Origin: a virus
DNA: 49,700 nucleotides
Reading direction: 5' to 3' (one strand)
Virus record (IMG/VR): IMGVR_UViG_3300048597_000670
Coordinates: 1-49,700 of that record
Below the pieces are notes generated by a model. That model did no database searches, had not been told where the DNA came from, and saw nothing but the letters and a program-made list of their open reading frames with translations. Below are positions 1 through 49,700 of this stretch, in pieces. The stretch's first letter is position 1; each line of letters opens with the position of its first letter. The translations under genes and the position numbers were made by a program.

Positions 1-1119
1 TCAACATTCGTCCTTGTTTCGTGCCCTCGCCGTCATCCGCTTGGACTGGACGATGCGCAGCGATGTAGCGGTGTCGAGCGTGTATGTCGAGGCCTCAGAC
101 AGCGTCTGGTGGCGCAGCAGGCCCTTGATCTCGATGCCCGTGCCGCCGGCGGCCCCAGCCTCCGTGGCCCCCGTGCGGCGCATATCCTGCCATTGGAGGG
201 TGGCGGGCAGGCCCGCGGCCTTCCTGAGCCGCTGAAAGATCTTGTGCCGCGTGGAGGTCACCCAGGGCGTGTTGGCGCCCGGCGGTGCGAACAGGGGCGC
301 ATCCGGCAGCAAGGCGGGCCGGGTCGACAGATACCAGTCGAGCGCGGTCACGACATGGGGCCAGAGCACCATCGGCGGGTGCTCGCCCGCGACTTTGGTG
401 CGGCGGCCCTTGAGGATCGACTTTCCGTCATAATCGCTCCGCGCCAGGCCCCAGACGTCGACCGGCGACTGCGCGATGCAGTCGGTCAGGATCATCGCCG
501 CCCAGAAGCCATATTCCCCGGCGCCGAAGGCGGCGTCGAGAAAGGCGCAGATCTGCTTCAGCGTCCAGGTGTGCGTGCGCTTGGGCGGGCGGCGGTTCTC
601 GACCTCCTTCGCCGGGTCGGTACCCTTGGGAATCAGCCGGCGGCGCGTCGCCCAGGCGAAGATCGCCCGCATCGTGCCCAGCATATGGTAGGCGGCATAG
701 AGGCCGCGCTCCTCGGCCACGCGGTCGCGCCAGGTCTCGAGCACGAGACCGTCCATGTCGCCGATCAGGAATTCGCGATAGTCGTCGCGCAGCGCATCGA
801 GCCAGGGCGCGTAATCGTCGCGCGTGCGGGGCTTGAGGCCGAACCAATGGACGCTGGCGCGGTATTCCTTGACGAGGAAGCCGATCGTGCCCGGGGCGTC
901 CTGCTCGGCGCGGGCGGAGCGGCCTAGCCGCAGCTCGTCGGCTAGGGCGTTGAGGTCGATTGCGCGCTTGAGGATCGCCGGCGTTGCGATCTTTTCGGGC
1001 GTCTCGCCGAGGGCTTCGGCGACGAGGCCGAAAGCCGCCACATGGGCGCTCGGGATCCAGTACCAGCCCCAGCCGCGTTTGAGCGGCCGCGACCTAAGGT
1101 GTCTGACCTTGTCGGCCAT
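1..1119 (-). CDS. int: Tyrosine-family site-specific integrase
   Basis: Integrase of 372 residues that should catalyse integration and, with an excisionase, excision of the prophage. The N-terminal half (about 80-170) looks like the core-binding SAM-like domain and about 185-360 like the catalytic domain. Visible catalytic elements are a candidate Lys near 242, QDMRRT at 311-316 (box II Arg), RH at 336-337 and the nucleophile Tyr346 nine residues after His337. Two positions look degenerate: the box I Arg is replaced by Ser (AQSP, about 216-219) and the usual His before the box II Arg is Gln311. The stop codon lies at the first base of the window. The start overlaps the upstream excisionase-like gene. 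The fold is clear; whether it is active is less certain. Confidence 0.9.
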   Translation of the reverse strand: MADKVRHLRSRPLKRGWGWYWIPSAHVAAFGLVAEALGETPEKIATPAILKRAIDLNALADELRLGRSARAEQDAPGTIGFLVKEYRASVHWFGLKPRTRDDYAPWLDALRDDYREFLIGDMDGLVLETWRDRVAEERGLYAAYHMLGTMRAIFAWATRRRLIPKGTDPAKEVENRRPPKRTHTWTLKQICAFLDAAFGAGEYGFWAAMILTDCIAQSPVDVWGLARSDYDGKSILKGRRTKVAGEHPPMVLWPHVVTALDWYLSTRPALLPDAPLFAPPGANTPWVTSTRHKIFQRLRKAAGLPATLQWQDMRRTGATEAGAAGGTGIEIKGLLRHQTLSEASTYTLDTATSLRIVQSKRMTARARNKDEC

Positions 1120-1372
1120 ATTTTGCGCGCTCCATGATCAGCTGATGGTTCACGGAGGGGTAATGCACGTCAACCCCGAAGGATTTGCGGACCCAGGCCT
1201 CGACCGCCTCGCGCAGATAGAGCCCGTCATGCCGCGGCCGGGGGAAGGTCGGGTGCAGCTTGATCAGCTTCGCAGGCGTGAACGAGGCCGGGCTCTGGCG
1301 GAAATAATCGCGCGCGACTTCGGCGTGGCGCAGCACGAAGGGATCGCGGGCGATCGCGGCGGGGCGGCTCAT
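1094..1372 (-). CDS. Small excisionase/AlpA-like DNA-binding protein
   Basis: A 92-residue protein starting MSRPAAIARD, encoded directly upstream of the integrase and overlapping its start by 26 bases. The centre has the pattern FPRPRHDGLYLREAVEAW, which resembles the wing and second helix of AlpA/Xis-type proteins. That resemblance and its place beside int suggest a recombination directionality factor. The start at 1372 is chosen because it forms an ATGA overlap with the small upstream gene; a longer reading from 1453 would cover that gene. Function is inferred from weak similarity and position. Confidence 0.6.
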   Translation of the reverse strand: MSRPAAIARDPFVLRHAEVARDYFRQSPASFTPAKLIKLHPTFPRPRHDGLYLREAVEAWVRKSFGVDVHYPSVNHQLIMERAKYGRQGQTP

Positions 1373-1461
1373 CGCACCAGCCCCCAGAGGTTCACGCCGC
1401 AGGAGACGAGCGCCGCCGCGACGAAAACCATTATCAGGATGCGTTCGCCCCATTTATTCAT
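1369..1461 (-). CDS. Putative 30-residue single-span membrane peptide
   Basis: A 30-codon reading frame, MNKWGERILI then a hydrophobic stretch (MVFVAAALVSCG) and a short tail ending GLVR. It overlaps both neighbours by four bases (ATGA at each end), which suggests a real, translationally coupled gene. One transmembrane helix is predicted by eye at residues 8-21. The VSCG could act as a lipobox, but it sits late in such a short peptide. Function unknown. Confidence 0.45.
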   Translation of the reverse strand: MNKWGERILIMVFVAAALVSCGVNLWGLVR

Positions 1462-1772
1462 CCGGGCGGCTTCCTCAAGGCACGGGCAATGGCGTCTTTC
1501 AGTTCGGGGCGAACGGACAATTCGGCGCCGGGGACAACGCCGGGCCGGTTCAGCAACGGGAGACAGCGCGCCGCGAAGGCGTAGATCGCCTCTTCCGGGT
1601 TCATCTGCTGGGCCGCGAAGCCCGCCACGACCTGAGCCAGCGCCTGTTGCACCGGCTCGTTCAGGATCATCACCTCGCCGCTCGGCGCGCGGTTCCAGGC
1701 GAAGGCATTGGTCAGCAGGGCCATGATATGGGCCTGCAGGATCTGGGCGCTGTGGTCGGTCATGGCGGTCAT
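1458..1772 (-). CDS. Hypothetical protein, 104 residues
   Basis: Not recognised. A soluble, mostly helical-looking protein with an Ala-rich middle (about 40-75) and a basic C-terminus. It begins MTAMTDHSAQ, so the start could be the Met at 1772 or the one three codons later at 1763; neither has a strong Shine-Dalgarno. The stop overlaps the next small gene (ATGA). It lies in the left-arm minus-strand operon and is probably accessory or regulatory. Confidence 0.55.
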   Translation of the reverse strand: MTAMTDHSAQILQAHIMALLTNAFAWNRAPSGEVMILNEPVQQALAQVVAGFAAQQMNPEEAIYAFAARCLPLLNRPGVVPGAELSVRPELKDAIARALRKPPG

Positions 1773-1793
1773 CGCTGGGTCGATGCGCCGATC

Positions 1794-2408
1794 CTAGCCG
1801 TTCGCCGCAGCGTTGCGAGCCTTGCGCTGAGCGGCTGCCTGGCGCGCTGCGGCGAGCTTGGGCGGCGCGTCCGCGGCGTCGTCCTCGAGGCCCCAGAGCA
1901 CGATCGTCATCTGCTTGTGGCCGATATCGAGCGGAATGTTTTCCGGCGCAAACTCGCGGCCGACGGTGTGGAACTGCAACTCGATCTCGTCGTCGAGAGC
2001 GTCCTCATAGGCCTTCATCTGGGCGTCGCGTGCATCCATGACCGGCTTGTCGGTCTCAAACAGCGCCTTCACCTCGGCGGCCCAGGCCTTGCGGCCCTCC
2101 TCGGTGAAGACGTACTGGCTCGTCTGCTTGCCGGTGGCCGGGTCGGTGACGGGCGCGGTCGTCTTGGGCTGCCCGATGGAATCACGCTCCGCGTGCTTCT
2201 TGCCGATCTCCTTGAGCCGCGCGATGTGGGCTTCGTATTCCTTCGGCGGCTTCTTCATCCGCTCCAGCGTCTTCGCCTCGGCCAGCAGGATGGCGATGTT
2301 GCGGAAGGTCGTGTGCGCCAGGCGCGATGGGCACCAGCCGGGACGCAGGTTTTCGGCGATGGGTGCGAGGTCGACGAGTTCGCGATTGGTAAGGGTGACG
2401 GTCTTCAT
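1794..2408 (-). CDS. Conserved phage protein of the 'LTNRELV' type, unknown function
   Basis: A 204-residue protein. It opens MKTVTLTNRELVDLAP followed by an arginine/leucine-rich helix. Many phage proteins of about 200 residues begin this way (an opening such as LTNxELV, then a kxAxkLARN-like helix); from memory they have no established activity. A long charged helix (about 55-90) and a Glu/Asp-rich C-terminal half follow, ending in an Ala/Arg tail. The start at 2408 is preceded by AAGGA at good spacing, which rules out the longer reading from 2807 that would bury the Acb2-like gene. It is the direct downstream neighbour of that gene in the same operon. Confidence 0.65.
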   Translation of the reverse strand: MKTVTLTNRELVDLAPIAENLRPGWCPSRLAHTTFRNIAILLAEAKTLERMKKPPKEYEAHIARLKEIGKKHAERDSIGQPKTTAPVTDPATGKQTSQYVFTEEGRKAWAAEVKALFETDKPVMDARDAQMKAYEDALDDEIELQFHTVGREFAPENIPLDIGHKQMTIVLWGLEDDAADAPPKLAAARQAAAQRKARNAAANG

Positions 2409-2431
2409 GGGCGCGGTCCTTTGTGTGGAGG

Positions 2432-2719
2432 TCAGTCTTCGCCGGCCAGCTCGGCGCCGGGGTGGAGCGCCCGTCGCGCGGGGATGAACGTCGAGACGAG
2501 GCGCTCGGGCTTCGCGATCGCGCGGACCGCGTGCATGAACGCGTCCTCGCCGTGCGTGGCGGCCAAGGCCACCTGGCGTTGATCGATGCCCGGAACGGTC
2601 TTCAGGAAGTCGATGAGTCCGTTGAACTGCTTCTCCTGATGCTTGACGGCATTCATGCCGTCGATCTCTTCCTGCGTCAGGTCGCGATAGCCGCTGATCT
2701 GCTTGTGCTGGTTGTCCAT
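2432..2719 (-). CDS. acb2: Acb2/Tad1-like cyclic-nucleotide sponge (anti-CBASS / anti-Thoeris candidate)
   Basis: A 95-residue protein with the hallmark opening of the Acb2/Tad1 hairpin family: NQHKQISGYRDLTQEEID, then a conserved MN and a helix, and later a TH...FMHAVRAIAKPE segment. Characterised members are small helical-hairpin proteins that oligomerise and sequester signalling nucleotides. Acb2 takes up cyclic di- and trinucleotides of CBASS, Tad1 the cADPR-type signal of Thoeris. Length matches Acb2 (about 95 residues). The start at 2719 has GGAG six bases upstream, two bases after the previous stop. Family assignment is from recognisable motif pattern; ligand choice cannot be read from the sequence. 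Confidence 0.82.
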   Translation of the reverse strand: MDNQHKQISGYRDLTQEEIDGMNAVKHQEKQFNGLIDFLKTVPGIDQRQVALAATHGEDAFMHAVRAIAKPERLVSTFIPARRALHPGAELAGED

Positions 2720-2721
2720 GG

Positions 2722-3396
2722 TCACTCCGCTGCGATGATGGCGGCGCCCTGATTGGCGGCCGCGGGAAGGTAAGGGCCGCCCCATTGATCGGCCATGGCG
2801 TGCGCAATGCCGGGAAAGAAGCGGCTGCGCTCCTTGCTGCGGTTGGCGCTACGCGACATGCGATGAACGCGAGACCACGCTTTGTGCGCAGTGGTGCCGC
2901 GCTCAGGCGGCGTCAGCCGATTGGTCGGCGTCAGCTTCGGGAGGCCCTTGAGGTAGAGGCCGGTAGCCTTGAATTCCGGGTCACCGAACCACCATGGCTG
3001 AACGATCTGCGCGGGCGGCTGATAGCCGGCGATTCGCGCCTTGGCATGCTTGTGCATCACCGGGTTCTCGGCTGCGATGCGGGGAATTTCGGCGTTCCAT
3101 AATGTCGAGAAGAGCGCCGCGCCGGCGTCGAGTTCTGCCCACATCTCAGTGCGGGTCCTGCCGGGTGGGGCGGTATGCAGCCAGCGCACGCCGCTATTGC
3201 AGAGGCGCGTGCATGGAGGGTGCGCGACCATCAGCAGATCCCATCCGTCATTCAGAATGTCGCGCACATCGCCTGTGATGTGGCGGTTGCTGCCATCCTC
3301 GGCAGGCAGCAGATCGCAGGACCAGGCATCATGTCCCCGCGCCAGAAAGGCCCGCCGCACGATCCCCGAAAATTCGCAGGCGATCAGGATGCGCAT
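2722..3396 (-). CDS. Short C5-cytosine-methyltransferase-like protein (PPC motif)
   Basis: A 224-residue protein with a Rossmann-type start: MRILIACEFSGIVRRAF resembles motif I of C5 methyltransferases, and AHPPCTRLCNSG at about 58-69 resembles the catalytic Pro-Cys motif IV. It is shorter than typical C5 methyltransferases and I see no clear target-recognition domain. It may be a divergent DNA-modifying enzyme or a binding protein derived from one. The start at 3396 overlaps the end of the ASCH gene by 13 bases and leads on to the Acb2-like gene two bases later. Many temperate phages carry this type among accessory genes. Confidence 0.65.
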   Translation of the reverse strand: MRILIACEFSGIVRRAFLARGHDAWSCDLLPAEDGSNRHITGDVRDILNDGWDLLMVAHPPCTRLCNSGVRWLHTAPPGRTRTEMWAELDAGAALFSTLWNAEIPRIAAENPVMHKHAKARIAGYQPPAQIVQPWWFGDPEFKATGLYLKGLPKLTPTNRLTPPERGTTAHKAWSRVHRMSRSANRSKERSRFFPGIAHAMADQWGGPYLPAAANQGAAIIAAE

Positions 3397-3884
3397 GTGG
3401 CCTCGTGCTGGGGGAGGTCGCGGGGCCAGTCCCAAAAGCCCTGCGCGCCGCGGCACGGCACGGCCGGGTCGAAATCGCGCCAGTCGGTCAGGGGCCAGCC
3501 ATAGTTGGCGTGCTCGTCGCGGTCGGAATCGTTGATGCCGTCGCCGGTTTGCGGCATCCCGGGGAGGCGCGGCGTCTTCGTGGGTTCACCGAGAATCGCA
3601 GTCCCGAGTCCGTGGCCAAGGGCGAGACCAATCTCGTCGCGCAGGACGCGCTCGAGCATGGGCAGCGCGATGTCTCGCGTAAGCCCGGTCTGCCAGTGAT
3701 TTTCCGAATGCAGCTGCGCGAGGATTCCCTTCACCTCAGCCTTGCGCACCGGCCGGACTCCGGCATGGATGACGATGCGCTGCCCGCGCAGGCTGCGCGG
3801 CGCAGGCCAGCCTCTGAACTCGTAGGGCTTCGCGCCGATTGCAATCAGCGAGGCCCATGGCTGCCAGATGGTGAGGGCCTTCAT
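3384..3884 (-). CDS. ASCH domain protein
   Basis: A 166-residue protein. The N-terminus MKALTIWQPWASLIAIGAK followed by YEFRGWPAP is the classical ASCH opening (tIwqPWAslI..G.K..E.R.w). ASCH domains have a PUA-like beta-barrel fold thought to bind RNA or modified nucleotides. The centre runs through IVIHAGVRP and a GLGTAILGE strand typical of the barrel. It overlaps the DUF5131 gene upstream by four bases (ATGA) and the methyltransferase-like gene downstream. Precise substrate unknown. Confidence 0.8.
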   Translation of the reverse strand: MKALTIWQPWASLIAIGAKPYEFRGWPAPRSLRGQRIVIHAGVRPVRKAEVKGILAQLHSENHWQTGLTRDIALPMLERVLRDEIGLALGHGLGTAILGEPTKTPRLPGMPQTGDGINDSDRDEHANYGWPLTDWRDFDPAVPCRGAQGFWDWPRDLPQHEATCAS

Positions 3885-4969
3885 GCCGTCACCGGCATGC
3901 CGTCATGGATGACACCGTCGATCGTGCGCCCAGCTTTCTTTTTCCCAAGGCGCCTGACGAAGGCGGTCGTCTTTTCATTCCAGACTTCGGGCCCGGGAGA
4001 TGAGCCCTCCGGCGAAATGCTCCGTCCTGAGCCGCTCGGGCTCCATTCACCCCACTGCTTGAAAAAGAACGCGGCTCCGGCTGCCGCGCATTGATCGCGC
4101 AGCGAGCGAACCCAATCTGGATGCATGGGTCGCGCGCGCGGCCCGCTTTCACCGCCGACAATAATCCAGTCGAGGAAGAAAGCGGGTGCGGATACCAAGG
4201 ATTGACGCCGCAGCCCGCAGTCAGCACCTGCCGCTTTGGCAGCTGAGTAGCTGTTGAAATCGCCCTTCCACCAACCGCAGACCGGCCACATATATGAATG
4301 AAGATCGACTGGACCGAGCAACGGCTCGGCCGAGACGAATCGCCTCGCGGCGGGAGTCTGGAGGAGTTCGGGAATGCGTGCCGCTGCAGTCTCCTGATTT
4401 TCGGCGCTGACGCCTAGCCAGACATGCGGCAGCGGCCACGGGAAGGGGTTCAAACGACTGAGAGTGTCGCGCGGGTGCTCATCTGGCACGCCGAACCGGC
4501 GCTTCAGAATGCCCGCTGCGATGACCCTGATACGCTCCTCAAGATCGAGCGGCGGTACGAAAGTCGTGAACCAAGCTCGCATCCGTTCTGGCCGTTTCGT
4601 CAGCACCTGGAACGTGTGCTGCGGGCAGAGCGCCATGACGGCGAAGAGGCGGTCGAGCCATTCGTCGGCGACGAAGTCCGCAAAGAGATCAGTCATCGAG
4701 CAGACGAAGATGCGGCGCGGCCTCTTCCAGCCGAGTGGCGCGAGCAAGGCGCGCTCGTCGAGGAATATCTCGATGTCCTTCTCGTGGCCGGGCTTGTAGG
4801 GGAGGCCGGTGCCGCCGGTCGCGCCTGGCTTCACGTTGAGGCGCTCGGCGTAGCAGTTGCGGCAGCCCTCGCTCATGTGCACGCAGTGCCAGCCGGTCTT
4901 GCCGGTGGCCTTGTTACGCGCCCTGATCGGGTTCCAGGTTTCGTCGGTCCATTCGATCGCGGTCGGCAT
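3881..4969 (-). CDS. Phage Gp37/Gp68 family protein (DUF5131)
   Basis: A 362-residue protein of the DUF5131 family, common in phages and mobile elements. It opens IEWTDETWNP and has a cysteine cluster C29-C36-C39 (CVHMSEGCRNCYAE). Later blocks IFVCSMTDLFAD, FQVLTKRPERM and IIVGGESGPRARPMHP are family signatures. The cysteine cluster suggests an iron-sulphur or zinc site. A radical-SAM-like fold has been suggested for the family, but its reaction is not established. The start at 4969 is preferred over the Met at 4987 because GGAGG lies about 11 bases upstream of it. First gene of the left-arm operon. Confidence 0.88.
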   Translation of the reverse strand: MPTAIEWTDETWNPIRARNKATGKTGWHCVHMSEGCRNCYAERLNVKPGATGGTGLPYKPGHEKDIEIFLDERALLAPLGWKRPRRIFVCSMTDLFADFVADEWLDRLFAVMALCPQHTFQVLTKRPERMRAWFTTFVPPLDLEERIRVIAAGILKRRFGVPDEHPRDTLSRLNPFPWPLPHVWLGVSAENQETAAARIPELLQTPAARRFVSAEPLLGPVDLHSYMWPVCGWWKGDFNSYSAAKAAGADCGLRRQSLVSAPAFFLDWIIVGGESGPRARPMHPDWVRSLRDQCAAAGAAFFFKQWGEWSPSGSGRSISPEGSSPGPEVWNEKTTAFVRRLGKKKAGRTIDGVIHDGMPVTA

Positions 4970-5028
4970 CAGGAGGCGAGCCTCCATGTCGCATTGCGGG
5001 AGGTGTCGGCATCGAGTGGACTCGCGCG

Positions 5029-5790
5029 ATGTTGGGGAGAATGACTGACAATGCTGTCGTCAAATGGCGCTCGATGAGGGGCAGCGATCGGGTCGTCGTG
5101 GTGTCGGCTGTCGTCTGGCTTATGATTGTCGCCGGTCTGATTGTTGCGAGCCTCACACCGGATCGTGCCTTCACGATAGTTGTGGCAGGGCTCGCGCTCT
5201 TCGGTGTGTGGTTCGGGCAGTCGCTCGCCGGTCGACGCGAGCGCGCCAAGGCGAATGAGGAGGCCGCCAAAACGATCCTTCACATTCGATCGAACTTGGC
5301 GGGTGCGCTGAAGCCGGGCGCTGACCTCATCAAGGATTTCCTCACCACGGCTTTCCCGCTGACCGATTGGGAAGAACTCCAGACCCCGGAACTGGAGATG
5401 TTCGACGGCAGATTGACCGACTATGTCGCCGATATCGCAGACACACTTCGCCGGATCGGCAGGGCGGACCTGCTGACACTGCCGTTGGATTGTGCGGAGG
5501 CGACCGTGGAGGCGGTCGATCAACTCGAGGACATTTCGGCGCGGATACGCGAAGCGCGGCCCGGCGGCGACACCGAGGTTTCCGTCACCTTTCTGCATGG
5601 TGTGCGGCCGCTGCTCGGTGCGGTCAACGACGTCAGCACGGCCATTCTGACGGCTCTTGGGAAACTGGATGAGATAAGCGCCGAACTCGGTGGGCAAGCG
5701 CTCAGCGCCGTGAAGGTCGTCTATGTGGCCCAGGCCTCGCGCCAGAGCGCACGGTTTGTTGATCGCAAAGCGTCTTACGAGGCTAAGTGA
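5029..5790 (+). CDS. Two-span membrane protein with cytoplasmic helical domain, unknown
   Basis: A 253-residue protein with two hydrophobic segments near the N-terminus (about 23-42 and 48-65), then a long soluble, helical C-terminal region with no motif I know. It is the only plus-strand gene between two minus-strand blocks, so it has its own transcription unit, as expected for a lysogenic-conversion (moron) gene. The start is ambiguous: ATG at 5029 or the in-frame ATG at 5041. The GGGGAG just before 5041 is too close for a good ribosome site. It could act in exclusion or envelope sensing; this is inference from topology only. Confidence 0.6.
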   Translation: MLGRMTDNAVVKWRSMRGSDRVVVVSAVVWLMIVAGLIVASLTPDRAFTIVVAGLALFGVWFGQSLAGRRERAKANEEAAKTILHIRSNLAGALKPGADLIKDFLTTAFPLTDWEELQTPELEMFDGRLTDYVADIADTLRRIGRADLLTLPLDCAEATVEAVDQLEDISARIREARPGGDTEVSVTFLHGVRPLLGAVNDVSTAILTALGKLDEISAELGGQALSAVKVVYVAQASRQSARFVDRKASYEAK

Positions 5791-5798
5791 GGCGGACA

Positions 5799-6269
5799 TC
5801 ACGCCGACCCCGCGCAGGTTTCGCGGCCGCCGCTCGCGACGGTGGCGCGGATGTCATCGGCGAGGGCGAGGGCAGTCGCCTGATCCATCGGCGCGACGGC
5901 GAAGACGCGGCGCAGACCGTCGTAGAGGTGCAGGCGCACCGTGCCGTGTTCGCAGATGTCGGCGCTGATGCGCTGCGCGGTCTTCACCTCGGGGGCCCAG
6001 CCCGGCTTGAAATCGAGCCCCATCCAGTTCCACGCAAGGCCGACCGGGCGGTGCGCGAATTTGGCGCGCTTGAGGCCGCGCTGTTTCAGGAGGCGGGTGA
6101 AGAGGTCGCTCGCCATCGGGCGCGGGGTGCGCCGCTCAGGCTGTGCCTCGTGCCAGGCGCGGTAGGCCTGGAACAGGCGTTCATGCGACAGGATGAAGCC
6201 CGGCGCTATTTCGGTGCGCTCGGTGAGGAAGGCGCGCAGCTCGGCGTCTGGTGTTTCGGGGGTGAGCAT
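5799..6269 (-). CDS. Stand-alone primase/helicase C-terminal-like winged-helix protein
   Basis: A 156-residue protein. Residues about 10-60 (a FL-x-ER-x-E pattern, then LFQAYRAWHEAQ, FTRLLKQRG) resemble the winged-helix domain at the C-terminus of D5-type phage primase-helicases, where the pattern is FL-x-x-R-x-LFxxYxxWxxxxG...FgraLxxRG. The helicase of this phage (16619-18133) has its own copy. Here it is a separate protein, perhaps a DNA-binding regulator. The start at 6269 forms an ATGA overlap with the upstream gene; a longer reading in the same frame up to 7397 is an artefact overlapping two real genes. Confidence 0.6.
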   Translation of the reverse strand: MLTPETPDAELRAFLTERTEIAPGFILSHERLFQAYRAWHEAQPERRTPRPMASDLFTRLLKQRGLKRAKFAHRPVGLAWNWMGLDFKPGWAPEVKTAQRISADICEHGTVRLHLYDGLRRVFAVAPMDQATALALADDIRATVASGGRETCAGSA

Positions 6270-6742
6270 CAGAAGACCCCCGCGGCCGGGGCGGCGTTGT
6301 CCTGGATGGATGGGGCAGGCCAGGCGCTCAGCCGCTCGTCGCGGATCGCGGCGGCGATGCGCCAGAAGCGGGCGCAGATGTCGTTCGAGGACGGGTTGTG
6401 CCTTGCATGCCAGTCGGCGCGGCGCAGCTCGAACGCGGCGCGCGCTTCGTCCGCGGGCGCGGCCCGCTCGAACGCCGCGCGCTGGCGCGGCGAGCCGATC
6501 AGGAAGCTGTCGAAGGCGGCGGCATAGGCGGCGGTGCGTTCCAGGCTCGCCCAGATCGCCGCACGCGCGGGGCCTGCACCGGCCAAGGTGTCGAACGCCT
6601 CCGGGGGCGCACTCGTCGCCACCTCCGTCACGCCGAGCCGCGAGATCGCGACGATATCGGCGATGACTGCGGCGTCTTCCGGCGTCGCGTGGAAGGTGAT
6701 CCGGTCGCGCGCATTGGTAAGTTCGTAGAGGCGCGTCTGCAT
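6269..6742 (-). CDS. Hypothetical protein, 157 residues
   Basis: Not recognised. It opens MQTRLYELTNARDRITFHATPEDAAVIADIVAIS, which suggests a small sandwich or helical fold acting on regulatory circuits. The rest is Ala/Arg-rich and helical. It overlaps both neighbours by three or four bases in a three-gene operon driven from the operator-bearing promoter near 7650, so it is probably repressed in the lysogen and expressed early. Confidence 0.6.
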   Translation of the reverse strand: MQTRLYELTNARDRITFHATPEDAAVIADIVAISRLGVTEVATSAPPEAFDTLAGAGPARAAIWASLERTAAYAAAFDSFLIGSPRQRAAFERAAPADEARAAFELRRADWHARHNPSSNDICARFWRIAAAIRDERLSAWPAPSIQDNAAPAAGVF

Positions 6743-7581
6743 CAGGCGCGCCCTTGGTGTTCGGCCATCTGGGCGCGCAGCGAGGGCGCCGCCGGGTGGC
6801 CGGAGTGCCGAAAGCCTGGCGGCGCTTCAGGGCCGAAGCGTAGCGCGTTGTCGATGCAATCGGCGGCGCGGGCGAGCTGACGGGCGGCCTTGGCCAGCCA
6901 GAGATCGTTGCAGCCGTCGAGGGAGGGACGCGACACAAGGTTGGCGAAGCTGCGCAGGAGGCGTTCGGAGGCGCTGCGGACCGCCTGCTCGACGGCAGCG
7001 GTGGGGAGCACCGGGTCGCGGCCCAACTCGCGCAGGCCGATGATGTCCGCGGCCGTGAACGGCTTGGGCGCCCGGCCCGGCGGGCGTTCCTGCGTTTCGT
7101 CCGCGTCGTTGGCGTGGGTGACGAGCACCTCGGGCGCGGCTTCGAGGTGGAGGCGGACCGGACCTTCGCGCAGGACGATCGGCTCGCCGGGGGAGAGGGA
7201 GTAGGGGACCTCGAGGCGTTCGCCGCGGGCGACGCGGCGCACCAGGTCGTCATCGCAGCAGGCGCGGTAGAGCGCGCCGATGGTGCATTGGCCCTCCTCC
7301 CACACGCGGATCGTGGTGCCGCGCAGGTCGATGCCGGCGTCTTCGCTGGGCAGGCGGCGGGCGAGGCCGGTCTGGCCGTAGCGCTCGAGCAGCGCACGGA
7401 CGCGGGCGTCGACCTCGGTTAGGTCATGGCCAGCGGCGAGCACAGCGCCGCCGAGCTGGAAGATCACGAAGGGGCCGGCAAGGCCTTCGCCCTCGGCGGT
7501 AGCCAGTTCGAGGCCCGGGCCGCGCCCCGCGTCGAGGGGCTCAGGGTGGGGGGTGACGCGGGACGCGGTCGCTGGGTGCAC
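6742..7581 (-). CDS. Hypothetical early protein, 279 residues
   Basis: First gene of a three-gene minus-strand operon. The start is GTG at 7581, supported by GGAGG about six bases upstream. The protein has no motif I can name. There is a beta-rich first half (about 35-160) with a possible small-ligand or nucleic-acid-binding fold, then a helical C-terminal half (about 195-250). Expression should be controlled by the promoter at 7634-7662, whose spacer contains a repressor operator. Function unknown. Confidence 0.6.
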   Translation of the reverse strand: MHPATASRVTPHPEPLDAGRGPGLELATAEGEGLAGPFVIFQLGGAVLAAGHDLTEVDARVRALLERYGQTGLARRLPSEDAGIDLRGTTIRVWEEGQCTIGALYRACCDDDLVRRVARGERLEVPYSLSPGEPIVLREGPVRLHLEAAPEVLVTHANDADETQERPPGRAPKPFTAADIIGLRELGRDPVLPTAAVEQAVRSASERLLRSFANLVSRPSLDGCNDLWLAKAARQLARAADCIDNALRFGPEAPPGFRHSGHPAAPSLRAQMAEHQGRA

Positions 7582-7633
7582 GGGAAACCTCCATCGTGGG
7601 CCGCCGGGCGATCCGGCTGGGCTGATGGAGGGG

Positions 7634-7662
7634 ACGCTAATTCGGGTTTAAACCCAAGTCAA
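7634..7662 (-). promoter_or_regulatory. Leftward early promoter with operator in the spacer
   Basis: On the minus strand a -35 TTGACT (7657-7662), a 17-base spacer and a weak -10 TAGCGT (7634-7639). The spacer contains the palindrome at 7643-7656, so repressor binding would block RNA polymerase. It would drive the three genes from 7581 leftwards with a leader of about 46 bases. Confidence 0.55.
7643..7656. promoter_or_regulatory. Operator O1
   Basis: Near-perfect 14-base dyad CGGGTTTAAACCCA lying inside the leftward promoter spacer. Matches the consensus CGGGT-N4-ACCC(G) seen at two other sites in the immunity region. Probable binding site of the S24-type repressor. Confidence 0.65.
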
Positions 7663-7670
7663 CAATAAAT

Positions 7671-7684
7671 CGGGTAATTACCCG
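7671..7684. promoter_or_regulatory. Operator O2
   Basis: Perfect 14-base palindrome CGGGTAATTACCCG, centred 28 bases from O1 and just upstream of the leftward promoter. Shares its sequence with the site at 9602-9615, which suggests cooperative binding by the same repressor. Confidence 0.7.
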
Positions 7685-7698
7685 TTTCACGTGCGACG

Positions 7699-8043
7699 CT
7701 ACGGGAAGATGTAGGCGACCCGGCAGGCCATGCGCGGGTTTGCTCCCTTGATTGTGTCAGGGCAGGCCGCCGTCGTTTCCACAGTCGAGCGCGCTGGGAG
7801 ATCTTCGATCGACGCCGCGGCTTCCGAGAAGGGGCCGGCGTCGGTCGAGCAGATGCATTCAATCTGGAGGGATTTCAGGCTGCGATCGGTTTCGTTCCGC
7901 GCGGCGACAACAGCATGAAGCGCGCCGTAGTCATTGATGTAGGTGCGGGTTGAGACGATTGTTGCTGCAGCCTTGGGAGAATTGCCGGTCTCGCCGCAGC
8001 TTGCGAGCGATGCCGCGACGAAAAGCCACCCGGCGGTCCGCAT
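7699..8043 (-). CDS. Small prophage lipoprotein
   Basis: A 114-residue protein with a lipoprotein signal: MRTAGWLFVAASLASCGETG has a short basic n-region, a hydrophobic core and a lipobox LASC with the lipidated Cys at 16. The mature part of about 100 residues contains four further Cys (ECIC, CPD, MAC), probably two disulphides in the periplasm. The ATG at 8043 overlaps the stop of the WYL-protein gene (TGATG); a GTG one codon earlier is possible. As the last gene of the repressor operon it is probably expressed in the lysogen. Surface exclusion of related phages is a reasonable but untested guess. Confidence 0.65.
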   Translation of the reverse strand: MRTAGWLFVAASLASCGETGNSPKAAATIVSTRTYINDYGALHAVVAARNETDRSLKSLQIECICSTDAGPFSEAAASIEDLPARSTVETTAACPDTIKGANPRMACRVAYIFP

Positions 8044-8780
8044 CACGATGCAGTCCGCCGAGACTGGATCACTCGCATAAGATCAACATAGGCGATCTGC
8101 TCTTCAAATGGCATCTCGTCGTCGGCTTCAATCAGGCGCCGCATCGCGCGCTCGAGGCGCGCCCGCCGCGCACTGTCGGACGTAGCGCGCATGGCCGACC
8201 GCTCGAGCTGGTCATCGTCGGGCGCTAGGCGCGAGATGCTGCGAGCGGCGGCTACCAGGTCGATCTTGGACGGGTCAGGGGCGACTTCCGCAGCCTCCGC
8301 AACCATATGAAGCATAACTTCCATTTCATCTGCGTGTAGTCTGCCATCGGCCTTCGCAAGATGCGCGAGGATGTTCAGCTCATCGCGCACGGTCGCGATA
8401 ACCGCTCGCGTAGCGTCTTGGCTGGATTCCACCAGCCCCAGAGCACGTAACCAACCGGCAGGATCGTCGGGGCATTCGCCTGACGATAGGTCTACAAGCC
8501 GCACGATCTTGACCGCGCGGAACTCGCGTAGCGCCCGGCGAAGATGGCAGAAGCCGACGAAGGCCACATCGCCGCCAACTTCCCATACACGCCGCAATGC
8601 CACAGCGCGCGCGGTAACCCTATCGGGCGTCTCGTACTCGAGAAAAACGCAGGCCGGAACGCAGAGCGCGGCCTCGTCGGGGGGCGGTGGCGCATCGTCG
8701 AGCGCGTCGTCATCCTGCTTGAGGCCAAGGGCCGCAAGCCGGGCCGCCAGATACGGGGAAAGCGAAACCGATACCGACAT
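8043..8780 (-). CDS. WYL-domain protein with TerB-like C-terminal region
   Basis: A 245-residue protein. Residues about 45-105 fit a WYL domain: a strand FLEYETPD, then VGFCHLRRALREFRAVKIVRLVDL, which matches the WYL core pattern (CHLR...R.FRldRI). From about 130 a TerB-like helical domain follows, with AHLAKADGRLHADEMEVM, the acidic helix pair typical of tellurite-resistance B. WYL domains sense nucleic acid or nucleotide ligands and are frequent in prokaryotic defence loci. The gene lies 21 bases after the repressor and overlaps the lipoprotein gene, so it is probably expressed in lysogeny. Domain calls are by pattern, without a search. Confidence 0.7.
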   Translation of the reverse strand: MSVSVSLSPYLAARLAALGLKQDDDALDDAPPPPDEAALCVPACVFLEYETPDRVTARAVALRRVWEVGGDVAFVGFCHLRRALREFRAVKIVRLVDLSSGECPDDPAGWLRALGLVESSQDATRAVIATVRDELNILAHLAKADGRLHADEMEVMLHMVAEAAEVAPDPSKIDLVAAARSISRLAPDDDQLERSAMRATSDSARRARLERAMRRLIEADDEMPFEEQIAYVDLMRVIQSRRTAS

Positions 8781-8801
8781 GCTGAACCCCCTGTATGGTG
8801 A

Positions 8802-9542
8802 CTACCGCCTTGGGCTGCGATCGCGAAAGTCGCCGGTGACTAAGCCTTCGATGCGAACCTCGGCCTCCTCGTCATCCGGCTTGATGCCGTCATGGTAAGG
8901 AATGGGCTCGGCCCATTTCGGGTTGGTCGAACGGGCCCATAGCTCGATCTTGCCATCCTTGGTGTAGCGGATCTCCTTGAGGGTCCGCTCCAGCAACATT
9001 CCGCCGTCACGGCGCCGCAGAACTTCGACGTGATCGCCCTCGACCGGCTGATAGCCGCGAATGGCGAAGATCGACACCACGCGAACATAGGACCCATCGG
9101 GGTAAACTTCGTTCATGCTGTCGCCGACGACGTGATCAACCCACTGGACGTTGGACGGCCAGTTGGGAGAGGACCGAAGCGGGGAAAGTTCAGGTTCGAC
9201 CTGTCGCAACTCATCGACCTCGCGCCAAACGCCCGCCGCCACGGAGTGTCGAACGACCAGCGGATACGGATCATAGTTGCGAAGCGGAATAGCCGCCGCC
9301 GCCGGTGCATCGCCCAGCGAATCCGTTTCTCCGGTGAGATACGCAACGGAACACTTCAGCGCTCGGGCCAGGTCAATCAGCGTGTCCTGGCGGGGGTTGG
9401 TCGCTTTGCCGGGGCGAAGGATATTCCGGATGGTGTCGGGCTTGAGACCATTCTCGCTGGCCGCCCGAAAGGGGTTCGTCTGTAGCGCTTTCATCCGCAA
9501 TCTGATGCGGTGTTGCAGCAGTGATTCGGGTTCGTCGGCCAT
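8802..9542 (-). CDS. CI-like phage repressor, HTH plus S24 (LexA-type) peptidase
   Basis: A repressor of about 246 residues. The N-terminal helix-turn-helix (about 8-70) includes FRAASENGLKPDTIRNIL and LARALKCSVAYLTGE. The C-terminal S24 peptidase domain has the nucleophile Ser in GDSMNEVYPDG and the general base Lys in ERTLKEI, so RecA-stimulated self-cleavage and SOS induction are expected. It should maintain lysogeny by binding the CGGGT-N4-ACCCG operators. The start is uncertain: ATGs at 9542, 9554 and 9578 are all in frame and none has a clear Shine-Dalgarno. It is followed by the WYL gene in the same operon. Confidence 0.9.
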   Translation of the reverse strand: MADEPESLLQHRIRLRMKALQTNPFRAASENGLKPDTIRNILRPGKATNPRQDTLIDLARALKCSVAYLTGETDSLGDAPAAAAIPLRNYDPYPLVVRHSVAAGVWREVDELRQVEPELSPLRSSPNWPSNVQWVDHVVGDSMNEVYPDGSYVRVVSIFAIRGYQPVEGDHVEVLRRRDGGMLLERTLKEIRYTKDGKIELWARSTNPKWAEPIPYHDGIKPDDEEAEVRIEGLVTGDFRDRSPRR

Positions 9543-9579
9543 AGACCCGAACATGAAGCCGGGCGCAGGCCCGGTCATT

Positions 9580-9593
9580 CGGTGAGTTACCCT
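9580..9593. promoter_or_regulatory. Degenerate operator O4
   Basis: CGGTGAGTTACCCT matches the operator consensus CGGGTAATTACCCG at 10 of 14 positions, centred 22 bases from O3. It lies between the repressor start and the rightward promoter, so it may tune repressor autoregulation. Weaker than the other sites. Confidence 0.35.
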
Positions 9594-9621
9594 TGACAAT
9601 TCGGGTAATGACCCGGATATC
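9593..9621 (+). promoter_or_regulatory. Rightward early promoter with operator in the spacer
   Basis: Consensus -35 TTGACA (9593-9598), a 17-base spacer holding operator O3 and a -10-like GATATC (9616-9621); TATCAT at 9618 is an alternative with a 19-base spacer. The expected transcription start, near 9628, is only a few bases from the ATG at 9631, so the mRNA would be leaderless or nearly so. Confidence 0.6.
9602..9615. promoter_or_regulatory. Operator O3
   Basis: 14-base dyad CGGGTAATGACCCG filling most of the spacer between the -35 and -10 of the rightward promoter. Same core as O2, so the same repressor probably shuts both early promoters. Confidence 0.7.
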
Positions 9622-9630
9622 ATCCTGCCC

Positions 9631-9966
9631 ATGGCAACCAATGTCCTTCTCCCGGCGCTCCTAGCGCGCATCGACGAGTATCTCGCGCGGTCGGGACGCA
9701 AGGAGGGCGGCCTGTCCGATGCGCTGTTCGGTGAAGGCAAGAAGATCGCGCTGCTGCGGGCCTCGGGCGACGTGGTCACCAAGACCCTTGAAAAGGCTCA
9801 CGCGACGCTCGACCGGCTGTTTGCCGAATTGGATGCCGACGCCGCGATGCGGGCGGCGGCGGAGCGGGGCGGGGAGGGCGTCCATTCGGGAAACATGACG
9901 GCCGCCGGGCCCGAATGCGACCGCAATGGGGCGGCGCAATTGCGGCGGGTCGAGGGGGCGGCATGA
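9631..9966 (+). CDS. Cro-position small regulator candidate
   Basis: First gene of the rightward early operon, in the position of cro. It is a 111-residue protein whose first 65 residues (LLARIDEYLARSGRK, LSDALFGEGKKIALLRASGDVVTKTLEKAHATLDRLF) look like a compact helix-turn-helix of the type in short alphaproteobacterial phage regulators. The C-terminal third is Gly/Ala-rich and probably disordered. The ATG is preceded by no Shine-Dalgarno and lies about three bases after the predicted transcript start. Role as Cro is inferred from position and helical pattern. Confidence 0.65.
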   Translation: MATNVLLPALLARIDEYLARSGRKEGGLSDALFGEGKKIALLRASGDVVTKTLEKAHATLDRLFAELDADAAMRAAAERGGEGVHSGNMTAAGPECDRNGAAQLRRVEGAA

Positions 9967-10481
9967 GCGCGACCCTCGCCCTCGTCATCTTGTCCTTCGC
10001 CATCGTGCTGTGGTGGGGGATGGCATCGCGCGCGAGCAAGCGGCGCTGCCTCGAGATTTTCTGCGGCATGGAGAAGAGGTCATCTCACCTGGCTCATAAC
10101 CAGGAGACCGCCGGTTCGAATCCGGCTGCCGCTCCCAAATCCCAAGCGAAAGCGGTCGATGAAGGAAAGCCGGGCCGATTGGATGGCCTCAACGGTGGAC
10201 TGGAGTCCGTGAGTAGGCTCGCCGGCGGGCGGACGCCGGCTGCAACGTCTGAGACGATGGACGTGACAGGGCGGAGAGACGTCCACCCCGATTTGCCGTT
10301 AGCGGCATGCGAGACGAGGGGCGGAAACGGGAATGACTGCAGCGTCGGTAAACGCGGAGCATGGTCCCCCGAAGGCTGCGACGGCATCGCTGTAGGCAAA
10401 CGTCGGCCAGAACCTGGCGTGACGGGCGGAGAGAGTGCCGCAACCTTTATTGCGCGCGCGCGGCGGGCGGGGCTGCTGTGA
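9963..10481 (+). CDS. Doubtful ORF with N-terminal membrane segment; contains the tRNA gene
   Basis: An open frame of 172 codons that starts with ATGA overlap on the preceding gene and ends with a GTGA overlap on the following gene, which hints at real translation. Residues 3-18 (ATLALVILSFAIVLWW) form a good transmembrane helix. However, the frame runs straight through a complete tRNA gene (10062-10137), and the rest (10138-10477) is a Gly/Arg-rich sequence that resembles no protein I know. The membrane peptide may be real and the remainder accidental. I see no other gene in 10138-10477; there is a seven-base dyad TGGACGT/ACGTCCA at 10258-10285. Confidence 0.3.
   Translation: MSATLALVILSFAIVLWWGMASRASKRRCLEIFCGMEKRSSHLAHNQETAGSNPAAAPKSQAKAVDEGKPGRLDGLNGGLESVSRLAGGRTPAATSETMDVTGRRDVHPDLPLAACETRGGNGNDCSVGKRGAWSPEGCDGIAVGKRRPEPGVTGGESAATFIARARRAGLL
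10062..10137 (+). tRNA. tRNA-Met (anticodon CAU), initiator-like
   Basis: A full 76-base cloverleaf with encoded CCA. Acceptor 5' TGCGGCA pairs with 3' TGCCGCT except position 1:72 (T against T). D-stem GAGA/TCTC, anticodon stem CCTGG/CCAGG with loop CTCATAA, variable loop AGACC, T-stem GCCGG/CCGGC with loop TTCGAAT. The missing 1:72 pair, the A11:U24 pair and the G30:C40 and G31:C39 pairs are features of bacterial initiator tRNA; the third of the usual three G:C pairs (29:41) is T:A here. A tRNA-Ile2 reading (lysidine-modified CAU) is less likely because of the 1:72 mismatch. Confidence 0.88.
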
Positions 10482-10996
10482 GCTTCAAGCCCTACAAGGC
10501 CCCGGCGGGCTACGCGACGACCAAGGAGGTCGTGCAGCGTTTCATCGACGATGCCGGCGGGGTGAAGCCCGCGGCCTTCGTGCTCGAGCGTAAGGAGCGC
10601 GCGGTCTACGATTACTGCGATCGCGACATCGACACGCAGATCACCTTCGACCAGGTCCGCCGCCTGACCGTCGCGACGCACAGCACCGTAGCGGCCGAAG
10701 CGCTCGCCGCCGATGCGGGCGGCGTCTTCGTGCCCGGCGAGGTGGACGATGCCGCCTTCGCCGAACTGGCCGCCCAGGTCTGCGGCGAGCACGGGCAATT
10801 CTCCAGCGAACTCTGCCGCGCCTTCGGCGACGGCCAAATCGACGATGCCGAGAAGCCGGCCATGCGCCGCGAACTCGACGATCTCATCCACGCCGCGGTC
10901 GCCGCGCGCGTGCGGCTGGATGCCGCCAGCGAATCGCCGGGTGCGGCCCGTGCGCCCGCGCCGCCACGGCGCTCAAACCCGAGAAGGAAGCGCTGA
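10478..10996 (+). CDS. Phage CII-like regulatory protein
   Basis: A 172-residue protein starting at GTG 10478, overlapping the preceding stop (GTGA). The first 75 residues fit the phage regulatory CII-type family: a helical N-terminus (KEVVQRFIDDAGGVKPAAFVL), a YDYCDRDIDTQITFDQVRRLT recognition region and a LAADAGGVFVP segment. A second helical half (AELAAQVCGEHGQF to DDLIHAAVAARVRL) has the pattern ADGQIDDAEKPAMRRELDDLI. Such proteins act as transcriptional switches early in infection. Lies immediately upstream of the next gene with no gap. Confidence 0.6.
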   Translation: MSFKPYKAPAGYATTKEVVQRFIDDAGGVKPAAFVLERKERAVYDYCDRDIDTQITFDQVRRLTVATHSTVAAEALAADAGGVFVPGEVDDAAFAELAAQVCGEHGQFSSELCRAFGDGQIDDAEKPAMRRELDDLIHAAVAARVRLDAASESPGAARAPAPPRRSNPRRKR

Positions 10997-11326
10997 ATGA
11001 AACCGGTCACCGATGTGCTGCGCGAGTATCGCAAGGGCCAGCTCGCCGACGAGGCGACGGAGGAACTCGCCAAGGTCGTGAAGGCGGTCATGGAAACGGG
11101 GCAGGCGGGCACGCTGACCCTCATCCTCACCGCGAAGCCGCACAAGGGCGACGCCTCGATCATAATCCTGGCGGGCGAGGTCAAGTCAAAGGTGCCGCGC
11201 GAGGCGCTGCCCGACGCGATCTTCTACGCGGACGAGCAAGGCAATCTGCACCGGCAGGATCCCAAGCAGCGCGACATGGACACGCTGTTCCGCGACACCG
11301 CCGAGCGCCACACGGCCGAAGGCTAG
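10997..11326 (+). CDS. Conserved phage protein, 109 residues
   Basis: Begins directly after the CII-like gene. It has a helical start (VTDVLREYRKGQLADEATEELAKVV), a beta-hairpin region (GTLTLILTAKPHKGDASIIILAGEVKSKVP) and a charged tail. I recognise it only as a small early-region protein type common next to DUF2303 genes in alphaproteobacterial phages; activity is unknown. The beta/alpha layout resembles a small single-strand-binding or inhibitor protein, but no motif supports that. Confidence 0.65.
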   Translation: MKPVTDVLREYRKGQLADEATEELAKVVKAVMETGQAGTLTLILTAKPHKGDASIIILAGEVKSKVPREALPDAIFYADEQGNLHRQDPKQRDMDTLFRDTAERHTAEG

Positions 11327-11377
11327 CCGCTTCCCGTTATTTTTCCCGGCGGCCAAGCCGCCCCAACAGAGGCAGTC

Positions 11378-12274
11378 ATGGCAAAAGCAAAGACCGGCGC
11401 GGCGGATACCGCGACCCTCGTCGAAAACGGCGGCGTCACCGAGGCCGGGGCGATCGCAGCGCTCGCGCAACAGGCCTTTGCAGGCCCGCAGATCATCCGC
11501 GCGGAAGACGGGCGCGCCTGGCTGTTGCTGCCCGAGGGGCTGACGAGCCGCGAGATCACCGATCCGCACGGGCTCATTCCCGAGCCGCCGGTGCGGATCA
11601 AGCAGCTGGTCGAGCTGCTGGATAAGGATTCGCTCTGCGACTACGTCATCCGCCACCGGACCGAAGCGACCGTCATATTCTCCGACCCGTTCAAGGATAC
11701 CTTCACGGCGCAGATCGACTGGCATGAGGGCGAGCAGTCCGGCTTCGTCGATCATCGCGCCGTGCTGACCCTGCAGCGCAGCGAGGAATGGCAACGCTGG
11801 TCGAAGATCAACGGCCAGCTGATGGCGCAGGGCGACTTCGCGCGGTTCCTCGAGGAAAATGCCGCCGATGTTTCCGAGCCTTCGGGCGCCGACCTGCTCG
11901 AGGTGGCGCGTGACCTCTCCGCCAAGCGCAACGTTCGGTGGAAGAGCGCCATCCGGCTCGACAATGGCGATCAGGAATTCGAATACGCCGAGGAGACCGA
12001 GGCGCAGTCGAAATCCGCCCGCGGCACGATCGAGGTGCCGCGCGCCTTCAAGCTGCGCATCCCGATCTACCTGAACGAGCCGAGTGTCGAGATCGGCGCG
12101 TTCCTGCGCTGGAAGATTGCGGAAGGCGGGGGGCTTGCGATCGGCATCGAACTGCACCGCCCGGTCTTCGTGCAGCAGGCGGTGTTCCGACAGATCGGGC
12201 TTGATATCGGCGAGCGCACGGACCGGCCACTATGGACCGGCCGGATCGGCGCCGGTGTCAGCACCTCGGTCTGA
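11378..12274 (+). CDS. DUF2303 family protein (YfdQ-like)
   Basis: A 298-residue protein with the layout of the DUF2303/YfdQ family found in early regions of phages and prophages: GLTSREITDP near 55, LVELLDKDSLCDYVIRHR, a beta core with IFSDPFKDTFTAQIDWHE and WQRWSKINGQLMAQGDFARFLEEN, then LLEVARDLSAKRNVRWKSAIRL and the C-terminal FRLRIPIYLNEP-like strands (here FKLRIPIYLNEP). Family function is not established; an association with replication or recombination is assumed from gene position. A 51-base gap with a purine-rich AGAGGCAG stretch precedes the start. Confidence 0.85.
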   Translation: MAKAKTGAADTATLVENGGVTEAGAIAALAQQAFAGPQIIRAEDGRAWLLLPEGLTSREITDPHGLIPEPPVRIKQLVELLDKDSLCDYVIRHRTEATVIFSDPFKDTFTAQIDWHEGEQSGFVDHRAVLTLQRSEEWQRWSKINGQLMAQGDFARFLEENAADVSEPSGADLLEVARDLSAKRNVRWKSAIRLDNGDQEFEYAEETEAQSKSARGTIEVPRAFKLRIPIYLNEPSVEIGAFLRWKIAEGGGLAIGIELHRPVFVQQAVFRQIGLDIGERTDRPLWTGRIGAGVSTSV

Positions 12275-12277
12275 CGC

Positions 12278-12721
12278 ATGTCGCAATCGACCCTCTTCGA
12301 TGAAGCGAACACGCGCTCGCGTGCTTCGCGCGATCTGTCGCCGCGACGGCCCGTCGATGCGCCCGTGGCGGCGGCGCGCGTCGATGCTGCGGCGGCAGCG
12401 CCCCAGCCCCCGCGGGAGGCGATCCTCCCCGTGCCCGCGGGCGGCTGGGGCTCGCTCAATGCGGGCATGGCCAAGCTGCCGCCGGTGCTGCCGGCGGCGG
12501 GTTGCCTGCAGTGCGGCCAGGCGGTCGATGCGGCGGTGCCGTTCGTCGCTGTGCTGACCGGTCAGGTCGACACCGTCGTGCGGGACGGGAAGAATTATCG
12601 CAATGCGCTGCCGGCCCTGTTGCACGCCGCCTGTCACCCCGCGTGGTGGGCGGCGCGCTGCGCGGCCGCACTGGCTGCGGTGGCGTGCGTTTCGCGAACA
12701 CCTGACGGTGCTTCGCCATGA
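12278..12721 (+). CDS. Hypothetical protein with possible zinc site
   Basis: A 147-residue protein, three bases after the DUF2303 gene. The N-terminal half is Ala/Pro/Arg-rich and probably disordered. The C-terminal half contains CLQCG (about 75-79) and later HAACH (about 116-120), spaced as a possible zinc-binding pair. Not recognised beyond that. Its last four bases overlap the DnaA-like gene (ATGA), which argues that it is translated. Confidence 0.55.
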   Translation: MSQSTLFDEANTRSRASRDLSPRRPVDAPVAAARVDAAAAAPQPPREAILPVPAGGWGSLNAGMAKLPPVLPAAGCLQCGQAVDAAVPFVAVLTGQVDTVVRDGKNYRNALPALLHAACHPAWWAARCAAALAAVACVSRTPDGASP

Positions 12722-13128
12722 AGGCGCTCGCCGCCTATGCCGGGGCCGAACGGCGCACGCCGCCGGTCCCGCGCCCTGCCGCCGCCGAGGCCAGCGCCCA
12801 GGCCATGGCGCGGCTGCGCGCCGGAATCATCGTAGAGACCTGTTTCCAGCTGGCGGCGCGCGAGGCGCGGCTGCCGGTCGCCGAGCTGCGCGTGCCCAAA
12901 TCGAAGGCCGTGGCGCCCTGGCGCTTCGCGGCGCTTTTCCTCGCCGCGGAGGCGGCGGGCCTGACGCGCTATCAGATAGCGCTGCATACCGGCATGGACC
13001 GCACGGCAATCGCGCACGGGATCAAGCGGTGCCGCGCGTTGATGGAAGGAGGTGGGGCCTATTTCCTGAGCGTCGATGCGCTGCGCGGCGAGATCGTTGC
13101 GCTGTACGGGGCGGAGGCGTCGCGATGA
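12718..13128 (+). CDS. DnaA domain IV-like DNA-binding protein
   Basis: A 136-residue protein. Residues about 62-112 match the DnaA C-terminal helix-turn-helix: ALFLAAEAAGLTRYQIALHTG followed by MDRTAIAHGIKRCRALM, where DnaA has the signature DHSTVLHAxRxx. Domain IV of DnaA recognises DnaA boxes; the AAA+ ATPase part is missing here. The protein could bind the phage origin or compete with host DnaA. It overlaps both neighbours by four bases in the replication operon. Confidence 0.75.
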   Translation: MKALAAYAGAERRTPPVPRPAAAEASAQAMARLRAGIIVETCFQLAAREARLPVAELRVPKSKAVAPWRFAALFLAAEAAGLTRYQIALHTGMDRTAIAHGIKRCRALMEGGGAYFLSVDALRGEIVALYGAEASR

Positions 13129-13346
13129 CCGCGGCCCAACGCGCGGCCCTCGACTGGCTCGCCAAGCACAACGGCGACGGCACGCTGGACCGGAACGGCA
13201 TCGTCCTCGCCGCCGGCGAGACGGCGCCCTTCACGCGCGCGACGTGGAATGGTCTGCGCGATCTGGGGCGCGTCGAATTCTACCGCCTGTCGCCCAAAGG
13301 GTATGGCCGCATCCGACTGACGGCCGTCGCGCGGTGCGGCGCATGA
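13125..13346 (+). CDS. Small winged-helix-like protein, 73 residues
   Basis: Starts MTAAQRAALDWLAKHNGDG and continues through FTRATWNGLRDLGRVEFYRLSPKGYGRIRLT. The order helix-helix-helix-hairpin fits a small winged helix, as in phage regulators that share the pattern LxxLGxVEfy....GYGRIRlT. ATGA overlaps at both ends tie it to the DnaA-like and MT-A70 genes. Not assignable to a named family. Confidence 0.6.
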   Translation: MTAAQRAALDWLAKHNGDGTLDRNGIVLAAGETAPFTRATWNGLRDLGRVEFYRLSPKGYGRIRLTAVARCGA

Positions 13347-13939
13347 TGCTCCCCGCCGGCCCCTTCTCCGTCATCTACGCCGACCCTGCCTGGTCGTTCG
13401 CGACCTGGTCGCATCGGGGGCAGGGCAAGGGCGCATCGCAGCATTATGACGTGATGGATCTGGCCGCCATGGCGGCGCTGCCGGTGGCGGCGTGTGCGGC
13501 GGACGATGCGGCGCTGTTCATGTGGGTGGTGCAGCCGATGCTGCCCGAGGCGCTGCGGTTGATCGAGGCCTGGGGCTTCACCTTCAAGACCGTTGCCTAT
13601 GTGTGGATCAAGATCAAAGGCGTCGCGGAGCGGCAGGGACAGGATCGCCTCTTCTATGCCGGCGAGGATGTCCGCCTCGGGCTCGGCTATCACACCCGGA
13701 GCGGTGCGGAGCAGTGCTGGCTGGCGACGCGCGGCAAGGGGTATGACCGGCTGTCCCAGAGCGAGGCGCAGGTCGTCTTCGCGCCGCTGCGCGAGCACAG
13801 CCGCAAGCCCGACGACATCGCCGACAGCATCGTCCGCCTGACCGGCGATGTGCCGCGTCTGGAGATGTTTGCGCGGACCGAGCGCCCGGGCTGGTCGGTC
13901 TGGGGCAATGAATCCACCAAGTTTGGGGCCGTCGCATGA
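13343..13939 (+). CDS. MT-A70 family adenine methyltransferase
   Basis: A 198-residue protein. The catalytic motif IV is DPAW at residues 14-17, a variant of the DPPW of MT-A70 enzymes, within FSVIYADPAWSF. Other family blocks are ALFMWVVQPMLPEALRLIEAWGF, VWIKIKG, a GYHTRSGAEQCWLATRGK segment and HSRKPDDI, followed by LEMFARTERPGWSVWGNE. It should transfer a methyl group from SAM to adenine N6 in DNA. ATGA coupling to the GcrA-like gene downstream is notable because GcrA responds to adenine methylation in its hosts. Confidence 0.9.
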   Translation: MMLPAGPFSVIYADPAWSFATWSHRGQGKGASQHYDVMDLAAMAALPVAACAADDAALFMWVVQPMLPEALRLIEAWGFTFKTVAYVWIKIKGVAERQGQDRLFYAGEDVRLGLGYHTRSGAEQCWLATRGKGYDRLSQSEAQVVFAPLREHSRKPDDIADSIVRLTGDVPRLEMFARTERPGWSVWGNESTKFGAVA

Positions 13940-14412
13940 GCGGATGGACCGACGCGCGGATCGACCGGCTGAAGACGCTCTATGCCGAGGGCTTGTCGTT
14001 CAGCCAGATCGCGCGGGCGCTCGGCGGCGTGACGCGCAATGGGTGCATCGGCAAGGCGCATCGGATCGGTCTGGAGCCACGCGCGAAGGCCTCGGTGCCA
14101 AAAGTCCCGCGCGTGCCAAAGGCGCCCCGGACAGCACACCAGGCAACCGGGCGGCCCTTGCCGCCGGCGCGCGCGCCGGTGTTCGTCGAAGGCCGCACGG
14201 TGCCGGGCGATGCGATCGGCTGTCAGTTTCCGCCCGGCGAGCCGGGGGCCGGGATGTGCGGCGCGCCGCGGCTGCTGAAGGCAACGCCGGGCGGGGGCGC
14301 ACGGCCGTCTTCCTATTGCCCGACACATAACGCGCTCTGCATCGCACCGTCCAAACCCTATCTGCCGCGCACGCATATCGGCCGGGCGCGGCGCAGCGCG
14401 TGGGATCTGTGA
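13936..14412 (+). CDS. GcrA-family cell-cycle regulator
   Basis: A 158-residue protein. The N-terminal DNA-binding region WTDARIDRLKTLYAEGLSFSQ then IARALGGVTRNGCIGKAHRIGL is the GcrA signature. After a Pro/Lys-rich linker, the C-terminal region carries GCQFPPGEPG, MCGAP and YCPTHN, matching the GcrA C-terminal Cys/His block. GcrA is a sigma70-associated activator that reads CcrM (GANTC) methylation in alphaproteobacteria. A phage copy may redirect host transcription or control early genes. It overlaps the MT-A70 gene by four bases and the next gene by one base (TGATG). Confidence 0.88.
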   Translation: MSGWTDARIDRLKTLYAEGLSFSQIARALGGVTRNGCIGKAHRIGLEPRAKASVPKVPRVPKAPRTAHQATGRPLPPARAPVFVEGRTVPGDAIGCQFPPGEPGAGMCGAPRLLKATPGGGARPSSYCPTHNALCIAPSKPYLPRTHIGRARRSAWDL

Positions 14413-14936
14413 TGTTCGGCGAGGTCGAGCCCGCCGATGTCGCGCGCCAGCGGGCCGCGATCGCCGCCGGCAAGGCGCGGGCGCGCCATGTCTGGGAACG
14501 GCGCCGCCTCGACCTCGCGCGCGGCGCGTCCAACCCCCACGCGCCGGTCCGGCCGGTGACGGCGCCGCCGCTGGCCAAGGTGCCCGAACCCAAGGTGGAG
14601 GCCCCGCCCGTCGCGCCTGATGCTGCCGCCCCGTCCAAACGCGGCCGGCGCTCGCCCGCGCAGCGGGCGCGGAACACCGAGAACGCGAGACGGCTGCGCG
14701 GTTACGCGGCGCGGCATTCGGCGACGCATCCGCTCGGCCTCTCCCGGTCGGAAGATCAGCTCTATCGCGCGCTGCTGACCCGCGCGATGAGCACGGCCGA
14801 ACTGACGGCCCATCTGGGGTACAGCGCTGGCTGGGTGAAGAACCACCTGCAGCGCCTGCGCCGGAAGCTCGCCGCCCATGGCATGGGCGTGCGGTCGCGC
14901 CATGCCATCGTCGCGGAGGGTGCCGATGCGCCCTGA
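14412..14936 (+). CDS. Helix-turn-helix protein of the replication region
   Basis: A 174-residue protein beginning MFGEVEPADVARQRAAIAAG; the ATG at 14412 overlaps the GcrA-like stop. The first half is basic with an Ala/Pro linker (about 45-75). The C-terminal half (about 100-165) contains SEDQLYRALLTRAMSTAEL and HLGYSAGWVKNHLQRLRRKL, a clear helix-turn-helix of the LuxR or sigma-region-4 type. It could be a transcription factor for late genes or a replication accessory factor. Confidence 0.65.
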   Translation: MFGEVEPADVARQRAAIAAGKARARHVWERRRLDLARGASNPHAPVRPVTAPPLAKVPEPKVEAPPVAPDAAAPSKRGRRSPAQRARNTENARRLRGYAARHSATHPLGLSRSEDQLYRALLTRAMSTAELTAHLGYSAGWVKNHLQRLRRKLAAHGMGVRSRHAIVAEGADAP

Positions 14937-16158
14937 GCGGGACGAGATCGCCGCCATCTTCGAGGCCGCGCGGCGGGTGAAGCTGACCGTGATCGTGGCG
15001 CGCTTCATCGGCACGGTGAAATTCCACCGGAACGGGGCGTGGCTGCGCGCCGCCTGTCCGTTGTGCGGGTCCGGGCGCAAGGGCTCGGCGCCGTTCGCGG
15101 TGAACGAGGCGAGCGGCATCTGGTGGTGCCATTCGGAAGACGATGGCGGCGATGGGATCAAGCTGGTCGCCGTGAAACAGGGCTGCTCGCGCCTCGAGGC
15201 GGCGGTGCGCATCATCGACTGGACGCCCGGCGTGACGCCGGCGCCGCGCAGTGCGGCGGAGCTGCAGCGCGACTCCGAGCGCCAGGCCAAGGATGAGCTT
15301 CGCGCGGAGAAGCGCGACGCCTTCGTGCAGCGGCTCGCCGCGCAGATGTGGAACGAGGGTGTCTCGCCACGCGGCACGATCGTCGAGGTGTGGTTCGCGA
15401 CGCGGGCGCTGGATATCGAGGCGATTCCCGGCGGGTTCGACCGGCTGCGCTTCCATCCCGCCGCGCTCGCGGCCGCCGGGCGCTATGAGGACGGCCGAGA
15501 ATGGCAGATCCGCAGCCCGGCCATGCTGGCGCGTGTCGAGACGTGGAGCGCGAAGCTCGCTTCGTTCCGGCCGACGGCGCTGCATTGCACCTATTTGCGG
15601 CGGGACGGGAAGGCGAAGGCGCGCCTGATCGACGGCGAGGGCGCGGCGATCCCGGCGCGCAAGGCGTGGGGCGAGCTGTATGGCGGGGCCGCGCTGCTGA
15701 CGCCCATGGATGCAGCGCTCGGCCCCCTGGCGGTCGGCGAGGGGATCGAGACGGTGTTTGCCTATGCGGGGCTGAAGCTGAAAGGCCAGCCGCACCGCGC
15801 CGCCGCGGCGCTCAACCTGGGCAATCTCACCGGCAAGGTGAAACGCGACGCGTTCGGGTGTTTCGATCCGGCGGCGCCGGTTCTCGATCCGAGCGGGCGG
15901 GCAGTTTTCACCTTTCCCGGGGCGGGCGCGATCGTGCCGCTGATCGACCGGGACATGGCGCCGGTGGAATCGAAGGTGCGCGACCGCCGCAAGAAGGTGA
16001 CGCGCATGGTGCTGGCCGCCGACGACCGGGCGCGGCTGGCGGCGTCCCTCGTGAAACAGGTCTGGCAGCGTGCGGGGGCCATCCAGGTCGTCCCCGCATT
16101 CCCGCCGGCCGGCATGGACTTCAATGACGCAGCGATTGCGGAAAGAGCGCGGGGGTAG
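14926..16158 (+). CDS. Phage DNA primase with zinc-finger and Toprim domains
   Basis: A 410-residue protein with a primase architecture. A zinc-binding region C44-x2-C47 (CPLCGSG) and WWCH (66-69) lies near the N-terminus. A helical linker follows to about 260. A Toprim core then has GEGIETV at about 271-277 (the Glu of the Toprim motif) and AADD near 364-367. The C-terminal GMDFNDA is typical of phage Toprim proteins. The start at 14926 is preceded by GGAGGG. It should synthesise RNA primers at the phage fork, working with the D5-type helicase encoded two genes downstream. Confidence 0.85.
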   Translation: MRPERDEIAAIFEAARRVKLTVIVARFIGTVKFHRNGAWLRAACPLCGSGRKGSAPFAVNEASGIWWCHSEDDGGDGIKLVAVKQGCSRLEAAVRIIDWTPGVTPAPRSAAELQRDSERQAKDELRAEKRDAFVQRLAAQMWNEGVSPRGTIVEVWFATRALDIEAIPGGFDRLRFHPAALAAAGRYEDGREWQIRSPAMLARVETWSAKLASFRPTALHCTYLRRDGKAKARLIDGEGAAIPARKAWGELYGGAALLTPMDAALGPLAVGEGIETVFAYAGLKLKGQPHRAAAALNLGNLTGKVKRDAFGCFDPAAPVLDPSGRAVFTFPGAGAIVPLIDRDMAPVESKVRDRRKKVTRMVLAADDRARLAASLVKQVWQRAGAIQVVPAFPPAGMDFNDAAIAERARG

Positions 16159-16160
16159 CA

Positions 16161-16622
16161 GTGGCCGATTACGCCCACAGTGTGCGGGCCGCGCAATTAT
16201 CGCGGCGCGTGGAAAGCATCGGCCGCGCGCTCGAGGCCGTGGCGCGGGAGCTGGGCGAGCTGGCGCGCGCCGACGGGCCGCCGCGCCTGCCGGGCGAGGT
16301 GATCGTGCCCGGACTGGATCTGCCGGTGCGGATGTCGCCGCAGATGGCGACGGTGTGGCGGGTGCTCAGCGAACGCAAGGGTCACGCCGTGCCGGCCTGC
16401 GATCTCGCCACCGTGATGGAGTCGACGGCGGCCAGTGCACGCCGCGATCGCGCGGCGGTGAAGGTGGTCGTCTGCCATCTGCGCCGCGCCATCAAGGGCG
16501 GGGCGCAGCGCATCGAGACCGTCGTCACTGTCGGCTACCGCCTGGCCGATATCGATCCCGCGGCGCTGCGCGTGACACAGGCAATCGCGCGCGTGATGCG
16601 CCGGGCGGAGGCAGTGCCATGA
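16161..16622 (+). CDS. OmpR/PhoB-type winged-helix protein without receiver
   Basis: A 153-residue protein; start GTG at 16161. The N-terminal 45 residues are a helical, Glu/Arg-rich segment. From about 55 to 130 the pattern MSPQMATVWRVLSERKGHAVP, DLATVM, AVKVVVCHLRRAIKGG and VVTVGYRL is that of the OmpR/PhoB winged helix (VHIxRLRxKL...RGxGYRL). No receiver domain is present, so it is not phosphorylation-controlled. It lies between primase and helicase genes, with a stop overlapping the helicase start, and may be an origin-binding or regulatory protein. Confidence 0.7.
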   Translation: MADYAHSVRAAQLSRRVESIGRALEAVARELGELARADGPPRLPGEVIVPGLDLPVRMSPQMATVWRVLSERKGHAVPACDLATVMESTAASARRDRAAVKVVVCHLRRAIKGGAQRIETVVTVGYRLADIDPAALRVTQAIARVMRRAEAVP

Positions 16623-18133
16623 CCGACGACACGCTGCGTCCCGCGGCCTCGCCGGGCGAGCTCGCCTGGCTGGAATGTTCCGATCTCGGCAATGCCATGC
16701 GCCTGGAGGCGCGGGCGGCGGGGAAGCTGATCTTCGTGCCCAATGTGGGGTGGTTCGGGTGGGACGGGAAGTCGTGGCGGCTCGATGACGGCGAGCGCCT
16801 GGCGATCCGCCTGGCCCACGACACGGCGCGCGGGATTTTCGAGGAATCGAAATTCATCCGTGGGCTGATGGAAGAACAGAAAGGCGAGGGCGAGGAGCAT
16901 GTGAAAATGCTCGATACCCGCGCCAAGGCGCTGTGGGCGTGGGCGATCAAATCGGGCAATCGCAGCCAGACCGCCTCGATGCTGGTGCAGGCGCAGGCCT
17001 ATCTCAACGTGCGGCTCGATCAGCTCGATCCCGATCCGCTGGCGCTCAACGTTCAGAACGGCATCTTGCGCTTCACGCGCCACGGGCCGGATGGGTGGGG
17101 ATGCGAGCTGGAGCCGCATGCGCCCGAGGCGCGCATGACGCGCATCGCCACCGCCATCTATGATCCCAAGGCGGCCGCGCCCAAATGGGAGTCGCATCTG
17201 GTGCGGTGCCTGCCGTCGGAAGGGGTGCGGCAGTTCTTCCAGAGCGCCATGGGCTATACCTTCACCGGCTCGACCCGCGAGCAGGTCATCCTCGCCGTGC
17301 AGGGCAAGGGCGGCGACGGCAAGTCGACCGCGATCAACATCTTGCGCCGGATCGGCGGCGATTACGGCACCACCAGCGACATCAAGACCTGGCTGGAGGG
17401 GAGCATGCGCGGCGGCGCCGATGCCAGCCCCGATCTCGCCCGCCTGGGCGGCGACGTGCGCCTGTGCTCGACCGGCGAGCCGCCGCGCAATGCGGTGCTG
17501 AACGACGGGCTGATCAAGAGCGTGACGGGCGGGACGCCCATCCTCGCGCGGCATCTCTCGCAGGGCCTGTTCGAATACCGGCCCAGCTTCAAGCTGTGGA
17601 TCGAGATGAACAAGCGGATCCGCATCGGCGGCGACGATGACGGCATCTGGCGGCGCGTGAAGCTCATCCTGTGGCCGAACCAGATCCCCAAGGAAGAGCG
17701 GGTGAAGACGTTCGAGGACGATGTCGTCGAGCAGGAGGCGAGCGGTGTCCTCAACTGGATCATCGCCGGCATCGTGGGGTGGCTGAACGAGGGGCTGAAC
17801 GAGCCCGACGAGATGAAGGCGGCGATCGAGGATTACCGCCGCTCGTCCAACCCGTTCGGCGAGTGGTGGATGGACCGGGTAATCCCCGACCCGGGCCACC
17901 GCGAGCGCGCGAGCGTGCTGTTTCACGACTATGAGGAATGGTCGAAGGCGAACGGGCACGAGCCGATCAAGCAGGCCGCGTTCGGCCGGGCACTCGCTGA
18001 TCGCCAGGTGCTGTTCGCGGGCAAGGATGCGGGCGGCAAGGTGACACGCAAGGGGGCCAAGCTGCGGCCGGCCGAGCCGCGCTATGGCGATGAAGACCCG
18101 CCGCCCTTCGACAATTACGAGGGGCCGGGATGA
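16619..18133 (+). CDS. D5-type (P4-family) phage replicative helicase
   Basis: A 504-residue protein of the D5/P4-alpha superfamily III helicases. It has the D5_N region (AWAIKSGNRSQTASMLVQAQ, then LNVQNGILRF), the SF3 Walker A GKGGDGKST at about 229-237, and later blocks DLARLGGDVRLCSTGEPP, KLWIEMNKRIRI and GIWRRVKLI for Walker B, sensor 1 and arginine finger. The C-terminal winged helix (about 420-470) has FHDYEEWSKANGH. It should unwind the phage fork. The start at 16619 overlaps the preceding stop (ATGA). Confidence 0.9.
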   Translation: MTDDTLRPAASPGELAWLECSDLGNAMRLEARAAGKLIFVPNVGWFGWDGKSWRLDDGERLAIRLAHDTARGIFEESKFIRGLMEEQKGEGEEHVKMLDTRAKALWAWAIKSGNRSQTASMLVQAQAYLNVRLDQLDPDPLALNVQNGILRFTRHGPDGWGCELEPHAPEARMTRIATAIYDPKAAAPKWESHLVRCLPSEGVRQFFQSAMGYTFTGSTREQVILAVQGKGGDGKSTAINILRRIGGDYGTTSDIKTWLEGSMRGGADASPDLARLGGDVRLCSTGEPPRNAVLNDGLIKSVTGGTPILARHLSQGLFEYRPSFKLWIEMNKRIRIGGDDDGIWRRVKLILWPNQIPKEERVKTFEDDVVEQEASGVLNWIIAGIVGWLNEGLNEPDEMKAAIEDYRRSSNPFGEWWMDRVIPDPGHRERASVLFHDYEEWSKANGHEPIKQAAFGRALADRQVLFAGKDAGGKVTRKGAKLRPAEPRYGDEDPPPFDNYEGPG

Positions 18134-18430
18134 ACGGACAGTTGACAGACAGACGGACACTTGCGTGCCGGTTCAAGGGCGCGGCGCGGTCGCGGCCGGT
18201 GCGTAATGCCCGTGCGGGGCGGTGTTTCGCGCGCTCATCCGTCCGTCTGTCAGCAATCGTCTGTGGTCGGAACATATTGATAAGGCGGCGCAAACAGACG
18301 GAACGGATGGAACGGACGGTTTTTGCGGCGGCGCTCCCATGTGCGCGTGTGCGCGCATGTGCGAACCCCATGCATGTGTCTGTTTGGTCTGTGTGTGTCT
18401 GTAACCACTATATCTTGAGAGGATAGAAGG
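18134..18430. other. Non-coding-looking stretch with CAGACGGA-type repeats, possible origin
   Basis: About 300 bases between the helicase and the next gene. TTGACAGACAGACGGACA at 18142-18159 is mirrored by ATCCGTCCGTCTGTCAG at 18237-18253 and the core CAGACGGA recurs near 18295, with GGATGGAACGGACGG after it. A T/G-rich TGTGTCTGTTTGGTCTGTGTGTGTC tract follows at 18376-18400. A 98-codon Arg-rich frame (18130-18426) opens with an ATGA overlap but lacks protein-like features. Repeats next to the helicase gene suggest an origin or regulatory site. Confidence 0.4.
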
Positions 18431-19042
18431 ATGGGACGCCGGGCACGGGTGGAGACGGCGGATGAGAAGGCGGACCGCATTGCGCGTCAGCGGGTGAAGC
18501 GGCTGTCACGTGAAACGGCGGCCGAGCGCGTGCGGGTGGGCGGGGTCGCCGCCGAGACGCTGGCGACCCGGGAGCGGGCGGCCAAGACGGGGAAGGGCTG
18601 GGCGATCTGGAATGCGCGGGGGGAAGGCGTCGCCCGCGTGCGGCCCAGCGTGCCGAACGTGATCGTCTCGCTGTATGGCCACGACCTGCTCGATATCGAG
18701 CATGTGAAGGCGGCCGATCGCTACATCGCCGACTACCTGTTCGGCGCATGCGGGCCGGGCATGACGCAGAAATGGGAGCGCGGCGTCGATGGCGGCGGGC
18801 GGGGCGATCTGTCGGAGCAGCGGATGGATGCGCGGGCGGAGTGGGAGAGTGCCGATCGCATCCTGGGTGCGACGCGGGCGGTGGTGTTCGGCGTGCTGCT
18901 CGGCGGCGTCGACCTCGCGGCGGCGGATGGGCCTGGCCTGCGCTATGCAGCGCTGCCGGCGAAGCGGGCGGGCAACCAGGCGGTGCTCTATCTCGGGCTC
19001 GATGCGCTCGCGCGCCACTATGGGATGAAGCGAGCGGATTGA
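18431..19042 (+). CDS. DUF6456-like phage regulator, antiterminator position
   Basis: A 203-residue protein. The start is ATG 18431 with GAGAGG upstream at suitable spacing. The N-terminal 50 residues are very basic. The C-terminal part fits the DUF6456 pattern: an RYIADYLFGACGPGMTQKWE segment, a Glu/Asp helix, AVVFGVLLGGVDLA and NQAVLYLGLDALARHYGM, where family members end in a LALdrLaRHYG motif. It is the last gene before the late operon, the place of antiterminator Q-like genes. A role in late-gene control is inferred from position. Confidence 0.6.
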   Translation: MGRRARVETADEKADRIARQRVKRLSRETAAERVRVGGVAAETLATRERAAKTGKGWAIWNARGEGVARVRPSVPNVIVSLYGHDLLDIEHVKAADRYIADYLFGACGPGMTQKWERGVDGGGRGDLSEQRMDARAEWESADRILGATRAVVFGVLLGGVDLAAADGPGLRYAALPAKRAGNQAVLYLGLDALARHYGMKRAD

Positions 19043-19095
19043 CATCGCGACTTCGCCGATATAGAAACCACGTCAATGTCAAACACACGTCCGAA

Positions 19096-19118
19096 GGTCG
19101 CCGCGAGGCGGCCTTTTT
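19096..19118 (+). terminator. Rho-independent terminator
   Basis: Hairpin GGTCGCC-GCGA-GGCGGCC (seven pairs including one G.T) followed by TTTTT, 54 bases after the DUF6456-like stop. It should end early/middle transcription before the packaging region. Confidence 0.75.
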
Positions 19119-19129
19119 CATTGGCCGAC

Positions 19130-19291
19130 GCCCTCGAGGGGAGCGTCAGGCGGGTGGGTGGGACGACCTTGCCCCGTCCGTCACCCCCGGAAATCCGGGC
19201 GGCAGGGGGGTACCCCCCCCTTCACGGGTCCTTCCCGGCCGTCGATCCGTATACGGCATATCTGGGCCCCCGAGTTCGTGAGTAAGCGGTT
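19130..19291. other. Candidate cos/packaging site upstream of small terminase
   Basis: No gene is visible in this stretch of about 160 bases between a terminator and the small terminase. It contains a perfect 14-base palindrome GGGGGGTACCCCCC (19205-19218) and a second perfect palindrome CCGTATACGG (19247-19256). In lambda-like phages the cohesive-end site lies immediately upstream of the small terminase gene and is GC-rich and dyad-symmetric. The cut position cannot be read from the sequence. Confidence 0.45.
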
Positions 19292-19915
19292 GTGACGAGC
19301 TGTGCACAGGGTCCGGGGGCGCACACCCCCGATGCACAGGGCTGGTTGAGCCAGGGCGAGGCGGCCGAGCGGCTGACCGCCGAGGGCGATGTCGTGTCGC
19401 GCAGCGCGCTCAATCGCTATCTGCATAAGCATCCCGAGATCCCCACGCAGAGCCGCGGCAAGGGCCAGCCGGTCTTCGTCGACTACGTGGCCCTGAAGGC
19501 GCACCGGGCCGACCTTGCGGCGCGCAAGCAGGACGTCGAGACGCCAGCGGCGCCCAAGCCTGCCGAGGCCAAGGTCGTGCCGATCGACGAGATGCACGGC
19601 CGCTCGCGCAGCGCCAGGGTCGAGAAGGAAGAATCCGACGCCCGCCTGGCGCGTGTGCGGGCCGACGAGGCCGAGGGCCGCGTCGTCGGCAAGGCTGACG
19701 CCCTGGCGGCCTTCACCGCCATCGGCGCCGTTCTGGTGCAGGGCTTCGACGGCGCGCGCCGCCGAATTTGCCAGCGCATCCGGGGCGCCGCCGATCAGCG
19801 CCAGGCGGAAATCATCCTTCGCGAGGAAGAGGGCCTGCTGCGCGCCGTCGTCGTGCGTGAGCTGGGCGCGCTGATGCAGCCGCCTGCCGACGCGCCCGTG
19901 GCGGCGGCCGAGTAA
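19292..19915 (+). CDS. Terminase small subunit (Nu1-like)
   Basis: A 207-residue protein; start GTG at 19292. A winged-helix-type DNA-binding motif occupies about 15-65 (WLSQGEAAERLTAEG, VSRSALNRYLHKHPEIP), consistent with recognition of the packaging site just upstream. A Lys/Glu-rich helix (about 105-130: SARVEKEESDARLARVRADE) and a C-terminal segment (KADALAAFTAIGAVL) follow, the latter presumably contacting the large subunit. Six bases separate it from the large terminase gene. Nu1-like by position and layout. Confidence 0.8.
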   Translation: MTSCAQGPGAHTPDAQGWLSQGEAAERLTAEGDVVSRSALNRYLHKHPEIPTQSRGKGQPVFVDYVALKAHRADLAARKQDVETPAAPKPAEAKVVPIDEMHGRSRSARVEKEESDARLARVRADEAEGRVVGKADALAAFTAIGAVLVQGFDGARRRICQRIRGAADQRQAEIILREEEGLLRAVVVRELGALMQPPADAPVAAAE

Positions 19916-19920
19916 CAGCC

Positions 19921-21987
19921 ATGCATCCGGTGACGAACGGTGCGGCGCTGCTGATCGCAGCGTTCTGCAGCGCCTTTGCGCCCCCCGAACCGCTCAGCCT
20001 GTCGCAGTGGGCCGAGGGCCGCATCGTCATTCCGGCTGAAGCCTCGACTTCCGTGCCCGGGCCGCTGTCCTGGAAGGGCTTCGAGTATTGCCGTGAGCCG
20101 CTTAACCGGCTGCATTTCGACGATCCCTGCTCGCGCGTGACGCTGATGGCGGCTGCGCAGTCGGGCAAGTCGAACATCGGCGTCGTCTGGGTCAGCTGGA
20201 TCATCGCCGAACGGCCCCGCGCCGTCGGCATCGCGATGCCCAGCCTTGCGAAGGTGCGCGAGTTCAACGCCAAGAAGCTGCAGCCGGTGATCGACGCGAC
20301 GCCGGTGCTGAAGCGCCTCGTGCTGCCGGTCTCGACCCGCGACGAGCGCGGCTCGACGACGACCGACAAGGCCTTTCCGGGCGGCTCCATCCTGATCTAT
20401 CCGGCCTCGTCGCCGAACGCACTGCAGATGACCAGCTACGGCGCGCTCTGGATGACGGAGACGCCGAACTTCCTAGCCGATGTCGGCGGCCGCGGCGCGC
20501 CGATCCCGCAGGCCCGCACCCGCATGGACGGGTGGGAGGCCTTCGGCACGAAGGAGCTGCACGAATCGACGCCGGGCGAGCTCGGCACCTGCCCGGTCAC
20601 GGCCGACTTCCACGCCGGCGACCAGTGCATGTTCTACATGCCGTGTCCGCACTGCGATTTCTATCACCACTGGGAGTGGCCGGACTTCGTCGTGCCCAAG
20701 GAGGCGACGACCGCCCCCTCCATCAAGGCGCCGTGCTGCGGACTGGCCGTCGAAGAGCGCCATAAGCCAGCCATGGTCGAAGCCGGCATCTATCTGCCGA
20801 CCTTCGTGTCGACCGGAAGCGACAATCCCGAGCCGCCGCGGGCGATCGCCTTCGACGAGCTGGCCCGCTGGGCGCTGCGCGACGTCGAAGGCCGCGAACC
20901 CAGCTATTATTTCTGGCAAGTGCACTCGCCGCTGAAGACCTGGGCCGGCCTCGCGGCCGATTTCCGGGAATCGGAGGGCAGCGCCGCCTCGCGCGCCGCC
21001 TTCCGGCAACAAAAGCTGGGTCTCGCCTCCGATCCGGCCGCGGCGGCGCCCGATCACGCGCTGATCGTCAAGTCCGCGAAGGCACTGGGCGTGCGGCGCG
21101 GCGAAGTGCCTGCGTGGGCGTGCTGGCTGGCTCTCACTTTCGACGTCCAGGGCGACCGGCTGGAGTGGGCAGCCTTCGCCTTCGGCCCCGACGCCTGGGC
21201 GCGCTTCGATCGCGGCGTCATCGAGCACGATCCGCTGACGGTCGAGGCCTGGACCGCCGCCGCCGCGATCACGGCGCGGACGTATACCGGCGCCCGGGTG
21301 GGGGATCTCGGCTTCGACGCGGTCGGGGTCGATTCCGGCGGTAAGGATGGCGTCTCGCCGCAGGTCTACCGCTTCACGCGGGCCCGCGGCACGCGTGCCG
21401 GGGCCGGCAACGTCCGGTCGCTGAAGGGCGCGAGCCGCGAGCTGCCCGCGTTCCAGCCCGCGATGGAGCGGCCGGTCAAGGTGATGCTGCCGGGCGGGCG
21501 CAAGGTGCGCCACCACATCCTCTTCATCGACACCTATGTCGGCAAGCGCCAGGTCTATGGCGCGCTCGCGGCGTTTGTCGCCAGCGCCGACGACGGCGAG
21601 CGGCGGCGCGGTTCCCTTCTGCTGGAAATCGACACGACGGACGAGGACGCCAAGCAGATCACGGCCGAGCGCCTCATCCTGCCGAAGACCTACCGGCACG
21701 GCGAACGCGGCGTCTGGGACCGGGTCTACCAGTCTAACGAACAGCTCGATCTCGCGGTCTATGCCTGGGCGCTCGCGCACTGGAAGGGCATCTGGAGCTG
21801 GGACGCGGCCCGCTGGGAGCAGGAATTCGCGGCCAAGGCCAAGCCCGCCGGCGCGATCGCCGCGCCGCTTGAGAAACTGTGGAACGCGCCAGTGCAGCCC
21901 GAGGCGACGGTGGCCGGAGCGGACAAGCCGCGCGGCGGTGCGTCGCGCTTTGCCGCCGTGTTTGCGGGTAAGGGAGGGGCGGCGTGA
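19921..21987 (+). CDS. Terminase large subunit (GpA family)
   Basis: A 688-residue GpA-type packaging motor and nuclease. The ATPase domain has the Walker A AQSGKS at 79-84; SLAKVREFNAKKLQPVI and YGALWMTETPNF follow where the coupling and Walker B regions are expected. The Walker B acidic residues look unusual (MTET). Cys/His-containing zinc-like segments (CPHCDFYHHWEW, CCGLAV) are typical of GpA. The C-terminal nuclease region starts around 400 (LTFDVQGDRLEW, GFDAVGVDSGG). It should cut concatemers at cos and pump DNA into the prohead. Confidence 0.95.
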   Translation: MHPVTNGAALLIAAFCSAFAPPEPLSLSQWAEGRIVIPAEASTSVPGPLSWKGFEYCREPLNRLHFDDPCSRVTLMAAAQSGKSNIGVVWVSWIIAERPRAVGIAMPSLAKVREFNAKKLQPVIDATPVLKRLVLPVSTRDERGSTTTDKAFPGGSILIYPASSPNALQMTSYGALWMTETPNFLADVGGRGAPIPQARTRMDGWEAFGTKELHESTPGELGTCPVTADFHAGDQCMFYMPCPHCDFYHHWEWPDFVVPKEATTAPSIKAPCCGLAVEERHKPAMVEAGIYLPTFVSTGSDNPEPPRAIAFDELARWALRDVEGREPSYYFWQVHSPLKTWAGLAADFRESEGSAASRAAFRQQKLGLASDPAAAAPDHALIVKSAKALGVRRGEVPAWACWLALTFDVQGDRLEWAAFAFGPDAWARFDRGVIEHDPLTVEAWTAAAAITARTYTGARVGDLGFDAVGVDSGGKDGVSPQVYRFTRARGTRAGAGNVRSLKGASRELPAFQPAMERPVKVMLPGGRKVRHHILFIDTYVGKRQVYGALAAFVASADDGERRRGSLLLEIDTTDEDAKQITAERLILPKTYRHGERGVWDRVYQSNEQLDLAVYAWALAHWKGIWSWDAARWEQEFAAKAKPAGAIAAPLEKLWNAPVQPEATVAGADKPRGGASRFAAVFAGKGGAA

Positions 21988-22199
21988 GCCTGACGACAGA
22001 CCAGGCGGCGGAGCTGGCGCAGCTGATCGCGGCGCGGACGGCGCTGATCTCGGGCAGCGCTGTCGCCGAGATCAGCAAGAGCGGGCGCACGCTGAAATAT
22101 GCGGCCGCCGACCTCGGCCGCATCGACGCGCGCATAGCGGAACTGGAAGCGCTCCGCGACGGCGTCCGCCGCCGCGCCGCTCTGACCTTCAGGCTGTGA
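21984..22199 (+). CDS. gpW-like head-tail joining protein
   Basis: A 71-residue protein in the lambda gpW position between terminase and portal. It starts MSLTTDQAAELAQLIAARTAL, then a central SGRTLKYAAADL beta-hairpin and a second helix IDARIAELEAL. This alpha-beta-beta-alpha order and length match gpW, which plugs the portal before tail joining. The ATG overlaps the terminase stop by four bases. Confidence 0.85.
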   Translation: MSLTTDQAAELAQLIAARTALISGSAVAEISKSGRTLKYAAADLGRIDARIAELEALRDGVRRRAALTFRL

Positions 22200-22200
22200 C

Positions 22201-23817
22201 ATGAACACCGGACTGATCTATCCGAACGGCCGCGCGGTCAGCGTGGCCGACGTCGCAAAAGTGCGCGCCGCGTCGGTGGCGTCGGCGCTGGTACGCGGGA
22301 ATTCGCCCTATAACGGCGCGCGCCAGGCGGGCACGTTCCTCGGCGAATGGCGCCCCTCGATCCGTTCGGCCGATGCCGACTATCTGCCCGACCGCGACCG
22401 GCTGACGGCGCGGGTCCGCGATCTCACGCGCAACGATCCGGTCGCCTCGTCCATCGTGACGCGCCGGGTCAATTCGGCGATCGGCAGCGGGTGGCGGCGG
22501 ACCTCGCGGCCGGACTGGCGCGCGCTAGGCATCACGCGCGAGGCCGCTGCTGAGCTGGGGCGCAAGATCGAAGGCGAATGGCGGCGCTATGCGCAGGGCG
22601 TGTTCTTCCAGGCGGACGCCGAGCGCCGGCTCACCTTCGGCCAGCTTCTACGCGTCGCCGCGCACCACCTGATGGTCGATGGCGAAGCGCTCGGCCTGAT
22701 GGAATGGGATACGAGCGGGCTGACCCGCTACGCGACCAGGCTCCGGCTGGTCGATCCCGACCGCCTGTCAAACCCGAATGGGGCGCCCAACAGCGAAACC
22801 CTGCGCGGCGGTGTCGAGGACAATGCCGACGGCGTGCCCTGGCGCTACTGGATCCGCGAGGGCCATCCGGCCGATCTCGGCAATGTCCGCTCGCTGACCT
22901 GGACCTCGCGTGAGCGTTTCACGCCGCATGGCCGACCGCGCGTCCTGCATGTGTTCGAGGCGACGCGCGCGGGTCAGACCCGCGGCCTCTCGCGATTCGT
23001 CGCCGTCCTCAAATCGATGAAGGGCTGGTCGCACCTCACCGACGCGCAGATCGAGGCGGCGGTGCTGAACGCGCTGTTCATCGCCTTCGTCAAATCGAGC
23101 GCCGGTCCGGCCGCGGTCTCGGAGAGCTTCACCTCCGAGGATCTGGTCGATTGGGCGAAGGGTCGCGACAGCGCCTATGGCGAATCGCCCATCAGCCTGA
23201 CGAACGGCGCGCGCATCCCGGTGCTCGGCCTCGGCGACGAGGTCGAGATGCAGACCACGGCGCGGGATGTTTCGGACTATGAGCCGTTCACGCGCGCCAT
23301 CCTGCGCCTCACCTGCGCCTGCGCCGGCGTCACCTACGAAGAGGGGACGATGGACTACAGCCAGACGAATTATTCGTCGGCCCGCGCAGCGATGATCCCG
23401 GCCTATCAGGAAACGCTCGCAATGCGCGGCTGGATCGAATCGGGCATGGCGACGCCGCACCATCTGTGCTGGCTCGAGGAAGCGTTCGACCGCGGCTTCA
23501 TCGAACCGCCGCCCGGCGCCCCCGATTTCTACGACGCGCCGGAGGCGTATGCGGAAGGGCGCTGGGTCGGGCCGGCGCGCGGCTATGTCGATCCCACCAA
23601 GGAGATCGATGCCGCCGCCGCCCGCATCGAGGCGGGCGTCTCGACGCTCGAGGACGAGTGCGCCGAGCAGGGCAAGGACTGGGAAGAGGTCATCGAGCAG
23701 CGCAAGATCGAGCTCGACCTCCTCGCGGAACTCGGGCTGCAGCCCTCCGCCGGCGCGCTGTCGCTTGCCGCCGCGGCGGCGCGCCAGCCCGAACAGATGC
23801 AGCCGCGCGGCGCCTGA
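22201..23817 (+). CDS. Portal protein, lambda family
   Basis: A 538-residue portal of the lambda gpB family, the dodecameric ring through which DNA passes. Recognisable blocks are LTARVRDLTRNDPVASSIVTRRVNSAIGSGWR (portal wing start), HHLMVDGEALGLMEW, VDPDRLSNPNG, HVFEATRAGQTRGLSR, and MDYSQTNYSSARAAM in the clip-stem region. The C-terminal stretch with SLAAAAARQPE is low-complexity. The start, ATG 22201, follows the gpW stop by one base. The C-terminus ends 17 bases before the protease gene. Confidence 0.95.
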   Translation: MNTGLIYPNGRAVSVADVAKVRAASVASALVRGNSPYNGARQAGTFLGEWRPSIRSADADYLPDRDRLTARVRDLTRNDPVASSIVTRRVNSAIGSGWRRTSRPDWRALGITREAAAELGRKIEGEWRRYAQGVFFQADAERRLTFGQLLRVAAHHLMVDGEALGLMEWDTSGLTRYATRLRLVDPDRLSNPNGAPNSETLRGGVEDNADGVPWRYWIREGHPADLGNVRSLTWTSRERFTPHGRPRVLHVFEATRAGQTRGLSRFVAVLKSMKGWSHLTDAQIEAAVLNALFIAFVKSSAGPAAVSESFTSEDLVDWAKGRDSAYGESPISLTNGARIPVLGLGDEVEMQTTARDVSDYEPFTRAILRLTCACAGVTYEEGTMDYSQTNYSSARAAMIPAYQETLAMRGWIESGMATPHHLCWLEEAFDRGFIEPPPGAPDFYDAPEAYAEGRWVGPARGYVDPTKEIDAAAARIEAGVSTLEDECAEQGKDWEEVIEQRKIELDLLAELGLQPSAGALSLAAAAARQPEQMQPRGA

Positions 23818-23834
23818 AGGTCAGGACGAGGATC

Positions 23835-25319
23835 ATGCCACAACCGACATCCGGCCCCGCCAATCGCGCGGCCTCGCTGCTCCATGGCCGTCCGCTGGCG
23901 CTGCGCCGGGACATGATGGGCACGAGTTTTGCCGCGCTCAGCGCGGCGCTCGCCGCCGACCAGGGCGAGCAGCGCGGCCTCGTGCGCCGGATCGCGCGGC
24001 AGCTCGGGATCGGGCGCACGACCCGCCCATCGGCCGGGCGCCTGGCGCTCGGCGCCGGTGATTGCCGCAGCTACGGCACCTTCAGCGATGGCGTGGCGAT
24101 CATAAACGTCGAGGGCGTGCTGCTTGACCGCGCCATCGTCTATTTCGACTGGTTCACGGATGAGCCCTATGTCTGCGTGGACGGCTATGACCGCATCTGG
24201 TCGGCGATCGAAGAGGCGATCGCAGACGCGCAGGTGACGGCGATCCTGCTGCGGATCGCCTCGCCGGGCGGGCTTGTCACCGGGTGTTTCGAGCTTTGCG
24301 CCAAGATCGCGGCTGCGCGGTCGAAGCCCATCCTCGCTTATCTCGCCGACTATGCCTTCTCGGCCGGCTATGCGGTCGCCTGCAGCACGCAGGGCGTGAT
24401 TGCCGCCGAATCCGGCTCGACCGGCTCGATCGGCTGCCTCGCCGTCCATGAAAGCTATGCGGGGTTCCTGGAAGCGCAGGGCGTCGTCGACACCTTCATC
24501 CAGAGCCATGCGCTGAAGAGCGCGGGCGATCCGGCGAAGCTGCTGGAGCCCGAGGCCGAGGCGATGATCCAGGCGCAGGTCGACGCCGCCGCCACTCTCT
24601 TCACCGCCCATGTCGCTGCGCAGCGGGGCCTCGATGCCGCCGCCATCGACGCGATGCAGGCCGGGTGGTTCACCGCCGAGGCCGCCCTCGGGAACGGCCT
24701 GATCGATGCCATTGCCAGCTTTGACGAGACGCTCGCCGCCTTCGCCGCCGACCCCGCGGCGCTGCTGGCGCGTCTCGACCCCGAACTCAGCCCGGAGCCT
24801 GAGCCAACCGACGACGCGCAGCCGGGAAGCCCGTCGTCCCCCCCCACGGAGAACGAGACCATGAAGATGAAGCCGGCGCAGACGGCCAAGAAACCCGGAG
24901 CCGCTGCGACGGCTCAGGTCGACCAGACCGATCCCGACAAGAAGGACCCGGTCGAAGGCGAGAGCGATGGGCCCGAGGAGGGCGAGGACGAGGAGGAAGG
25001 CGAGGCGGACAAGACGGCCGAGTCCGACAAGAAGGACGAAGCGGCCAAGATCGCTGCCTCGCCCCTGGCCGCCAAGCACCCCCAGATCGCGATCGCGGCG
25101 ATCGGATCGAAGATGACCCTGAAGCAGTTCGAGGCGGCGGCGAAGGCCGCCGGCCCCGGCGGCAAGAGCGGTCAGCTCGCGCAGCGCATGCAGGGCGAGC
25201 AGCCGCTCGGACCGGACGGCAAAAAGCCGGGCGGTCAGACCGCATCGATCGATGCGAATGCGATCTATGCGGGCCGCCGCAAGACGGTGGACGCCGCGCG
25301 GCGGCGTCACGCCGCCTAG
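23835..25319 (+). CDS. S49-family prohead protease with C-terminal scaffold domain
   Basis: A 494-residue protein like lambda gpC. The S49/SppA-type protease domain spans about 80-300: ILLRIASPGGLVTG, then the likely nucleophile Ser176 in LADYAFSAGYAVA, ESGSTGSIG, and further KSAGDPAKLLEPEAEAM. It should process capsid components during maturation. From about 330 the sequence turns acidic and repetitive (GESDGPEEGEDEEEGE), then helical, as in lambda Nu3 scaffold. The start at 23835 has GAGGA upstream. An internal start is annotated separately. Confidence 0.88.
   Translation: MPQPTSGPANRAASLLHGRPLALRRDMMGTSFAALSAALAADQGEQRGLVRRIARQLGIGRTTRPSAGRLALGAGDCRSYGTFSDGVAIINVEGVLLDRAIVYFDWFTDEPYVCVDGYDRIWSAIEEAIADAQVTAILLRIASPGGLVTGCFELCAKIAAARSKPILAYLADYAFSAGYAVACSTQGVIAAESGSTGSIGCLAVHESYAGFLEAQGVVDTFIQSHALKSAGDPAKLLEPEAEAMIQAQVDAAATLFTAHVAAQRGLDAAAIDAMQAGWFTAEAALGNGLIDAIASFDETLAAFAADPAALLARLDPELSPEPEPTDDAQPGSPSSPPTENETMKMKPAQTAKKPGAAATAQVDQTDPDKKDPVEGESDGPEEGEDEEEGEADKTAESDKKDEAAKIAASPLAAKHPQIAIAAIGSKMTLKQFEAAAKAAGPGGKSGQLAQRMQGEQPLGPDGKKPGGQTASIDANAIYAGRRKTVDAARRRHAA
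24861..25319 (+). CDS. Internal in-frame scaffold product (Nu3-like)
   Basis: The C-terminal 152 residues of the protease gene can be read from ATG 24861 (MKMKPAQTAKK), with GGAG about ten bases upstream. The product is acidic in its first half with a helical C-terminus, the composition of head scaffolding proteins. In lambda, Nu3 arises from gene C in just this way. The nested product here is inferred from the motif and the analogous architecture. Confidence 0.55.
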   Translation: MKMKPAQTAKKPGAAATAQVDQTDPDKKDPVEGESDGPEEGEDEEEGEADKTAESDKKDEAAKIAASPLAAKHPQIAIAAIGSKMTLKQFEAAAKAAGPGGKSGQLAQRMQGEQPLGPDGKKPGGQTASIDANAIYAGRRKTVDAARRRHAA

Positions 25320-25364
25320 ACGCCATCGCGTCCAACGAAACCCCAGACCTGAAGGAACACAGTC

Positions 25365-26006
25365 ATGCTCACCGAGCGCATCTACCCGGGTGAAGGCCTC
25401 CTGTCGGAAGCCCCGGGCACTCTCAGCCGCGACACGGTCACGATCGCGGCGTCCCAGACCCTACTGGCGGGCCAGCCCCTCGGCAAGGTGGCGACCGCGG
25501 CCACCGTCAGCCGCGCCGCCGCCGCCGGCAATACCGGCAACGGCGTCCTGACCTTGGCGAATCCCGCTTTCGGCGGCGCCGTCAAGCCCGGCCTCTACAA
25601 GGTTACGTGCATCGAGCCCGCCAGCAATGGCGGGACCTTCTCGGTCGAAGATCCCGAGGGCGCCGTCGTCGGTATCGCCAAGGTCGGGGTCGCCTTCGAC
25701 GGCGAGATCAAGTTCACGATCGCCGACGACACCGACTTCGCCGCCGGCGACATCATCAATGTCACGGTCGTGAACGTGGCCTGGCAGCACAAGGCCTATG
25801 ACCCGGCCGCGACGGACGGGGCGCAGGTCTTCGCCGGCATCCTCTACGACGCCGTGACGACGGGGTCGGGCGAGACGCTCGCCGCGACGGCGTTCGTGCG
25901 GCAGCTCGAGTGGCGCGACAACGCCATCGTGTGGGGCGCGCTGACCTCCGACCAGAAAGCTGCCGCCCGGGTCCAGGCCAGGGCGCGCGGCATCATCATC
26001 CGCTAA
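25365..26006 (+). CDS. Head decoration protein (gpD-like) with internal insertion
   Basis: A 213-residue protein. It opens LTERIYPGEGLLSEAPGTLSRDTVTI, the common start of alphaproteobacterial gpD-type capsid stabilisers, and ends AGILYDAVTTGSGETLAAT and RQLEWRDNAIVWG. Lambda gpD is about 110 residues; here a Gly/Val-rich, beta-predicted segment (about 50-135, including GNGVLTLANPAF and FTIADDTDFAAGDI) is inserted in the middle. It is the gene just before the major capsid, as in lambda. It should stabilise the expanded shell. Confidence 0.85.
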   Translation: MLTERIYPGEGLLSEAPGTLSRDTVTIAASQTLLAGQPLGKVATAATVSRAAAAGNTGNGVLTLANPAFGGAVKPGLYKVTCIEPASNGGTFSVEDPEGAVVGIAKVGVAFDGEIKFTIADDTDFAAGDIINVTVVNVAWQHKAYDPAATDGAQVFAGILYDAVTTGSGETLAATAFVRQLEWRDNAIVWGALTSDQKAAARVQARARGIIIR

Positions 26007-26067
26007 CGCGGCCGTTCAGAAACCACGCCGGCGCAGCTGCGTCCGGATCACGAAAAGGAGTCCAGCC

Positions 26068-27072
26068 ATGCTGGCCGATGTGTTCAATTCCCGGCTGTTC
26101 GAGACGACGCAGCTCACCGCGGCGATCAACAACCAGCCCTTCCTGCCCAATTACCTGGGCGAGCTCGGCATCTTCGAGGAAAGCGGCGTCGAGACCACGA
26201 CCGTCTTCGTCGAGGTCGAGAACGAGACGCTGAGCTTGGTGCCCGCCACGCCGCGCGGGTCGCCGGGCACGCCCGGCAGCTCGACCAAGCGGGACGGCGT
26301 GGCCTTTGCGGCGCCCCGCCTGATGGTCAGCGACGCGCTGCTCGCCGACGAGGTGCAGAACGTGCGGGCGTTCGGGTCGGAAGACCAGCTGCTCGGCGTC
26401 GAGCAGAAGCGCGACCAGAAGCTCGCGAAGGCGGCGCGCGACCTCGACCTGACGCTGGAATATCACCGCCTCGGCGCGATCCAGGGCGTGGTGCTCGATG
26501 CGTCCGGCTCGACGATCTACGACCTCTATTCCAAGTTCGGCCTCAGCGCACATGCGCCGATCTCGCTGGAACTGGATCAGGCCGCCGGCACGGCCGACAT
26601 CCGCGCCCGCATCTCGGCCGTGCGCCGCGCGATCTTCGCGGCGCTCGGCGGGCATCGCGGCATGCTGAAGGGCGTAGTGTCGCTTTGCGGCGACGATCTG
26701 TGGGACGCCCTCACCAATCACGACGAGCTGCGCGCCACCTATCTCAACCAGGCCGCGGCGAACGACCTGCGCGAGGGCGATACGCTGGAATCCTTCACCT
26801 TCGGCGGCTTCCGGTGGGTGAACTATCAGGGCTATGGCGACGTGAAGATCGCCGCTGCCGAGTGCCGCTTCGTGCCGATCGGCGTGCCGGAGCTGTTCAA
26901 GACCACCTTCGTGCCGGCGGACTATATGGAGGCGGTCAACACGATCGGCCTGCCGCGCTACACGAAGGCGGAGCCGATGCGGATGAACCGCGGTATCGAG
27001 CTGGAGAGCCAGTCGAACCCGATCACCATCTGCACGCGGCCCACGGCCCTCATCAAGGGCACGCTGACCTAA
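26068..27072 (+). CDS. Major capsid protein (gpE-like)
   Basis: A 334-residue HK97-fold capsid of the lambda gpE family. Conserved elements are FLPNYLGELGIFEESGVETTT near the N-terminus, VSDALLADEVQNVRAFG, LDLTLEYHRLGAIQGVV, HRGMLKGVVSLCGDDLWD, FTFGGFRWVNYQGYGD and the C-terminal ADYMEAVNTIGLPRYTKAEP. It is preceded by AAAGGAG at good spacing. Hundreds of copies form the head. Confidence 0.95.
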   Translation: MLADVFNSRLFETTQLTAAINNQPFLPNYLGELGIFEESGVETTTVFVEVENETLSLVPATPRGSPGTPGSSTKRDGVAFAAPRLMVSDALLADEVQNVRAFGSEDQLLGVEQKRDQKLAKAARDLDLTLEYHRLGAIQGVVLDASGSTIYDLYSKFGLSAHAPISLELDQAAGTADIRARISAVRRAIFAALGGHRGMLKGVVSLCGDDLWDALTNHDELRATYLNQAAANDLREGDTLESFTFGGFRWVNYQGYGDVKIAAAECRFVPIGVPELFKTTFVPADYMEAVNTIGLPRYTKAEPMRMNRGIELESQSNPITICTRPTALIKGTLT

Positions 27073-27096
27073 GCGGTCGGCGCAGGGTCTCCCACC

Positions 27097-27429
27097 ATGG
27101 CGGGGTTCGCAGACCGGATGGCGTCGCTCGACGACGCCATCGAAGATGGGCTGACGGATCCCGCCATGTATTTCGCGCAGGGTGCGGGGGAAGGCGTTTC
27201 GATCGGCGTCATGCTGGAGCGGCCGACCAATGAAGTGCGGATGGGCGAGACGGGCTTCGTGCTGGAGCAGCCCATGATGGAAATCCGGCATTCGGCCGTG
27301 CCGGGCCTTGCTGCCAACGATGTCGTCGCAGCGGACGGGCGGCGGTGGCGCGTCGAGGGTGCGCCCGAGCGGCCGGGCGACGGGGCGTGGTGGCGGGCCA
27401 TCGTCGCCGATATCGGGGCGGCGTCGTGA
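27097..27429 (+). CDS. Head-tail joining protein, gpFII-like
   Basis: A 110-residue protein in the gpFII position. It has a helical start (FADRMASLDDAIEDGLTDPAMY), then a beta-rich body with VSIGVMLERP and VAADGRRWRVEGAPERPGDGAWWRA, in line with the small beta-barrel joiners that attach the tail to the head. Its last four bases overlap the next gene (GTGA). Family call is by position and fold pattern, not motif identity. Confidence 0.65.
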   Translation: MAGFADRMASLDDAIEDGLTDPAMYFAQGAGEGVSIGVMLERPTNEVRMGETGFVLEQPMMEIRHSAVPGLAANDVVAADGRRWRVEGAPERPGDGAWWRAIVADIGAAS

Positions 27430-28145
27430 GCAATTTCGACCTGCAGCTCCATGCGGCGCTCAGCGGCACGTTCGAGGAAGAGATCGGCTCGGCGCAGGCC
27501 TGGCTGGAGCAGGCCGTGACGCGCGCGCTGGACGATGCGTCGGAGAATTTCCTGACGAAGCTGCGCGAGGACGTTCGGCAGTCGGGATTGAAGGGCGCCG
27601 AGCGGCTGCGCACGACGTGGCGCAAGCGCCGCTATCCCGAGCGCGACTTCTCGCTCGATCCCGCCGCCTTTGTCTATTCGAAAATGCCGCAGGTGGTGGC
27701 AGCGTTCGAAAAGGGCGCCACCGTCACATCGCCGGACGGCAAGTGGCTGACCATCCCCAACCCGACGGTCTGGCCGCGGCGGTTCCGCCGCCTGCGGGGC
27801 GATGCCAGCATGTTGGCGACGGCCGAGGCTCGGTTCGGCAAGCTGCGTTTCGTCTACCGCGCGGGTCATCAAGTCGCCTATCTGGTGGCCGAATTGCGGG
27901 CGTCGCAGAAATCGCCCGGGAAATTCCGCAAGGCGTCCGCCCGCGCGATGAAGACCGGCACGGACCTCTCCACGGTCATCGTCTTCTTCCTCGTGCGCCA
28001 GGCACGGTTGCCGCGGCTGCTGAAGGGCGCAACGATTCGCGAGCGGGCGAAGCGCGACTTCCCCGCCGATGTCGGGCGGCGCCTGCCGCAGATCCTCAAC
28101 AGCACGCCGCGGCCGCGCGTCATTGCCGGAAGCTATCGCACGTGA
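27426..28145 (+). CDS. Phage minor structural protein (DUF6441-like)
   Basis: A 239-residue basic protein, GTG start at 27426. It has a helical N-terminus (EEEIGSAQAWLEQAVTRALDD), TWRKRRYPERDFSLDPAAFVYSKMPQVV, a LTIPNPTVWPRR strand and a C-terminal LVRQARLPRLLKGATI. This layout is that of the DUF6441 type, found between the joiner and the tail terminator in lambda-like phages, and probably corresponds to the gpZ-type tail completion role. Assignment by family memory and position. Confidence 0.65.
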   Translation: MSNFDLQLHAALSGTFEEEIGSAQAWLEQAVTRALDDASENFLTKLREDVRQSGLKGAERLRTTWRKRRYPERDFSLDPAAFVYSKMPQVVAAFEKGATVTSPDGKWLTIPNPTVWPRRFRRLRGDASMLATAEARFGKLRFVYRAGHQVAYLVAELRASQKSPGKFRKASARAMKTGTDLSTVIVFFLVRQARLPRLLKGATIRERAKRDFPADVGRRLPQILNSTPRPRVIAGSYRT

Positions 28146-28627
28146 CCGCGCCGATCGATGCCGGCGAGGCCGCCCTGAAGGCGGCGCTCGTGGCCCGGCT
28201 TGTAACGGCGGAGCTCATCACGTCCGAGTCGCAGATCGGCGACAAGCCGATCAATCCGCTGCCGTCGATCGCCGTACCCTCGGGCGCGCGGCTGGCGCTG
28301 GCGCTGGTGCGCGTCGGGCCCCGGGTCCGGCGCGTCTATATCGGCGGCGGCGGGCCGGTCTATGCGCTCGACCTGCTGTTCAACATCGAATTCGCCGCCG
28401 CCGATCCCGACAAGGCGAAGCGCGAGGGACTGGAAGGCGCGGTGCAGGACATCGTCGCCGCCGTGCTGCGCGACGATCCCACCCTTGGCGGCGCCGTGCA
28501 GCGCATCGACCTGGAAGACGCGCCGCAGCTCAGCGACGCGCCGCCGGCGGCCATCATCACCGCCATCCCGCTCGCCCTGACCGTGACGGCCGGCGACCCG
28601 TTGGGGCGCCTCGCGCCCGCCCTTTGA
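28142..28627 (+). CDS. Tail terminator-like protein (gpU position)
   Basis: A 161-residue protein, GTG start at 28142 overlapping the previous stop. It has a helix (AALKAALVARLVTAELITSES) followed by alternating strands (RLALALVRVGPRVRR, PVYALDLLFNIEFAA) and a helix with GAVQDIVAAVLRDDP. This alpha/beta layout fits the tail terminator family that caps the tail tube. It is just upstream of the tail tube gene, as in lambda U-V. Confidence 0.7.
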   Translation: MTAPIDAGEAALKAALVARLVTAELITSESQIGDKPINPLPSIAVPSGARLALALVRVGPRVRRVYIGGGGPVYALDLLFNIEFAAADPDKAKREGLEGAVQDIVAAVLRDDPTLGGAVQRIDLEDAPQLSDAPPAAIITAIPLALTVTAGDPLGRLAPAL

Positions 28628-28639
28628 AGGAGACGACTC

Positions 28640-29617
28640 ATGCCCAGCGACATTTTCTACGGCGCCGAATCGGAGGTTCGGTTCGGCCGCATGGCGGACG
28701 CCACGACGGACCCGACGACCTGGTATCGGTTGCCGTTCGTGTCGGCGACGTTCAACGGCCAGCGCGAACAGCGCAAGCGGCCGCTGCTCAACACCGCCCG
28801 CCACAACGTGCTCGATCCGCAGGCGACGCAGCAGGGGCTCTATCGACTCAGCGGCGACATCGTGGTGCCTGCCGACACGCGGGAATTCGCGCGCTTCCTG
28901 TGGCTGCTGTTCGGCAATCCGGCGACGGCGGCGGTCGCGGGCGACGAGGACCCCGCCCTCTTCACCCATGCCTGGGCGAGCGGCGTCAAGACGACGAGCC
29001 TGTTCGCCGCGCAGGTGCGCCTCGCTTCCAACAAGGTGCGGATCTATCGCGGCTGCACCGGCGGCTCGGTCGGGTTCGACATCACGGGTGAGAAGACCAA
29101 GGATTTCGACGTGACGCTCGGCTTCCGGGGCATGCGCGAGGAAGACGTTGCGGACTTCGTCGGCACGGCGCCGTCCAATCTGGTGCCCGATGCGCCGCTG
29201 CTGCGCACCGTGGTCAAGATCGACGGCACGGACGCGGCGAGCCGCGCGCTGAGCGCGCGCTGGAGCTGGGACCGGGCGTTGCAGGAAGACATCTTCCTGT
29301 CGGTCGATCCGAATATCTCGGGGCACTCGCCAAAGGAAACCGTGCTGCAGGGCCAGGCGACGTTCCGCGCGGTCGGGGCGATCTATGACGATCTGGAAGC
29401 CGCCGACGACAGCTTCGACCTGACGCTGGGCGGCATCGGGGCCGTCTCGGGCCATGCGATCGACTTCCGCCACGAGGCGGTGAAGTTCTCGCGCCCGCCC
29501 GTCGCCTTCAACGGTCCGGCCGAGGTCGAGCGCAGCTGGTCGTGGGAGGGCGCGCAGACCGCCAGCCTGCCGGCGGCGAAGGTGACCGTCACGAACGACG
29601 TCACGTCGTACACGTAA
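28640..29617 (+). CDS. Tail tube (major tail) protein
   Basis: A 325-residue protein with GGAG upstream. It opens DIFYGAESEVRFGRMAD and carries TWYRLPFVSATFNGQREQRKRP, typical of tail tube proteins in this phage group (WxxLPf...s....r). A duplicated beta-sandwich appears likely: DIVVPADTREFARFLWLLFG and RIYRGCTGGSVGFDITGEKT recur in style in the second half (AVGAIYDDLEAADDSFDLTLGG). It should form stacked hexamers of the non-contractile tail. Confidence 0.85.
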   Translation: MPSDIFYGAESEVRFGRMADATTDPTTWYRLPFVSATFNGQREQRKRPLLNTARHNVLDPQATQQGLYRLSGDIVVPADTREFARFLWLLFGNPATAAVAGDEDPALFTHAWASGVKTTSLFAAQVRLASNKVRIYRGCTGGSVGFDITGEKTKDFDVTLGFRGMREEDVADFVGTAPSNLVPDAPLLRTVVKIDGTDAASRALSARWSWDRALQEDIFLSVDPNISGHSPKETVLQGQATFRAVGAIYDDLEAADDSFDLTLGGIGAVSGHAIDFRHEAVKFSRPPVAFNGPAEVERSWSWEGAQTASLPAAKVTVTNDVTSYT

Positions 29618-29627
29618 GGCCTCGTCC

Positions 29628-30143
29628 ATGCTGATCCTGAAGACCCTCCGCGACCCGGTCGTGGAGGATTTCACCGATGCGGGATTCCCCGGCGTGAAAG
29701 TGACGCTGCGCCGCCTGCTGCATGCCGAGATCGAGGAGGCGCAGGCGGCGGCCGCCAAGGTGGTGCGGCTGCTGTCGGACGGCGAGGCGGCGCTGGCGCC
29801 TTATGGCCTCGACGGGCGCGACAGCGCGGGGCAACGGATGAACGCCGCCGACCCGGCGCAGATGTTCCGCCTGGGCGTCACGGTCGCGGCGGTCGAGCAG
29901 GCGCTGCGGGCCTTCGCGGCTTGGGAGGGGGTGGCGCTGGCGGACGGGTCGCCCGCGCCGATCAATCGCGCGACGCTGACGGTCGCGATGCTGGACAATC
30001 GGTTCTGCCGCCGCGCGCTGTCCGCGATGGAGCAGGCGGCGCGCCTGCTGGAGGTCGAAAAAAAAGCCTCGCCGCCCTCGCCGGATGGTTCTTTGGCGGC
30101 GGCGACGGCGGGGGCCTCGCCTATTGCGGACGCTGCCGCGTGA
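29628..30143 (+). CDS. Tail assembly chaperone, gpG-like
   Basis: A 171-residue protein in the gpG position upstream of the tape measure. It opens MLILKTLRDPVVEDFTDAGFPG and has LRRLLHAEIEEAQAAAAKVV and VEQALRAFAAWEGVALADG. Near its end is a slippery run of eight A (30058-30065) that allows a -1 shift into the downstream frame, giving the longer G-T fusion typical of this family. The zero-frame product ends SPIADAAA. Chaperones of this kind bind the tape measure and the tail tube protein. Confidence 0.8.
   Translation: MLILKTLRDPVVEDFTDAGFPGVKVTLRRLLHAEIEEAQAAAAKVVRLLSDGEAALAPYGLDGRDSAGQRMNAADPAQMFRLGVTVAAVEQALRAFAAWEGVALADGSPAPINRATLTVAMLDNRFCRRALSAMEQAARLLEVEKKASPPSPDGSLAAATAGASPIADAAA
30058..30105 (+). 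promoter_or_regulatory. Programmed -1 frameshift site
   Basis: The zero-frame codons GAA AAA AAA GCC contain the heptamer A AAA AAA (30059-30065), followed three bases later by an eight-base stem TCGCCGCC (30069-30076) / GGCGGCGA (30098-30105). A -1 slip enters the frame that stays open to 30436. This is the expected arrangement for tail chaperone frameshifting. Confidence 0.75.
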
Positions 30144-30436
30144 GCGGTGCGGCATGTGCGTCGGGCGGACGCGGCGCGACCGGGCGGCTGTGCCCGCAGG
30201 TCGAGCATGCGCCCGTGACGCTGGAAGGGTTCAGCGTGCTGCGGTTCGTGAAGCGCTTTGCGGCCTGGGAGGGAGGGGGATTCGCGCCGTTGCGGATCGA
30301 CCGGGCGCAGCTGTTGCGCCGCCTGCCGCCGGGCGCGGATGCGGAGGCGGCAGAGGATCTCGTCGATGCGTTCGAGGCGGCGGCGGTCGCCGCGATGACC
30401 GAACGCCGCAAGACGACATCGACGAAGGCCCACTGA
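30140..30436 (+). CDS. Tail assembly chaperone T-type extension
   Basis: Frame reached by the -1 shift at the A8 run. With the slip, the product continues from 30065 as SLAALAGWFFGGGDGG and ends at 30436, giving about 269 residues in total. It also could be started alone at GTG 30140, which overlaps the gpG stop (GTGA). Visible segments are CPQVEHAPVTLEGFSVLRFVKRFAAW and IDRAQLLRRLPP, then DLVDAFEAAAVAAM. The coordinates given cover the part unique to this frame. The fusion is the more likely main form. Confidence 0.7.
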   Translation: MSGAACASGGRGATGRLCPQVEHAPVTLEGFSVLRFVKRFAAWEGGGFAPLRIDRAQLLRRLPPGADAEAAEDLVDAFEAAAVAAMTERRKTTSTKAH

Positions 30437-30437
30437 C

Positions 30438-32987
30438 GTGACCGAGAAACCCGGCGTCGGCATCCGTCTGTTCATGGCGGGCGGCGATCTCGTGCGCTCG
30501 ACTTTCGCGCAGATCGGCGATGCCGGAAAGCGGATGTGGGCCGAACTCGCACTCGGCAGCGAAAAGGCCAATCCGGCGCTCAAGGGGCTCAGCCAGGCGA
30601 GCAAGGAAGCGCAGGCCTATGTCGGCAATCTGGCGGCCGAAGCCGGCCCGGCCGGGCGGATCCTGAGCGCGATGGGTCCCGCGGGGATCGCCGCCGCCGC
30701 GGGCATTGGCCTGATGGCCATAGCGCTGCGCACGCTGACAGTTTCCGCCTTCGAGAGCATCGAGCGCCTTGACGATCTGAGCGATGCGGCGGCGGGGCTG
30801 GATATCGGCATCGACATGGCGGTGCGCTATGGGCTCGCGCTCGAGGCCGCCGGCGGCAAGCAGGACAACCTTATTGCCGGCCTCGGCAGCTTCCAGTCCA
30901 AGGCCGGCGAATTCCTGTCCGGTCTTTCAGGCGAAGACGGACCTTTCGGCAAAGCGCTGGGTCTGTTGGGCATCACGGCAAGCTTCAAGGAAGCGCAGTC
31001 GCTTGAAGAGCAGTTGCTTCTCGTTGCCGATGCGATCGCTCTGGTGGAGGACAGTGCCGAGCGTGCCGCCCTCGCTGAGAAACTTGGCCTGGCCAAACTG
31101 CTGCCACTTCTTGAGCGCGGCAGCGGGGAGGTCCGAGAGTTAACCGGTCAGTTTGATCAAATGGCGCGCGCCACGGCGGACGCAGCGCGTGAGGCTGATC
31201 CTCTTGCGGCTCGTCTTGCCACTGCAAACGCGCGGATGACGACCGCGGCGAACATTATCTCCGTGCGCCTGGGACCTGCACTGGTGGGCCTAAAGGAAGC
31301 TATGGCCGGTGTCCTGGAGGGCCTTAGCCTGCTCGTTGGCGGCGGCGCTAACCTTGAGGATGGCCTTGCGCGATCGCTTGCGGCGGTGCCGCCACCTGAC
31401 GAAGCCGTCGTGGCCGCGCTGGAGGCCAGAAACAGAATAGCGGAAGAGCAAGGTCGGTTGGAGAGTACCCTCGCCGATCTTCGTCAGCAGCAAGAGCGGA
31501 GTTGGAATGGCGAAGTCTTCGACGAGCGTATTGCCCTCATGGAGGTTACGCTCGAGAAGACCAATGAACTGCGGCGTAGGTCTGAACAGGAATTGGCCGC
31601 TGCCGAAGCGGCTGCGGCACGTCGCAGATCTGCGCCTCCCTTTGTTGCCGCCGATCCTGCCGATCTCGAGGACAAGCCGCGGAGTGAAACTGCCGAGGCG
31701 CTTCGCGCCGCCGCGGCGGCCGCCGATCGGGCCGCCGCAGATGCCGCCGCAGATGCAGCGCGGGCGACGGATGCCGCAGCCCGCAGTCTTGATTCCGCCC
31801 TCGAGAAATCGCGCGGCGCGTTGGGCGCTTATCTCGCAGAGCTCGATGAGCTGGCCGAGGCGGCCGCCCTGCTGCCTGGTCGCCAGGACGATATCAGGAC
31901 CGCGACGGCCGCGGCGGGGCAAGCCTATCTCGAGGCCGCGGCGAAGGCCGCAGGACTCAGCGACGGGTTGAAGGCGCTGGAAGCGCGCGATCCCGCCGCG
32001 ATCGCGACCTATGCGGACCATCTGGCCGATCTGGCGGCGCAGCGCGACAGCTATCCCGGCGGTTCGGCGGCGTTCACCGCGGCGCTGGAGGCGGAGACGC
32101 GCGCCTTCCTCGATGCCGCCGCCGGGGCCGACCAGGCCGCCAAGGCGCGGGCGGCGTTCGACACGCTGATGGGGCAGCTGGCGACGCCGCAGGAGCGGGC
32201 GGGGGAGGAGCGCGCCGAGGCGCTGAAGATCCTGAACGACCCCGATCTGGTGCTGTCGGCGGACGCCTATGCCGAGGCCCTGCAGCGCATCGAGGACCGC
32301 TACAACGGCGTCGCCGCGGCGCAGGGCCGGGCAGCGCAGTCCGGCGAGGGCTGGATGACCATCATCGAGGGGATCAGCGAGAAGGGGATCGAACTCGAAG
32401 ATATCCTCATCAAGCTGGGGCAGCGCATCCTCGAATTGACCGCCATGGACTTTCTGGGCGGCAAGAACAAGGGCGACTTCCTGGGCGCGCTGGGCGGCGC
32501 GCTGGGCGACCTGTTCGGGTTCGGGGGCGGCAGCGGCGGCGGTTCGGGTGGGGGGTATAGTCTCCCCGGCTGGCTGACCGGCGGCGTTCACCATGCCGGC
32601 TATGGACCGGGCGACCGCATCCAGAGCAGCCTGTTGCCATCGTGGATCTGGGACAGCGCGCCGCGCCACCATGACGGCTATCTCGCCCCAAATGAACGCG
32701 CCGCCATCCTGCGCAATGACGAGAGCGTGCTGACGCCCGGCCAGATGCGCACGCTCGCCAGCATGGGTGGGTCAGGTGACCGGGGCGCGGTTGCGCCCCC
32801 GCGCGAACGCCTGCTGATCACCCTGCGCGACGAGAGCGGCGGTCGGTTGCAGGCCGAGCCCGGGGAGGGGCCGGACGGGATGCAGCTGGACGTATTGGTG
32901 CGCGACACCACGCGCAGCAGCCTGGCGACCGGCGCGTTCGACGCGCAGATGGCGCAGCGCTATGGCCTGAAGCCCCGGACGACCTGA
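30438..32987 (+). CDS. Tape measure protein
   Basis: An 849-residue tail-length ruler, GTG start at 30438. It is long, helical and Ala-rich with coiled-coil stretches (about 300-520 contains ELRRRSEQELAAAEAAAARR and the repeated AAADAAADAARA). A hydrophobic segment ILSAMGPAGIAAAAGIGLMAIAL lies at about 75-97. The C-terminal part has a Gly-rich region (GGGSGGGSGGGY) then HHAGYGPGDRI and HDGYLAPNERAAIL, as in tape measures with a lambda-H-type end. At about 1.5 angstrom per residue it predicts a tail of about 125 nm. Base composition from about 30900 to 31750 is less GC-rich than its flanks. Confidence 0.92.
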   Translation: MTEKPGVGIRLFMAGGDLVRSTFAQIGDAGKRMWAELALGSEKANPALKGLSQASKEAQAYVGNLAAEAGPAGRILSAMGPAGIAAAAGIGLMAIALRTLTVSAFESIERLDDLSDAAAGLDIGIDMAVRYGLALEAAGGKQDNLIAGLGSFQSKAGEFLSGLSGEDGPFGKALGLLGITASFKEAQSLEEQLLLVADAIALVEDSAERAALAEKLGLAKLLPLLERGSGEVRELTGQFDQMARATADAAREADPLAARLATANARMTTAANIISVRLGPALVGLKEAMAGVLEGLSLLVGGGANLEDGLARSLAAVPPPDEAVVAALEARNRIAEEQGRLESTLADLRQQQERSWNGEVFDERIALMEVTLEKTNELRRRSEQELAAAEAAAARRRSAPPFVAADPADLEDKPRSETAEALRAAAAAADRAAADAAADAARATDAAARSLDSALEKSRGALGAYLAELDELAEAAALLPGRQDDIRTATAAAGQAYLEAAAKAAGLSDGLKALEARDPAAIATYADHLADLAAQRDSYPGGSAAFTAALEAETRAFLDAAAGADQAAKARAAFDTLMGQLATPQERAGEERAEALKILNDPDLVLSADAYAEALQRIEDRYNGVAAAQGRAAQSGEGWMTIIEGISEKGIELEDILIKLGQRILELTAMDFLGGKNKGDFLGALGGALGDLFGFGGGSGGGSGGGYSLPGWLTGGVHHAGYGPGDRIQSSLLPSWIWDSAPRHHDGYLAPNERAAILRNDESVLTPGQMRTLASMGGSGDRGAVAPPRERLLITLRDESGGRLQAEPGEGPDGMQLDVLVRDTTRSSLATGAFDAQMAQRYGLKPRTT

Positions 32988-33364
32988 TGCCCGCGCCCGA
33001 GAAGCCACCTGAATATGACGGCCTGCCCGAATGGGATTCCGATATCCCGCCGATCCGCGTCGCCGGGTTCGGCCGCAAGCCCCAGACCTCCGGCACGCGC
33101 TTCGAGGTCGAGCGGGGCCCCGCCAAACAGCGCGGCGGCAGCACCAACCCGGTCTGGGACAACCAGTTCACGATCATCGGCGACGCGGCCGGCATCGACG
33201 CGTTCTGGACGTTCTATTTCCAACAGCAGGGCGCGCGCTTCGCGATGGTCGATCCGCGCCGCAACGCCTGGGGCGCGTTCCGCTTCGTCATCGGCAAGGA
33301 GCCGAGCGAGGGCATCGACCCGCCGGGCTTCACCGTGACCTTCACACTGGAGCGCGTCGGCTGA
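32987..33364 (+). CDS. Minor tail protein (gpM-position)
   Basis: A 125-residue protein, start overlapping the tape measure stop (TGATG). Segments IPPIRVAGFGRKPQTSGTRFEVERG and WDNQFTIIGDAAGIDAFWTFYF resemble lambda gpM-like distal tail proteins, and PPGFTVTFTLERVG closes it. It lies between the tape measure and a DUF1833 gene, which matches the lambda M-L order. Role is assigned from order and length. Confidence 0.7.
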   Translation: MPAPEKPPEYDGLPEWDSDIPPIRVAGFGRKPQTSGTRFEVERGPAKQRGGSTNPVWDNQFTIIGDAAGIDAFWTFYFQQQGARFAMVDPRRNAWGAFRFVIGKEPSEGIDPPGFTVTFTLERVG

Positions 33365-33822
33365 TGGTCAGCGCCGCCTACAAGCAGGCGTTCTATGCCG
33401 CCGAAACCGACGACGACACGCTGACCTGCGTCCTGATCGAGCATGCCGCACTCAGCGAGCCGATCCGCGTGGTGCACGGCTTCGACAACATCGTGCATCT
33501 GGGAGAGGTCTACAGCGCCGCCGCCTTCCGCGCGACGCTGCCGGAGCAGGACGACAAGATGTCGCCGCGCTGCACGATCGTGGTGGAGAACATCGATCGC
33601 GAGATGGTGCCGGCGGTGCGCGCCGCCAGCGGCGTTCCCACCATGACGATTTTCGAGGTGCTGCAGAGCGACCCCGACACGATCGAGGACATCTATCCCG
33701 AGATGGACGTGCTGGAGGTCGAGTACGATTCGGCGCAGATCTCGATCGACGCCGGCTATCCCGATCTGGACACCCAGGCGTTCGGCGGCGTCTTCACCCT
33801 GTCGCAGTGGAGCGCGCTGTGA
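33364..33822 (+). CDS. DUF1833 family minor tail protein (gpL-position)
   Basis: A 152-residue protein. It begins MVSAAYKQAFYAAETDDDTLTC and continues with IEHAALSEPIRVVHGFDNIVHLG, YSAAAFRATLPEQDDKMSPRCTIVVENID and VLEVEYDSAQISIDAGYPDLD. This set of blocks is characteristic of DUF1833, a tail-tip family in lambda-like phages. The start shares one base with the stop of the gene before it and the end overlaps the NlpC/P60 gene (GTGA). Confidence 0.85.
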   Translation: MVSAAYKQAFYAAETDDDTLTCVLIEHAALSEPIRVVHGFDNIVHLGEVYSAAAFRATLPEQDDKMSPRCTIVVENIDREMVPAVRAASGVPTMTIFEVLQSDPDTIEDIYPEMDVLEVEYDSAQISIDAGYPDLDTQAFGGVFTLSQWSAL

Positions 33823-34286
33823 GTTTGCTCCAGCTCTACCCCGAACTCACCACCTGGCTGGCGGTGCCGTATCGCCAGCCCGCGAACGGCGTCCTCTTCT
33901 CCGACCTCGACGGCTGGGATTGCTGGGGCCTCGTCATCTATCTCGGGCGCACCGTGTTCGGCGTGGAGCATGGCGACTTTGCCGGCATGATCGCCCGAGC
34001 GACCGAGGGACGCGACAGCCTGGCGAATGGCGAAGTCGCCGCGATGATCCGGGACGCGCTGCCGCTCTATCGCGCGGTGCCGCCGGCGGCGGGGCGGATC
34101 GCCCTGTTCCGGCACGGCTCGGATTTCCTGCATGTCGGGCTGATGTTGACGCCGACAATCGCCATCCACGCCCTGATGCCCGGCGCAGACGGGCGCGGCG
34201 GCGGCACCTTCACCATCGACCTGACGAACGACCGGTGGGGCAAGCCGCACCGCTTCGTCGGCTGTTACGAGCGCGTCGCGGCCTAA
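33819..34286 (+). CDS. NlpC/P60 tail peptidase (gpK-like)
   Basis: A 155-residue cysteine peptidase of the NlpC/P60 family, gpK-like. The catalytic Cys35 is in GWDCWGLV, with His105 in FLHVGLML and His117 in AIHALMPG as the likely remaining residues. It should cleave peptidoglycan cross-links at the tail tip during DNA injection. GTG start at 33819. It lies one base before the tip protein gene. Confidence 0.88.
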   Translation: MSLLQLYPELTTWLAVPYRQPANGVLFSDLDGWDCWGLVIYLGRTVFGVEHGDFAGMIARATEGRDSLANGEVAAMIRDALPLYRAVPPAAGRIALFRHGSDFLHVGLMLTPTIAIHALMPGADGRGGGTFTIDLTNDRWGKPHRFVGCYERVAA

Positions 34287-34287
34287 A

Positions 34288-37200
34288 ATGACGGACACCC
34301 TGACAGACCGGCCCGCCCTGCGGGCGGTCACACACGCGCGCGCTGCCGACGCGGTGCGTGAGCCCGAGCTGCTGAGCGGTGCGGCCGACGCCTTTATTCT
34401 CGACCGGGCGTTCGGGTCGGAACCGCGGCATGTGCCGGTGCCCGAAGGCAGCTCGATCCTGGAGGCACTGGAGATCGGTGGCGTGGCGCCCAAGCGGGCG
34501 CGGCGCTGCGTGGTGCAGCTCGACGGCGTTACGGTACCGCAGACCGAATGGGAATCGCGGCGGCTGAAGGCCGGCGAGCGGTTGGCGGTCGGCATCCGCC
34601 CCGGGCGCGGCAAGTCGAGCCCGCTGCGCATCCTGCTGCAGCTCGTGCTGTTCGCCGTCTCGGTCTTCTTCCCGGCGGCCTCGCCCTGGGCGATCGGCCT
34701 GGTCAATGTGCTGGGCCGCATCCTCGACGCGGCGCTCGTCAAGCCACCGCAGCGCAAGGAAGACCCGGCCGAAAAGCCGTCCTATGCCGTCGAGGGCGCC
34801 TCGAACGAGCTGCGGCTGTTCGGCCAGGTGCCGGTGGTGCTGGGCGAGCGCCGCGTCGTGCTGCTCCACGCGGCGCGGCCCTATAGCGAGATCGTCGGCG
34901 ACGACGTCCACTACCGCATGCTGCTGACCGCTGGGCTGGGCCCGGCGCAGATCGGCGACATCCTGATCGGCGCCACGCCGGCCGGTAGCTACACGACGCC
35001 GCCGGAGATCGAGATCCGCACCGGCGCGCCGGGCGAGCCGCCCGTCACCCTGTTCACGACCTCGCCGCGCGAAGCGGCGGGCGGCGGCACGCTAGTGGGC
35101 AATGGCAGCTGGGTAGAGCGCGAGACAGAGCCCGACACCGACGAGATCAGCCTCGACTGGCTGTTCGAGCGCGGGCTCGTCCGGTTCGACAGTGACGGCA
35201 AGCGCAAGGAAGCGAGCGTCACGCTCGACATCAAGTGGAAGCGCGCCGACGAGCCCGACCGCGAAGACCAGAGCGAATGGCTGTCGATCCTGCCGACCGC
35301 CGAACAGGCGGAGACCGCGGCCCGCACGGTGGCGGGCGACAGCGCGTCGCGGCTGCAGATCACCACGCTGGAGGACTATGTCGCCTGGCGCACCGCTATC
35401 GCCACAAGCGGAGCGGCTGATGCGGAGTTCACCGTCACCGCGGCGGACACCAAGCCGGTGCGGCGCAACAAGCGCTGGGCCGTACCGCCGGCGCAGTACC
35501 GGGTGGCGACGCGGCGTGTGACGCCCGACGCCGGGAACGACCGGATCAGCGACGAGGTGCAGTGGAGCGTGCTGCGTTCGGTGCAGAGCACGCCGCCCAA
35601 GGTGCCGGAAGGCGCGACGCTGATCGCCATCGCCATCAAGGCGACCGGGCAGCTGCAGGGCACGATCGAGCCGATCAGCGCACTCGTCACCTCGATCCGC
35701 CCGACCTGGGACGGTACGGCTTTCACCGGCGCGGCGCCGACCCGCAATCCCGGCGATCTGATCGTGGCGGCCTTGACCGGGCCGGGCAACAGCCGTCCTC
35801 AACCCCTGTCGCGCCTGGCGATCGCCAATCTGGGCGCGTTCGCCGAACTGTGCACGGCGCGCGGCTGGCACGCCGATTTTGTGATCGAGGATGGGCGCAG
35901 CGTCGCCGACGCGGTGCGCCAGATCGCGGCGTGCGGGCGCGGCGCGATGACCCGGATCGATGGGCAATTCGGCGTGTGGGCCGATGTGCCGCGGCTAACG
36001 AGCGGGCAGCTCTACACGCCGCGCAACAGCCGCGGCTTCAAGGCGCGCAAGCGCTTCGTGCCCGAGGTCCACGCGCTGCGCATCCCGTTCCCCAACCGGG
36101 ACAAGGAGCACCGGACCGACGAGCTGACCGTCTATGCGGACGGCTACACGAAGGACAATGCAACGCTGATCGAGGTGATGCCGGTCGACGGCGTCACCGG
36201 CCCCGACCAGATCCACGAAATGGGTCGGTACTATCTGGCGCAGCTAAAGCTGCGGCCGGAGAGCTATTCCCTCACCGCCGATATCGAGCATGCCGCAAGT
36301 GCGGTCGGCGATGTCGCCTATCTCCAGCACGATGCCATCCTGGTCGGCATCGCCTCCGCCCGAGTCGTGATGCGGCTGGTTGACGAGGGTGGGCTCGTCA
36401 TCGGCGTGCGCCTTGACGACGAGGTGCCGATGCAGGACGGCACACTGTACGGCCTGCGCATCCGCCGCAGCGACATCACCTTCGACCTACCCGTCGTGAC
36501 GGAGGAAGGTTTCACCGCCGATGTGTTGTTCACCGATCCCGTGGCGGCGGACGACGCGCCGCGGGCGGGCGATCTGGTCTCGTTCGGCGAGCGGGGCCTG
36601 GAGACGATCGAAGCCGTCTGCACGCGCAAGGGCAGGCCGGCGGCGGACAAGAGCGTCGAGCTGGAGTTCGAGCCCTATGGCCACCCCGGGATCGACGACG
36701 CGACGACCGGCCCCATTCCGCCGTGGGATTCCAAGATCACCCGGCCGTTCCGGCCACGGCCGCCGACACCGACCATCAAGGGTGTCGTCTGGCGCGAGGA
36801 TGGCATCATCGTCGACTTCGCCGTGCCGCCGTCACGCGAGAGCGAGGTGGCAGGCTTTGCGGTGCGGTGGCGTGAGACCCCGCCAAGCGGGGCCGAGCGG
36901 TCGTGGGAGCGGCTGCCGGACCTGCGCGCCAGCGACCGGCGGCTGGTGACGCCGGCGCCGGGACTCGGCCTTGCCTATGACATCGAGCTGACGGCGTTCG
37001 ACCCGACCGGGCTGTCCGGCCCGGCGGTGCGCACATTCGAGGTCGAGGCCGAGGACGCGGTGCCCGCGCCGGACCTGACCAGCGTGACGGGCGTGTCGAA
37101 GGCCGGGGCGGGCGCCGCCGCGGTGCCGGTACTACAGGCCGTCTACGCGCCAAACATCGAGGACAATCTGCTGCGCCTCGTGGTGCAGGTCGGGCCTGCC

Positions 37201-40200
37201 GGTGCGGCGGAGGAAGATTTCGTCTCGGCGGGTTCGCTCGATCCCAAGGCCGGGCAGGGCGAAGTCGCTATCACAGCGCCCCCGGGCGGCACGGTCGATG
37301 TGCGCCTGCGCCATGAGACGCGGCGCGGCGCCTTCAGCGACTGGGTGACGGAGACGGGCGTCACGTTGCCCGGCCTGGTGGCGACGGACACTACCCATGT
37401 GGGCGGCACGGCGGCCACGGATCTGCTCGATCAGCTCGCGGCCGCCGAGACGGCGATCGCTGATCTGACGACGATCTACGGCGACACGGTCAGCGCGGCG
37501 GCATCGGCGGCGGCAGCGGCGACCAGCGCGGCCGATGCGCTGGCAGCTTCGCTGACCGCGATCGATGCGAAGGACGCCAGCGAGGCGGCACAGGCGGCGT
37601 CGGAGGCCGCCCAGGGCCTCGCAGAGACCGCGAAGGGCCTGGCTGAAGCGGCGGCGAGCGATGCGGCGGATGCCTATGCGGCCGCGGCGTCGGAGGCGGC
37701 GGCGGCTTTGACGCAGGCGCTCGCCGCGTCTGGCAGCGCCACGGCGGCGGCAGGCTCGGCCTCCACCGCCAGTTCACAGGCGAGCGCGGCGGCAGGATCG
37801 GCCAGTGCGGCGGCGGCCAGCGTGACGGCCGCGACGACGCAGGCGAGCAATGCCTCCGTCAGCGCCTCGAACGCCGCGACAAGCGCGACCAATGCCTCCA
37901 ACAGCGCGAGCGCCGCGAGCACGTCGGCGGTGTCGGCGCGGTCTAGCGCGGCAGCAACGCTCCCCTCGAATTTCATCGACTCGGAGCAATGGCTGGCCGA
38001 GCGAGGCGTCTACACGATCAGCGGTGGAAAGTGGACGGCAACGGCCAACATGGCTGGTGTTATGTCGCGCGGTACGATGCCTGTGGTTGCAGGGAAGACT
38101 TACCGCATTCGGCACCGCGTCCGCGTTACATCGAACGCACCGACTCCCGCTGACAACCGAACGTGGACGGGTGTTTATGTCAGAGACACGGCGGGTACAG
38201 TTTTATCCGCGTGGTGGCTCGTTGGCGATATTCAGCAAGTCGTTGCTGACGGGTGGGTGACGCACTCAACCACCTTCACCGGGGACCTCGCTCTTACATC
38301 GTGGCCGACCGCAGCGACTTTCCAACCCACAGGCGTCATCGCTTGGAAGGCCTCTAACGTAGCCTCAGGTGCCACAGCTGAAGCCGACCTGCTTGAACTG
38401 ACAGATGTAACCGAGAGCACCGCAGCGGCGGGCAGTGCCTCGGCGGCGGCGACCTCCGCGTCTTCCGCTTCGACCAGTGCCACCAACGCCGGAACCCAAG
38501 CCAGCGCGGCCTCGACCTCTGCTACCAACGCTGCGACCTCGGCCGGCGCTGCGAGCACGAGTGCGGGTGCAGCCTCGACTTCCGCGTCGAACGCCGCCAC
38601 CTCGGCAAGCACAGCGACCACGCAAGCGAACAACGCCGCCACCTCGGCAACCGCAGCCGCGAATAGCGCGACCGCTGCGGGTGGTTCCGCAACGGCGGCG
38701 TCCACGTCCGCTTCGACCGCCAGCACCCAGGCGACCAATGCGGGCAACAGCGCGACCTCGGCGGCTGCGAGCGCGGTTACGGCGACTTCAACCGCTGCGA
38801 AGACTTGGCCGTCTACGTTTGAGGACGACGGAAAATTTTGGGCTACCAACACAGGGCTCTACGACGCAGCAAGTCTCGGCTCCTACACGTTAGGAGGCTT
38901 TAGCTGGCCCGCTGTTTCGGGTGTCGGCAAAGTCTTTCAGACCGCGGGGTCAACAGTCGGAACTCTTGGACACCTTGCGCCCATCCCGCTCATCGCACTC
39001 CACTCCTACAAGTTCACGATCAAGCGCCGCGAGACTGTCGCGGCGACCAATACATCGGGCGCGCGTCAAGCCTACTATGGTATGTGGACCTTCAACGCTG
39101 ACGGCGCGCTTAACGGAGCAGCGGTATATTGGCTCGGTAGCGCCACGATCAGCGGAGTGGGCGGCGCGTGGGTCGAGCAAACGGCGACGGTCACAACGGA
39201 AACGATCCGTGGTGCTCACGCTTCTTTTGCCAACGCGGCGTTCATTCGCCCCATTTTCCACTACCAGTGGGCCGCAGACGCAGGCGTCGGCTACACGAGC
39301 AACGGCACCGAGCAGACCGCGTTCTATGAGGTCCGCGACGTTACGGCGGAAGTCGCCGCAGCCGGGTCCGCCGCAGCCGCCGCGTCGTCCGCGTCTTCGG
39401 CAAGCACGTCTCAGACCGCAGCGGGCACGTCTGCTACCGCAGCCGCGAGCAGCGCGACAAGCGCTGCAACGAGCGCCGGTGCTGCTTCAACGTCAGCCGG
39501 TGCCGCGAGCTCCAGCGCATCGAACGCCGCGTCATCGGCAAGCACTGCGACAACTCAGGCGAACGCCGCGAGCACGAGCGCAACCAACGCCGCGAACAGC
39601 GCTACGGCTGCGGGCGGCTCGGCCTCCGCTGCTGCGACGAGCGCCAGCACTGCGGCGACGCACGCAACCAACGCGGGCAACAGTTCAACGTCGGCCACCG
39701 CCGCAGCCGTGACGGCCAAGAGCGTAGCCGCCTTCATGCTCCCTTCCGGCTTTCAGGAAGACGGCACGCACTGGTTCAACGGTTACGCAGGCGACCCGGC
39801 GACGCGCACGTCTATAACGGCGGGCGGTGTCTACTCCTTCGCCACCGTTAGCGGCGTGGGCCGGGTCCTTCGCATCACCGGGACGAGCACAGACACGAGC
39901 AGCGTCGGTGTGCTCAACATCGCAGCGGGCCGGACATACAGAGCCACCGTCACAGGTCGTGTCAACGGAACGAAGACGGGCGCTGTCGGCCTCACCGTTT
40001 ACGCGCTCGGCCTCAACTCTTCATATAACTACGTCTACGTCGCAGGCGACATGGCGACCGTCGTTGTCACGGCCTCAGAGACCTGGTTCACAGTCACCGC
40101 TACGGTGAGCGGCACCACAGCTCTCGCCAACGGCGCAGCGTTCATGCGGATTCTTCTTCGCACGGACTCGGCTTCGAGCAACGTCATCGAGTGGTCGCAA

Positions 40201-42687
40201 GGCAAGCTGGAGGACGTTACCGAGAGCGTCGGTGCTGCGGCCTCGGCCTCAGCCGCCGCAACCTCGGCCTCGGCCGCGTCCACCAGCGCAGGAACGGCGG
40301 GCACGCAAGCGAGTGCTGCGAGCACCAGTGCAACCAACGCCGCGACCTCCGCGTCCTCGGCGGGAACTAGCGCAACCAACGCGTCAGCTTCTGCTACCTC
40401 AGCGAGTGGCAGCGCTACGTCGGCCGCCACCTCCGCAACGACCGCTGCCGGTTCCGCGACGACGGCGGGTACGCAAGCGGGGATCGCGACGACGCAAGCG
40501 ACCAACGCGAGCAACAGCGCCGCTGCCGCAGCGTCGAGCGCCGTCCTCGCCGCCTCCGTCGGTTCGCAGGCTCTCAACCCAAACCCCGTATGGGCCAACT
40601 GGACTAACCCTGCTGCGGAACCGGGATCGTGGTCGAGGTGGGCTGGCGGTGGAACGGTAACGCGCGTCACAGGTCGAGCGAACACTTCGCCATATGCAGC
40701 TCAGATCGCGGTCGGAGCAAACCAGTCGGACGGGTTCTCTACTCCCGTGACGCTTGAGACAAACTCTTGGTACGTCCTCGAATACGACGCCACTCTGACG
40801 GCTGGCGACCTCGACCACGTTTATGCGTATCTCCAAGGTGCGTATTGGGAACTGGAAACCACCCCCGACATCAGCGGCAGCGCACCCGGCACCGGCACTG
40901 TTGGTCGACTGTATCAGTGGCGCATCCTTTACAAATGGCCGGGTGCGTCCGGCACCGGCTACCTGTACGGTCTGACCGGCTGGTCGGGTCTCACGCCAAC
41001 GTGGGGCGCAAAGACGATCACTTGGGAGCGCATCGCGGTTCGTCCCGCGTCGGCAGGCGAGGTCGAGACCGGCATCGCGCGCAACGGCAGCGCCACGCTC
41101 TCGGCTGAGATTGCCGCTCGCGCTGCGACCGCTGCGTCTGCGACCGCTGCGGTGGCAACGTCCGTCACGACGCTAACTGCGCGTGTGGATGCGAACCCCA
41201 ATATCTTCGACAACTCCAGCTTCTCCAAAGGCCTCGTTGGGGTGGCCTACAACTCCATCGGCATGGAAGGGCCAACGACCGTCTACCCCGACATAGCCCG
41301 CAGCGTGTTGGTCAAGGGTTACGCTGCAAGCGCGACCGTTGCTGACTACGCGCAGTTCTCCATTGACGTTCCGATTGACACCTCGGGCGACGGAACGGGC
41401 ACGGGCCGGACAGGCACGTTCACCTTCTCCTGCGGCTTCTACAACTACGGAATGACCACCGGCGACATTGTGCTCTACATTCAGGGCATCAACAGCGGCT
41501 CGGGTACGGAGGTTGGCTACAGCGGCAACCTCAAGCATATTTATTCGCCCGACGTGGCAACCAAGCGAGTTTCCGCGACGGTTGTTCTGACGACTGCAAG
41601 CAAGATGATCCGCATCGGGTTCCATTACCTGACGGGTAACGCTTATGGCGGCTCGGGTGGCGGCCTGTTCACTTGGGACTGGAAGCTGGAAAGAGGCGCG
41701 ATTGCCACCAGCATGAGCGTGGAGGCGCAGATCGCCAGCACGCAGTCGGTTGCGGTCGACACGGCGGACAAGATGACCGCGCTCTACTCGGTGGATGTGA
41801 GCACGAGCGCGAGCAAGGCGGGCTTCGTCATCGCGTCCGGCGCGGTTAGCTATTTCGATGTCTACGCCGATCGGTTTCGGATCTGGGACGGGGCGCAGCG
41901 GGTGCTCGCCTTCCAGGTGGTCAACGGGCAGACCCAGATTCGCGATGCGCTGATCCGCTCGCTCAGCGTTTATCCCAACGCCACGGCGACGATCGCGCAT
42001 CCGGTGCAGCTGCGGCCACTGCTCTATACCGGTGCTGCCGGGGCGACGATCACCTTCCCCGGCACCTACGACACCGGCATCCCCTATGTGCGGTATGCCG
42101 GCGGCATCACGCCCGCTGTCACCGCCGGGCAGTCGGTCGACATCAGCGCCTATGACGTGAGCCCCACCGGCTTCAAGATCCGGGCGAAGAAGTTCACGCC
42201 CGGCACGATCACCAACCAGACCTCGTCGGCTGGATCGAATGTCGGCGGCACGCCCGAATGGCGCTGCTCGAAGCCCAGCACGCAGGACGCCGACAGCAAC
42301 GCCTATGTCTACACGTTCAGCGGCACTGCGGCGCTGCAGTCGAGCGAGCCGATCGGCGGCGGCAATGTGCGCGGCGAGTATGCCGCGCAGATCCTGATCT
42401 ATTGCCGCCCGAACGGCGGGTCGTGGACCTATGTCCGCACCGAGACGGTCGCGTTCACCTACACCGCCTCCGGATCGGTGCCGAGTACGCGGTCGTTCAG
42501 CGGCTTCGTCTCGCCCTCGACCCTGCCGGCGATCGGCGCGAACGACGGCAGCAACCACTTCGGCATCCACCCCGGCACTGGCGCGACGATCACCGCCTTC
42601 GCCGGCGTCACCTACACCACCACCGCCACCTCGAGCGAAAGCGACCTCAGCGGCAGCTTCACGTTCGAGGTCTGGGCCCCGACTTAA
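34288..42687 (+). CDS. Giant tail tip/host-specificity protein (gpJ-like) with fused fibre modules
   Basis: A 2799-residue protein. The first about 1050 residues are a gpJ-type tail tip: SYAVEGASNELRLFGQVPVVLGERRVV, RMLLTAGLGPAQIGDILIG, fibronectin-like segments around 840-1040. From about 1062 come four Ala/Ser/Thr-rich helical stretches alternating with globular domains, each starting like LPSNFIDSEQWL, WPSTFEDDGKFW, MLPSGFQEDGTHW or LNPNPVWANWTNP and ending ...DVTE. The C-terminal region contains ALYSVDVSTSASKAGFVIASG (DUF1983 type). Lambda gpJ is far shorter (about 1130 residues). It seems to combine tip and side fibre in one chain and should set host range. Confidence 0.9.
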   Translation: MTDTLTDRPALRAVTHARAADAVREPELLSGAADAFILDRAFGSEPRHVPVPEGSSILEALEIGGVAPKRARRCVVQLDGVTVPQTEWESRRLKAGERLAVGIRPGRGKSSPLRILLQLVLFAVSVFFPAASPWAIGLVNVLGRILDAALVKPPQRKEDPAEKPSYAVEGASNELRLFGQVPVVLGERRVVLLHAARPYSEIVGDDVHYRMLLTAGLGPAQIGDILIGATPAGSYTTPPEIEIRTGAPGEPPVTLFTTSPREAAGGGTLVGNGSWVERETEPDTDEISLDWLFERGLVRFDSDGKRKEASVTLDIKWKRADEPDREDQSEWLSILPTAEQAETAARTVAGDSASRLQITTLEDYVAWRTAIATSGAADAEFTVTAADTKPVRRNKRWAVPPAQYRVATRRVTPDAGNDRISDEVQWSVLRSVQSTPPKVPEGATLIAIAIKATGQLQGTIEPISALVTSIRPTWDGTAFTGAAPTRNPGDLIVAALTGPGNSRPQPLSRLAIANLGAFAELCTARGWHADFVIEDGRSVADAVRQIAACGRGAMTRIDGQFGVWADVPRLTSGQLYTPRNSRGFKARKRFVPEVHALRIPFPNRDKEHRTDELTVYADGYTKDNATLIEVMPVDGVTGPDQIHEMGRYYLAQLKLRPESYSLTADIEHAASAVGDVAYLQHDAILVGIASARVVMRLVDEGGLVIGVRLDDEVPMQDGTLYGLRIRRSDITFDLPVVTEEGFTADVLFTDPVAADDAPRAGDLVSFGERGLETIEAVCTRKGRPAADKSVELEFEPYGHPGIDDATTGPIPPWDSKITRPFRPRPPTPTIKGVVWREDGIIVDFAVPPSRESEVAGFAVRWRETPPSGAERSWERLPDLRASDRRLVTPAPGLGLAYDIELTAFDPTGLSGPAVRTFEVEAEDAVPAPDLTSVTGVSKAGAGAAAVPVLQAVYAPNIEDNLLRLVVQVGPAGAAEEDFVSAGSLDPKAGQGEVAITAPPGGTVDVRLRHETRRGAFSDWVTETGVTLPGLVATDTTHVGGTAATDLLDQLAAAETAIADLTTIYGDTVSAAASAAAAATSAADALAASLTAIDAKDASEAAQAASEAAQGLAETAKGLAEAAASDAADAYAAAASEAAAALTQALAASGSATAAAGSASTASSQASAAAGSASAAAASVTAATTQASNASVSASNAATSATNASNSASAASTSAVSARSSAAATLPSNFIDSEQWLAERGVYTISGGKWTATANMAGVMSRGTMPVVAGKTYRIRHRVRVTSNAPTPADNRTWTGVYVRDTAGTVLSAWWLVGDIQQVVADGWVTHSTTFTGDLALTSWPTAATFQPTGVIAWKASNVASGATAEADLLELTDVTESTAAAGSASAAATSASSASTSATNAGTQASAASTSATNAATSAGAASTSAGAASTSASNAATSASTATTQANNAATSATAAANSATAAGGSATAASTSASTASTQATNAGNSATSAAASAVTATSTAAKTWPSTFEDDGKFWATNTGLYDAASLGSYTLGGFSWPAVSGVGKVFQTAGSTVGTLGHLAPIPLIALHSYKFTIKRRETVAATNTSGARQAYYGMWTFNADGALNGAAVYWLGSATISGVGGAWVEQTATVTTETIRGAHASFANAAFIRPIFHYQWAADAGVGYTSNGTEQTAFYEVRDVTAEVAAAGSAAAAASSASSASTSQTAAGTSATAAASSATSAATSAGAASTSAGAASSSASNAASSASTATTQANAASTSATNAANSATAAGGSASAAATSASTAATHATNAGNSSTSATAAAVTAKSVAAFMLPSGFQEDGTHWFNGYAGDPATRTSITAGGVYSFATVSGVGRVLRITGTSTDTSSVGVLNIAAGRTYRATVTGRVNGTKTGAVGLTVYALGLNSSYNYVYVAGDMATVVVTASETWFTVTATVSGTTALANGAAFMRILLRTDSASSNVIEWSQGKLEDVTESVGAAASASAAATSASAASTSAGTAGTQASAASTSATNAATSASSAGTSATNASASATSASGSATSAATSATTAAGSATTAGTQAGIATTQATNASNSAAAAASSAVLAASVGSQALNPNPVWANWTNPAAEPGSWSRWAGGGTVTRVTGRANTSPYAAQIAVGANQSDGFSTPVTLETNSWYVLEYDATLTAGDLDHVYAYLQGAYWELETTPDISGSAPGTGTVGRLYQWRILYKWPGASGTGYLYGLTGWSGLTPTWGAKTITWERIAVRPASAGEVETGIARNGSATLSAEIAARAATAASATAAVATSVTTLTARVDANPNIFDNSSFSKGLVGVAYNSIGMEGPTTVYPDIARSVLVKGYAASATVADYAQFSIDVPIDTSGDGTGTGRTGTFTFSCGFYNYGMTTGDIVLYIQGINSGSGTEVGYSGNLKHIYSPDVATKRVSATVVLTTASKMIRIGFHYLTGNAYGGSGGGLFTWDWKLERGAIATSMSVEAQIASTQSVAVDTADKMTALYSVDVSTSASKAGFVIASGAVSYFDVYADRFRIWDGAQRVLAFQVVNGQTQIRDALIRSLSVYPNATATIAHPVQLRPLLYTGAAGATITFPGTYDTGIPYVRYAGGITPAVTAGQSVDISAYDVSPTGFKIRAKKFTPGTITNQTSSAGSNVGGTPEWRCSKPSTQDADSNAYVYTFSGTAALQSSEPIGGGNVRGEYAAQILIYCRPNGGSWTYVRTETVAFTYTASGSVPSTRSFSGFVSPSTLPAIGANDGSNHFGIHPGTGATITAFAGVTYTTTATSSESDLSGSFTFEVWAPT
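37470..41165 (+). repeat. Repeated Ala/Ser/Thr linker plus domain modules in the tip protein
   Basis: Four units, each of about 110-165 residues of imperfect ATSASxASTSATNA-type helical repeats followed by a globular domain of about 150-180 residues. Linkers lie at about residues 1062-1225, 1379-1507, 1690-1816 and 1979-2091. The first three globular domains end in a shared D-V-T-(E/A)-(S/E) before the next linker; the fourth runs into a short Ala-rich segment. Confidence 0.75.
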
Positions 42688-42722
42688 CCCGCGGCCGCGG
42701 CCGCATGACGATGGAGACAACG

Positions 42723-43010
42723 ATGACCCCGCTTCTCGCTTTCGCCGCCCAGGCGGAGGCCTTCGCCGCCGCGGCGGCCTCGTTCCTGGAGGACGACCAG
42801 AACAAGCTGGCGCTGCTGAAGGGCAGCTCGCCCGGCGGCCTCAACGCCTATGCCGTGCTGACGCAGATCCTGCCGGGCCTCGCGGGGCAGCTGCGCGAGC
42901 AGGACCGGATTGTGAATCCGCCGCCGCCGCCGGCGCCGATGGTGCCGCCCGGCTTCAAGCTGGTGCCGATCGATGAGGGCGGCGAGACGCCCGCCAACGA
43001 CGAAACCTGA
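42723..43010 (+). CDS. Small hypothetical protein after the tip gene
   Basis: A 95-residue protein, start ATG 42723 with GGAG six bases upstream. Upstream Mets at 42705 and 42711 are less well placed. The first half is Ala-rich and helical (LLAFAAQAEAFAAAAASFL), the second Pro-rich (PPPPPAPMVPPGF), acidic at its end. Unknown; perhaps a tip or fibre accessory. It is the last gene of the structural operon before a strong terminator. The short gap before it contains the palindrome GCGGCCGCGGCCGC (42691-42704). Confidence 0.6.
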   Translation: MTPLLAFAAQAEAFAAAAASFLEDDQNKLALLKGSSPGGLNAYAVLTQILPGLAGQLREQDRIVNPPPPPAPMVPPGFKLVPIDEGGETPANDET

Positions 43011-43013
43011 CGA

Positions 43014-43035
43014 CCCGCCCGCGAGGCGGGTTTTT
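43014..43035 (+). terminator. Rho-independent terminator after the tail genes
   Basis: Perfect six-pair stem CCCGCC/GGCGGG with loop CGCGA, followed by TTTTT. Lies four bases after the preceding stop codon. It would separate tail gene transcription from lysis genes, at least partly. Confidence 0.85.
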
Positions 43036-43057
43036 CATTTCACGAGGAGAGAGGCGA

Positions 43058-43588
43058 ATGGACATTCCGCCGAACTACGCCTGGCTTGCCAAGGAGCCCG
43101 GCCCGAACATGCTCAAGGCGGCGCTCGCGCTGTACGGGACGACGGAAGTCGTCGGGGAGCGCGACAGCCCGATCATCATGGGGTGGGCCAAAGAGTGCGG
43201 CTTGTCCGCCGCCTATTCCGCCGACAGCGTGCCGTGGTGCGGCCTGTTCATGGCGGTGTGCGCGCAGCGGGCAGGGTGGGACGTGCCGGCGAAACCGCTG
43301 TGGGCGCTCAACTGGAGCAAGTTCGGCACCGATTCGGGCCAGCCTGAGCTTGGCGATGTGCTCGCGTTCGTGCGGCCTGGCGGTGGGCACGTCGCGCTCT
43401 ATGTCGGCGAGGACTCCAATCACTACCATGTGCTGGGCGGCAACCAGTCCGACCGCGTGTCGATCATGCGGATCGAGAAGCTGCGGCTCTACGCGGCGCG
43501 CCGGCCGGTGTGGAAGACCGCAGAGCCGCTGAACCGGCGCGTCGTGCGTCTGCAGCCCGTTGGCGCCATCTCGCGTGACGAGGCCTAA
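43058..43588 (+). CDS. Endolysin, TIGR02594/CHAP-like cysteine peptidase
   Basis: A 176-residue endolysin of the TIGR02594 type. It starts MDIPPNYAWLAKEPGPNMLKAALALYG, with the likely catalytic Cys61 in SVPWCGLFMAV, His111 in PGGGHVALYVGED and Asn129 in VLGGNQSD. It should cleave peptide bonds of peptidoglycan. No signal peptide is visible, so it would use the holin for release. Preceded by GAGGAGAGAGG, a strong ribosome site. Confidence 0.85.
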   Translation: MDIPPNYAWLAKEPGPNMLKAALALYGTTEVVGERDSPIIMGWAKECGLSAAYSADSVPWCGLFMAVCAQRAGWDVPAKPLWALNWSKFGTDSGQPELGDVLAFVRPGGGHVALYVGEDSNHYHVLGGNQSDRVSIMRIEKLRLYAARRPVWKTAEPLNRRVVRLQPVGAISRDEA

Positions 43589-43590
43589 CC

Positions 43591-43923
43591 ATGGGCAACT
43601 CCTTTCTCGACTGGCTTTGGGCGGTGGGACTTGCCTCGCTGGGCATCGTCGCCCGGCTCGGCCACGCCTGGGCGCAGAGCAAGCAGGACGCCGATGCCAA
43701 GCAGGTCACGGCCCGCGACATGATCGGCGCCCTGATCGCCGCCCCGACGTTGGGGATTATCGGCATGGGCATCGGCCAATGGCTGAAGCTGCCCGACGCC
43801 AGCATCGGCGCGATGATCGGCTTTATGGGCTTGCTCGGACCGGCGGCGCTGATCGCGATCTGGGACAAGGTGGCGGACGCCGCTCTGTCGGTCTTCAAGG
43901 GCCGGAACGGGGGCGACAAATGA
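43591..43923 (+). CDS. Holin candidate
   Basis: A 110-residue membrane protein between endolysin and spanin genes, as expected of a holin. Three hydrophobic segments are visible: about 5-23 (FLDWLWAVGLASLGIVARL), 44-63 (MIGALIAAPTLGIIGMGIG) and 71-92 (IGAMIGFMGLLGPAALIAIW), with a basic C-terminus (KGRNGGDK). It should form holes in the inner membrane. The stop overlaps the next gene by four bases (ATGA). Confidence 0.7.
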   Translation: MGNSFLDWLWAVGLASLGIVARLGHAWAQSKQDADAKQVTARDMIGALIAAPTLGIIGMGIGQWLKLPDASIGAMIGFMGLLGPAALIAIWDKVADAALSVFKGRNGGDK

Positions 43924-44060
43924 TCGACGTCCTCGCCAAGGTCCGCAATCGCTGGATCAACTACGCCGCCCTGGCCGGGGTAGCATTCTCGCTGGGGTAC
44001 GGCCTTGCCGTCGTCGACACGGCGTGCCGGTTCCCTGACTGGCTGGGGCGCTTCTTATGA
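43920..44060 (+). CDS. Small single-span membrane protein of the lysis cassette
   Basis: A 46-residue protein. MIDVLAKVRNRW is basic and amphipathic, then NYAALAGVAFSLGYGLAVV (about 14-32) is a single transmembrane segment. Four-base overlaps at both ends argue that it is a real gene. It could be an antiholin or a second holin. No family recognised. Confidence 0.55.
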   Translation: MIDVLAKVRNRWINYAALAGVAFSLGYGLAVVDTACRFPDWLGRFL

Positions 44061-44443
44061 CCGCGGCCCTTGCCTTCCTGACCTCGCCGCTCGGCCGCTG
44101 GGTCGCCGCCGGGCTAGCTGTAGTTGCGCTGGCGTTTGGCCTGTGGCGCTGGGATGCGGCGCGGATCGCCCGGCATGAGGAAGCTGCCACGCGCGCCTGC
44201 AACGCCGCCCACGCGGCCGCGGGTGTCAAGGCGGAGGCGGATGCCCGCGCCGCCATCCGGTCCAGCGAGGAAGCCGCCTATGCGAAGGGCGTGGCCGATG
44301 CGCAGGGCAGGGCGGAAGACACCGCCGCCCGCGAGACCGAAACCGAAACCGTGATCCGAGAGGTTGTCCGCAATGTCCCTGCGACGTGCGTCTATGACGC
44401 TGCTGCTGCTGAGCGCCTTAACAGCCTGCGCCGCGACCCCTGA
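44057..44443 (+). CDS. Rz-like inner-membrane spanin
   Basis: A 128-residue protein with an N-terminal signal anchor (LGRWVAAGLAVVALAFGLW, about 12-30) followed by a long Ala/Glu-rich helix (about 34-110: EEAATRACNAAHAAAGVKAEADAR, ETETETVIREVV). This is the i-spanin layout: anchored inside, coiled coil across the periplasm. A second, different-frame gene with a lipobox begins inside its 3' end, as in lambda Rz/Rz1. Confidence 0.78.
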   Translation: MTAALAFLTSPLGRWVAAGLAVVALAFGLWRWDAARIARHEEAATRACNAAHAAAGVKAEADARAAIRSSEEAAYAKGVADAQGRAEDTAARETETETVIREVVRNVPATCVYDAAAAERLNSLRRDP

Positions 44444-44642
44444 GCCGGTGGCCGTCGTGCCGCCGGACCTGGTGCGCCCGCCCTGTCGGCCGCCGGCGGA
44501 CCTCATGGTCAAGCCGAGCATCCCGCTGATCCGCGCCGGCGAGCCCATGGCCGAGCGTGCTGCCCGCGACGGGACGTGGATGACCACGACCGCGCGGGAT
44601 TTCGCCGCGCTGCAGTTCTGGATCAAGGATGCCTGCCAATGA
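44373..44642 (+). CDS. Rz1-like outer-membrane lipoprotein spanin
   Basis: An 89-residue lipoprotein in a +1 frame relative to Rz, beginning MSLRRASMTLLLLSALTACA with lipobox LTAC (Cys about 19). The mature part is Pro-rich (PEPVAVVPPDLVRPPCRPPADL), typical of o-spanins. It overlaps the i-spanin gene by 71 bases and runs on past its end. It should join with the i-spanin to fuse inner and outer membranes at lysis. A TTG three codons earlier or an ATG seven codons later are alternative starts. Confidence 0.78.
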   Translation: MSLRRASMTLLLLSALTACAATPEPVAVVPPDLVRPPCRPPADLMVKPSIPLIRAGEPMAERAARDGTWMTTTARDFAALQFWIKDACQ

Positions 44643-44968
44643 CCTTCACCGAAATGCTCGAGGCGGCGATCGTCTTTGCGCCTCACATGCTCGTGGCGCT
44701 CGCCTTCGCGTTGAACGTCGCCGACGCGCTGCTCACGGATGCGATCATTGCCCGCGGTGGGCGGGAATCGAACCCGTTCATGGCGTTCCTGATGGCCTGG
44801 CCGCTCACCCGCCCGCTGCGCTGGGCGATCAAGCTGGCGGTCGTCGTCGGGTACTGCTGGCTCGCCTGGCCGCATATCTGGGCGCTGGCGCTGTTCTGCG
44901 CGCCGTTCGTGTGGGTCGTCTGGCACAACGCTCGCGTTCTTAGGCGCCAGCTCGCGCGTTCGCGATGA
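44639..44968 (+). CDS. Three-to-four-span membrane protein (DUF5658-like)
   Basis: A 109-residue protein overlapping the o-spanin stop (ATGA). Hydrophobic segments lie at about 8-26 (AAIVFAPHMLVALAFAL), 46-55, 62-77 and 80-95 (WALALFCAPFVWVV). The pattern N-V-A-D-A-x-x-T near 26-33 with ARGGRESNPFM resembles small DUF5658-type membrane proteins. Function unknown; perhaps lysis control or a conversion protein. Confidence 0.6.
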   Translation: MTFTEMLEAAIVFAPHMLVALAFALNVADALLTDAIIARGGRESNPFMAFLMAWPLTRPLRWAIKLAVVVGYCWLAWPHIWALALFCAPFVWVVWHNARVLRRQLARSR

Positions 44969-45170
44969 CATCCCAGCCCTGCGGGGCCTGACTTAGACCC
45001 GGTCGCGTCTGCGGCCGGAACGCCCCGCCGCTGAGGCGGGGGTTGGAGCGTTGGCGCGCTCCGAACCGCGAGGCGTGAACCTCGCCCTTTCGACGACGGC
45101 CGCCGCCGGCAGGCCCGCACCCTGAGCCCAGGGCGGGACCATCCGACGCGGCCCAAGGGCCGAGGTCAAG
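44969..45170. other. Intergenic run of consecutive hairpins
   Basis: Two hundred bases without a gene. Strong stems in order: GCCC/GGGC (44976-44987), CCCCGCC/GGCGGGG (45023-45041), GGAGCG/CGCTCC (45045-45062), GCGAGG/CCTCGC (45068-45085, followed by CCTTT), CCCTG/CAGGG (45120-45133) nested in CCCG/CGGG, and CGGCC/GGCCG (45149-45162). None has a proper T-run. It may be a structured RNA, a set of weak terminators or mRNA ends. High GC inflates chance pairing. Confidence 0.4.
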
Positions 45171-45884
45171 ATGGAGCCGAACGAGACACCCCGCACTACT
45201 CCTTTCGATCGCCTGGCGGCCGCCGTGGCGGCCGTGATGACCGATCATGTCCGCATCGGCGATGCGGCGTTGTTCCTCGGCGACTGTCACGCGGCGCTCG
45301 AGATTCTGCGCGGGCAGATCGACGCCCTCGTCGCCGACCCGCCTTATGGCATCGGCTATGTGCCGGGCGGGGGCGGGCAGCACAAATTCGCGCATGTCGC
45401 GATCGCCGGCGATGATCGGCCGTTCGACCCGCGGCCGCTGCTGGGCCTGGCGCCGATCACCTGCCTGTGGGGCGCGAACCACTACGCCTCGCGCCTGCCG
45501 GATTCGCCGGGCTGGCTGGTCTGGGACAAGCGGATCGGGAAGCTGCGCACGCATCAGGCGGACGGCGAGCTCGCCTGGACGTCGAGCCGCCGGCCGGCGC
45601 GGGTGAAGAACCTGCTATGGAGCGGCGCAGCGCGCGGGAGCGAACGCGGTGAGCACTGGCACCCGACGCAGAAGAGCCTACAGATCATGATGTGGTGCAT
45701 GGCCGAACTGGGCGTGCGGCGCGGCGCGGTGGTGGCCGATCCCTATATGGGGTCGGGTACCACGGGGTTGGCGTGCCTGCGGACCGGGCGGCGGTTCATC
45801 GGGATCGAACTGGAGCGGCGCTGGTTCGATGCTGCGTGTGAGAGGGTGGGGCGTGAGGTTGCCCAAGGGAATCTCTTCCCCTAG
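45171..45884 (+). CDS. Orphan beta-class N6-adenine/N4-cytosine DNA methyltransferase
   Basis: A 237-residue methyltransferase. The catalytic DPPY (about 57-60, in ADPPYGIGY) comes before the SAM-binding DPYMGSGTTG (about 191-200), so the motif order is the beta class. HPTQKS (about 164-169) is the motif X region found in CcrM-like and other N6 enzymes. There is no paired nuclease nearby in the same frame block, so it is an orphan or solitary enzyme, possibly self-protecting phage DNA. Its target sequence is not readable here. Confidence 0.88.
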   Translation: MEPNETPRTTPFDRLAAAVAAVMTDHVRIGDAALFLGDCHAALEILRGQIDALVADPPYGIGYVPGGGGQHKFAHVAIAGDDRPFDPRPLLGLAPITCLWGANHYASRLPDSPGWLVWDKRIGKLRTHQADGELAWTSSRRPARVKNLLWSGAARGSERGEHWHPTQKSLQIMMWCMAELGVRRGAVVADPYMGSGTTGLACLRTGRRFIGIELERRWFDAACERVGREVAQGNLFP

Positions 45885-45899
45885 GACTGAGTTGGGGTA

Positions 45900-45937
45900 T
45901 TGCGACGCTTGTGAAGTGTCGCAACATTCTCTACAGT
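45900..45937 (+). promoter_or_regulatory. Promoter with overlapping dyad upstream of the R-M operon
   Basis: Inverted repeat TTGCGAC (45900-45906) / GTCGCAA (45918-45924) overlaps a promoter candidate: -35 TTGTGA (45909-45914), 17-base spacer, -10 TACAGT (45932-45937). Transcription would start near 45944, about 29 bases before the GTG at 45973. The dyad is placed as an operator; no regulator gene is recognised in the cassette. Confidence 0.45.
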
Positions 45938-45972
45938 CTAGCCCTTGAGTTACAGCGAGCGGGACGCAACGC

Positions 45973-47886
45973 GTGGCAAACGAGAGAATCACAGAGAATC
46001 TCGTTCGCGATAAGCTGCGAAACCACGGGTGCTACTCTCCGCTAAACAACGTCCGCGTTGAAGAGCAAAAAAGCACAATAGAGCAAGTTCGGCGGGCCTT
46101 GGCGGCGGCGAGCAAAGCCGGTGGCGGTGGGGGTGGTTCCCCTGAGTTTATCGTCACCAATCCCGATCAAGCCGACTTCGTCCTAATTATCGAATGCAAG
46201 GCGAACGCAAAGGACCACGCATCACCAGCCTCGTCAGTCATGCTGACCGCACCCGCCGATGAAAGTGCGGGCGACCATGCCAAGCGGGTGGTGCGCTTCG
46301 CTGTCGATGGTGTGCTTCATTACGCCCAGCGTCTCGCCAAAGAGTTCAATGTAATTGCGGTCGCAGTAAGCGGGCAGAGTAACGATGGTCTGCAGATTTC
46401 CACCTATTTGCACACTCGTGGAAGCCCGATGGCGAAGCCACTAATGACAAAGGATGGCGCGTTTATTTCGGATATTATTCCGTGGTCTGATTATATCGGT
46501 CACGCAATCTATGACCCGGCTGTACAAGCCGTCCGCCTAACCGATCTCATGGCGTTCTCGCGAGAGCTGCATGACTTTATGCGCGATGATGTAAAGGCCA
46601 GCGAGAATGAAAAACCCTTGTTTGTCAGTGGCACCCTAATCGCGCTGAGAAACGCTGTCTTTGCCAAGACATTCAGTGATCATTCTCCGAGTGATCTGCC
46701 GTCAGAATGGTTGCGCGTCATCAACTTAGAATTGAGAAAGGCCGAGATCCCTAACTCAAAGCGAGACACAATAGCGCTCCCCTATTCCAGTATTGCAAGC
46801 CATCCGGAGATTGCGAAGCCTCACAAAAAGTATCCGAAGGGCGTATTGCACGAACTCATTCGGCGTTTGAATGAAAAAGTATGGCCTTTTATTAGTGTTT
46901 ACCACGATTTCGATATCGTCGGGCAGTTCTATGGAGAGTTTCTTAAATATACGGGTGGGGACAAGAAAGCCCTGGGGATCGTGCTCACTCCGCGCCACGT
47001 CACAGATCTGTGCGCGCGACTGGCGAACGTAAACAAGAACAGCAAGGTGCTCGACATATGCGCCGGGACGGGCGGATTTCTTATTTCCGCAATGCACCAG
47101 ATGTTTCGGTCGGCGGTGACAGAAAAAGAAAAATCGCGAATAAAGAGTGAGGCGCTTGTCGGGGTTGAGCAGCAGCCCAACATGTTCGCGCTGGCCGCGA
47201 GCAACATGATGTTGCGCGGCGATGGGAAAGCGAACCTACATCAGTCGTCGTGTTTCGATGAAGCGGTCACGGCCGCTATCAAGAATCACCGCTGCGACGT
47301 GGGATTGCTTAACCCACCATATTCGCAGGGCGATGAAGATCTTCACGAGCTTTACTTTGTAAAGCATATGCTTGAGTGCCTGAGGAAGAACGGCACCGGC
47401 ATTGCGGTTGTTCCGATGAGCTGCGCGATCTCGCCGCACAAGGCGAGGGCAGAGCTTTTAAGGCATCACACACTTGAAGCCGTGATGTCGCTTCCGGACC
47501 TGCTGTTTGCGCCGGTTGGCGTCATAGCGTGTTTGATGGTTTTCACCGCCAAAATCCCCCACGAGACGAGCGGCAAAAAAACGTGGTTTGGCTACTGGAA
47601 GGATGACAGCTTCGTCAAAACGAAGCATCTCGGCCGAGTTGATCTAGCGGGCAGATGGCCGGCGATCCGAGAACGGTGGGTCGATACCTTCCGCAATCGC
47701 GAGGTTGTGCCCGGAGAGGCCATTCTTCAGCGAGTAACGGCTGACGATGAATGGTGTGCGGAAGCCTACATGGAGACGGACTATAGCACCCTAAGTTCCG
47801 CCGACTTTGAGAGCGAGATCAAGAAGTACGTAGCATTCAAAATACTTCAAAGCGAAGGGCGGGGCGATGAAAACGATCCCTCTTAA
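45973..47886 (+). CDS. BcgI-like type IIB nuclease-methylase (A/RM subunit)
   Basis: A 637-residue protein; start GTG 45973. The N-terminal domain holds a PD-(D/E)xK-type nuclease site: Asp68 and E74-x-K76 (ADFVLIIECKAN). The second half is an N6-adenine methyltransferase of the gamma class with motif I LDICAGTGGF (about 360-369) and motif IV NPPY (about 447-450). An NPPY enzyme fused to a nuclease and paired with a separate specificity gene is the architecture of BcgI, whose A subunit is about the same size. A Gly-rich run near 51-55 is a linker. Local GC is clearly below the rest of the window, with codons like AAA and TTA, so the cassette was probably acquired separately. Confidence 0.82.
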   Translation: MANERITENLVRDKLRNHGCYSPLNNVRVEEQKSTIEQVRRALAAASKAGGGGGGSPEFIVTNPDQADFVLIIECKANAKDHASPASSVMLTAPADESAGDHAKRVVRFAVDGVLHYAQRLAKEFNVIAVAVSGQSNDGLQISTYLHTRGSPMAKPLMTKDGAFISDIIPWSDYIGHAIYDPAVQAVRLTDLMAFSRELHDFMRDDVKASENEKPLFVSGTLIALRNAVFAKTFSDHSPSDLPSEWLRVINLELRKAEIPNSKRDTIALPYSSIASHPEIAKPHKKYPKGVLHELIRRLNEKVWPFISVYHDFDIVGQFYGEFLKYTGGDKKALGIVLTPRHVTDLCARLANVNKNSKVLDICAGTGGFLISAMHQMFRSAVTEKEKSRIKSEALVGVEQQPNMFALAASNMMLRGDGKANLHQSSCFDEAVTAAIKNHRCDVGLLNPPYSQGDEDLHELYFVKHMLECLRKNGTGIAVVPMSCAISPHKARAELLRHHTLEAVMSLPDLLFAPVGVIACLMVFTAKIPHETSGKKTWFGYWKDDSFVKTKHLGRVDLAGRWPAIRERWVDTFRNREVVPGEAILQRVTADDEWCAEAYMETDYSTLSSADFESEIKKYVAFKILQSEGRGDENDPS

Positions 47887-48967
47887 TCGCATGTTCGATG
47901 TCGAATACGGCAACAAATTTGACCTCAATAAGATGGACATCGCGAGCAAATCCGAAGGCGGAATAAATTTCGTCAACCGCTCGTCGCGGAATTGCGGCGT
48001 GAGCGCTACCGTTGCTCCGGTAACTGGCATTCCGCCCTATGAGGCTGGAAACATAACCGTTTCGCTTGGCGGCAGTAAGCTGCTGTCCTCGTTCGTTCAG
48101 CCCGAGCGATTTTATACGGGGCAGAACGTCGCGATCTTGAAGCCGAAAACGGCCATGACATTCTCGGAGAAGTTATTTGTCTGCCTATGCATTCGTCACA
48201 ACCGATTCCGCTATTCGGCGTTTGGGCGCGAAGCCAACCGCACACTACGCACTTTGCCTGTACCAGACCGCTCTGAATTTCCCGCTTGGCTTAATGATCG
48301 CGACATCAAGAAACTAGAGGCGAAATATGCGAAGTCGCTAATAGAAGCCAACGACCTGACGCTGACACCAGCTTCATGGAAGCATTTCCGTCTCTCGGAT
48401 TTGTTCGACATCCGAAAAGGAAAACGGCTTACAAAAGCGAGCATGGTGCCTGGGCATACCCCATTTATTTCCGCCATCGATTCGAACAACGGCATGCGCC
48501 AGCGCATAAGCGCGGCACCCTTGCACCCCGCAAACGTTCTTACCGTCAATTACAATGGCAACGGAGTTGCCGAAGCGTTTTATCAGCCAGAGCCGTTCTT
48601 CGCTTCCGATGACGTGCACGTCCTCTACCCGAATTTTAATCTTGATCCGGCCATCGCGCTGTTTCTCTGCGCCATAATCCGTCGTGAAAAGTACCGTTTC
48701 AACTATGGTCGGAAATGGAACTTAGATCGCATGAAAGAGTCAGAGGTACGACTGCCCGCCAGCGGCGACGGGGAACCGGACTGGATCTTCATGAGACGGT
48801 ATATACAGAGTAGGAGCTTTTCTTCTCAGTTGTACGAGGATGAGACCGACTCACTTATCGCTAGGCAGCGGCTTATTGAGATCGATGAAGCGCCCGAGAA
48901 GCTGGTTCAAGGCAAACAGCTTGAGGCTCGGTTTGCACGTTTGAGTCGGTCTCGCGTTGCTTCTTAG
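47867..48967 (+). CDS. HsdS-like specificity subunit of the type IIB system (BcgI-B-like)
   Basis: A 366-residue protein overlapping the A-subunit gene by 20 bases. It has two target-recognition-like regions, each opening with the LxxxFDVxxG-type block: RMFDVEYGNKFDLNKM (about 8-23) and LFDIRKGKRLTKASM (about 179-193). Helical spacer regions lie between and after. Two TRDs would define a split recognition site of the kind BcgI cuts on both sides. The protein gives DNA specificity to both methylation and cleavage. GC as low as in the A subunit. Confidence 0.8.
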   Translation: MKTIPLNRMFDVEYGNKFDLNKMDIASKSEGGINFVNRSSRNCGVSATVAPVTGIPPYEAGNITVSLGGSKLLSSFVQPERFYTGQNVAILKPKTAMTFSEKLFVCLCIRHNRFRYSAFGREANRTLRTLPVPDRSEFPAWLNDRDIKKLEAKYAKSLIEANDLTLTPASWKHFRLSDLFDIRKGKRLTKASMVPGHTPFISAIDSNNGMRQRISAAPLHPANVLTVNYNGNGVAEAFYQPEPFFASDDVHVLYPNFNLDPAIALFLCAIIRREKYRFNYGRKWNLDRMKESEVRLPASGDGEPDWIFMRRYIQSRSFSSQLYEDETDSLIARQRLIEIDEAPEKLVQGKQLEARFARLSRSRVAS

Positions 48968-48970
48968 AAG

Positions 48971-49243
48971 ATGGTCTCTCTCTATGGATTCGCATATACA
49001 GAGGCCGCGCTAAAGTACCTTGAAACAAAAGTGCCGACAAAGGTCTGTGCACAAATCAAGAAGCGGATCGATGCGCTAGCATCACGACCTACCCCGCCTG
49101 GCTGTAAGAAGCTGATGGGGATTACGGATGGCAATAACCCGATCTATCGCGTAAGACAGGGTGACTTCAGAATTCTCTATTCTGTTCGGCCCAACATCAT
49201 TGTTATCTTGGACATCGGGAACCGTAAGGATGTTTATCGGTGA
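48971..49243 (+). CDS. RelE/ParE-family toxin
   Basis: A 90-residue protein of the RelE/ParE superfamily, starting three bases after the specificity gene. Core blocks are ALKYLETKVPTKVCAQIKKRID (helix pair), GCKKLMGI, YRVRQGDFRILYSV and VILDIGNRKDVYR, matching the pattern KKLxG...YRxRxGdYRixY. Such proteins are mRNA interferases or gyrase poisons and are normally paired with an antitoxin; no antitoxin-like gene is seen upstream or downstream. The operon arrangement suggests that it is co-expressed with the R-M genes. Confidence 0.8.
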   Translation: MVSLYGFAYTEAALKYLETKVPTKVCAQIKKRIDALASRPTPPGCKKLMGITDGNNPIYRVRQGDFRILYSVRPNIIVILDIGNRKDVYR

Positions 49244-49283
49244 ATCCAAAGAGGGTTAAGTCGGTTAATGAGAGCTAGGCTGG

Positions 49284-49700
49284 CTAGCCGGCCGGCTCTT
49301 GTCGCTTCCCGATCCCAGCCAAATTGTCCGCCTGGCGATAGTCGTTGTCTGGTTCGATAGCGCTGAAGCGGCGCCCGAAGACATGGCTGTTGCTGAGTAT
49401 GCCGGCGAGCCGCGCAGCAACCTTCGCGATCGCCGTCTGGTTGGCAAATGAGTCCCGCGATCGCATGTCCTTGTTGGGATATTCGCCGCGGGCACGCATC
49501 GTTGAGATCCCGATCGCCAGATGCATCGCGATTTCGGATTCGGTGACCTCCTGGGGCGAGCTGTTCGCCCGGCCCCATTTTGCCCGGTCACCCTGCTCGG
49601 CGGCATCGGCGAGCGCGTAAAGCTCGGCCGGGGTCAGCGTCACATCGCCATCGCCCGCCGCGCGCCGTAGCCGACGGATCAGGGTCCACACATTGCTCAT
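49284..49700 (-). CDS. Hypothetical protein at the right end, 138 residues
   Basis: Not recognised. The start codon is the last three bases of the window. It begins MSNVWTLIRRLRRAAGDG and continues LTPAELYALADAAEQGDRAKWG, a helical region, then SEIAMHLAIGISTMRARGEYP and a C-terminal tail. Convergent with the toxin gene, which lies 40 bases away. GC is back towards the phage average here, so it may belong to the phage arm or the host chromosome. Confidence 0.5.
   Translation of the reverse strand: MSNVWTLIRRLRRAAGDGDVTLTPAELYALADAAEQGDRAKWGRANSSPQEVTESEIAMHLAIGISTMRARGEYPNKDMRSRDSFANQTAIAKVAARLAGILSNSHVFGRRFSAIEPDNDYRQADNLAGIGKRQEPAG

Follow-up and report, generated by a model that had tools for sequence, protein, structure and literature searches.

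The stretch of DNA analysed here (the window) is a 49.7 kb IMG/VR virus record (IMGVR_UViG_3300048597_000670, positions 1–49,700) whose gene content is that of a temperate tailed phage, with genes for an integrase, a CII-like activator, a primase, a terminase, a portal and a major head protein. On its minus strand lies an acb2-like gene encoding 95 aa (2432–2719, −), which begins with an ATG at 2719, the same Met at which its homologues begin, and ends with a stop codon at 2432–2434. This is exactly the reading frame given in the initial annotation, and both motifs quoted there, NQHKQISGYRDLTQEEIDGMN and THGEDAFMHAVRAIAKPE, are found in the protein. The sequence GGAG is located 5 bases upstream of the ATG, within the end of the preceding methyltransferase gene. 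The profile match delimits an Acb2_Tad1_hairpin domain (PF24729; residues 10–70, 2510–2692, −), and a C-terminal tail (residues 72–95, 2435–2506, −) follows, which is longer than in other Acb2 proteins, is modelled at low pLDDT and has counterparts in most of the clade only up to about residue 78.

The upstream neighbors of acb2 include genes encoding a DUF5131 (Gp37/Gp68) protein (3881–4987, −; Pfam and PHROG matches, E 1e-84), an ASCH-domain protein (3384–3884, −; E 7e-4, slightly below the Pfam cut-off, but conserved in a sister phage) and a DNA methyltransferase-like protein (2722–3396, −; phrog_757, E 1.6e-58); thus, all operon partners named beforehand are present. Directly 3′ of acb2 we found a gene for a 204-aa protein (1794–2408, −) with no match in Pfam, PHROG, NCBIfam or phage records, and the series is closed by the integrase gene (1–1119, −; phrog_1, 9e-17). 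From duf5131 through acb2, adjacent genes either overlap or lie 2 bases apart, and 23 bases separate acb2 from the gene that follows it; hence, acb2 looks like a part of a tight leftward operon, positioned between the ASCH gene and the integrase gene at which the operon ends. The DUF5131 protein additionally matches the PADLOC candidate defence clusters PDC-M41B (5e-64) and PDC-M30B (2e-60). Elsewhere in the window, a tRNA-Met (CAT) gene is located within the phage (10062–10137, +), and the right end (45973–49243, +) is likely a phage-borne restriction-modification cassette, with a Type IIG restriction-methyltransferase (PADLOC PDLC03608, 2.6e-101) accompanied by a specificity subunit (47867–48967) and a ParE-like toxin ORF (48971–49243).

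The 95-aa protein matches the Pfam Acb2/Tad1 hairpin profile PF24729 over all of its positions (1–58 of 58) with 67.4 bits, the curated cut-off being 27 (E = 1.2e-18). It also matches phrog_29522 and phrog_717, both PHROGs of unknown function, and shows no match in NCBIfam or PADLOC. Its only convincing sequence relatives with a solved structure are Acb2 (p26) and Vs.4, the Acb2 of phage T4. In an AlphaFold2 monomer model built on a 40-sequence alignment, two long antiparallel helices (residues 16–41 and 47–69, pLDDT about 98 there) follow a short N-terminal segment, no beta domain is present, and the N-terminus and the tail are poorly defined, with a short N-terminal helix in a low-confidence stretch. 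Acb2 and Vs.4 chains occupy ranks 1–8 of the Foldseek search (probability 1.0), every other match having E > 1, and VIA-align superposes the model on 7uq2_A (Z 8.3, rmsd 2.9, 72 residues) and 8h2j_A (Z 8.0, rmsd 2.5, 71 residues), the best unrelated row reaching Z 6.8. The lower rows of both comparisons (Rop, EsxB and others) represent common helical hairpins and were set aside. Since such hairpins are common, the argument rests on sequence and structure together and not on Z alone. Taken jointly, they identify the protein as a genuine Acb2-family member, whose predicted hairpin fold is the same as that of Acb2; the profile search and the (monomer) fold prediction recommended in the initial annotation thus both bore out the proposed family.

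PF24729 spans the hairpins of both Acb2 and Tad1 (Thoeris anti-defence 1), and a Tad1-type sponge acting on the Thoeris signal gcADPR could therefore be considered. Tad1, however, has an N-terminal domain with a four-stranded antiparallel beta-sheet, and protomer loops of this domain help to build the gcADPR pocket (PMC12043709). In the window protein only 15 residues precede the first helix, the model is free of strands and the protein carries the N-terminal NQHKxIxGYRDL sequence of Acb2. As there is no room for the Tad1 sheet domain, inhibition of Thoeris by this protein is not expected and seems unlikely; we consider a Tad1-type sponge highly improbable and did not file the protein under Tad1. 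Accordingly, of the “Acb2/Tad1-like sponge” initially proposed, the Acb2 type is retained on the basis of profile and fold, while the Tad1/Thoeris part is abandoned, the beta-sheet domain being absent.

Within the Acb2 family, the window protein shares with p26 Acb2 (PDB 8h2j/8h2x/8ixz) the hairpin fold and the N-terminus DNQHKxIxGYRDLxQEEIDxMN. It differs in the second helix (ATHGEDAF vs. KTDIQTGM), at the C-terminus (PERLV plus the tail vs. PDSF) and in the hairpin tip, which is ~18 residues shorter; this short form is common to most of the viral homologues found, p26 Acb2 and T4 Vs.4 being longer, and is not specific for any one branch. With T4 Vs.4 (PDB 7uq2) it shares the fold and the Y8 and T68 positions, yet their identity in structural alignments amounts to 26–31%, and F82 of the T4 protein corresponds to Ala69, as in p26 Acb2. 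An alignment of 48 family members with p26 Acb2 and T4 Vs.4 shows that equivalents of four ligand-site residues are all present in the window protein: Tyr11 (codon 2687–2689, −; Y11 in p26 Acb2, Tyr8 in T4 Acb2), Lys26 (2642–2644, −; K26 in Acb2), Arg48 (2576–2578, −; R67 in Acb2) and Thr55 (2555–2557, −; Thr68 in T4 Acb2, T74 in p26 Acb2). We take K26 of Acb2 to be a dinucleotide contact and R67, presumably, to contact cyclic trinucleotides. The Y8A substitution in T4 Acb2 disrupts cyclic dinucleotide binding and Panoptes activation (PMC12657218, PMC12657230) and T68M reduces binding (PMC12657230), which, by analogy, lends support to the view that positions Y11 and T55 matter; F82 of T4 Acb2 stacks on the bound dinucleotide (PMC12657218). 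In the clade of the window protein, R48 and T55 are found in all 14 members, K26 in 13/14 and Y11 in 12/14, and all four are kept in most other members too.

Relatives of the protein were detected at 62 viral loci, in 218 phage records (tblastn) and in 38 plasmid records, and Sphingomonas and Erythrobacter genomes contribute seven further loci, found with the pattern AF.AVRA. Together with the profile E value, the viral and phage matches put the observation far beyond what chance would give. As helical hairpins are widespread and unrelated chains score Z values of 6 to 7, the gene might be a degenerate or non-functional remnant, or encode a small helical protein with another role. This appears improbable to us in view of the intact reading frame, the close packing in the operon, the conserved ligand residues and the many different phages carrying the gene. 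Instead, the gene very probably encodes an Acb2-family sponge that, presumably as a hexamer, would sequester cyclic di- and probably trinucleotides and thereby keep CBASS effectors off. By homology with Acb2, the protein would assemble into the homo-hexamer, use Y11 and K26 to bind cyclic dinucleotides in the pockets formed where protomers meet head to head, and probably bind cyclic trinucleotides at the trimer interfaces via R48 and perhaps T55. The nucleotides would be held without cleavage, so that the level of free signal would be lowered during infection or induction, CBASS effectors would be kept off and the phage protected; the cA3-activated nucleases common to type III CRISPR might be kept off as well. 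Thoeris signals (gcADPR) are not expected among its ligands.

In a tree of 55 proteins, which rests on few columns and has weak inner forks, the window protein falls into a branch of 14 (support 96/95, recovered in 95% of bootstrap trees), whose members come from uncultivated viruses and from genomes of Sphingomonas and Erythrobacter. The branch differs from most other members at E29, N33, D37, G57, E58, A60 and R73, and in the tail, where PxR replaces PTTF; in the second helix it has GEDAF vs. LQKGF elsewhere (LQ.G to GE.A), and Q/N/H replaces W at position 49 (p26 W68) and A/Q replaces K at position 54 (K73). The changes in the second helix and the tail may lie near the ligand sites and could thereby alter the range of ligands or make binding weak. 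A stronger version of this idea is that the helix face and tail are tuned to signals other than those of characterised Acb2, e.g., to trinucleotides only or to another cyclic nucleotide of Alphaproteobacteria. The clade-fixed residues and the well-supported split that sets this clade apart speak for such a shift in specificity. Still, almost every member retains Y11, K26, R48 and T55, and the fixed pattern is partly ascertained, since the genome hits were retrieved with AF.AVRA; for these reasons we regard the shift as rather unlikely. Somewhat more speculative again is the notion that the Sphingomonas/Erythrobacter branch has adapted the second helix and the C-terminal tail to different signal nucleotides, possibly avoiding Panoptes-type decoys. 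An Acb2-type sponge remains our preferred reading, and the window protein is a useful addition to the known Acb2 family; it does not define a novel type of system. Through it, this family of anti-CBASS sponges gains a well-supported branch from Sphingomonas and its relatives, represented in both phages and genomes. Natural changes in this branch fall within the ligand-binding half of the hairpin, and its homologues form a set ready for mapping the determinants of ligand range in nucleotide sponges. Panoptes is triggered by Acb2 (PMC12657218); therefore, carriage of the gene would be expected to come at a cost on hosts with Panoptes.

The gene is accessory. A sister phage (IMGVR_UViG_3300048597_000630), whose terminase and ASCH gene are 97% and 86% identical to those of the window phage, has no PF24729 match and carries different genes from the ASCH gene to the end of the record. 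There, genes for 190-, 255- and 124-aa proteins, plus a terminal one for 429 aa, replace the duf5131, methyltransferase and acb2 genes, three small genes and the integrase gene of the window (1–5000), with the ASCH gene kept. With the same ASCH gene, no PF24729 match and other genes from there to the end of the record, the locus evidently exchanges accessory genes, which is what one would expect of an anti-defence position. No neighbor from the window recurs beside acb2 among 69 related loci, except for a methyltransferase-like gene at one of them (L063); the neighbors therefore say little on function, and operon context was dropped as a functional clue. Nor is the acb2 neighborhood fixed within the clade: as judged from ORFs read by eye, with no profile, the gene adjoins apparent portal/head genes in L005, L006 and L068, lies in the tail region in L069 and L070, and has an integrase-like gene next to it in L064 and L066.

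Co-occurrence of CBASS was likewise dropped as support. CD-NTase matches were obtained in one of the seven genomes carrying clade members (PF21654 above the cut-off, PF18144 below it), so the searches of these genomes, too few to conclude from, do not show co-occurring CBASS as a rule. The family itself is rare in the order to which G001 (the genome that carries L064) belongs, as PF24729 matches occur in 7 of 298 sampled genomes: G001, one with a typical Acb2 (L076) and five (L071–L073, L075, L077) in which the proteins are devoid of the NQHK..GYRDL start. Two further loci deserve mention. The clade member L036 (5001–5261) has a diverged N-terminus with Y11 and K26 lost and R48 and T55 kept, a residue pattern possibly indicative of a trinucleotide-only sponge. 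In L063 (5001–5411), with the methyltransferase-like gene nearby, the first 20 residues are Acb2-like (MDNQHKQIKGYRDLSQDEIE) and fused to an unrelated 117-residue sequence.

Follow-up and report, generated by a model that had tools for sequence, protein, structure and literature searches.

An initiator-type tRNA(CAU) and an adjacent structured RNA in the early region of a temperate phage

Genomic organization of the locus

The window analysed here is the whole stretch of 49,700 nucleotides (49.7 kb) from the IMG/VR virus record IMGVR_UViG_3300048597_000670. The phage is temperate, with an integrase, a CI-like repressor, and a CII-like activator. The integrase gene lies at 1-1119, 9 kb from the tRNA. 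The CI-like repressor gene is located at 8840-9542 on the minus strand (phrog_4, E 1.5e-16), and all of the following features are on the plus strand. A short gene in the cro position (9631-9966, 111 aa, from the ORF list) has no match in PHROG, and overlaps the next ORF by ATGA. This next ORF is short and membrane-protein-like; alignment with the tRNA-less relative L042 shows its coding start (MSATLALVILSFAIVL...) at 9963-10061. It is followed by the tRNA, a structured RNA, and the gene of the CII-like activator (10478-10996; phrog_101, E 1.3e-17), whose GTG start overlaps the upstream stop (GTGA). An earlier sequence-only reading placed the tRNA just after the regulator gene, which is nearly right: the 9631-9966 gene and the membrane-protein-like ORF lie between them. 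Three DNA methyltransferase genes were also found in the window, at 2722-3456, 13076-13939, and 45973-47886 (phrog_757, phrog_359, and phrog_13671).

The tRNA and the structured RNA replace the 3' part of the ORF that starts at 9963. The frame stays open to 10481; third codon positions have a G+C content of 0.94 upstream of the tRNA versus 0.62-0.69 in the tRNA and RNA stretches after it, and there is no coding signal beyond the tRNA, up to 10481. In the alignment with L042, a close relative with 94% identity in CII, the middle ORF has 62 aa and there is no tRNA. The net gain in the window relative to L042 is about 330 bp. Since both the tRNA and the structured RNA fall within these 330 bp, their arrival or loss as one cassette is suggested. 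L042 may have lost the cassette rather than never having had one.

Two alphaproteobacterial phages, Mesorhizobium phage vB_MseS-P1 and Rhizobium phage RR1-A, also have an initiator-like tRNA flanked by a phrog_4 repressor and a phrog_101 CII. Both of these tRNAs contain U29:A41/GC/GC and G11:C24. The tRNAs of the two rhizobial phages lie at 3008-3082 of locus L038 (inside the annotated ORF gp13) and at 2990-3065 of locus L039.

Identification of the tRNA

ARAGORN identified a single tRNA in the window, at 10062-10137 on the plus strand with anticodon CAU. The Rfam tRNA model RF00005 matched it with 61.1 bits (E 6.8e-11, gathering score 29), which confirmed the CAU tRNA with encoded CCA proposed from the sequence. 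Column parsing showed an acceptor stem with U1·U72, G2:C71, C3:G70, and G4:C69, followed by U8 and G9. The D-stem is GAGA/UCUC, with A11:U24, and base 26 is A. The anticodon stem CCUGG/CCAGG gives U29:A41, G30:C40, and G31:C39; the anticodon loop is the canonical CUCAUAA, the T-loop is UUCGAAU, and the 3' end consists of C73 and the encoded CCA. The tRNA is thus real and intact. The bases listed in the sequence-only reading (an unpaired 1:72 as U1·U72, A11:U24, U29:A41, G30:C40, and G31:C39) were all correct, while C73, A26, and the downstream RNA had been overlooked. The Rfam model RF04354 (Plastid-ycf2 5'UTR) also matched the antisense strand of the tRNA (10063-10134, minus strand), with 36 bits against a gathering score of 65.7; this model possibly resembles an antisense tRNA.

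Classification of the tRNA

Cellular and phage tRNA-CAU sequences were sampled with one loose pattern on phage and bacterial/archaeal collections, and the figures hold among the matches listed. The 103 distinct cellular tRNA-CAU among these matches comprise 43 with a 1:72 mismatch, all of which carry R11:Y24, 54 elongator-like sequences with neither trait, and 6 with a paired 1:72 yet R11:Y24 (Fisher p 7e-23 for the association of the two traits). Both traits are present in the window tRNA. The sequence-only reading had also pointed to U1·U72 and U29:A41 as deviations from the usual initiator. The deviations are present, and their weight was over-read: among the matches listed, the mismatches of the 43 cellular initiators are C·A (23), C·U (11), U·U (7), A·A (1), and C·C (1), and the full three G:C pairs are missing in 8 of the 43, 7 of these at 29:41, where the first pair is lost. 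Two Saccharibacteria among the matches listed share the U29:A41/GC/GC stem. Base 73 is A in 43/43 cellular and 23/23 phage initiator-type tRNAs and C in none (among the matches listed). As judged from sequence, U1·U72 and U29:A41 are within cellular initiator variation, and C73 is outside it.

A column classifier was evaluated by leave-one-out, with 44 cellular initiators and 54 cellular elongator/Ile2 tRNA-CAU as training sets. These classes were defined by 1:72 and 11:24; therefore, a second classifier was built without positions 1, 72, 11, 24, 29-31, and 39-41. With all columns, the window tRNA scored +27.1 bits, compared with -32.1 for the highest cellular elongator and +49.7 for the lowest cellular initiator, which supports the initiator-type class proposed earlier. 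Without the hallmark columns, it scored +8.8, with cellular elongators at -7.1 or below and cellular initiators at +22.7 or above. Its score is below every cellular initiator and inside the range of the phage initiator-type tRNAs (median +36.7, lowest +8.7). Along with C73, the C6:G67 pair and A26 count against the initiator class. One viral elongator-like tRNA scores as high as +30.8, so the classifier separates cellular tRNAs more cleanly than phage ones.

A very unlikely alternative is that drift gave an elongator tRNA-Met, or a tRNA-Ile2 modified with lysidine, its resemblance to initiators. In favour of this, C73, A26, and C6:G67 are atypical of initiators, and one of the three G:C pairs is lost. 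However, neither a 1:72 mismatch nor R11:Y24 occurs in any of the 54 cellular elongators/Ile2 among the matches listed, and the window tRNA stands 59 bits above the highest elongator, or 16 bits without the hallmark columns. The earlier reading had set classification as elongator Met or Ile2 against its own proposal; paired 1:72 and Y11:R24, which mark both of these classes, were looked for and are absent.

The nearest relatives of the window tRNA are phage tRNAs (82%, L033), followed by cellular initiators (75%), and its D-stem GAGA/UCUC was seen in none of the cellular initiators examined. Both observations argue against a recently captured host gene of no use to the phage. The tRNA might otherwise be the remnant of an attP integration site, since tRNA genes often serve temperate phages as integration sites and this phage has an integrase; the attP remnant was rejected on the 9 kb distance from the integrase and the completeness of the tRNA. 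Taken together, a remnant or a captured gene is highly improbable.

By these measures, the window tRNA is initiator-like but divergent, as are the phage initiator-type tRNAs. It contains most features of a standard tRNAfMet: CAU within CUCAUAA, a non-Watson-Crick 1:72, G2:C71, C3:G70, and A11:U24. It keeps two of the three G:C pairs, and has no A73. The three G:C pairs are usual rather than defining, because 8/43 cellular and 18/23 phage initiator types among the matches listed are incomplete. The tRNA is better termed an initiator-type variant than a standard tRNAfMet, because it has C73 versus A73 in 43/43 cellular initiators (among the matches listed). Its 1:72 pair can be compared with the C·A of the E. 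coli initiator. G2:C71, C3:G70, and A11:U24 assist formylation, and the initiator determinants are described in PMC7949028. CCA is often gene-encoded in initiator tRNAs (PMC5143459). Charging or formylation may be poor, because C73, A26, and C6:G67 are atypical of initiators.

Phage initiator-type tRNAs

In an unselected sample, 23 of 95 phage tRNA-CAU among the matches listed are of the initiator type. Phage tRNAs of this type, with the 1:72 mismatch and R11:Y24, are known here from the Pseudomonas phages Haboob and VB_PaD_phPA-G, Rhizobium phage RR1-A, Mesorhizobium phage vB_MseS-P1, and many IMG/VR contigs. All three G:C pairs are kept in 5/23 phage initiator-type tRNAs versus 35/43 cellular ones (p 3e-6, among the matches listed), and the first pair is often lost, as in the window tRNA. 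The literature searched contained no statement of this frequent loss in phages. Two differences were found: nearly all other phage initiator-type tRNAs have A73, whereas the window tRNA has C73, and most of them are either solitary or part of a tRNA array, with no structured RNA beside them. The initiator is the most constrained tRNA, and its phage versions are natural variants with which one can readily test what features an initiator requires and whether phages protect initiation in the course of infection.

Structure of the adjacent RNA

Alignment of 22 members, RNAalifold, and a covariance model (R1) identified a structured RNA of about 150 nt at 10137-10290 on the plus strand, with four helices (P1-P4). 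P1 holds a CGAA/GAGUAG internal loop that is loop-E-like, and this strand pair fits the loop-E (bulged-G) consensus. P2 follows, P3 is formed by UGCAACGUC/GACGUGACA, and P4 is capped by a GAGAGA hexaloop. P4, the 3' hairpin (GUGACA-GGGCG-GAGAGA-CGUCC-ACC, 10263-10287, plus strand), was identified by pattern scans and a pairing test. RNAalifold predicted 22 pairs in the 22 full-length alignable members, 12 of them with compensatory changes; the alignment was built partly via a search for the hairpin and P1 pairing, so P4 and P1 are favoured by selection, and P2 and P3 are not. The window itself contributed a sequence to R1, which scored 117 bits at 10137-10290. Single-sequence folding energy gave no signal for 10138-10480 (z 0.5), and the structure is visible only by comparison. 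In the loci scanned, no Rfam 15 family matched this RNA (10137-10290 in the window) at or above its gathering score.

Two other readings of the hairpin were tried and rejected. A chance hairpin was rejected on pairing: 98/102 five-pair hairpins among the matches listed are fully paired, versus 27 expected with shuffled partners. A protein-coding reading of GUGACA...GAGAGA was rejected on the covarying stems and a fixed would-be third codon position; the differing frame in the window versus L498 also contradicts it. A second, weaker hairpin-like copy (GUGACGGGCGGAGAGAGUGCC, with GUGAC/GAGAGA) was found by a regular expression with pairing at 10419-10441 on the plus strand, 38 nt before the cII start. 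R1 does not match this copy, which may be due to chance or decay.

Distribution of the RNA and its 3' hairpin

The GUGACAGGGCGGAGAGACGUCC motif after the tRNA recurs in unrelated contigs. Hairpin patterns that fixed only GUGACAG, GAGAGA, and CAC gave at least 120 matches (loci L343-L577). Among the matches listed, the 102 distinct hairpins of the five-pair class show 26 stem combinations, and 104/110 of the four-pair class are fully paired, versus 64 expected with shuffled partners. For the 253 distinct hairpins among the matches listed, 16% lie 20-29 nt before a start codon preceded by a Shine-Dalgarno sequence, compared with 0.9% of random positions. A tRNA gene is present within 250 nt of 23 of these hairpins, most of which are 4-15 nt upstream of the gene in the same orientation. 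The 3' hairpin is thus widespread in phages and concentrated before start codons and tRNA genes. In isolated phages it is mostly unannotated. It follows the capsid gene in phiSHP3, precedes the holin and terminase genes in IME1369_02, is close to the repressor in mEp390, and lies within the tRNA array of Phaeobacter phage MD18. Upstream of the hairpin, a GAA...stem...AGUAGG arrangement is present in 31 members, and AGTAGG was found near hairpins 43 times upstream versus 6 downstream. The P3-P4 end of the RNA is also found alone. R1 gave nothing significant over 0.7 Mb of cellular loci, and literature searches on the hairpin found nothing relevant.

The link between the tRNA and the RNA rests on the window (10137-10290), L551 (7225-7404), and L498 (2931-3085); elsewhere the two are mostly apart. 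In L551 the RNA again directly follows an initiator-like tRNA, in the other genomic context of head genes. In L498 the RNA, and then a tRNA-CAU, lie upstream of a CII homologue. The L498 tRNA-CAU has C1·A72 but C11:G24, and an ORF with a protein-like C-terminal part is open through both RNAs (8010-8803, reverse strand coordinates). A general association between initiator-like tRNAs and the RNA was rejected, since R1 matched only the window in 100 sources chosen mainly for tRNA-CAU. Most phages with an initiator-type tRNA are without the structured RNA, and the pairing is not obligatory.

Proposed roles of the tRNA and the RNA

As a whole, the data are best explained if 10062-10137 encodes a functional-looking phage initiator-type tRNA, which would probably act as a back-up initiator through host enzymes. 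It would be released by host RNase P from the part of the early transcript that separates the cro-position gene from cII, charged by host MetRS, and formylated by host Fmt to fMet-tRNA. IF2 and the 30S subunit could then use it at ordinary AUG, GUG, and UUG starts. Such a tRNA may keep up the initiator supply in infection, for example when host tRNAfMet is depleted or cleaved. The earlier suggestion of a preference for GTG or leaderless starts is unsupported: ATG, GTG, and TTG are all read already by the host initiator, whose anticodon is likewise CAU. By a crude count, the 51 gene-like ORFs have 38 ATG, 9 GTG, and 4 TTG starts, and 35 of the 51 have a Shine-Dalgarno-like match.

A defence against VapC-like tRNA cleavage, in which the tRNA would replace the host initiator or serve as its decoy and the altered anticodon stem and C73 would make it a poor nuclease target, is conceivable and rather unlikely. 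Initiator tRNA is a substrate of VapC-type toxins, evasion of such nucleases has been suggested for phage tRNAs (PMC10264068), and the stem differs at 29:41. However, the anticodon loop has the canonical sequence CUCAUAA, U29:A41 is found in cells too, and according to PMC10264068 tRNAfMet, the target of VapC, is generally not encoded by phages. The back-up initiator is the preferred reading.

For the structured RNA, a tentative guess is a cis-acting co-transcriptional role, most likely antitermination-like or in processing. A transcription role is guessed because nut and put sites come to mind when an element lies between cro and cII or opens tRNA and late operons; a processing role is guessed because the linkers to tRNAs are short and A/U-rich. 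With moderate confidence, the tRNA is one half of a cassette. The other half would be a structured phage RNA, widespread and uncatalogued (about 150 nt, with a loop-E-like P1, P2, P3, and a GAGAGA-capped P4). Placed directly upstream of start codons and tRNA genes, it would belong to early, late, and tRNA operons in phages from several bacterial phyla, and would act in cis on transcription or on the processing of transcripts. If upheld, it would be a common phage RNA element without an Rfam entry, in a position suited to a general regulator of transcription or RNA processing. This RNA is the more surprising part of the locus, and merits its own study.

Comparison with known systems

GOLLD and ROOL are structured phage or prophage RNAs reported near tRNA genes. 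The adjacent RNA is likewise near a tRNA gene; it has about 150 nt, whereas GOLLD and ROOL have several hundred. Neither had an Rfam match in the loci scanned. The put RNA of phage HK022 mediates antitermination in cis through the zinc-binding domain of the RNA polymerase beta' subunit. Both put and the adjacent RNA are structured phage RNAs with adjacent hairpins, in an early operon near the immunity region. However, put has about 70 nt in two stem-loops (PMC9378689), compared with about 150 nt here. The stretch 26000-36000 of HK022, which may or may not include both put sites, contained no R1 match and no GUGACA/GAGAGA hairpin.

The bacterial initiator tRNAfMet and the window tRNA share the CAU anticodon, the CUCAUAA loop, a mismatched 1:72, G2:C71, C3:G70, A11:U24, G30:C40, G31:C39, and CCA. 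The window tRNA differs in having U29:A41 instead of G29:C41, C73 instead of A73, A26, and the GAGA/UCUC D-stem, and in being phage-borne.
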